DNA from: Betaproteobacteria bacterium
GTDB taxonomy: Bacteria > Pseudomonadota > Gammaproteobacteria > Burkholderiales > Rhodocyclaceae
Assembly: GCA_028065725.1 (NCBI GenBank)
Contig: JAPTVL010000484.1
Span: 1 to 26,544, forward strand
Length of the DNA stretch: 26,544 nt
Direction: 5' to 3'
Below the pieces are notes generated by a model, which saw only the letters and a list, made by a program, of their open reading frames with translations, did no database searches and was not told the DNA's origin. Shown here piece by piece: positions 1-26,544 of the stretch (positions within the stretch are counted from its first letter, which is position 1; each line of letters opens with the position of its first letter). A program made the position numbers and the translations under genes.

Positions 1-110
1 CTAAATTGTTGATTCTGTTGGTGGTGGACTTTACCCAAAAAGAAAACCGGCATCTATAACCAGTGCGGGCTTGGGCGGAATCCATCGCGATTGCGCGGCA
101 ATCCTGGCCC

Positions 111-968
111 CTACGTCGGCATTTCACCGACCGGGAAGAAGTCGCCTTGATCGTCATCTCGCAAGCTGATGTACTCCAGGCGCCACTGATCCACGCGGCG
201 CAGATCAGCCAGCGTCAGGCGCGTGTCTGCCACGGCTTCGCAAGCGTCGAGCGCGATCTCCGTGGCAACGTCGGGCTTGCCGTAGGTCTTTTCGAACAGA
301 TCGCGCAGCTGCCCAGCGACCCGCTCAGCCGACAGCCTCGCTTCGGTGCCACCCTCGGTGACGTCGAAGACAACGAACACTGAAAGCGCATAGGGCTCCC
401 CTTCGCCCGCTTCTGCGCCTCGCTGCTCACCCAGATCGAAGAACAGCCCGACCAGGTACTTCGCGTCGGGCTCCAGAATCTTGGCGATCAGCTGCTCGAC
501 GGTGCGCTTGCCAGAGAGCTTGCGCAGCCGCTTCTCGAAAGCATTGGGGAAGGCTGGTCGGCCGTATCGCGCGGCAAGCCATTGCTTCAGGGCACGCTTC
601 GCGTCAACCGGCAGCGCAAGGCTGTTGTCTTTGACTGCGCGCTCGGCGAAGTCACCTTTCGGTACGCTGCGGCGATCACTATGCCGGAGTTCAAGAATCA
701 ACGGCGCAGCGTCGGTGCCTTCGTATGCGAGGTGGAGTCGTCGCGGGTTCTTGGCGTAGGAGATTTGCGGGTCAGGCTTGGGGTCCTTGACAACCAACTC
801 GGCGACGATGACCTCGACGCAGAGATCGCTTTCATGCGGCAAGTCGCAGTCATGGGTGATGACGATTGCGCGGCGCCCTTGGTCGGTCGCGCCGACCAAA
901 CCCAATGCAGCAGCGGCCTCGCAAGTTAGAAGATCACCCTGTCGCCAGTCCGTATCGCGCGCCAGCAT
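111..968 (-). CDS. Unknown 285-residue protein, third gene of TIGR04255/HTH operon
   Basis: I do not recognise a named domain. The soluble 285-residue protein has a motif THDCDL near residue 40 in a hydrophobic strand context, of the sort seen in uncharacterised proteins of accessory islands, and a charged C-terminal half. No signal peptide or membrane segment is visible. It is the last gene of a tight minus-strand operon: its start lies 15 bp after the stop of the HTH gene, which itself follows the TIGR04255 gene by 19 bp. Co-transcription with a DNA-binding protein and the position beside restriction-like genes suggest an accessory or defence role, but that is inference. Coding is supported by length, operon spacing and natural protein composition compared with the arginine/serine-rich shadow frames on the other strand. 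Confidence 0.75.
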   Translation of the reverse strand: MLARDTDWRQGDLLTCEAAAALGLVGATDQGRRAIVITHDCDLPHESDLCVEVIVAELVVKDPKPDPQISYAKNPRRLHLAYEGTDAAPLILELRHSDRRSVPKGDFAERAVKDNSLALPVDAKRALKQWLAARYGRPAFPNAFEKRLRKLSGKRTVEQLIAKILEPDAKYLVGLFFDLGEQRGAEAGEGEPYALSVFVVFDVTEGGTEARLSAERVAGQLRDLFEKTYGKPDVATEIALDACEAVADTRLTLADLRRVDQWRLEYISLRDDDQGDFFPVGEMPT

Positions 969-983
969 CCATCGCCCCTCGAC

Positions 984-1631
984 CTATCGCTCGGGGGACC
1001 CGGGAATGGACACCTCGGTACGCCAATCGTCCGAGGGCCTCGCCTTCGACTTCGCCAAGCCTGATCGGTCGTACGCCGCATCCATCGCCTGGGCTTCGGC
1101 GACCAGCGTCTGGATGTGCGACGGCAAGATCTGACCGGCAGCAACGAGCTCCATCAAGGACCGGCCCTCAAACGCCTTCATCTTCAGCATGGAAGACGCG
1201 CGAGTGATGCCAGCGTCTCGGAAAGCGTCGGCAGCATGGCTGAGGGCGACAATTCGCTCGAACTTGTCAGGCTCGGGCGTGGCCTCTCCGCCGATCCACT
1301 TGTAGATCGCCTGCCTGGAGACGCCGAACACCGTGGCCAGATCGGAGATGGCCGGATTCAACACCTGACGGATGTTGCCGATGTGGTCAGATGCGGATCG
1401 TAGATCAGGGCGTTGCTCCTGGATGTCATCAGCCATCCTGACGTCGACGTGGAAGGGAACTCGCGCCTCCAACATTCCGCGCCAGTCCCCTGCGCGAGAG
1501 ATATCGAATACGCTGCCCGTGCCACCGACCGCAAGAGCCGAGCCAAGCAACACAAAGGCTGCGGTGGCGGCGACGCTAATTGGCGCGGCTAACGGCATCG
1601 GTCGGGAGGTAGGTAGGGTCGCGGTGTACAT
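984..1631 (-). CDS. Helix-turn-helix (XRE-like) protein with hydrophobic N-terminus
   Basis: The protein has 215 residues. Residues about 95-116 form a classic helix-turn-helix (SDLATVFGVSRQAIYKW pattern), in the style of XRE or phage-repressor DNA-binding domains. Residues about 13-37 are a continuous hydrophobic, Ala/Leu/Val-rich stretch that could be a membrane anchor or a signal-like segment, which is unusual for a repressor. The ATG start at 1631 has only a weak Shine-Dalgarno, 19 bp after the upstream stop, so translational coupling is likely. It sits between the TIGR04255 gene and the 285-residue unknown. It could autoregulate the operon through repeats in the divergent intergenic region near 2471-2511, or act as a membrane-tethered regulator. 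The DNA-binding fold is fairly secure; its targets are inference. Confidence 0.8.
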   Translation of the reverse strand: MYTATLPTSRPMPLAAPISVAATAAFVLLGSALAVGGTGSVFDISRAGDWRGMLEARVPFHVDVRMADDIQEQRPDLRSASDHIGNIRQVLNPAISDLATVFGVSRQAIYKWIGGEATPEPDKFERIVALSHAADAFRDAGITRASSMLKMKAFEGRSLMELVAAGQILPSHIQTLVAEAQAMDAAYDRSGLAKSKARPSDDWRTEVSIPGSPER

Positions 1632-1650
1632 GGCGTCTGTTTAGGCTGGT

Positions 1651-2451
1651 TCAGGCCCACGCGTCGCGCGCGTGACCCGTCGTCGTCGCTTCGAAGACAG
1701 ACTTGATGGTCGCATGCAGCGAGATCGCCTGCTTACCCAGGTTGTCCATATCGATAGGCATGCGGCCTTCGACAAAGTGATCCGTGTCGATGACCGCATG
1801 CGACCGAGGCTCCTTCACCTCGAACTTCGGATTGATCATCAAGCCATTGGGCTGCATGTCTGGCGGGAACCCCAGAGGCGCGGTCATCCTATGCACCCGG
1901 GTCACGAGCGTCCCCGTCGACACCAGTGGGCCGGTCTCCGTCCCGAAGACCGATTCCGTCAACCTGTACCGCTGCGCGGCATTGAACTCGATGCCGTGCA
2001 AGCCACCGACGAGGTACTGCTCCACGCTCTCACCGGCGCAAGGCAACACGGCATCCAGGTAGCGAAGTCCTAGCCGGCTGACGTGATCGAGGGTTGCCAC
2101 TTCGTGCACGGCCGCCAAGCCACGTAGCAACTCGGGGATGAACTCGTTGTGCGTGTCGTAGTGGGTCGTGTGGTACGTGATGGCCGACGGTGCCAGGATG
2201 AACCCGGCCGTACGGTCGCCGCGCGTGATGAGCCAGGAGACCGAATGCGTAATCTGCGGCTCTGCTTGCTGCGCCTTGCCAGGACCCGGCACGACTAGGT
2301 GCGTGACCTGTTGCGGCTCGAACAAAGGGTATCCCTCGTGCCGCAGACGGTCCTGGATCTGATCCACGTACTTCGACATCGCGGCGACAGGATTGAAGTG
2401 CGCCTGCGCGAGCGCGTAGTACACCGGCGCATTCGACATCCTCTCGCTCAC
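1651..2451 (-). CDS. TIGR04255 family protein
   Basis: The 266-residue protein resembles the sporadically distributed TIGR04255 family: an N-terminal segment rich in aromatic residues (NAPVYYALAQAHFNP), a central conserved region with SRLGLRYLD, and a C-terminal stretch ending in a DTDHF motif and a helix. The family has no established function. The start is a GTG at 2451 supported by GGAG seven bases upstream; an ATG four codons further in has its would-be ribosome site directly abutting it and is less likely. It leads a three-gene operon with the HTH protein and the 285-residue unknown, divergent from the GTPase operon. Family assignment is from recalled motif pattern and length, so moderate to good. 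Confidence 0.8.
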   Translation of the reverse strand: MSERMSNAPVYYALAQAHFNPVAAMSKYVDQIQDRLRHEGYPLFEPQQVTHLVVPGPGKAQQAEPQITHSVSWLITRGDRTAGFILAPSAITYHTTHYDTHNEFIPELLRGLAAVHEVATLDHVSRLGLRYLDAVLPCAGESVEQYLVGGLHGIEFNAAQRYRLTESVFGTETGPLVSTGTLVTRVHRMTAPLGFPPDMQPNGLMINPKFEVKEPRSHAVIDTDHFVEGRMPIDMDNLGKQAISLHATIKSVFEATTTGHARDAWA

Positions 2452-2470
2452 TTGTAGGCTCCGATCTCTT

Positions 2471-2511
2471 CTTGGTTGACAGTTCAGTTGTCAGTTTACA
2501 CCTTGGTTGAC
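2471..2511. promoter_or_regulatory. Direct repeat and palindrome upstream of the TIGR04255 operon
   Basis: The 10-mer CTTGGTTGAC occurs at 2471-2480 and again at 2502-2511, 31 bp (about three helical turns) apart. Between them TGACA (2477-2481) and TGTCA (2489-2493) form an inverted repeat with a 7-bp spacer. The block lies 20-60 bp upstream of the GTG start of the minus-strand operon, where a promoter and operator are expected. The HTH protein of that operon is the obvious candidate ligand, by inference. No convincing -35/-10 pair for the minus strand could be picked. Confidence 0.5.
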
Positions 2512-2563
2512 GCGGGCGCCAGAAGATTCGCACGCAGTACTCTCCGCACTCAAGCTGCTCCAA

Positions 2564-2647
2564 CGTTGTTCATTCGTTGTTCCAATTTCGCTTGACCGCG
2601 CATATCGGCATACCTATGATCCACGACGGAACAACAAACGAACAACG
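2564..2647. repeat. 20-bp inverted repeat with four GTTGTTC boxes around a promoter
   Basis: The left arm (2564-2583) and right arm (2628-2647) are inverted copies matching at 18 of 20 positions. Each arm holds two GTTGTTC boxes spaced exactly 11 bp, one helical turn: 2565-2571 and 2576-2582 on the plus strand, 2629-2635 and 2640-2646 on the minus strand. The arms flank the predicted promoter at 2592-2620, and the right arm covers the likely transcription start and 5' leader. The geometry is that of a cooperative operator or looping repressor site. The binding protein is unknown. Confidence 0.75.
2592..2620 (+). promoter_or_regulatory. Predicted sigma70 promoter of the GTPase/AAA/nuclease operon
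   Basis: A -35 box TTGACC (2592-2597) is followed after exactly 17 bp by a -10 box TATGAT (2615-2620). Both are close to consensus. The start site would fall near 2627, about 30 bases before the ATG at 2657. Its position also argues that the GTPase does not begin at the upstream ATG-like codon at 2507, which would lie before the promoter. Confidence 0.7.
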
Positions 2648-2656
2648 AGGTGCGGC

Positions 2657-4924
2657 ATGGAAAAGCGTTTTGTGGCAACCCTGAGCCGGTCGCAGGGTCG
2701 CAGTGCATGGGCGGTGATCTTCCGCCACCCGGTTCGGGTCGACTCGAACACTGGCAAGCCGGGCTTGCGAGTCCGCCAGGGGCTAGGAACGTCCGACGAG
2801 GCCGAGGCCAATGATCTGAAGGATCAACTCAACCAGCTACTGGCAGAGGAGAGTTTCTGGAGCTTGCCGGCCAGGGCGGAGGCTGAAAAGCGGTTCCATC
2901 GCCGGGTCGTCGAGATCTTCTATCACGGCATGGAACCTGAGCAGAGCGACTTCGGTGCGATCCGCGAGTCGATCATTCCGCTGCCGACATCCAAGGATTC
3001 CGACTATCGGCGGGCGCTGCTCCTCGGGACGACCGGCGCCGGCAAGACGACGCTGCTTCGGCAGTTGATCGGCACGGACCCGGAGACCGAGCGCTTTCCG
3101 TCGACATCGACGGCGAAGACCACGGTGCATGAGACCGAGGTCGTGCTTGCGCCAGGCTCGTACAAGGCTGTGGTCACCTTCTTCCCTGTCGACGAGGTTC
3201 GCGAGCACCTGAACGAGTGCATCTCCGAGGCGGTGCTGTCCGCCTACCGGGGCGACGGCGACGGTGAAGTGCTGCGCAAGCTGCTGATGCATGTGAACCA
3301 ACGGTTCCGCTTCAACTACGTGCTCGGCAACGGGCCTCAGGCGGCCGGTGCTGACGACGATGAGGATGACGAGGACGACGCCGCGGAGCCGACCGAGGAG
3401 ACCGCTGCTGACGGCGCGATCGATCTTGACGCCACCAATGCACTGCTGACGAAGACGTTGACGGCGTTGCGCGCCATCGCCGCCCGCCACGGCGACCAAC
3501 TGAAGACCGAGCTGGGCGCCACCGACGAAAAGGACCAGCGGGTCGTCGACGAGCTGTTCGAGGAGGAGCTTGATCGCCGGCTTCGTGAAGACGATGAGTT
3601 CCACCGCATGAGCGACGAGATCATGGACGAGATCGAGCTTCGTTTTTCGCTGCTTGCGGATGGCGCGGTACGCCGCAACAAGCAGGGTTGGCCGCAATCG
3701 TGGTCGTGGGAGACCGACGACCGTGCGACGTTCATCAAGACAGTTACGCGTTTCTCCAGCAACCACTCCTCACGCTTCGGACGCCTCCTGACGCCCCTGG
3801 TTAACGGAGTCCGCGTGTCCGGTGCGTTCCTGCCGGCGTGGAACGGCGGCCAGCAGCCCAAGCTCGTGCTTCTCGACGGTGAAGGCCTGGGCCACACGCC
3901 CAAGTCGGTCGCAGCAATCTCGACCTCGCTGACACGGCGCATCGAGTCGACGGATGCCATCGTGCTCGTCGACAACGCTGTTCAGCCGATGCAGGCCGCG
4001 CCGGTTGCAGCCATGAAGGAGATGATCACGTCGGGCAGCGCCAGCAAGCTGCTGCTCGTGTTCACGCACTTCGACGAGGTCAAGGGCGACAACCTGCCCA
4101 ACGCAGCGGCCAAGGAGCAGCACGTCCTGGCTTCCGCCGAAAACGTGCTCGCCTCCATTGGCGAGGAACTGGGCCCGTTCGCGGAACGAGCGCTTCGCGG
4201 CCGCCTGAAGGACGCCTGCTTCTTCGTCGGCGGGATCGACGAAGACCTGGACGCCACGAAGAAGACCCACAAGCGGACCATCGGACAACTACAGGCGCTG
4301 CTCGCGGCAATCGATGCCATCGTCGAGAAGCCCGAGCCCGTGCTCGCGGAGCCGGTGTACGACCGGATGAATCTCGTCCTGGCCGTGAAGAACGCTGCCG
4401 AGAGCTTCCACGATGCGTGGTGGCCGCGCTTGGGCCTCGACTACAAGCCCGGCGTCAGCAAGGAGCACTGGAAGCGCATCTGGGCATTGAGCCGACGACT
4501 CAGCACGCCCGGCCTCGGCGACGAGTACGACAACCTCAAGCCGGTCGCTGATCTCCGCAAGCAGCTTCAGGATCGGCTGTATGTACTGTTGCAGAACCCA
4601 CTCCGGTGGGACCCCGCCGAGCCGACCGACGACGCGCACAAGCAGCAGGTGTTTGACGGCCTGGCCAACGCGCTGTCCACCAAAACGCTGGACCTCGCTA
4701 CCCGCCGCGTTCGAGCCGAGCGGATGCCGGAGTGGCAGTCGGCGTTCAATCAGTCCGGACGTGGTTCCAGCTATGCGCGCGCCTCGATCATCGGCGAACG
4801 CATATACGAGCGCGCTGCGCCGATTCCTGACGTCACCCCCTCGCCGGATCGCAATTCCTTCCTGCACGAAGTGGCGGCTGTGGTCGAGAGCGTCTGCGAA
4901 GAGGTCGGCGCCAAGCTCGCGTAG
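2657..4924 (+). CDS. Dynamin/GIMAP-like P-loop GTPase, putative defence protein
   Basis: The protein has 755 residues. The G1/Walker A motif GTTGAGKTT is at 124-132, a DxxG-type G3 (DGEG) at 407-410 and a G4-like THFD at 470-473, which together suggest a GTPase of dynamin, septin or GIMAP type rather than a plain ATPase. A long insertion between G1 and G3 contains an acidic Asp/Glu run from about residue 233. The N-terminal 70 residues (a tryptophan-containing strand region, then RVRQGLGT, then DLKDQLNQLL) resemble the arm-type DNA-binding domain of phage integrases. The ATG at 2657 is chosen because GAGG lies six bases upstream and the promoter lies between it and the longer open frame start. 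It heads an operon with a small protein, a McrB-like ATPase and a nuclease. McrB also hydrolyses GTP, so a role in energising or sensing for restriction is plausible but inferred. Confidence 0.85.
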   Translation: MEKRFVATLSRSQGRSAWAVIFRHPVRVDSNTGKPGLRVRQGLGTSDEAEANDLKDQLNQLLAEESFWSLPARAEAEKRFHRRVVEIFYHGMEPEQSDFGAIRESIIPLPTSKDSDYRRALLLGTTGAGKTTLLRQLIGTDPETERFPSTSTAKTTVHETEVVLAPGSYKAVVTFFPVDEVREHLNECISEAVLSAYRGDGDGEVLRKLLMHVNQRFRFNYVLGNGPQAAGADDDEDDEDDAAEPTEETAADGAIDLDATNALLTKTLTALRAIAARHGDQLKTELGATDEKDQRVVDELFEEELDRRLREDDEFHRMSDEIMDEIELRFSLLADGAVRRNKQGWPQSWSWETDDRATFIKTVTRFSSNHSSRFGRLLTPLVNGVRVSGAFLPAWNGGQQPKLVLLDGEGLGHTPKSVAAISTSLTRRIESTDAIVLVDNAVQPMQAAPVAAMKEMITSGSASKLLLVFTHFDEVKGDNLPNAAAKEQHVLASAENVLASIGEELGPFAERALRGRLKDACFFVGGIDEDLDATKKTHKRTIGQLQALLAAIDAIVEKPEPVLAEPVYDRMNLVLAVKNAAESFHDAWWPRLGLDYKPGVSKEHWKRIWALSRRLSTPGLGDEYDNLKPVADLRKQLQDRLYVLLQNPLRWDPAEPTDDAHKQQVFDGLANALSTKTLDLATRRVRAERMPEWQSAFNQSGRGSSYARASIIGERIYERAAPIPDVTPSPDRNSFLHEVAAVVESVCEEVGAKLA

Positions 4925-5169
4925 TGGACGGTCACAGACATTCGAGGAGGGGCCCGCCCCAGAGCGAGGCTAGGCTTGCGCTTGCCAGCGGTCTCGCCCG
5001 CTTGGCAGCCACCGGAGCCATCAGCGCGCGGAGCTTGGTGACCGCATCCGATGCGACATGCGGCAGGGAGATGAATACGACCTTCCTGCCGCCATCTAGA
5101 CTCCAGGGGCTGATTGACCAGGCCATCTTCTACCTGGAGAATGGGAGTTTTGTCAAGAACAAGAACTAA
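4924..5169 (+). CDS. Small unknown 81-residue protein coupled to the GTPase
   Basis: The GTG start at 4924 overlaps the last base of the GTPase stop (TAGTG), and the stop lies 5 bp before the AAA+ gene, so the frame exactly fills the gap between two real genes. The N-terminal third is Arg/Ala/Ser-rich. The C-terminal part (LQGLIDQAIFYLENG) would make an amphipathic helix. There is no recognisable domain and no good Shine-Dalgarno, so translation would rely on coupling. It could be a small linker subunit of the complex, or merely an open stretch. Confidence is limited. Confidence 0.5.
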   Translation: MDGHRHSRRGPPQSEARLALASGLARLAATGAISARSLVTASDATCGREMNTTFLPPSRLQGLIDQAIFYLENGSFVKNKN

Positions 5170-5174
5170 ACCCT

Positions 5175-6866
5175 ATGGCCACTCCACTGCCGACAAAGGA
5201 CATCCTCGGGGTCTTCAAGGCCCTCAAGGACGACATCCAATCGACGCTGCTCACTCCGAGAGGGCTCTCGATCAAGAGCTGCGGAACGAAGGCGCTCGCT
5301 CTTGCAGAGCCAACCAGCCCGGCGACGGGTTATTGGGCCAACCCTCAGTCTGTCTCAAGCAAGCCGCCACGTTGGATCATTCAGGTGGAGGGACAGGCGA
5401 CTGGCGGGGTTGCAGCAAGGTTTGCCCTTGATGCCACCGGATCTCCGATTCCGATGGGCCGCACGGTCGGTTATGTGAACAACCGTGATGGCTCATGCGC
5501 GGTTTGCGCGTTTCGCGTGTTGCCAGCAGTCAAGCCGACGGGGCCCGGTAGCCCGTGGGAGTATCCCCAAGGCTGGGAGTACCTCCTGGTCGTCGCCTTC
5601 GCACAGCCGCTCCCAGCCGGCACCTCTGGCGATCCGCTTAGCGACTTCAACCCAGCAGCAGGCACCATTGACTTTGGCGGTGGCACGGCGAAACGAAGCT
5701 ACAACGTAGCGTTCCGCGCGGTGGTGAAGGTTCCAGGAGCGATACCAGGTGCGGCTGGAACGACCTATGACAACACTGCTCAGGCAATCGCCACGCTCGC
5801 GGGCGCCACCCTGTATGACGGAACGCAGGATGCTGAGCGGGACCGACTTGTCGCCGACCTTTCTGCCGTGTTTGCGGCTGCGCCTGCCGCAGGACCTTTC
5901 ACACTCGCCGAGGACACGTCGCTGGTCGGTATCGACCCTTTGGTCTATCGGCAAATCGAAGCGGCGGTCAGCTCTGGCAAGCGGCACATCATTCTCTATG
6001 GCCCCCCGGGAACTGGCAAAACCACCCTAGCCGAGTACTTGGCCCGCGAGATCTCAGAACGAGATGACGGCGATGGCTCGTACCTAATGCTCACAGCCTC
6101 TTCCGCGTGGAGCGTGCAAGATCTTGTTGGCGGGTACCAGCCGCTTGGTGGAGGCGCGATCGGCTTCATCCCGGGTGCGATGCTCCGGAATTTCGATAAG
6201 CCAACCATCATTGACGAACTCAACCGTTGCCCGATCGATAAGGTACTGGGACCGCTCTTCTCGATCCTGTCAGGGCAAGCTTCTGTCTTGCCATGTCGGG
6301 CAAATGCGACCGATCCATCGAGCCCATTTCACGTCGTCTTGCCGGAGCCCCGCGCCGGTATGGCTGTACACGAGCATGCCCCTGAAGCAGCATGGCGACT
6401 TATCTGCACACTCAATACTTACGACAAGACCCAGCTTGGACAGATCTCCTACGCCCTTAGTCGTCGCTTCGCATGGATCAAGGTTGGCGCTCCGTCCGAT
6501 CCTGACCAATTTACAGAGGAGATGGCTGGCCGACTCGGGATCACCGTTCCGAATCCTGTTCCTGCCAATCCGGTCGGTGCAATGTGGCGTGCGGTGAACG
6601 CCGCGCGAGAAATTGGCGGTGCGCCGATCGTCGATTTTCTCAAGACGCTTCGTGCCCTTAATCACGGCGTCGACCCGTTCGCTCAGCCGGTTGGCGTTGC
6701 TGCGGACGCCTTCCTGTCGGCGTTCAGTATGTGCGTCCTGCCCCTAATGGATGGATTGAGTCCAAGAGAAGCGACTGATCTCGCGACCAACGTGGCCGCG
6801 GCTTGGGCACTGGACGCCAACAGGGCGGCTCGGCTCACCTTGGACTGCAGGGAGTTCTCCGCTTGA
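5175..6866 (+). CDS. McrB/MoxR-like AAA+ ATPase
   Basis: The protein has 563 residues. The AAA+ module is complete: Walker A GPPGTGKTT at 276-284, Walker B TIIDELNR with D347 and E348, sensor-1 Asn at 414 (CTLNTYDK) and an arginine-finger pair at 430-431 (SRRFAW). The DELNR and TLNT...SRRF arrangement is typical of the McrB/MoxR/dynein-like clade. The first 250 residues are a separate domain I cannot assign; in McrB-type proteins this part recognises modified DNA or another trigger. The gene is followed with a 4-base overlap by a PD-(D/E)XK nuclease, the order expected of an McrBC-type pair where the ATPase translocates and activates the nuclease. The Shine-Dalgarno before 5175 is poor; the ATG is retained because the previous stop is only 5 bp away. 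Confidence 0.88.
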   Translation: MATPLPTKDILGVFKALKDDIQSTLLTPRGLSIKSCGTKALALAEPTSPATGYWANPQSVSSKPPRWIIQVEGQATGGVAARFALDATGSPIPMGRTVGYVNNRDGSCAVCAFRVLPAVKPTGPGSPWEYPQGWEYLLVVAFAQPLPAGTSGDPLSDFNPAAGTIDFGGGTAKRSYNVAFRAVVKVPGAIPGAAGTTYDNTAQAIATLAGATLYDGTQDAERDRLVADLSAVFAAAPAAGPFTLAEDTSLVGIDPLVYRQIEAAVSSGKRHIILYGPPGTGKTTLAEYLAREISERDDGDGSYLMLTASSAWSVQDLVGGYQPLGGGAIGFIPGAMLRNFDKPTIIDELNRCPIDKVLGPLFSILSGQASVLPCRANATDPSSPFHVVLPEPRAGMAVHEHAPEAAWRLICTLNTYDKTQLGQISYALSRRFAWIKVGAPSDPDQFTEEMAGRLGITVPNPVPANPVGAMWRAVNAAREIGGAPIVDFLKTLRALNHGVDPFAQPVGVAADAFLSAFSMCVLPLMDGLSPREATDLATNVAAAWALDANRAARLTLDCREFSA

Positions 6867-8092
6867 CACATGCGGAGACAGTGCTCGAGGCGATGTGCCT
6901 CCGAGGCTTCCTCCGATATTTGGGGGCAGGTCCACGGTCGCCGTATGGCGGCCCAGCGACTTCGCTGACTCCGGCTGATGTCGACGCCCTCCGGATGTGG
7001 TGGGCACTCTCGGGACCTGTCGGCGTCCTTGCCGCACGATGTGTCAGTCGACCCCGAGAAATTGCGCCGGCCTTCGATGACTTCAGACGAGAAACGTCAG
7101 GGGAGATTCCAGGGCCACCCGATGCTGCCGCCTCGGCGCTGCTCCAGGCGGTAACCTGTGATCCCGGCGCATTTGTCGTCACCGAGTCGATGGGAACCTG
7201 GGTTTCTGGACCGAATCGGGTTCTGGTCAAGACGCTCGACGCCGCAAGAAGCGCACTTCGGGCGGCGTCCCTCCATGCCAGGGGCGGCCTGTTCGACGGA
7301 CCCGCAAGCGAGCGTCTTGCCATCATTGACGACGCGCTACGAACGGCGCCGCTTAGGGAGATCCTCGCCTCACCTGCAGGCCGAGCGAGAGTCACAGCGC
7401 ACGAGCGAAGACAAGCTGCCAAGGCACGTGCGCCCCTATATCGCCTTGCCTGGGATTGCGCCTCTGCCGCGTCCGCCATCGAGGACCTGGAGCCGGAGGC
7501 TATCACCGCCCTGCTGAGGTCCGAAGTCTTACCTAGACTGGAGGCATGGCGTCAGTTCGAGTTGGCTTGCCTACTCGAGGTCACCGCTGTGCTTGCCTCT
7601 GCTACCGGGGCAAGCTGCGCTTTAGATGCATCGTTCACACCGAGCAGGCCAGCTGCCCGAATCGGTGACCTAGAAGTCTGGTGGCAGCGCGCGATACGGT
7701 CGAGACCAGACGTGAATCTCGACGAAGGTGAACGTAAGGCGGCTAGTCTGGCAGCATCACTGGGAGTTACGGCCGGGACCGCCCGAGCCGATCTGACTAT
7801 CGAGCGGGCAGGGCGTGTACTCGGGATTGTCGAATGCAAGTGGTTCGGTGATGAGTCCTCTGTTCCGGGAGCCATCCTTGACGCCTGTGCGCAGATCGTG
7901 GGCTACACCCGTGACGCCGCTTGGAGACAAGAGGAGGATGCGGACGCCATCCTTTCGAGAAGCTTCATCGCTCTCGCCCGGCGAGGAGCAGTCCCATTCC
8001 GAGCAGCGCACGGACCGATTGGCTGCGTCGGCCTTGATGACCTTGGTGTAGCAGCGCTGCAACCATGGGCTAACTCGATCTTGGGGGCCTAA
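6863..8092 (+). CDS. PD-(D/E)XK nuclease with QxxxY motif, McrC-like partner
   Basis: The protein has 409 residues from a TTG start at 6863 that overlaps the ATPase stop (TTGA), with GGGAG eight bases upstream; an ATG-less longer frame starting at 6803 is unlikely. The C-terminal domain shows D310 in an ADLTIE strand, then E324-C-K326 in IVECKWF, and a QIVGY motif at 344-348. This D...ExK plus QxxxY pattern is that of RecB/AddB-like PD-(D/E)XK nucleases. The N-terminal 300 residues are helical and Ala-rich with no assignable domain. Partnership with the McrB-like ATPase directly upstream is inferred from coupling and from the McrBC paradigm. The stop overlaps the stop of the convergent methyltransferase gene, so no terminator fits between them. 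Confidence 0.82.
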   Translation: MTHAETVLEAMCLRGFLRYLGAGPRSPYGGPATSLTPADVDALRMWWALSGPVGVLAARCVSRPREIAPAFDDFRRETSGEIPGPPDAAASALLQAVTCDPGAFVVTESMGTWVSGPNRVLVKTLDAARSALRAASLHARGGLFDGPASERLAIIDDALRTAPLREILASPAGRARVTAHERRQAAKARAPLYRLAWDCASAASAIEDLEPEAITALLRSEVLPRLEAWRQFELACLLEVTAVLASATGASCALDASFTPSRPAARIGDLEVWWQRAIRSRPDVNLDEGERKAASLAASLGVTAGTARADLTIERAGRVLGIVECKWFGDESSVPGAILDACAQIVGYTRDAAWRQEEDADAILSRSFIALARRGAVPFRAAHGPIGCVGLDDLGVAALQPWANSILGA

Positions 8093-9270
8093 GCCGCTCG
8101 TGCTGCTCCGCCGTCGGCCACAAGCGGTACGACTCGCTCGTCGACAGGAGCAGCGCAGGGTGTGTGGATCATGTACGAGGACGGCTTGCCAGCGGATAGT
8201 GGATCCGCTGCGCCGACGAACCGTGCCATAGCCCCTTCAAGGTATGACGCGTTCATCTCAACGCAGGCCCAACTCCGGCTGAGCGATTCGGCAACCGCCC
8301 CAGTTACACAGGAGCCACCAAATGGATCGAAAACAAAGTCGCCGGGGTCGGTGGTCATGCGGATGAAGTACTCCGGCAAAGCCGCAGGAAAACGCGCCGG
8401 GTGGATGTCCAAACCCCGCTCTCTGCAGTAGTCCTGATACGTACCGTTTGATTCAGTGTTGGCAATTGCCAGCAAATTAGGGGGGACAGAGCCCCCGTTG
8501 TCCTTACCGAACTTCTCTGAGATTACATGGCCAGAGGGTCGTGTCTTTGCCTGATAACCGTTCTTGAGCAAAGATTTCATTGAATCGCTGTATGGGGCAA
8601 GAACGCGACGATTACTCGCTTTGGGAAAGGGCTTCTTGGAAAGCCACCACACGCAATTGACTGCGTCCTTGGGTCTAACACGCCGAACATTCACCCACTC
8701 TGCGGGTGTTGGAAGCTTCGCCGGATTCCACCAGTAGTGTTCGAGTGCGAGGTGAAAGCCATACTCCTCGCAGAGCATGATCAGCAGTTCGAAGTGATAA
8801 AGAGAACGCGTTGGCGACCCAGGCTTCCACGCACCCCCAATGTCAATAACTAGGCTGCCATCATCTTTCAGGATCTTCCGGAAACCCTCCGCAAATGGGC
8901 GAAACCAGTCGCAGTAGGCGTGCGCATCCTCGTTGCCATAGGACTTCTTGCGGACCAGCCCGAACGGTGGTGACGTCATGATGAGATTGACGCTGCCGGC
9001 TTCCCGGGCATCCATCCAGTCGAGAGAGTCCCCGTTCCACATGGCCCCGTGCTCGGTGCGGTGGTACTCCGTCAGCGGCCTGGTAACGCGTGGAGTGCGA
9101 ATCTTGGGAGTGGCAGACTCAATATCGGCACGTGCGAGTGCTCGCAGATAGTCGCTAAGAGATCTGTGCCCGAGGGCCTTCACCCGGTGTTCGAGTGCGG
9201 CCTTCTCGGCGGCGCTCATGCGAATCGAAGTCGTGGTCTCTCGCGGCTCCGATACAGTGGGTCGAGCCAT
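8089..9270 (-). CDS. Beta-class DNA methyltransferase with RHH-like N-terminus
   Basis: The protein has 393 residues. Motif IV TSPPF is at 99-103 and motif I FDPFGGS lies around 314-320, so the catalytic motif precedes the SAM-binding motif, which defines the beta class (N4-cytosine or N6-adenine). The TSPP form is common in N4-cytosine enzymes. Residues about 12-50 (TTTSIRMSAAEK then SLSDYLRALAR) look like a ribbon-helix-helix domain, which could let the enzyme repress its own promoter. The ATG at 9270 is preferred over an open extension to 9444 because AAGAGGA lies seven bases upstream and the extension is Arg-rich and unnatural. It faces the nuclease gene convergently, with overlapping stops, and is divergent from a possible endonuclease gene. 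Confidence 0.9.
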   Translation of the reverse strand: MARPTVSEPRETTTSIRMSAAEKAALEHRVKALGHRSLSDYLRALARADIESATPKIRTPRVTRPLTEYHRTEHGAMWNGDSLDWMDAREAGSVNLIMTSPPFGLVRKKSYGNEDAHAYCDWFRPFAEGFRKILKDDGSLVIDIGGAWKPGSPTRSLYHFELLIMLCEEYGFHLALEHYWWNPAKLPTPAEWVNVRRVRPKDAVNCVWWLSKKPFPKASNRRVLAPYSDSMKSLLKNGYQAKTRPSGHVISEKFGKDNGGSVPPNLLAIANTESNGTYQDYCRERGLDIHPARFPAALPEYFIRMTTDPGDFVFDPFGGSCVTGAVAESLSRSWACVEMNASYLEGAMARFVGAADPLSAGKPSSYMIHTPCAAPVDERVVPLVADGGAARAA

Positions 9271-9294
9271 GTCTGTTCCTCTTGATCGTGATCG

Positions 9295-9329
9295 GTTTTC
9301 GTAACGCAAAAACCAGCGCTGTTTTCGTA
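9295..9329. promoter_or_regulatory. Repeated GTTTTCGTA boxes between methyltransferase and endonuclease genes
   Basis: GTTTTCGTA occurs at 9295-9303 and 9321-9329, 26 bp apart, within the divergent intergenic region (9271-9501). Between them CAGCGCTG (9314-9321) is a perfect 8-bp palindrome inside a longer imperfect one. The boxes are 25-60 bp upstream of the methyltransferase start. A controller site bound by the methyltransferase N-terminal domain is a reasonable inference. No clear promoter hexamers were identified on either strand. Confidence 0.4.
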
Positions 9330-9501
9330 TTACATGCCGCCATTGTGACTCTGGACTCGGCCTTCGCGCAAGCCCTGAGCGACGGCGGGCCACGGAAAGT
9401 CCGCTGACCTCTGGGCATCGCTCTCGCGCAGCCATCACTCTCAATGTGCGACGATTGGCTCTTCCACAAAAAGCCGACCACTACAGGTCTTGAAGGGAAG
9501 C

Positions 9502-10320
9502 ATGGAGTACACGCCCGCGGCAGTTGCCGCTTCCGCGCTGCAAGAGGTGGCGCCAGCAGACCTCCAGAGGCTGACGGGGCCGGCTCTTGTCCGTCGATTG
9601 CGTCTGATCGCCTTCGATCTAGACAATGGCTGGCTCGACCTAACGGTCGACGGCCTGGACATGCCGCTCACCATTCAGCAGCACCATAGGATGGTCTTTG
9701 GTGGCGAAGGAGTCTCCGCCGTGGACTACCTGAGGCGAGTCCTAGAGCGAGGAGACCTGATTGACTGCGTCGCAGGGCCGACGGAGGCCGGTCGAATCCC
9801 GCTCAGCTTGTTCTGGATACACATCATCTACGTTGGGCAGCCCGGAGACGCCGGCGACTTCTCCAAGAAGGAAGACGGGCTGTTCGCAATGCGAGCCAAA
9901 GCCGGTGAGAAGGCAGAGCGCATCGTGGCGAAGAGGCTCCACCACAGCTTCGGCCACTCATTTCCGCCAGAACTACTCGTCACTCCTGGCTACTTCGAAA
10001 TCCGGTACGACAGGACGAAGAAGCTTCGGAAGCCAGATAGGCGGTGCCTGGTTTGTGGCCTCACGTTTGAAATCAAGAAGCGCAACCGAGATCATCGATT
10101 TCGAGTATCACACAGCGACGGCAGACCCTTCGCCACCGAGAACAAGCCAGACGGATGGCATGCATTTGTATTCCCCGACATGAAGCCAAGGTTCATGTCC
10201 AACAGAGCAATCACCGACGCGATTGCCCGTGGGCTCTTTGATCCTGGATCTGACGAATATGACTCGTGGGCGGACGTTCGGCCTGATGCTGTCGGCGTGT
10301 CTGACCCTCCACATTGCTGA
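9502..10320 (+). CDS. Putative type II restriction endonuclease (PD...EIK motif)
   Basis: The protein has 272 residues and no family I recognise outright. It contains P178-D179 followed by E190-I-K192, a spacing compatible with the PD-(D/E)XK nuclease core. A C182-x2-C185 pair lies in the loop between them, and His-rich and basic residues follow (DHRFRVSHSD). The ATG at 9502 has AAGG five bases upstream; an alternative TTG at 9490 has no ribosome site. The gene is divergent from the methyltransferase across about 230 bp, the usual arrangement of a restriction-modification pair. An alternative is an unrelated hypothetical gene with a chance motif, since no fold can be verified here. Confidence 0.65.
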   Translation: MEYTPAAVAASALQEVAPADLQRLTGPALVRRLRLIAFDLDNGWLDLTVDGLDMPLTIQQHHRMVFGGEGVSAVDYLRRVLERGDLIDCVAGPTEAGRIPLSLFWIHIIYVGQPGDAGDFSKKEDGLFAMRAKAGEKAERIVAKRLHHSFGHSFPPELLVTPGYFEIRYDRTKKLRKPDRRCLVCGLTFEIKKRNRDHRFRVSHSDGRPFATENKPDGWHAFVFPDMKPRFMSNRAITDAIARGLFDPGSDEYDSWADVRPDAVGVSDPPHC

Positions 10321-10362
10321 TCTGTGACCGGGAAAGCACGATGTTCCAAGGCGGTCGCACTC

Positions 10363-10802
10363 TCATATCCCAGCGTTGATAGCCGAGTATTTGGCAATGA
10401 GGTCCACTTCTGCTCTGCGCCTAGCAACAAGCCCGGGAAACACGATTTCGGCATCGTAGACCCATCACCATCGTCGCAATTCGGTGGCTGCACCTTGCCA
10501 ATCGCGCTGATTGACCCGCCGCCGCAGCGTCGCTGATTGGAGGCGCCCCGCGCCGAGCTTGAACGTGAAGTCCACGATGGCCGCGAGCCGCGCCTCGATT
10601 TCGCTGAACAGCACCGGACAGTAGCGCAGCGTGGCGGTCAGCGCGATGGTCAGGTCGTCCGCCAGGTAGCGGTCAGCCTCCGCCTCCGTTATCGGTGGTT
10701 GTTTCGGATCGCAGAGGTGGCCGAAGCCGATGGTCCAGTAGCCGGCTGGGCAGACGTAGGGGTGCGCTCGGCCCGGATCGGCTCTCGGCACTCAATGAAC
10801 CC
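10363..10802 (-). pseudogene. Decayed phage lysozyme (GH24 endolysin) remnant
   Basis: The open middle part (10465-10791) reads as a GH24 lysozyme, with PAGYWTIGFGHLC, the ITEAEADRYLADDL helix and an ELRRW motif. It is broken twice. First, the expected upstream part (FIECREPIR, holding the likely catalytic Glu) is in a different frame, with the shift near 10758-10764. Second, an in-frame TGA at 10465-10467 interrupts the protein, although the same frame continues as WVYDAE then FPGLVARRRAEVDL, the normal lysozyme C-terminus, to a TGA at 10363-10365. A complete lysozyme lies 2 kb away, so this copy is probably a relic of an older phage or of recombination. The active-site N-terminus is not translated with the rest, so it should be inactive. 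Confidence 0.8.
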
Positions 10803-10840
10803 CCCCCTCGAGGCGCTTGGCAAGACCAATGGCCCTTCCT

Positions 10841-11599
10841 TCAGTGCAACTGCGCCGCCGTTCCGCAGCACTTCTTGAACTTCTTCCCGCTGCCGCAAGG
10901 GCACGGATCATTGCGCCCCACTTTCGGATGCGTGCGCTCGATTGTGGTCGCGACCTCTCGTTCCATCACCGCCTGGCGCGTCGGCAGCCAGTATCGATAG
11001 ATCGCCGCCACGGCCGCCGGGATCTGCAGCGTCAGCGCCTCGCGCTGCGCCGGGGTACGGGTGGCCTCATCCAGTTCGCCTTGCGGGTCGTCCGCGCCGA
11101 GCAGCCAGATCGGGCGCAGCACTTCTTGCATCCCGGGGTCGTCGAACAACGGTTGCCAGGCTGTCTGACGCAGCGCGACGCCCTTCATGTAGCCGTAGGT
11201 CCACATCTCGCCATCCACGTACGGGTGCGGATCGTCGGCATACACGGTGGTCTCGAAGCTCGGATCGAAGGTGTCCGGATCGTGATGCAGACTCCACACG
11301 ATGCCGTTGTACTGCCGCACGACGGTTTCGACGATGCGCGAGGCCTGTGCCTCGGACTCGAAGTCCGGCACGCCCTCGGCTGTCGGCCCCCATACTCCGG
11401 GCAACCATTCGCTGCCAGCCACCTCCACCGGGCCCGAGGCGATCGCCGTCAGGTAGCCGTCCAGCATCTCGAGCATCATGACCTCGTCGGATGTGGCGTC
11501 TGATAGCAGGAGCGCTTCGAGTTCGTCGATCTGCTCCTCGGTCGGCGGCGCCATCATGCGCAGAGACTCCGCCGGTGTCAGTTCGGGCAATGGTTTCAT
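10841..11599 (-). CDS. UPF0149 (YecA-like) family protein with SEC-C zinc motif
   Basis: The 252-residue protein has an N-terminal UPF0149/YecA-like domain ([12 protein letters not shown], then EWLPGVWG) and a C-terminal SEC-C metal-binding motif, [17 protein letters not shown], which binds zinc in SecA and many other proteins. The function of the family is not settled. The ATG at 11599 lacks a good ribosome site. An internal ATG at 11557 has GGAG nine bases upstream and would give 238 residues, so the start is ambiguous. It lies 32 bp downstream of the Rz1 stop on the same strand, between the lysis cassette and the lysozyme relic, so it is either a phage-carried accessory gene or a recombination insert. 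It is not a normal lysis component. Confidence 0.85.
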
Positions 11600-11631
11600 C
11601 ACGGATGCTGGAGGCAAGGCATCGCTCGATG

Positions 11632-11922
11632 CTATCGCACCGGATGCGGCGCGGGTTTTCTCTGCAAGCCGAGAAGTGCCTCCAACTGCTCGACGTAGCC
11701 TTCGAGCATGGCGACGCTGACGACATACGCCCGCATCACCTGCGCCGGACTCGATGTCGCCGAGAGTGCGGCGATCGGCAGCGCCGGGCGTGCCGGCACA
11801 CTTGGCGCCGGACACGGCTGCACGATGGGCACCGGCACGCGCACGAACTGCGTGCGCACCGCGGGCGACGCCGCGCAGCCTGCCAAGGACAACATCGCTA
11901 ACCCAACTGCGGCTGTCCTCAT
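11632..11922 (-). CDS. Rz1: Rz1-like outer-membrane spanin lipoprotein
   Basis: The 96-residue protein starts with a lipoprotein signal (LAMLSLAGC, lipobox Cys16) followed by a Pro-rich segment ([11 protein letters not shown], then PARPALP). This is the usual make-up of an o-spanin that spans from the outer membrane towards the inner-membrane Rz partner to disrupt the outer membrane at lysis. Its ATG overlaps the Rz stop by 4 bases (ATGA). Longer than the smallest Rz1 proteins, it has a helical C-terminal part. Confident on motif and position. Confidence 0.85.
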
Positions 11923-12326
11923 CGTCCCCACCCCCGAGCCAATCCTGCGGCCTGCTCGACTCCCCAGGCCGCAGCGCTTGCACAGGGATTTGGTACGGGC
12001 GCCGCCTCGATCTGCGCCACGCGCTGCGCAGTCGTCGACAGCGCCCGAGCGGCTGCAATCTGTCGCGCTTTCCTCGCTGCCGCCACACGCTCCTGCGCTC
12101 GATGGGCGGCATCCAGCAGGTTCTCCACGCCGAGGTTCTGCGCGGCGATACCTGTGCGCAACTGTGCGATGCTCGCTTGCTGCTTCACCGCAGCCGCCTG
12201 GCACGCCAGAAGCTGCGCCCGCAAATGCTCGATCGCGATCCGCTCCCCCGCGAGGCCCGCGGCAGCCAGGATCACGGGCGCCAACCACCACAGCCGCCGG
12301 ATCAGAATCCACAGCACGCTGCCCAT
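11919..12326 (-). CDS. Rz: Rz-like inner-membrane spanin
   Basis: The 135-residue protein has an N-terminal transmembrane segment ([16 protein letters not shown]) and a long Ala/Gln/Arg-rich helix expected to form a periplasmic coiled coil, the layout of i-spanins. The ATG at 12326 has GGGAG six bases upstream; a TTG two codons earlier is possible. It follows the holin-like gene by 2 bp and overlaps Rz1 by 4. The sequence does not resemble lambda Rz closely, so assignment rests on topology and order. Confidence 0.8.
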
Positions 12327-12328
12327 CG

Positions 12329-12532
12329 TCAACTCCCGAGGTGTTTGCTGAAACCCGCACCGGCCAGGAGCGCGCCGATGCCGATGCCGTACTGCTGCAG
12401 ATCAAAGGGCTTGCCCGAGAGCACGGCGTAGACCTCCAGCCCCAGCCCCACCAGGATCGCCAGCGCCCACCAGCAGTAGGCCGGCTCCAGCGTGGCGTTG
12501 TCGTCGCCCGTGATCAACTCCAGTAGCGTCAT
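12329..12532 (-). CDS. Small two-helix membrane protein, probable holin
   Basis: The 67-residue protein has one clear transmembrane helix (YCWWALAILVGLGLEVYAVL) and a second Gly-rich hydrophobic segment (YGIGIGALLAGAGF). A strong GGAGG lies five bases before the ATG at 12532, which overlaps the endolysin stop (ATGA). Size, topology and position between endolysin and Rz suit a holin that lets the endolysin reach the wall; the endolysin has no signal or anchor of its own. No conserved holin family motif is recalled, so it could be an antiholin. Confidence 0.75.
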   Translation of the reverse strand: MTLLELITGDDNATLEPAYCWWALAILVGLGLEVYAVLSGKPFDLQQYGIGIGALLAGAGFSKHLGS

Positions 12533-12975
12533 ACCGTCCTCCCTTCGAACTCCATCTGCTCGGCCAGACGGCGATGTAAAAGCCCGGCCAATACGCGCCC
12601 AGCGTCGTGATCCCACAGCGGGAACTGCGCTGCCGCCGCCGCCAGATTCCCCGCATTGAGATCGCGCAACAGCGTCGAGCGCGCGAAGGCGCCAACTCCG
12701 AGGTTGAACACGAAGTCCGCCAGGGCATCGAACTCGGCCTGTTTGAGCGGCACGTTGACCAGCCGGTTGACCGCGGCGGCAGCTTCCCGGGTGTCCTGCT
12801 CCAGCCAGGCGAGCGCCTGCTCGCGCGTGCAAGTCATGCCCTCCAGCACACCGTGGGTGTGGCCGTAGCCGATCGTCCAGACACCTCCGGTATCCGCATA
12901 GGCTTGCAGCCGGCAGCCTTCGAAGCGTTCGGTCAGCTGCTCACCCGCCTTGCTGTAGGTCATCGGCGGATTCAT
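12529..12975 (-). CDS. Phage endolysin, GH24 lysozyme
   Basis: The 148-residue muramidase cuts the beta-1,4 bond of peptidoglycan. The catalytic pattern E19 (RFEG), D28 (ADTGG) and T34 (WTIGYGHT) matches the Glu-8-Asp-5-Thr spacing of T4 lysozyme. The ALADFVFNLG and GLLHRRLAE regions are typical of the family's C-terminal lobe. No hydrophobic N-terminal anchor is present, so export would depend on the holin. The start at 12975 has GGGAG eight bases upstream and overlaps the preceding stop by 4 bases. Confidence 0.93.
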   Translation of the reverse strand: MNPPMTYSKAGEQLTERFEGCRLQAYADTGGVWTIGYGHTHGVLEGMTCTREQALAWLEQDTREAAAAVNRLVNVPLKQAEFDALADFVFNLGVGAFARSTLLRDLNAGNLAAAAAQFPLWDHDAGRVLAGLLHRRLAEQMEFEGRTV

Positions 12976-13526
12976 CGCGCGTCTCCCTGGTACTGCGGTT
13001 CATGGGCCAGCACCCAGGCCCAGAGCCGATCGAACGCCTGCTTGTAGTAGTCCGCCAGGCCTGGCGAAGCCGTAAAGCACAGATCGTTCATCTGCTGGCT
13101 GGCGCTGGTGGAGTAGTTCCACGATCCATCCTCCACGCCGACCTTGCCGTCAGGCGTCCAGATCACGGTGGCCTTCAGATGCACGATCTGGTGGTGCACG
13201 GGACTCGTGCCGATGAGGAAGTGCTCGCCATCGACGAGCCCTGCCGCGCGAAGACGCTCGATCTGCGGTGCCTCGGCACGTCCCGCCGCCTGGGTGTGAT
13301 CGAAAATCACCTTCACGTCCGCGCTGCACCGATGCGCCTCGATCAGCGCGTCGAAAAACGGTTGCAGGGTGCAGCCGTAGATCATGGTGCGCAGCTTGGC
13401 TCCGGGAGCGGCAGCCCCGGCCAGGAACGCTTCGAAGGCTTTGAGGCCGTCAGCGTAGGGGGTGATGATGCGGGTCTGCTCGGCGGTCTCATGCAGGATG
13501 CCGAGTGCGGCGAGGACTTGGCTCAT
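12972..13526 (-). CDS. Phospholipase D-like domain protein in the lysis operon
   Basis: The 184-residue protein has a single PLD-type signature: H116-x-K118 in VHLKATVIW, then GSWN at 134-137. The canonical HxKx4D motif would have Asp at 123; here it is Trp, so the catalytic site is atypical. PLD-family proteins act as phosphodiesterases, nucleases or phospholipases and often work as dimers when they have one motif. It lies between a small membrane protein and the endolysin with ATGA overlaps on both sides, so it is expressed with lysis genes. Possible roles are membrane attack, exclusion or DNA degradation; none can be picked. Confidence 0.75.
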   Translation of the reverse strand: MSQVLAALGILHETAEQTRIITPYADGLKAFEAFLAGAAAPGAKLRTMIYGCTLQPFFDALIEAHRCSADVKVIFDHTQAAGRAEAPQIERLRAAGLVDGEHFLIGTSPVHHQIVHLKATVIWTPDGKVGVEDGSWNYSTSASQQMNDLCFTASPGLADYYKQAFDRLWAWVLAHEPQYQGDAR

Positions 13527-13777
13527 GGCTTGATCACTCCATGCAGCACACCCCAAATGACCGCCAGGCCGCTGCCGACGACGGACAGCCACATGACGGC
13601 GCGCGCCCCACCCTTGGCGGTAAGAAAGGTCTGCTTCATCTCAGCGAACTCCTCCGACTGCTTCTGGTGGAAGGCTTCGATGTAGCGGGCCAGCAGCCGG
13701 AACTCGGGCGATGGAATCTGATCGATCTCGGCGCGAAGCGCGTCGATCGTGGATTGAGGGGGTTGGGGTTCGGTCAT
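13523..13777 (-). CDS. Small membrane protein with C-terminal transmembrane helix
   Basis: The 84-residue protein has a charged helical N-terminal half (about residues 10-55) and one C-terminal transmembrane segment (WLSVVGSGLAVIWGVLHGV). The ATG at 13777 has AAAGGAG eight bases upstream. Its stop overlaps the next gene's start. The topology is that of some antiholins and class III holins, and it is the first gene of the lysis run, so a second holin or antiholin is possible. Function is inferred from topology and position only. Confidence 0.75.
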   Translation of the reverse strand: MTEPQPPQSTIDALRAEIDQIPSPEFRLLARYIEAFHQKQSEEFAEMKQTFLTAKGGARAVMWLSVVGSGLAVIWGVLHGVIKP

Positions 13778-13807
13778 GGCAAATGCTCCTTTCAATCGAC
13801 CCTTGAT

Positions 13808-13840
13808 AAAAAAATGCCGCCTCGGGTCGCCCCGGGCGGC
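13808..13840 (-). terminator. Intrinsic terminator before the lysis genes
   Basis: On the minus strand a 10-bp GC stem (GCCGCC and CCCG arms, one bulged base, 4-base loop; plus-strand 13816-13840) is followed by TTTTTTT (plus-strand A run 13808-13814). It lies 30 bp before the small membrane protein gene and 20 bp after the preceding stop. It would end transcripts from the tail and maturase genes, so the lysis genes would depend on read-through or antitermination, as no promoter fits in the remaining 30 bp. Confidence 0.85.
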
Positions 13841-13860
13841 AGCCAGTGCAAAGCAGGACG

Positions 13861-14154
13861 TCAGAGGTTCTGCTCGCGCGCCGTCATGGCCCGGTCGCAG
13901 TGCCCCGGATCCAGGCGATCGAGCAACGCGCACAGCAGGCAGCCCCAGCGCGCGGGCCGGGCGTGGGCGGCGCGGCTGCTGATGGTTTGGCCCAGCTTGC
14001 CATTGGCCGCGACGTTGCCCAGGTCGTCGAAACCGATGGCGATCAGCCAGGCGCGCTTGGGGGCGCGGACGATCGCCCAGGCCATGCGCACCAGTGCCAC
14101 GGGGGCGACCAGCCACAGCCCCAGCCAAATCAAGATCAACGGCCAACGCTTCAT
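13861..14154 (-). CDS. Small phage membrane protein with ISSRA motif
   Basis: The 97-residue protein has an N-terminal transmembrane helix (LILIWLGLWLVAPVALV), a FDDLGN segment, the motif TISSRAAHA and a Cys-containing C-terminal part (WGCLLCALLDRLDPGHC). Similar small proteins with an ISSRA motif occur in other tailed phages near lysis genes, as I recall, without established function. AAGGAG lies six bases before the ATG at 14154, which overlaps the radical SAM stop (ATGA). The Cys residues and coupling to the maturase make it one possible partner, weakly. Confidence 0.8.
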   Translation of the reverse strand: MKRWPLILIWLGLWLVAPVALVRMAWAIVRAPKRAWLIAIGFDDLGNVAANGKLGQTISSRAAHARPARWGCLLCALLDRLDPGHCDRAMTAREQNL

Positions 14155-15548
14155 GCAGAACTCCTTACGGGTGACATGGAATGAATCGGAATGACGCGGC
14201 GCACCACGGCGCCAGCGCCTACCCGTGCATCGCTGCCGAAAAGATCCCGGCGCGCATCGGGCAAGGGATCGCCCTCCAGCGCGTCGATGCGTAGCGGCAC
14301 GGTTCCAGTGAGCAGTTCGAACGCCAGGGCGAACACCACCACCGCGTCCGAATACGCCGCGTCGCAACTGGTCTGCCACAGTGGCCCTTCGAGGAACATG
14401 CAAGATCCCCGGCAGATGTGCAGCACCGGGCAGCGCGGGCACTCGGGGCGCCGACTCCAGTGCGTCCCAGAGGCCAGCGCCACGCGCTCGAGCGCGGCCG
14501 CTGTGCCCAGGCGATGGGGCTGCCCATTGGGTGCTACCGTGCCTGCTGCGACGTTCTGGCAGGTCAGGACATTGCCGTGCAGATCGACGGCCAGGTGGTC
14601 GGCGCGGTCCATGCCGCACTTCTGGCCGAGGGATGAGGCCGGGCGGCGATGTGCGATGCTGGCCATGAACGCTTCGACCTTGCCGCGCAGCGCCCCGAAG
14701 TTGCTGGCGCATCCTGCGCGCGCCTCGGCGAAGGCCTGCCGGCGAAACATCGCGTGCTCCGCAGGGCTGCGCAGGCACGCGTGCACACCGGCGTCGTCGT
14801 AGGCGTCGATCCAATGCCCTTCGCCGATCGGCACGTCCGCGTCGCCCGTGAGTGCGACAAAGAACGCTTGGACCTGCGCCCGGCTGGCATTGCCCCGGTG
14901 CAGCATCGCGTTGAAGGAGACGCGCCCCTGCGGCTTGAACCTGCGGTACAAGTCCAGGATGGCCGCGCGGGTGCTCGGCACCTCCAGCGGATCGGGTCCA
15001 CGCGCCGCCTGCCCGGGGCCGTCGTGCGAAATGCCCACCGCAAAGCCCATGCGGTCGAGCCAATCCACCTTGGCCGCATCGAGCAGCGCACCGTTGGTGA
15101 TCACGAGGAAACCGGCGTCCGGATGGCGCTCGCGCAGCGCCTCGGCCAGTGGCTGCAGCAGCTTCCAGTACACCAGCGGCTCACCGCCCCAGAACTCGAA
15201 GGTGGGCGCGCGGTGGATCTCGACGCTCAGCCAAGTCGCAAGCGTCGCCAGGAAGGCGTCGATACGCCCGGCGCCTTCCTGCGCGGGCCGCTGGCTGGCC
15301 TGGTTGCAGTAGCTGCAGGCGTAGTTGCACTGCAGCCCGAGTTGGATCTTGATACGCCGAAATGGCCCGCCTTTGTGCCCGGGCGTATCACGCGAGATGG
15401 CCGACACCGACTGCCATGGCGCGGGTGCCGGAATCTCGAATGGCATCGCCACTGGGCGGCCATCTCCCTGCGTGAGGCTCGATGTGGCGTTGTCGTAGAC
15501 GAAGCGCTGCCGGCCCTGGGGGCCCAGGGCATCGATGACAAAGCGCAT
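14151..15548 (-). CDS. Radical SAM/SPASM peptide maturase
   Basis: The 465-residue enzyme has the radical SAM motif C74-x3-C78-x2-C81 for the SAM-binding iron-sulfur cluster, a GGEP motif in the following strand region (WGGEPLVYW), and a C-terminal SPASM domain. The SPASM cysteines fit the consensus: C311, G-x4-C330, C370-x2-C373-x5-C379-x3-C383 and C395, binding two auxiliary clusters. SPASM enzymes modify peptides or proteins, making thioether or carbon-carbon links, formylglycine or epimers. The first 65 residues could be a small recognition domain; I cannot confirm an RRE fold. It belongs to a run with the Hint-bearing fibre, the SerC-like enzyme and the 266-residue unknown. A candidate target is the Cys/Asn cluster of the fibre, which is inference. 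Confidence 0.93.
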   Translation of the reverse strand: MRFVIDALGPQGRQRFVYDNATSSLTQGDGRPVAMPFEIPAPAPWQSVSAISRDTPGHKGGPFRRIKIQLGLQCNYACSYCNQASQRPAQEGAGRIDAFLATLATWLSVEIHRAPTFEFWGGEPLVYWKLLQPLAEALRERHPDAGFLVITNGALLDAAKVDWLDRMGFAVGISHDGPGQAARGPDPLEVPSTRAAILDLYRRFKPQGRVSFNAMLHRGNASRAQVQAFFVALTGDADVPIGEGHWIDAYDDAGVHACLRSPAEHAMFRRQAFAEARAGCASNFGALRGKVEAFMASIAHRRPASSLGQKCGMDRADHLAVDLHGNVLTCQNVAAGTVAPNGQPHRLGTAAALERVALASGTHWSRRPECPRCPVLHICRGSCMFLEGPLWQTSCDAAYSDAVVVFALAFELLTGTVPLRIDALEGDPLPDARRDLFGSDARVGAGAVVRRVIPIHSMSPVRSSA

Positions 15549-15552
15549 GGGG

Positions 15553-16353
15553 TCAGGAGGCGGTGGGCGCGGCGACCGTGCCGCTGGTGGTCGCCGTCGC
15601 CGAACTCGGCGGTGCTGTCACGGCCGCTGCGGCGGTCATGGCCGATTGGGATGCCGCGAGGTAGGCCTTTTGCACCGCGCGGACCTGAGTCTTGACCGCG
15701 ACGATATTGGCCAACATCGCGTCTTGGGGAATGATCGTCTGCACCCCGGCTTGGGAGAGATCGCTACTCACGGCGGCGAACCACGCCGGCTGTTGCGCTG
15801 TGGGCATTGCTGCAAAGAGTTCCAGCACCGCAGAGGTCAGCAGGTCGACCTGCTGCTCCAGGGCCATGACCGCATCCGGGATGCAGATTTGCGACATCGC
15901 ATCGATTTTGGCCTTGTAGGCCGCCTGCAAGTGGGCCAGTTCCGGGTAGAGGTCGGCCGCGATCGTCATCGCAAAGCGCTTGGGGTTGGCGGCCACCGTG
16001 TAGGGCAGCGTGCAACTCGTCGGCACGGTTGCCACCAACGCGACCCGGTCGATGCTGTTGCCGCAGCACAGCACGAACAGCGGTGCCTGGGCGTTGACGC
16101 CGTGAGCGCCTTGCATCCAAGCGACGAAGTCCTTGGAGTCGACCTGCTCGGAACCGGGCACGGTGATCCAGCGGCCCAGGAAGTCCTGGTAGATCAGCAG
16201 GGACGACAGCGGCGCAAACACCGAGGCGAGATCCAGTGTGAGCGTCTGCGATCCGGCGCCGGATAACACAGGCTGGGACGACGTGCCAGCAACTGCGCAT
16301 TGCGCGGCGAAGCCAGCGGCCTTGGGGTCGCTGGTGAGGAGAATGGTGGTCAT
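15553..16353 (-). CDS. Unknown 266-residue protein between aminotransferase and maturase
   Basis: I do not recognise this protein. It starts with a strand-rich region (TTILLTSDP, then LTLDLASV), has a Cys-Cys pair (FVLCCGNS), a helical middle (YPELAHLQAAYKAKIDAM) and a low-complexity Ala/Thr/Ser/Pro tail from about residue 240. No signal peptide is seen. The stop lies 4 bp before the radical SAM start, and the gene follows the SerC-like stop by 60 bp. It could be a structural accessory of the fibre, a chaperone, or the substrate or scaffold of the maturase. A weak GAGA is the only ribosome site. Confidence 0.8.
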   Translation of the reverse strand: MTTILLTSDPKAAGFAAQCAVAGTSSQPVLSGAGSQTLTLDLASVFAPLSSLLIYQDFLGRWITVPGSEQVDSKDFVAWMQGAHGVNAQAPLFVLCCGNSIDRVALVATVPTSCTLPYTVAANPKRFAMTIAADLYPELAHLQAAYKAKIDAMSQICIPDAVMALEQQVDLLTSAVLELFAAMPTAQQPAWFAAVSSDLSQAGVQTIIPQDAMLANIVAVKTQVRAVQKAYLAASQSAMTAAAAVTAPPSSATATTSGTVAAPTAS

Positions 16354-16413
16354 GATTCAAGGTCTCGCTTGTGGAATGTCAGACACATGAGCAATGCCGC
16401 GCCAGATTGCGTC

Positions 16414-17505
16414 CTATTGCGCCCAATCGCGCAGCACGGCCGCCAGGTTTTGTGCAGCCTCGAGCGCCACCGCGTCGTACAGCGACGCCCGAAATCCCCC
16501 CAAGCTGCTGTGTCCGTCCAGTCCCGAGAAGCCGGCGTCGGTCAGTGCCCGGCGCAGTGATGCATCGCGCGCTGGGTTGGCCAGGCGGAACGCGACGTTC
16601 ATCTGCGAGCGCCAAGCCGGTTGGGCGTGCGGGATGTAGACGTCGGGGTTTGCGTCCAACGCCGCGTAGACCGCTGCCGCCTTGGCGGCGTTGATGTGCG
16701 CCATGCGCTTCAGATCTCCGATCTCGTCGCGCAGCCAGCGCAGCACGAGCAGCACCGTGTAGATCGCGGCGACTGGCGGGGTGTTGTAAATCGAGCCGGC
16801 TCGCGCGTGCGTGCGGTAGTCGAGCATGGGCGGCAGGCCGCTGGGCGCCTGCTCCAACAAGCTCTTTCGCACCAGCACGACCGTGACCCCGGCCGGCCCC
16901 AGGTTCTTCTGGGCGTGGGCGTAGATCAGGTCGTAGGCATCGAGGTCGATCGGCCGCGACAGCAGGTCTGAGCTCATGTCGCAGACCACGAGCCGCTCCC
17001 GCAGTCGCGGTGGCGCATCTCGGAACTGCAACCCCTCGACCGTCTCGTTGCTCACAACGTGCAAGATGCCGGGCCGCTGGGTGGTCTGGTCCCACCGCGG
17101 CAGCGCGCGGTAGCCCTGCGCGAGCCCATCCCAGGCCAAGTGCGGCGCGCACACCGCGGTCGCCTCGGCCATTGCCCGCGCGCTCCAGTACCCCGCGCGC
17201 ACCCAATCGACCGGTGTTGCCGGGGTGCAGCCCAAATTGACGAGTGCCATCGAGAACTGCAGCGAGGCGCCGCCCTGCAGGAAAAGCACCTCCCAATCAT
17301 CGCTCGCGCGCAGCAGCACGCGCAGGATGGCCTGGGCTTCGTCCACCACCGCGCGGAACCAGTCGCTGCGATGGCTGATGCCGTAGAGTGACAGACCGAC
17401 CTCGGGAACCTCCAGCGCGGCCTGCGCCAGTTGCTCCAGCACCGCCGGCGGCATAGCCCCGGGGCCGCCCGAGAAGTTGTGCGCGTTGCGCCAGGCGGCG
17501 TTCAT
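16414..17505 (-). CDS. SerC-like PLP aminotransferase (class V) in a tail module
   Basis: The 363-residue protein matches phosphoserine aminotransferase along its length: NFSGGPGAMP at 10-19, GISHRS at 42-47, a VLFLQGGAS core, AHAQKNLGPAG with PLP lysine K200, SIYNTPP and a GGFRASLYDA end with R339. SerC makes phosphoserine from 3-phosphohydroxypyruvate and glutamate. From memory of E. coli SerC, phosphate is held by H41, R42, H328 and R329. Here H45, R46 and H332 are kept but the last Arg is S333, so the natural substrate may differ. The ATG at 17505 overlaps the Hint-fibre stop (ATGA), so it is coupled to a structural gene, an odd place for serine synthesis. An open extension to 17829 is a shadow of the fibre gene. 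Confidence 0.9.
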   Translation of the reverse strand: MNAAWRNAHNFSGGPGAMPPAVLEQLAQAALEVPEVGLSLYGISHRSDWFRAVVDEAQAILRVLLRASDDWEVLFLQGGASLQFSMALVNLGCTPATPVDWVRAGYWSARAMAEATAVCAPHLAWDGLAQGYRALPRWDQTTQRPGILHVVSNETVEGLQFRDAPPRLRERLVVCDMSSDLLSRPIDLDAYDLIYAHAQKNLGPAGVTVVLVRKSLLEQAPSGLPPMLDYRTHARAGSIYNTPPVAAIYTVLLVLRWLRDEIGDLKRMAHINAAKAAAVYAALDANPDVYIPHAQPAWRSQMNVAFRLANPARDASLRRALTDAGFSGLDGHSSLGGFRASLYDAVALEAAQNLAAVLRDWAQ

Positions 17506-19016
17506 CGACGCAGCGCCCGTGGATCCCACCGGAATGCGGCGTAGTCGAATCCCCATTCGTCCACCCCCGCGCCCGCCACATAGCCGCCCACCACGATCGG
17601 TACCCCGCCCGTGAGCGGCAGGTACAGCGGCGTGGCCGGCCCGAAGCCTGAGGCCTCGACGACGCGGCGCTCGCGCCAGCCCTCGAGGTGGGCAAAGGCA
17701 TGGCCCTGTCCCGTCCACAGACTGCCGTTGTCCTTCAGGCCCCGGATCGCGCCCACGGCCGCCTCCAGGCGCCAGCGATCCGGGTTGGCCGACCACCACC
17801 ATTGCTCGCCGGCCGCATCGCGCGTCCACAGCGCGTGCTCCTCCGACCAGAGCAGCGAGGCGTCGTTGAAGGTCAGCATGCGCCGATCACCGAGGAGGGG
17901 GCGATCGATGGCCAGCACTGCGACCGGCTTGCCGTCGGCCCCCATCACGCGCTCGCCTGGGCGAAGGGTCTCGATGGAGCGTTGCGTTCCATCGGCCATC
18001 AGCACGCGCGTGCCCGCCGGAAAGCAGGTGCAATTGCAGTTGCAGTTGGCCAGGCTCGCAGCGACGGTAGCCGATCCGGCAGTCCGAGCATAGTTGGCAG
18101 TACTCGCGTAATTGACGCTGAAGTTCGAGGGGTTCCAGACATAAAAATTGGCCCCGTCGTTGCTGCCCACCAGCCACGTGGGCTGCCCGCCCTGGCCGCT
18201 CCAGTTCAGGTCCCACGCAGCACCGTCGGCGCGCAGCGGGTGGGCGCGGCTCGCGGTCGCCGCGTTGCCCGAGATGTTGATGCCGTAGGTGCCGCCGTTG
18301 TTTTGCACGATGGCGGTGGTGTCGACCCCGCCCACGGCGACGTGGTTGTTGGATCGGTTGAAATTGACGATCGAGCCGCCGCTTGCCGAGTACAGGCCCC
18401 AGGCGCTGGCGTTGTTGTAGAGGTAAGCGGGGTTTTGGCCCGCACCTACAGCGCCCACCTGGGCTTCGCCGCCGGGGTTGCTCGCGAACAGGTTGCCGTT
18501 GACCGTGCCGCCGCTGGCGCCACCCACGGTGGATACCGTGCCGGCGTTGCCGGCGATGCTGCTCGGAAACGCGATCGCCGCGGTGGCCATCGCCGTGACC
18601 TGGCCCTTGGCGTTGGTGGTCAGCACCGGCACGGTCGTGGCATCGCCCGCGGTGCCGGGGTTGGGGTTGACGCTGGATAAGGTGGCCGCGATGCTCACGT
18701 TGCCGCTGCCGTCGAAGCTGGCCGATCCGGTGATGTCGCCGGTGAGAGCCAGGGTCACCGCCTGCTGCAGTTTCTTGGACTGTGCAGCCACGACGTTGTA
18801 GACAGCGGCCAGCGCGCTCCAGGCCGTGCCGTTGAACTTCTCCCAGAAGGCGTTGGCGCTGTTGAAGCGGACGGCACCCGCCGGCAGGTTGGCCGGGTTG
18901 GTGGTGGCCGGGTCGAGTCCCTGCGCCAGATCGGAGGCCAGCGCGTTGATCTCCGCGGTGACGTCCACATAGGGGTCCGTCACCTGCGGTTTGGAGAAAT
19001 CCGAGGTGTTACTCAT
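17502..19016 (-). CDS. Tail-fibre protein with Cys/Asn cluster and C-terminal Hint domain
   Basis: The protein has 504 residues. The N-terminal two thirds are fibre-like, with a LTGDITGSASFDG phage-tail repeat, a VPVLTTNAKGQVTA collar-type repeat and Gly/Asn/Ala-rich beta repeats up to about residue 320. Residues 324-331 alternate Asn and Cys (NCNCNCTC), and C331 opens a Hint domain: CFPAGTRVLMADG as block A, then SEEH with H394 as the block B His. The 174-residue domain ends without the His-Asn pair of splicing inteins, so Hedgehog-like cleavage at C331 through a thioester on T330 is expected, leaving the Cys cluster at the new C-terminus. AAAGGA lies before the ATG at 19016. It follows gpJ by 21 bp and is coupled to the SerC-like gene. 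Confidence 0.88.
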   Translation of the reverse strand: MSNTSDFSKPQVTDPYVDVTAEINALASDLAQGLDPATTNPANLPAGAVRFNSANAFWEKFNGTAWSALAAVYNVVAAQSKKLQQAVTLALTGDITGSASFDGSGNVSIAATLSSVNPNPGTAGDATTVPVLTTNAKGQVTAMATAAIAFPSSIAGNAGTVSTVGGASGGTVNGNLFASNPGGEAQVGAVGAGQNPAYLYNNASAWGLYSASGGSIVNFNRSNNHVAVGGVDTTAIVQNNGGTYGINISGNAATASRAHPLRADGAAWDLNWSGQGGQPTWLVGSNDGANFYVWNPSNFSVNYASTANYARTAGSATVAASLANCNCNCTCFPAGTRVLMADGTQRSIETLRPGERVMGADGKPVAVLAIDRPLLGDRRMLTFNDASLLWSEEHALWTRDAAGEQWWWSANPDRWRLEAAVGAIRGLKDNGSLWTGQGHAFAHLEGWRERRVVEASGFGPATPLYLPLTGGVPIVVGGYVAGAGVDEWGFDYAAFRWDPRALRR

Positions 19017-19037
19017 GCGGCGATCCTTTCCATACCT

Positions 19038-22000
19038 TCAATACCCTTTGGCGGCCCAGGACACCGCGCCCGAGGAGCGCTGCCCGGCGGGGGTGAACAG
19101 ATAGACGCTGAAGCCGCTCGGGTTCGCCTGCCCCGAGAAGTCGTAAAGCGCCACGAGTGGCGAGGTGCCCGCGGGGGTGACGGTGATGCTGGTGACGTCT
19201 ACGAAGGGCACGTTGAAGGCGACTGCCGTGCCGTTCGCGTCCGCCGCGTTGGCCAGCACGGTGCCGGCATCGTTCTTGAGCTTGACGGACAGTTTGATCT
19301 CCAGGCGCGAGATCTCCAGCAGGGACGTTGCATCGGGCGCGGTGACGGTGAGAAGCACCTTCACCCAGCGAAAGTCGGTCAGGTAGACGTTGGCGCCCGC
19401 ATAGTCGGTCCAGGGACCGGTTGGCCCCACGTTGCTGCTGCTGACCGTGATCGAAAGCGCAGGCGTGCCCGCCACGACCGTGGTGGTGGGAGTGACTTGC
19501 ACATTCGTGGCGCTCAGCACCGCGCCGTAGTCGATGACTTCCTCGTAGGAGCCTGCGGCCAGCGCGGGCTGCGCGTAGATCGGCAGCCCTGCAGCGATTT
19601 GGTCCTGCGGAGCGTTCCAGGATCTCGCGCTAAAGTGCTGCGCCCAGGTCGAGGCAGTGTCCACTGGCAAGGTGATCGCCCCCTCGTCGAGCACGGCGTT
19701 TGTGAGCGTGCCGGCGAACGTGGAGAAGATGTCGGCGTGCAGCACGTAGTCGGGTGGAGCGTTGACGGCTGCAGCCACCGCCCCAGGCGTGCCCACGTTG
19801 CCGGCCGAATCCACCGCAGCGACCCAGTAGCGGTAAGTGCCGGCGCTGGTCTCGAACACCGTGGTGAACAGCCCCGCTTGGGTGCCGATGATCTGCGCCG
19901 CATCGAAGGTGCCTGCCGCGGGCCCCCGGCGTACCTGGTAGGTGGCGACCGGCAGCGTCGCGGTGGCGTCGGTCCAGGACAGCAGCACGTTGTTGTCGAT
20001 GACCTGCGCGCTCAACGTGGGCGCTGCGGGCGGGGTGACCACCAATTGAGCCATCGCCCAGGCGCCTTGGTTGCCGGCGGCATCGACCGCGGCGATCCAG
20101 AAGGTCTGGGTGCCCGCCCAATCGACCTTGCTCTGGTACTGCGTGGTCTTGTTGTTGGCGATGACCCGCGCCGAGGCCGCCTGCGCGCCGGTTGCGATCA
20201 CGTAATGGTCCACCGGGAACATACTGGCGGGAAGCGTCCAGCCCAGCACGTAGTGGTCGCCCGAGAGGCTGGCCGTGACGCCGGGCGCTTGCGGGGCGGT
20301 GACCGAGAGGCTCGCGGGCGTGGCGTTGACGGATTCGACCAGAAGCAGGTTGCGCGCCTTGATCCACCAGTCGTATTGCGTTTGCGGCAGCGGCGGCACG
20401 TGGGCCGAGGTGCCGGCGTAAAAACCCACCAACGTGCCCGAAACCCAGTCGACACCCTCGCGGATCTCATAGTCGTAGCGCATGGGGTCGGCCACGTCGG
20501 TCCAACTCAGCAACACGCCATTGCTTTGCACCGCCGCCTGAAGCCCCGCCACATCGGCGATGGTTGGAGGTGGCGCAGGGGCCGGCGTCACGCTCAGTGT
20601 GGCCGCGGGCGAGACCTGACCGACCGCAGAGAATGCCGTGACGGTGAAGGTGTAGGGCACGCCGATCTCGAGGCTTTCGATGTCCACGCTGTGCTGATCG
20701 GTCATGATCGTGGTGGACGGCGCGTTCGCTTTGTTCCAGACCACCCGGTAGCGGCAAGCGCCGCTTGCGCTCCAGGACACGGTACCCCGCAGGCCCGCCA
20801 CACCGATGTCGATCACGTACCGCGACACCAGGAGACGAAGGTTGGACGGCGCGGCTGGAACAGCGGCAATCAGGCTCGTAGCGGGGGTGGTGAGCGCCAG
20901 ACCGTCTTCGATGAAGGCGTACTTGCTGGCGTTGTAGGCCACGGCGGCCACGTCGATCTGCGTCGCGTTCGCCTCGGTGAGGGTGACCACCTGCCAAAGT
21001 TCGGGTTGAACCTGGGCGTCGCTGAGCAGGACCAGAGCGCCGGGTACGGGCGTTTGCGGCAGGGCCGCTGCCAGCACGATCTGGTTGCCGGTGACGCCGG
21101 CCACCGCCTGCGTCGCCAGGCTCCCGTCGGGCAGGAGAACTTGCGCCGAGAGGCCGCTGGCTGCCGGCGGCGCTGCGTCGAGTGTGAGGGTGAGCAAGTC
21201 TGCGGATACGTCCAGCATCCGTCCTCCCATGCGCACGCCTGCGCGCGTCGGGTCGCTGGTCTGGATGATGTCGCCCGGCGCCAGATACATCCCGTCCATC
21301 GCGCAGCGAAACGTCACCGTCTCGGTTTGCAGACTCTCCGAGTACAGCAGCCACTTGCCCAGGCGATGCGCCTGGCCGCGACGGGTGCAGCCCAGGGCGC
21401 GCACCTGCGCGGTGATGACGCCGTACTTGGCCACCAGCGCGTCGTCCTGCACGTACTCGACGACGGTGGCGTAGCCGTTATCCGGGTCGTTCCACGTCAC
21501 CTGCGCCACGGTGTGGCGCGCGCGCAGGCTGGTGCCCTGGTAGGAGAACGCGCCGCCTGCGACATTGGCCGGCGCGAACATCATCACCGGATCGGCAGGC
21601 GCATCCTGGCTGACGTGAAGCGTACCTGCGCCCCAATAGACGATGGCCCGGAAGATGGAGGCCATGTGCTGCACGGCGGCGTAGGCGTCCTGCTGCGAGG
21701 CCAACAGAAGATTGCAGGTAAAGCGCGGCTCGAGCCCACCGAAGCCATCGGGCACCATCTGGTCGCAGTATTGGCCGATGGTGTAGAGCGACCATTTGTC
21801 GATGCTGCTCGCATCGATCAGTCCGCCCAGGCCGTAGCGTTCGTTGGTGAGCAGGTCGTAGAAGCACCAAGCCGGGTTGTCGGTCCAGGCCAACTGGAAC
21901 GTGCCGTCCCAGGTTCCGGTGTAGCTGCGCGTGGCCGGGTCATAGTTGTTCGGGACCTGCACGATCAGGCCCCTCACGTCGTAGGCCCGCGCCGGGATGT

Positions 22001-22742
22001 GATCGAATTGCATGGCGTCGATGGCGATGGCCGCCATCGCGGTGTGCGGGTAGGCCAGGCTCGCGTTGGACACCAGCGTGAGCGCGTCAAAGTACAAATC
22101 GTTGGCCAGGAGCGAACTGCCCGAATCTGGCGTCAGGCGCGTGACCTGGACCTCCCACGGCCCCGTTCCCGTCAGGGGGATCAGGTAGTCGCGGGTGTAC
22201 TGGCTCGTGGTCTTGCCGTTGAAGCTGTCACCAACGACGGTGACGAAGCCGCCACCGTTGGTGTTGAGCGCGATCTGAAAGGCCACCGACGTGCCGCCGA
22301 TATTGCCGCTTTGAGCGTCTGTGTCGGTCAGCGCCGGTGTCATGATTGACGCGCGCAGGGCGTTGACGTTGGCTGCCGTGACGGCCTGCACGACGGGTGT
22401 GGCCTGGTAGACCTTCGCGTGGACCGAGATCGTGTTTTGCGCGTCGGAGCCAGCGTAGCCTGCCGCGTTGGTCACACCCACGGCGCCTGGCGTGCCGGTG
22501 GCGTACTCGAACACGAAGCCATTGAAGTTCCACGAGCCGTCGGCGTTTTGTAGCGGGGTCTTGTCCAGAAAGACGGACTGCGCGCCGTTGGCAAGGCCCA
22601 CGATCGGCCCTTCGCACCAGGCGTCGAGCACCAGCGCCTTCTGCGAGGAACGCAGGGTGTTGGGGGACTCGGATACGCCGCCACTGCCACCGCCGCCCTT
22701 GCCACCGCCTCCCGCGCCGCGAATGAGGAGATCCGCGCGCAT
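19038..22742 (-). CDS. J: Tail tip/host-specificity protein, lambda gpJ equivalent
   Basis: The 1,234-residue protein matches lambda J over its N-terminal half: a Gly-rich start, ALVLDAWCEGPIVGL, VQVPNNYDPATR, GTWDGTF, YTIGQYCDQMVPDGFGG, and CTRRGQAHRLGKWLL. It forms the tip of the tail and contacts the receptor. The C-terminal half differs from lambda, with at least four fibronectin type III-like modules (about residues 630-1000, repeated LSWTD and YRYWVAAVD patterns) and a beta-rich end. The ATG at 22742 shares one base with the gpI stop (TGATG). A long plus-strand open frame across it is a GC-driven shadow. Confidence 0.96.
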   Translation of the reverse strand: MRADLLIRGAGGGGKGGGGSGGVSESPNTLRSSQKALVLDAWCEGPIVGLANGAQSVFLDKTPLQNADGSWNFNGFVFEYATGTPGAVGVTNAAGYAGSDAQNTISVHAKVYQATPVVQAVTAANVNALRASIMTPALTDTDAQSGNIGGTSVAFQIALNTNGGGFVTVVGDSFNGKTTSQYTRDYLIPLTGTGPWEVQVTRLTPDSGSSLLANDLYFDALTLVSNASLAYPHTAMAAIAIDAMQFDHIPARAYDVRGLIVQVPNNYDPATRSYTGTWDGTFQLAWTDNPAWCFYDLLTNERYGLGGLIDASSIDKWSLYTIGQYCDQMVPDGFGGLEPRFTCNLLLASQQDAYAAVQHMASIFRAIVYWGAGTLHVSQDAPADPVMMFAPANVAGGAFSYQGTSLRARHTVAQVTWNDPDNGYATVVEYVQDDALVAKYGVITAQVRALGCTRRGQAHRLGKWLLYSESLQTETVTFRCAMDGMYLAPGDIIQTSDPTRAGVRMGGRMLDVSADLLTLTLDAAPPAASGLSAQVLLPDGSLATQAVAGVTGNQIVLAAALPQTPVPGALVLLSDAQVQPELWQVVTLTEANATQIDVAAVAYNASKYAFIEDGLALTTPATSLIAAVPAAPSNLRLLVSRYVIDIGVAGLRGTVSWSASGACRYRVVWNKANAPSTTIMTDQHSVDIESLEIGVPYTFTVTAFSAVGQVSPAATLSVTPAPAPPPTIADVAGLQAAVQSNGVLLSWTDVADPMRYDYEIREGVDWVSGTLVGFYAGTSAHVPPLPQTQYDWWIKARNLLLVESVNATPASLSVTAPQAPGVTASLSGDHYVLGWTLPASMFPVDHYVIATGAQAASARVIANNKTTQYQSKVDWAGTQTFWIAAVDAAGNQGAWAMAQLVVTPPAAPTLSAQVIDNNVLLSWTDATATLPVATYQVRRGPAAGTFDAAQIIGTQAGLFTTVFETSAGTYRYWVAAVDSAGNVGTPGAVAAAVNAPPDYVLHADIFSTFAGTLTNAVLDEGAITLPVDTASTWAQHFSARSWNAPQDQIAAGLPIYAQPALAAGSYEEVIDYGAVLSATNVQVTPTTTVVAGTPALSITVSSSNVGPTGPWTDYAGANVYLTDFRWVKVLLTVTAPDATSLLEISRLEIKLSVKLKNDAGTVLANAADANGTAVAFNVPFVDVTSITVTPAGTSPLVALYDFSGQANPSGFSVYLFTPAGQRSSGAVSWAAKGY

Positions 22743-23410
22743 CAGGATCCGCCCAGGTAGGCGCTTTGGTTGGTGGTGTAGGTCAGCGTGCCGCCGCTCT
22801 TGGTCGTCGTCGTCACCTGTCCACCAGGTGTCTGGCCGATGGGCACGTCGAAGGACTGCAATGAGGCGGAGACGACCTGCGAGCCGATCATCAGCCGTCC
22901 GTAGAGGATCGGCACCGGGTTGCCTTGGGCTGTGGTATTGACCGGGCCGCTGAACGCGGTGGAGTTTTGGCTGTTGGGCAGGTTGGTCTGCGGCGCGTGG
23001 GTGAGCATCTGCGACAGCCCCCCGAGCACCAAGGTGGCGCCGAAGGACAGCGCCATGCCGCCCATGGCCGTCGTGGTGAGCGTCCCGCCAGCAAGCGACG
23101 CCCCGCCGGTGTAGAAGGCTGCCACGATCATCGCCGCGCCCAGCAGGATTTCTCCCACGCCGTGCCCGGCGCCCGAGACTTGAGGCAGGAAGCGCATGTC
23201 GGCGGCGGGCAGGCGCAGCTCCTCACGATCCGTCACCGTCGCGCCGTCGAGCTTGACGAGGTAGTGCCCCTGCGCGAAGTCCTTGCGGAAACCCGGATGC
23301 AGTGCGCACAGGGCGCGCACGGCGTCCAGCGCATCGGCGCAGTCCAGGCGATGCACGCGTCCGAAGCGCCGTCCCAAAGGACCGTACAGGCGGATGGTCT
23401 TGAGCGTCAC
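22742..23410 (-). CDS. I: Tail assembly protein, lambda gpI equivalent
   Basis: The 222-residue protein has an N-terminal ubiquitin-like region (TIRLYGPLGRRFG, then HPGFRKDF) and a central Gly/Ala-rich hydrophobic hairpin (about residues 85-130) followed by NPVPILYGRLMIGSQV, all typical of lambda gpI. It is needed for assembly of the tail tip with gpJ. The ATG at 23410 overlaps the gpK stop by 4 bases. Family assignment is firm by sequence and by the K-I-J order. Confidence 0.92.
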   Translation of the reverse strand: MTLKTIRLYGPLGRRFGRVHRLDCADALDAVRALCALHPGFRKDFAQGHYLVKLDGATVTDREELRLPAADMRFLPQVSGAGHGVGEILLGAAMIVAAFYTGGASLAGGTLTTTAMGGMALSFGATLVLGGLSQMLTHAPQTNLPNSQNSTAFSGPVNTTAQGNPVPILYGRLMIGSQVVSASLQSFDVPIGQTPGGQVTTTTKSGGTLTYTTNQSAYLGGS

Positions 23411-24126
23411 AACAACTCCTTGTGTCGGATGACCTTGCGCGTCGCGCGCCGCCAGGCGCCCCCAAACACGTCTCGACTGGACAGGCGCCCGGCGCAGTGC
23501 TGCACGATGAGGTTGTCGCCCAGGTGCACGGCAGCGTGGTTGATGACGGGCGAGCCGATTTGCATCAGCAAGACGTCGTGCTCGGCCAGGGTGTCAAACG
23601 GAATTTCGACGAATCCGGCCTGCGGAAAGCCTTCCGCATAGAGATCACCGCCACGCAGCCACCACTGCACGTCGCGGTGGAAGTCGGGCAAGTCGATGTG
23701 CAGGGTCTGCCGGTAGTAGTCGCGGATGAGGCTGTAGCAGTCGAGCACGCCGTGATGGAAACGGCGTCCGATCAGCGGTGCCACGTAGCCGCTGGGCGCG
23801 AACTCGTGGACGTTGCCGATTGGCCAGTTGACGATCAGCCACGGAATGGCGGACGCCTCGCAGCCGACGCGGTCGGCCTGGCTGGGCTCGGGCGCCGCGT
23901 AGGGGTGCGAGTGCACGATGCGCACGATCTCGCCCTGGTCTTCAGCCCTGGCGAAGTCGGTCGGCGACAGCACGAAGTGCTCCTCGGGCGAGGCGGCCAG
24001 GTTGGCACAGGGGATATAGCGCAGTTTGCCCTGGCGCACGATCACCACGCCGCAGCATTCGCGTGGGGCCTGGGCCTGCGCATGGGCGCGAATGGCCGCC
24101 AGGATCGATTCGGGTATCGGCGTCAT
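23407..24126 (-). CDS. K: Tail assembly protein, lambda gpK equivalent (JAMM + NlpC/P60)
   Basis: The 239-residue protein has an N-terminal MPN/JAMM domain with E23, H72-S-H74-P, S82 and D85, and a C-terminal NlpC/P60 peptidase domain with C130 (HGVLDCYS) and H197 (INHAAVH). Both zinc-protease and Cys-peptidase residues appear intact. Lambda gpK has the same two-domain plan and is needed for tail-tip assembly, perhaps also for crossing the peptidoglycan. The ATG at 24126 overlaps the gpL stop by 4 bases; an open extension to 24198 is ignored because it runs into gpL. Confidence 0.95.
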   Translation of the reverse strand: MTPIPESILAAIRAHAQAQAPRECCGVVIVRQGKLRYIPCANLAASPEEHFVLSPTDFARAEDQGEIVRIVHSHPYAAPEPSQADRVGCEASAIPWLIVNWPIGNVHEFAPSGYVAPLIGRRFHHGVLDCYSLIRDYYRQTLHIDLPDFHRDVQWWLRGGDLYAEGFPQAGFVEIPFDTLAEHDVLLMQIGSPVINHAAVHLGDNLIVQHCAGRLSSRDVFGGAWRRATRKVIRHKELL

Positions 24127-24821
24127 GAGGTGCCGATCCCGCAGCCGGGAAAGCCGCCGAAGTTCATCAACGCGGGCGGGGCAAAGCGCAGCGCGCAATC
24201 CGACAACCGCTTGCCACAGACGTCTTGGGCCGGGTCAGCGGTCGGGTTGCCGGCGGCGTCGGCCACAGCGCCACCCGTGTAGCCACAGTCGGCGCCGCGG
24301 TAGACCCAGGGGCAGGCGTTCTGGATGAACTGGCGTCGGGGTAGCTTGACCGCCACCATGTCCAAGGCGCTGGCCAGGTCGAACTGAAGAAGCTGAGGTG
24401 TCTCCTGCGCCTTGCGATCGACGAACCAGATCTGCCGGGGCAGTTCTTGGGTGGGGTCGGCCGTGGGATTGACGCCACCGGGGAAATTGGCCGCATCCAG
24501 AAAACGCGCGAAGGTGCGAATCCGCGTGAGCTTGCAGCCGGCGAAGTCGTTGTACTGGCGCGCCAGCGCGCCGAGGATGCCCTGCGCATTGGATGCCGAG
24601 AGCTTGGGTCTGGGCAGCGCGCCCGTGCCCGACATCTTGAAGCCCTGCGCCTCGATGGGATAGCGCGCGTAGGCTTGGGCCCCCCAGATGATGTCGGCGC
24701 TCAGGCCGTTGGTGCCGGCGTGCCAGTAGAGCGTGGAGCCGCCCTGCAGGGACAGGTCGAGCACGAACAACTCGATCAACGCGGACGGCGAGAGGGACTG
24801 GATTTCAGCGCGAATGGACAT
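24123..24821 (-). CDS. L: Minor tail protein, lambda gpL equivalent
   Basis: The 232-residue protein has the gpL layout: an N-terminal ELFVLDLS strand, YPIEAQGFKMSGTGALPRPKL, and a C-terminal domain with four Cys (C170, C179, C202, C209) in the CPWVYRGADCGYTG context. Lambda gpL carries an iron-sulfur cluster on such Cys residues. It joins the tail tip. The Shine-Dalgarno before the ATG at 24821 is weak. It follows gpM by 33 bp. Confidence 0.95.
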   Translation of the reverse strand: MSIRAEIQSLSPSALIELFVLDLSLQGGSTLYWHAGTNGLSADIIWGAQAYARYPIEAQGFKMSGTGALPRPKLSASNAQGILGALARQYNDFAGCKLTRIRTFARFLDAANFPGGVNPTADPTQELPRQIWFVDRKAQETPQLLQFDLASALDMVAVKLPRRQFIQNACPWVYRGADCGYTGGAVADAAGNPTADPAQDVCGKRLSDCALRFAPPALMNFGGFPGCGIGTS

Positions 24822-24854
24822 GGTGATGCAACTCGATCGGCGGCCCTTGTCTGT

Positions 24855-25205
24855 TCAAGCGCCGAAGACCTGCTCAAAGGTGGCGGTGATGCTCACGACG
24901 CCTCCTGGCTTGTCGTACTTGCTCCAGTTCTGGCACAGCACGGACACCGGTGTGGCGGCGCGTGGTGGCGTCCAGGCGAAGGGCAAGTAGCCGCCTTGCT
25001 CCTGCAGGAACGTATCGATTGCGTCGGCCTCGGCACTGGAGGCGCAATGCAACTGCAGCGTCCAGTGGCCGGGCTGGCTGTTCAAGCCCTGGGGGACGTT
25101 TTGTTGATAGCCGTCGCCGAACTTGGCCGTCCATAGCAGCGGCTTGCGCTGCGCGACGACGGATGCGGCATCCCACGCGAAAACGGGCTCGTTGGAAGTG
25201 CTCAT
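24855..25205 (-). CDS. M: Minor tail protein, lambda gpM equivalent
   Basis: The 116-residue protein has KFGDGYQQNVPQGLN near residue 28, a FLQEQGGYLPFAWTPP core and a FEQVFGA end, the usual gpM/phage minor tail pattern. It is a tail-tip part acting with gpL and the tape measure. It starts 10 bp after the tape-measure stop, so it is in the same operon. Confidence 0.93.
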   Translation of the reverse strand: MSTSNEPVFAWDAASVVAQRKPLLWTAKFGDGYQQNVPQGLNSQPGHWTLQLHCASSAEADAIDTFLQEQGGYLPFAWTPPRAATPVSVLCQNWSKYDKPGGVVSITATFEQVFGA

Positions 25206-25215
25206 GATGGCGCCC

Positions 25216-26544
25216 TCACGCTGGATTCATCAGGCCGCCTGGGCGCATTTCGGTGAGCAGGATCTGGCGCACATGCTCGCCGATCATCGCGCCCACGCCC
25301 TGCATCGCGGCTGCCCCCTGTGGGCCGGCAAGACTCGCCGAGCCGTCGTGGTTGACCACCACGTTCACATCGCCGTGGTAGCTGGCGCCGCCCTTGGAAA
25401 CAGTGCCGCCGCTGATCGCCTGGCGCAACTGGTGGTTGGGCACGACGGTGCCGCTGGCGCCCATCTTGACGACCTCGGGCCCGTGCTCGCCCACGAGATA
25501 CATGCCACCGGCCTCGACCGAGCCGCCCGCGGCGCGCGCGCCGGACAGGAACGAACCGATTGCCCCGATCCAGCCTGTGGAGGCGCCTGACATCATGCCG
25601 GCCACACCGGCCATGGCCTTTTCGGCAGCGATCTTCAGGAGATCCTGAATGATCGACGCGGCGAGTTGCCGGAAGTTGAGCTTGCCGGTCTCGGCGAACA
25701 GGACCAGGGCGTTTGTCGCACTCTGGAAGGCGCCGACGATGGACTGCTTGATCTTGGCCCCGGTCAGCACGGCGCTTTGGGCCACTTCCTGCAGGCCGGC
25801 ATGGATCGCCACCGTCGGGTTGTTGTTGAAGGCGTCCGTCGCCTTCTTCTTCTGAGCCTCCAACGCGTTGACCTGCTGGGCGTACCCGACGGCGGAGGCC
25901 AGGATCGCGCGTTGCTGGGTCAAGGTCAGGTTCACGCCCTTGGCCAGGGCGTCGTTGATGCGCTGCTGCGCCTTGGCCTGCTGATTCAGGATTTCGGTCA
26001 TGGCTGCCTGCTGTTCCCGGGTCTTGCCGATGAGCAACAAGGCGTTCTCGCGCTTGGCGATGTCCTGCTGGCGCCCCTGATCGACGCCTTGCATCTGGGT
26101 CTGGAATGCCTGCGTGGCCTTGAGCCTCTTGAGCCGCGCGGTCTCGTCATCGATGGCCTTTGCCGCAGCGAGGTACTGCGCTTTCTGCGTGGCGGACAGC
26201 GGCTGAAAACCCTCGGCCTTGCGGCGCGCGTCGCTGAGCTTGCCCTGGGTGAGGGTGAACTCGGCAAGCGCCTGCTTGGCGTTGTCGACTTTGCCGTGGT
26301 ACTGGCTCCAGTCGTACACCGAGGCGTCGAGCGCCGCCTTCTCGCGGGCAAAACCCTGAAGGGCCTGCGCGAAGGGGTCAGTCTTGGCGTGATGCGTCGC
26401 TTTCTTCATGGCACCCGGCGCGTTCGGATTGCGCAGTGCAGCTTCTTGCGCCGCTTCCTCGGCGCGGCGGCGACGCTCTTGCGCGACATCCCGCGCGTGG
26501 CGGGCCGCGGCGTCGCGGGCGACGCTGCCCCAGGCGCGCGAGGC
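25216..26544 (-). CDS. H: Tape measure protein, C-terminal part (runs off window)
   Basis: The frame is open without a stop from 25216 to the right edge, so the gene continues beyond it; the ATG at 26409 is internal. The visible part is Ala/Gln/Lys-rich and coiled-coil-like, then has a Gly-rich hydrophobic stretch (MAGVAGMMSGASTGWIGAIG). It ends in a domain with FLSGARAAGG, YLVGEHGPEVVKMG and GTVVPNHQL, the well-known C-terminus of lambda-type tape measures. The protein sets tail length and enters the cell envelope during DNA injection. Confidence 0.93.
   Translation of the reverse strand, partial: ASRAWGSVARDAAARHARDVAQERRRRAEEAAQEAALRNPNAPGAMKKATHHAKTDPFAQALQGFAREKAALDASVYDWSQYHGKVDNAKQALAEFTLTQGKLSDARRKAEGFQPLSATQKAQYLAAAKAIDDETARLKRLKATQAFQTQMQGVDQGRQQDIAKRENALLLIGKTREQQAAMTEILNQQAKAQQRINDALAKGVNLTLTQQRAILASAVGYAQQVNALEAQKKKATDAFNNNPTVAIHAGLQEVAQSAVLTGAKIKQSIVGAFQSATNALVLFAETGKLNFRQLAASIIQDLLKIAAEKAMAGVAGMMSGASTGWIGAIGSFLSGARAAGGSVEAGGMYLVGEHGPEVVKMGASGTVVPNHQLRQAISGGTVSKGGASYHGDVNVVVNHDGSASLAGPQGAAAMQGVGAMIGEHVRQILLTEMRPGGLMNPA

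Follow-up and report, generated by a model that had tools for sequence, protein, structure and literature searches.

The core of the locus is a two-gene unit: a tail fibre with a repeat in which every second residue is Cys, (XC)n, X being Asn at most positions, and a radical SAM/SPASM enzyme. This unit is smaller than the four-gene set proposed in a first-pass annotation of the window (the whole 26,544-nucleotide stretch that was analysed) and far more widespread. The locus is likely to serve a lambda-like prophage as a cassette for maturing its tail tip, in which the enzyme would act on the X-Cys repeat of the fibre.

Gene organization of the locus

The open reading frames confirmed the four genes singled out in that annotation, all on the minus strand. 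The tail fibre gene (17502..19016, 504 aa) carries the Cys repeat and a C-terminal Hint domain. The gene for a SerC-like PLP aminotransferase (16414..17505, 363 aa; NCBIfam PRK05355) shares the ATGA at 17502-17505 between its start and the fibre stop. The partner protein gene of the P0003 family (15553..16353, 266 aa; C-terminal motif ALExQVDLL in the alignment) is followed after 4 bp by the radical SAM/SPASM maturase gene (14151..15548, 465 aa), identified from Pfam, PHROG (phrog_1802) and NCBIfam profiles and linked to (XC)n tails. A small 97-aa frame (13861..14154, minus strand), overlapping the maturase stop by ATGA, is also present after the maturase in locus L005. The fibre gene comes after the central tail fibre J gene (19038..22742, minus strand; phrog_31, E 1e-249), and Pfam and PHROG profiles identify the upstream genes H, M, L, K, I and J as a lambda-like tail module, which agrees with the context given originally.

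Fibre residues 1-325 match PHROG head-decoration and tail-fibre profiles, best at 45-181. The repeat NCNCNCTC (fibre residues 324-331; 18024..18047, minus strand), which we propose as the substrate of the radical SAM enzyme, directly abuts the Hint domain (residues 331-504; 17505..18026, minus strand), the latter delimited by the PF05203 match at 331-372 and by alignment of Hint-capped fibres. In relatives, the repeat forms the C-terminus of tail fibres and a phrog_1802 enzyme is encoded downstream; 8 of 10 tailed proteins tested matched tail-fibre PHROGs. Whereas Cys is fixed in (XC)n by the definition of the motif, X is other than Asn at 106 of 385 repeat positions, so that some cysteines have no Asn partner at a fixed place. 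The repeat was rejected as a DNA microsatellite because its codons are mixed: in 95 of 312 cases, neighbouring cysteines are encoded differently.

The radical SAM/SPASM enzyme

The window enzyme (P0004) matches Pfam Radical_SAM, the NCBIfam SPASM model TIGR04085 (29.0 bits, cut-off 27) and phrog_1802 (E 3.9e-50), a family listed in PHROGs under category other with no stated role. The main enzymes of the three other loci tested (L007, L053 and L313) match phrog_1802 as well. The enzyme is complete, as had been noted from the sequence: its radical SAM CxxxCxxC motif (C74/C78/C81) and its full SPASM set (C311, G325-x4-C330, C370-x2-C373-x5-C379-x3-C383 and C395) are unvaried across 41 aligned sequences, the window's among them. 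In the alignment, the N-terminal part carries YDNxTS. Among the best 25 of 40 NCBIfam matches, the SPASM domain model alone exceeded its cut-off, and the enzyme stayed under the cut-off of the named peptide-maturase subfamilies, the best being TIGR04280 (53.9 bits vs 400). The enzyme resembles named maturases too little for its reaction to be deduced from the sequence.

One alternative is that an anSME-like enzyme converts the repeat cysteines to formylglycine, giving an aldehyde tip that could bond amines on the cell surface. The anSME structure 4k37 is indeed among the nearest solved structures to the enzyme profile, Cys is fixed and X variable in the repeat, and the enzyme copy of Achromobacter phage JWF is annotated as a sulfatase-maturating enzyme. 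However, the anSME model gives 38.8 bits where 349 are required, on which grounds we reject the JWF annotation. The motif recognised by anSMEs in sulfatases is C-x-P-x-R (C/S-x-P-x-R in our membership test), whereas C331 is followed by FPAG. In addition, Gln follows C330 in 17 of 17 aligned sequences, at a place where anSMEs presumably have the catalytic Asp. Formylglycine formation is therefore considered unlikely.

Pairing of fibre tail and enzyme across loci

The association of tail and enzyme was examined in both directions. Of the 80 loci listed that were recruited by the enzyme and had 4 kb or more of upstream sequence, 71 have an (XC)n tail upstream, on the same strand and within 5.5 kb; on the opposite strand, 2 of the 80 do (Fisher 3e-32, relatedness ignored). 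Many of the loci counted are related to one another; by enzyme cluster at 80% identity the numbers were 42 of 46 vs 1 of 46. In the reverse direction, tailed frames were picked by DNA pattern alone, blind to the enzyme. Among the matches listed, the enzyme was present for 69 of 72 repeat-tailed frames with at least 4 kb downstream, and controls gave 3 of 36 for short frames and 1 of 8 for internal ones. Counted by tail family, this was 33 of 36 at 70% identity and 11 of 14 at 40%; no such enzyme was found near the tail families L201, L208 and L213. The scans of the collection yielded at least 120 matches in each of two cases, and the best 80 of 100 were used in another. The opposite-strand and short-frame controls led us to reject a repeat arising by chance.

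A recognised tail was absent at 9 of the 80 enzyme loci (L249, L292, L302, L308, L312, L315, L319, L323 and L328). Of these, L315 is broken and its tail is degenerate, L328 differs in spacing and is a Hint variant, and in L308 and L312 the match takes in just a part of the enzyme.

The candidate substrate is thus found next to its maturase and linked to it across genomes, which is what is asked of RiPP systems. The first-pass annotation had taken the fibre as the likely substrate and the Cys cluster before C331 as the likely target, and the co-occurrence of tail and enzyme supports both predictions. The enzyme is very probably dedicated to rebuilding an Asn/Cys fibre tip in many phages, as judged from gene neighbourhoods.

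Partner proteins

The P0003-family protein of the window had no family match in Pfam, PHROG or NCBIfam searches, and its structure prediction was poor (pLDDT 54). The family occurs in 19 of 158 distinct loci and another partner family in 111; the two never occur together, and 28 loci have neither. The P0003-type gene is best read as one of two exchangeable partners. Homology between the two families was not detectable (hhalign probability 0.1%), and therefore only tail and enzyme are constant.

These distributions bear on the idea that the (XC)n tails of the fibre trimer bind a metal or Fe-S cluster and that the enzyme has another task, for instance modification of the partner protein. Phage tips that hold iron are known, the repeat is dense in Cys, and in some tails it is preceded by His runs (HFDPHHHHNNCTNCNCNC). 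On the other hand, the 28 loci contain neither family of partner that might be modified, and in 9 of the 158 the tailed gene stands next to the enzyme gene and no further cassette gene was detected. We regard metal binding as improbable to the same degree as formylglycine formation, and retain modification of the repeat by the enzyme as the preferred reading.

The Hint cap

The match to the Pfam profile Hom_end_hint (PF05203) starts exactly at C331 and scores 41.1 bits (cut-off 32.1), but it covers only profile positions 1-42 of 228; its start fits the earlier suggestion that C331 is the likely cut site. The predicted nucleophile C331 and the block-B His (H394, in WSEEH) are conserved in the alignment of Hint-capped fibres. 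Inspection of these aligned fibres by eye revealed no His-Asn at the block G place, and splicing is not expected for that reason; an HN is present earlier in the Hint domain of L304, L309, L310 and L314. The combination that marks splicing inteins, a C-terminal His-Asn and a C-extein, is not found in the window Hint. Formation of a thioester at C331 and self-removal of the domain are fairly likely from these conserved residues, and the tip of the prophage fibre is probably hidden behind a domain that cuts itself off.

A Hint domain is present in 13 of 158 distinct loci, the form without it (145 of 158) being commoner. The Hint Cys coincides with the last Cys of the repeat in the window, L003-L006, L147, L279, L304, L310 and the Achromobacter phages JWF and 2-1; it directly follows the repeat in L309 and L314, and lies a few residues on in L328. 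Mapping Hint presence on the enzyme tree gave 5 label changes, at least 3 of them forced by starred branches. The domain is best interpreted as a removable cap with several gains or losses in its history. A related Hint occurs in Providencia phage PSTNGR1, yet without a repeat before it, and among the matches listed no Providencia record matched the enzyme.

SerC and other additions

The SerC-like protein matches Pfam Aminotran_5 and NCBIfam SerC PRK05355 (362.8 bits, cut-off 253), is below the cut-offs of TIGR01364 and PRK12462, and aligns with phosphoserine aminotransferases in the PDB at E 4e-80. Of the 158 distinct loci, 4 have a SerC gene placed between tail and enzyme (the window and its near relatives L003/L004, L005 and L006), and in the nearest genome (G001) a SerC gene lies beside the enzyme. 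The phages JWF and 2-1 have a fibre-Hint protein, a P0003-type partner and the radical SAM enzyme without SerC. The co-occurrence check suggested for the four genes thus gave a strongly positive result for the pair of fibre tail and radical SAM enzyme and did not support the four as one set, and with SerC in 4, Hint in 13 and the P0003 family in 19 of 158 distinct loci we reject the four-gene set as a unit. Our best reading is that SerC is an add-on of the lineage of the window prophage. Other lineages have added a second radical SAM gene or 2OG-Fe(II)-oxygenase-like genes; 2OG-oxygenase-like genes occur in 85 of 158 distinct loci.

Hedgehog Hint domains pass their target to an outside nucleophile. 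By analogy, the Hint thioester could be attacked by an amine or phospho-amino acid supplied by SerC, and the fibre end would then be conjugated and not merely cut. The overlap of the SerC start with the fibre stop and the retained PLP lysine (K200 in QKNLGP) are compatible with this, but nine Hint-capped loci (JWF, 2-1, L147, L279, L304, L309, L310, L314 and L328) gave no SerC match in the fetched stretches, and the window protein has GHSS in place of the conserved GHRS of its near relatives, as seen in L020-L023 and L330 (GHKS in L331, the nearest genome's own SerC). Such conjugation is accordingly rated quite improbable. A further reading, rated very improbable, treats the genes as morons that came from hosts and sit behind the fibre without being related to one another. 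SerC does fit it, being confined to the window lineage, and the nearest genome carries a serC of its own that shares 41% identity with the window's. What this reading would leave unexplained is that tail and enzyme are associated in both directions in dozens of divergent loci.

Proposed maturation of the fibre tip

In the maturation that we favour, the radical SAM/SPASM enzyme would act on the repeat inside the infected cell, before or during assembly. The fibre would be made with its repeat and, in the window lineage, with a Hint domain that starts at the last Cys of the repeat. The tail may then be presented or chaperoned by the P0003-type partner, the most tentative step of the scheme. Next, the enzyme would modify the Cys residues of the repeat, a step in which the pairing is strongly supported and the chemistry is predicted. 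For this chemistry, a link between the Cys sulphur and the beta carbon of the Asn three residues away is judged the most likely, since (NC)n repeats offer the NxxC spacing again and again. By analogy it is a tentative assignment, with a chance somewhat short of even; the published report on NxxcA describes a beta-thioether between Asn20 and Cys23 (PMC8326336). The Hint domain would subsequently form its thioester at C331 and cut itself off, leaving a mature C-terminus where bare relatives simply end. Hardened or chemically changed tips may serve stability or receptor binding.

It is somewhat more probable than the reverse that these loci represent a large, mobile class of phage systems that use virus-encoded radical chemistry to turn a genetically extendable (Asn-Cys)n fibre end into the tip in contact with the host, cross-linked and non-canonical. 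Hydroxylases, an aminotransferase or a further radical SAM enzyme would be optional, as would a self-removing Hint cap. If so, virion maturation of this kind would be new, and the receptor-binding parts of such phages could be neither understood nor produced from genes alone. It predicts post-translational chemistry at the tip of tail fibres in many environmental phages. The family phrog_1802 gains a concrete candidate substrate, residue by residue, and with the minimal pairs of tailed gene and enzyme, such as L053 or L214, two genes are enough to put the question to the test in E. coli. A way for a phage to protect or release such a tip is suggested by the Hint cap.

Comparison with known systems

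The literature searched contained no description of such a combination of fibre tip and radical enzyme. The closest parallel is RiPP maturation (sactipeptides and ranthipeptides, NxxcA/NxxcB), where a SPASM enzyme with the full set of auxiliary Cys is likewise encoded beside a Cys-rich substrate. The N-x-x-C spacing of ranthipeptides and NxxcA also occurs in the phage repeat (NCNC), for which the thioether is predicted only from this spacing. However, RiPP substrates are small peptide products and here the substrate would be the C-terminus of a phage tail fibre, no leader/core cut was seen, and the enzyme does not reach the cut-off of any maturase model among the 25 listed. anSMEs are similar in being radical SAM/SPASM enzymes that act on Cys in a full-length protein, and differ in the target motif, which is missing at C331, and in the model score (38.8 bits vs 349).

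Achromobacter phage JWF has the same phrog_1802 family, with fibre-Hint, P0003-type partner and enzyme in one run; its record notes no fibre link, and its stretch is without SerC. Like Hedgehog and bacterial-intein-like Hint domains, the window Hint has a Cys start, a block-B His and a PF05203 match above cut-off, and N-terminal cleavage is expected, but it caps a fibre Cys repeat and lacks the block G His-Asn. Some phage fibres have self-cleaving C-terminal chaperone domains that are removed after folding. In those fibres the domain and its chemistry are different; here, removal would expose the Cys repeat.

Results

All four genes lie on the minus strand where the first-pass annotation had placed them: the tail fibre (17502-19016), the SerC-like protein (16414-17505), an unknown protein (15553-16353) and the radical SAM/SPASM enzyme (14151-15548), with the ATGA overlap and the 4-bp gap confirmed. 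Lambda-type H, M, L, K, I and J are the upstream neighbours of the cassette, and a 97-aa frame, a PLD-like protein (12972-13592, between cassette and lysozyme) and a lysozyme follow downstream. The nearest genome, G001, holds a near copy of the cassette, with an enzyme 97% identical, and also has a serC of its own (41% identity with the SerC of the window). Beside the prophage, positions 2507-9444 hold a cluster with the look of restriction or defence, comprising a P-loop protein with weak matches, an AAA_5 protein (5175-6866) that we take to be McrB-like, an adjoining frame that matched nothing (6803-8092) and an N6/N4 DNA methylase (8089-9444).

Reading of other viral loci, gene by gene, showed that the fibres encoded ahead of the enzyme end in an alternating cysteine repeat, (XC)n. 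Fibre ends are NCACNCDCNCSC in L007, NCNCNCACDCAC in L009 and NCNCNCNCNCNC in L017, and in L010 three consecutive small proteins end in NCNCNCNC or similar. The window fibre carries NCNCNCTC at residues 324-331, so the Cys cluster pointed out in the first-pass annotation is a shared element. Across 76 tail clusters, a few of which are probably spurious (e.g., the L299 and L275 frames), repeats contain 3 to 10 cysteines and X is Asn at 279 of 385 positions, Ala at 38 and Asp at 31. Neighbouring Cys codons were unlike in 95 of 312 cases in this set, which indicates conservation of the protein and not a DNA repeat. The number of NC units varies between closely related prophages, and close relatives stand one unit apart (NCNCTC in L006 versus NCNCNCTC in the window). 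Tail-fibre PHROGs were matched by 8 of 10 tailed proteins tested. Tandem small proteins of about 90-170 aa, each with its own (NC)n-type tail, also occur ahead of one enzyme (L010/L016, 7635-8547; L011, 5430-6342; also L100, L132, L149 and L240).

The linkage of tail and enzyme was examined from both sides. Recruitment by the enzyme alone gave 99 loci: phages L001-L002, viral loci L003-L019 and genomes L249-L328 (the best 80 of 100 genome matches). A tail was counted if (XC)n lay at most 10 residues from the stop, or was followed by a Hint domain, on the same strand and within 5.5 kb. Tails were present in 71 of the 80 enzyme loci with at least 4 kb upstream, and in 2/80 when the opposite strand of the identical stretches served as control. 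Per enzyme cluster, the counts were 42/46 at 80% identity and 22/25 at 60%, with 1/46 and 1/25 on the opposite strand. Inspection of the nine loci without a recognised tail showed a broken enzyme copy with a degenerate tail (L315), a Hint variant with other spacing (L328) and two partial enzyme matches (L308, L312); L249, L292, L302, L319 and L323 make up the remaining five. Partial or broken enzyme copies were seen in Polynucleobacter and Limnohabitans genomes (L315, L312/L035).

For the reverse test, IMG/VR was scanned with two DNA patterns, NCNCNCNC and NCNCNC-stop, without use of the enzyme. This gave at least 220 distinct frames (at least 120 matches per pattern). Among the matches listed, 134 frames of at least 85 aa had a C-terminal repeat, and at least 4 kb of downstream sequence was available for 72 of these. 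The same enzyme family lies downstream on the same strand in 69 of the 72, within 4 kb in 66. For fibre tail and enzyme, the co-occurrence check proposed in the first-pass annotation is positive in either direction. Among the same listed matches, frames too short for fibres had the enzyme in 3/36 cases, all three of which resemble genuine small substrates on visual inspection. For internal repeats the count was 1/8, the one being a Hint-capped tail (L147). Counted per tail family, again among the matches listed, the enzyme accompanies 33/36 at 70% identity and 11/14 at 40%; the exceptions are the NCNCNC-ended proteins of L201, L208 and L213, which have no radical SAM enzyme nearby.

Of the fetched loci, 181 show both tail and enzyme and represent 158 distinct enzyme frames; the sequence separating the two genes was searched with profiles. 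A partner family with an Ig-like C-terminal domain (cluster 0) was found in 111/158 and the family of the window's unknown protein in 19; none had both and 28 had neither. Genes resembling 2OG-Fe(II) oxygenases, with PF13759 and PF13640 matches below the Pfam cut-offs, occur in 85/158, and one such protein matches phrog_81. A second radical SAM gene was counted in up to 11/158, which may include cross-matches. Hint-capped tails account for 13/158, and SerC lies between tail and enzyme in 4/158 (the window, L003/L004, L005 and L006). Beyond these, SerC appeared only in the near copy of G001 (L029) and in the viral contig L024 (279 kb), which had been fetched by SerC itself; the SerC relative there is 41% identical to that of the window. 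In 9/158 loci, tail and enzyme are at most 40 nt apart with none of these other genes, and Achromobacter phages JWF and 2-1 carry the Hint version without SerC. Hence, the core consists of tail and enzyme and the remaining genes are exchangeable; the proposal of one four-gene set was not borne out by these counts. SerC may be a passenger, and the replacement of GHRS by GHSS in the window's copy speaks for a relaxed or changed function. In L122, L136 and L144, tail and enzyme are accompanied by a pair of related membrane-protein-like proteins whose His-rich motifs look hydroxylase-like on visual inspection; the one protein of these pairs that was tested had no Pfam match.

The Hint domain of the window fibre starts with C331, the last cysteine of the repeat, and caps the repeat. 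In a quick enzyme tree with SH-aLRT support only, Hint-capped tails occupy 9 of 87 rows and need five changes, at least three of them forced by starred branches. The aligned Hint-capped fibres, from which L325 was removed as wrongly picked by the motif filter, keep the Cys and a block-B His, and visual inspection showed no His-Asn where block G would lie. The prediction from this is cleavage ahead of the Hint Cys rather than splicing, which would leave a C-terminus like that of bare fibres. Hint caps also occur without a Cys repeat: a hypothetical protein of Providencia phage PSTNGR1 (L332, 4563-5516) has a related C-terminal Hint with no (XC)n ahead of it. Since, moreover, no Providencia record matched the enzyme in the phage collection searched with it, the Hint is a separate module.

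Discussion

The two-way association of tail and enzyme, their order and the motifs are direct observations. From these we infer that the enzyme acts on the fibre Cys repeat; linked tails in a fibre trimer would form a rigid tip, and hydroxylation of Asn or Asp is a possible task of the 2OG oxygenases. Rival explanations are that the tip carries formylglycine or that it binds metal. The enzyme occurs in 6 of 399 genomes from the family of G001 and, at E 1e-40, in 1 of 398 from that genome's phylum, a distribution expected of phage cargo.

None of the named maturase models among the 25 best matches listed reaches its cut-off for the enzyme, and the PHROGs class of its family is 'other', with no role given. 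Among the papers listed from the open-licence PMC literature on radical SAM enzymes and tail fibres, on the CNCNC motif and on RiPP-type or post-translational fibre changes, none described such a system. We class the system as a variant of radical SAM/SPASM maturation whose proposed substrate belongs to a new class; proof of the tip chemistry would make it a new kind of virion maturation. There is a likeness to NxxcA, in which a bond joins the beta carbon of Asn20 to Cys23 (PMC8326336). Shared features are a SPASM set, a target rich in Cys and, within NCNC, the N-x-x-C spacing.
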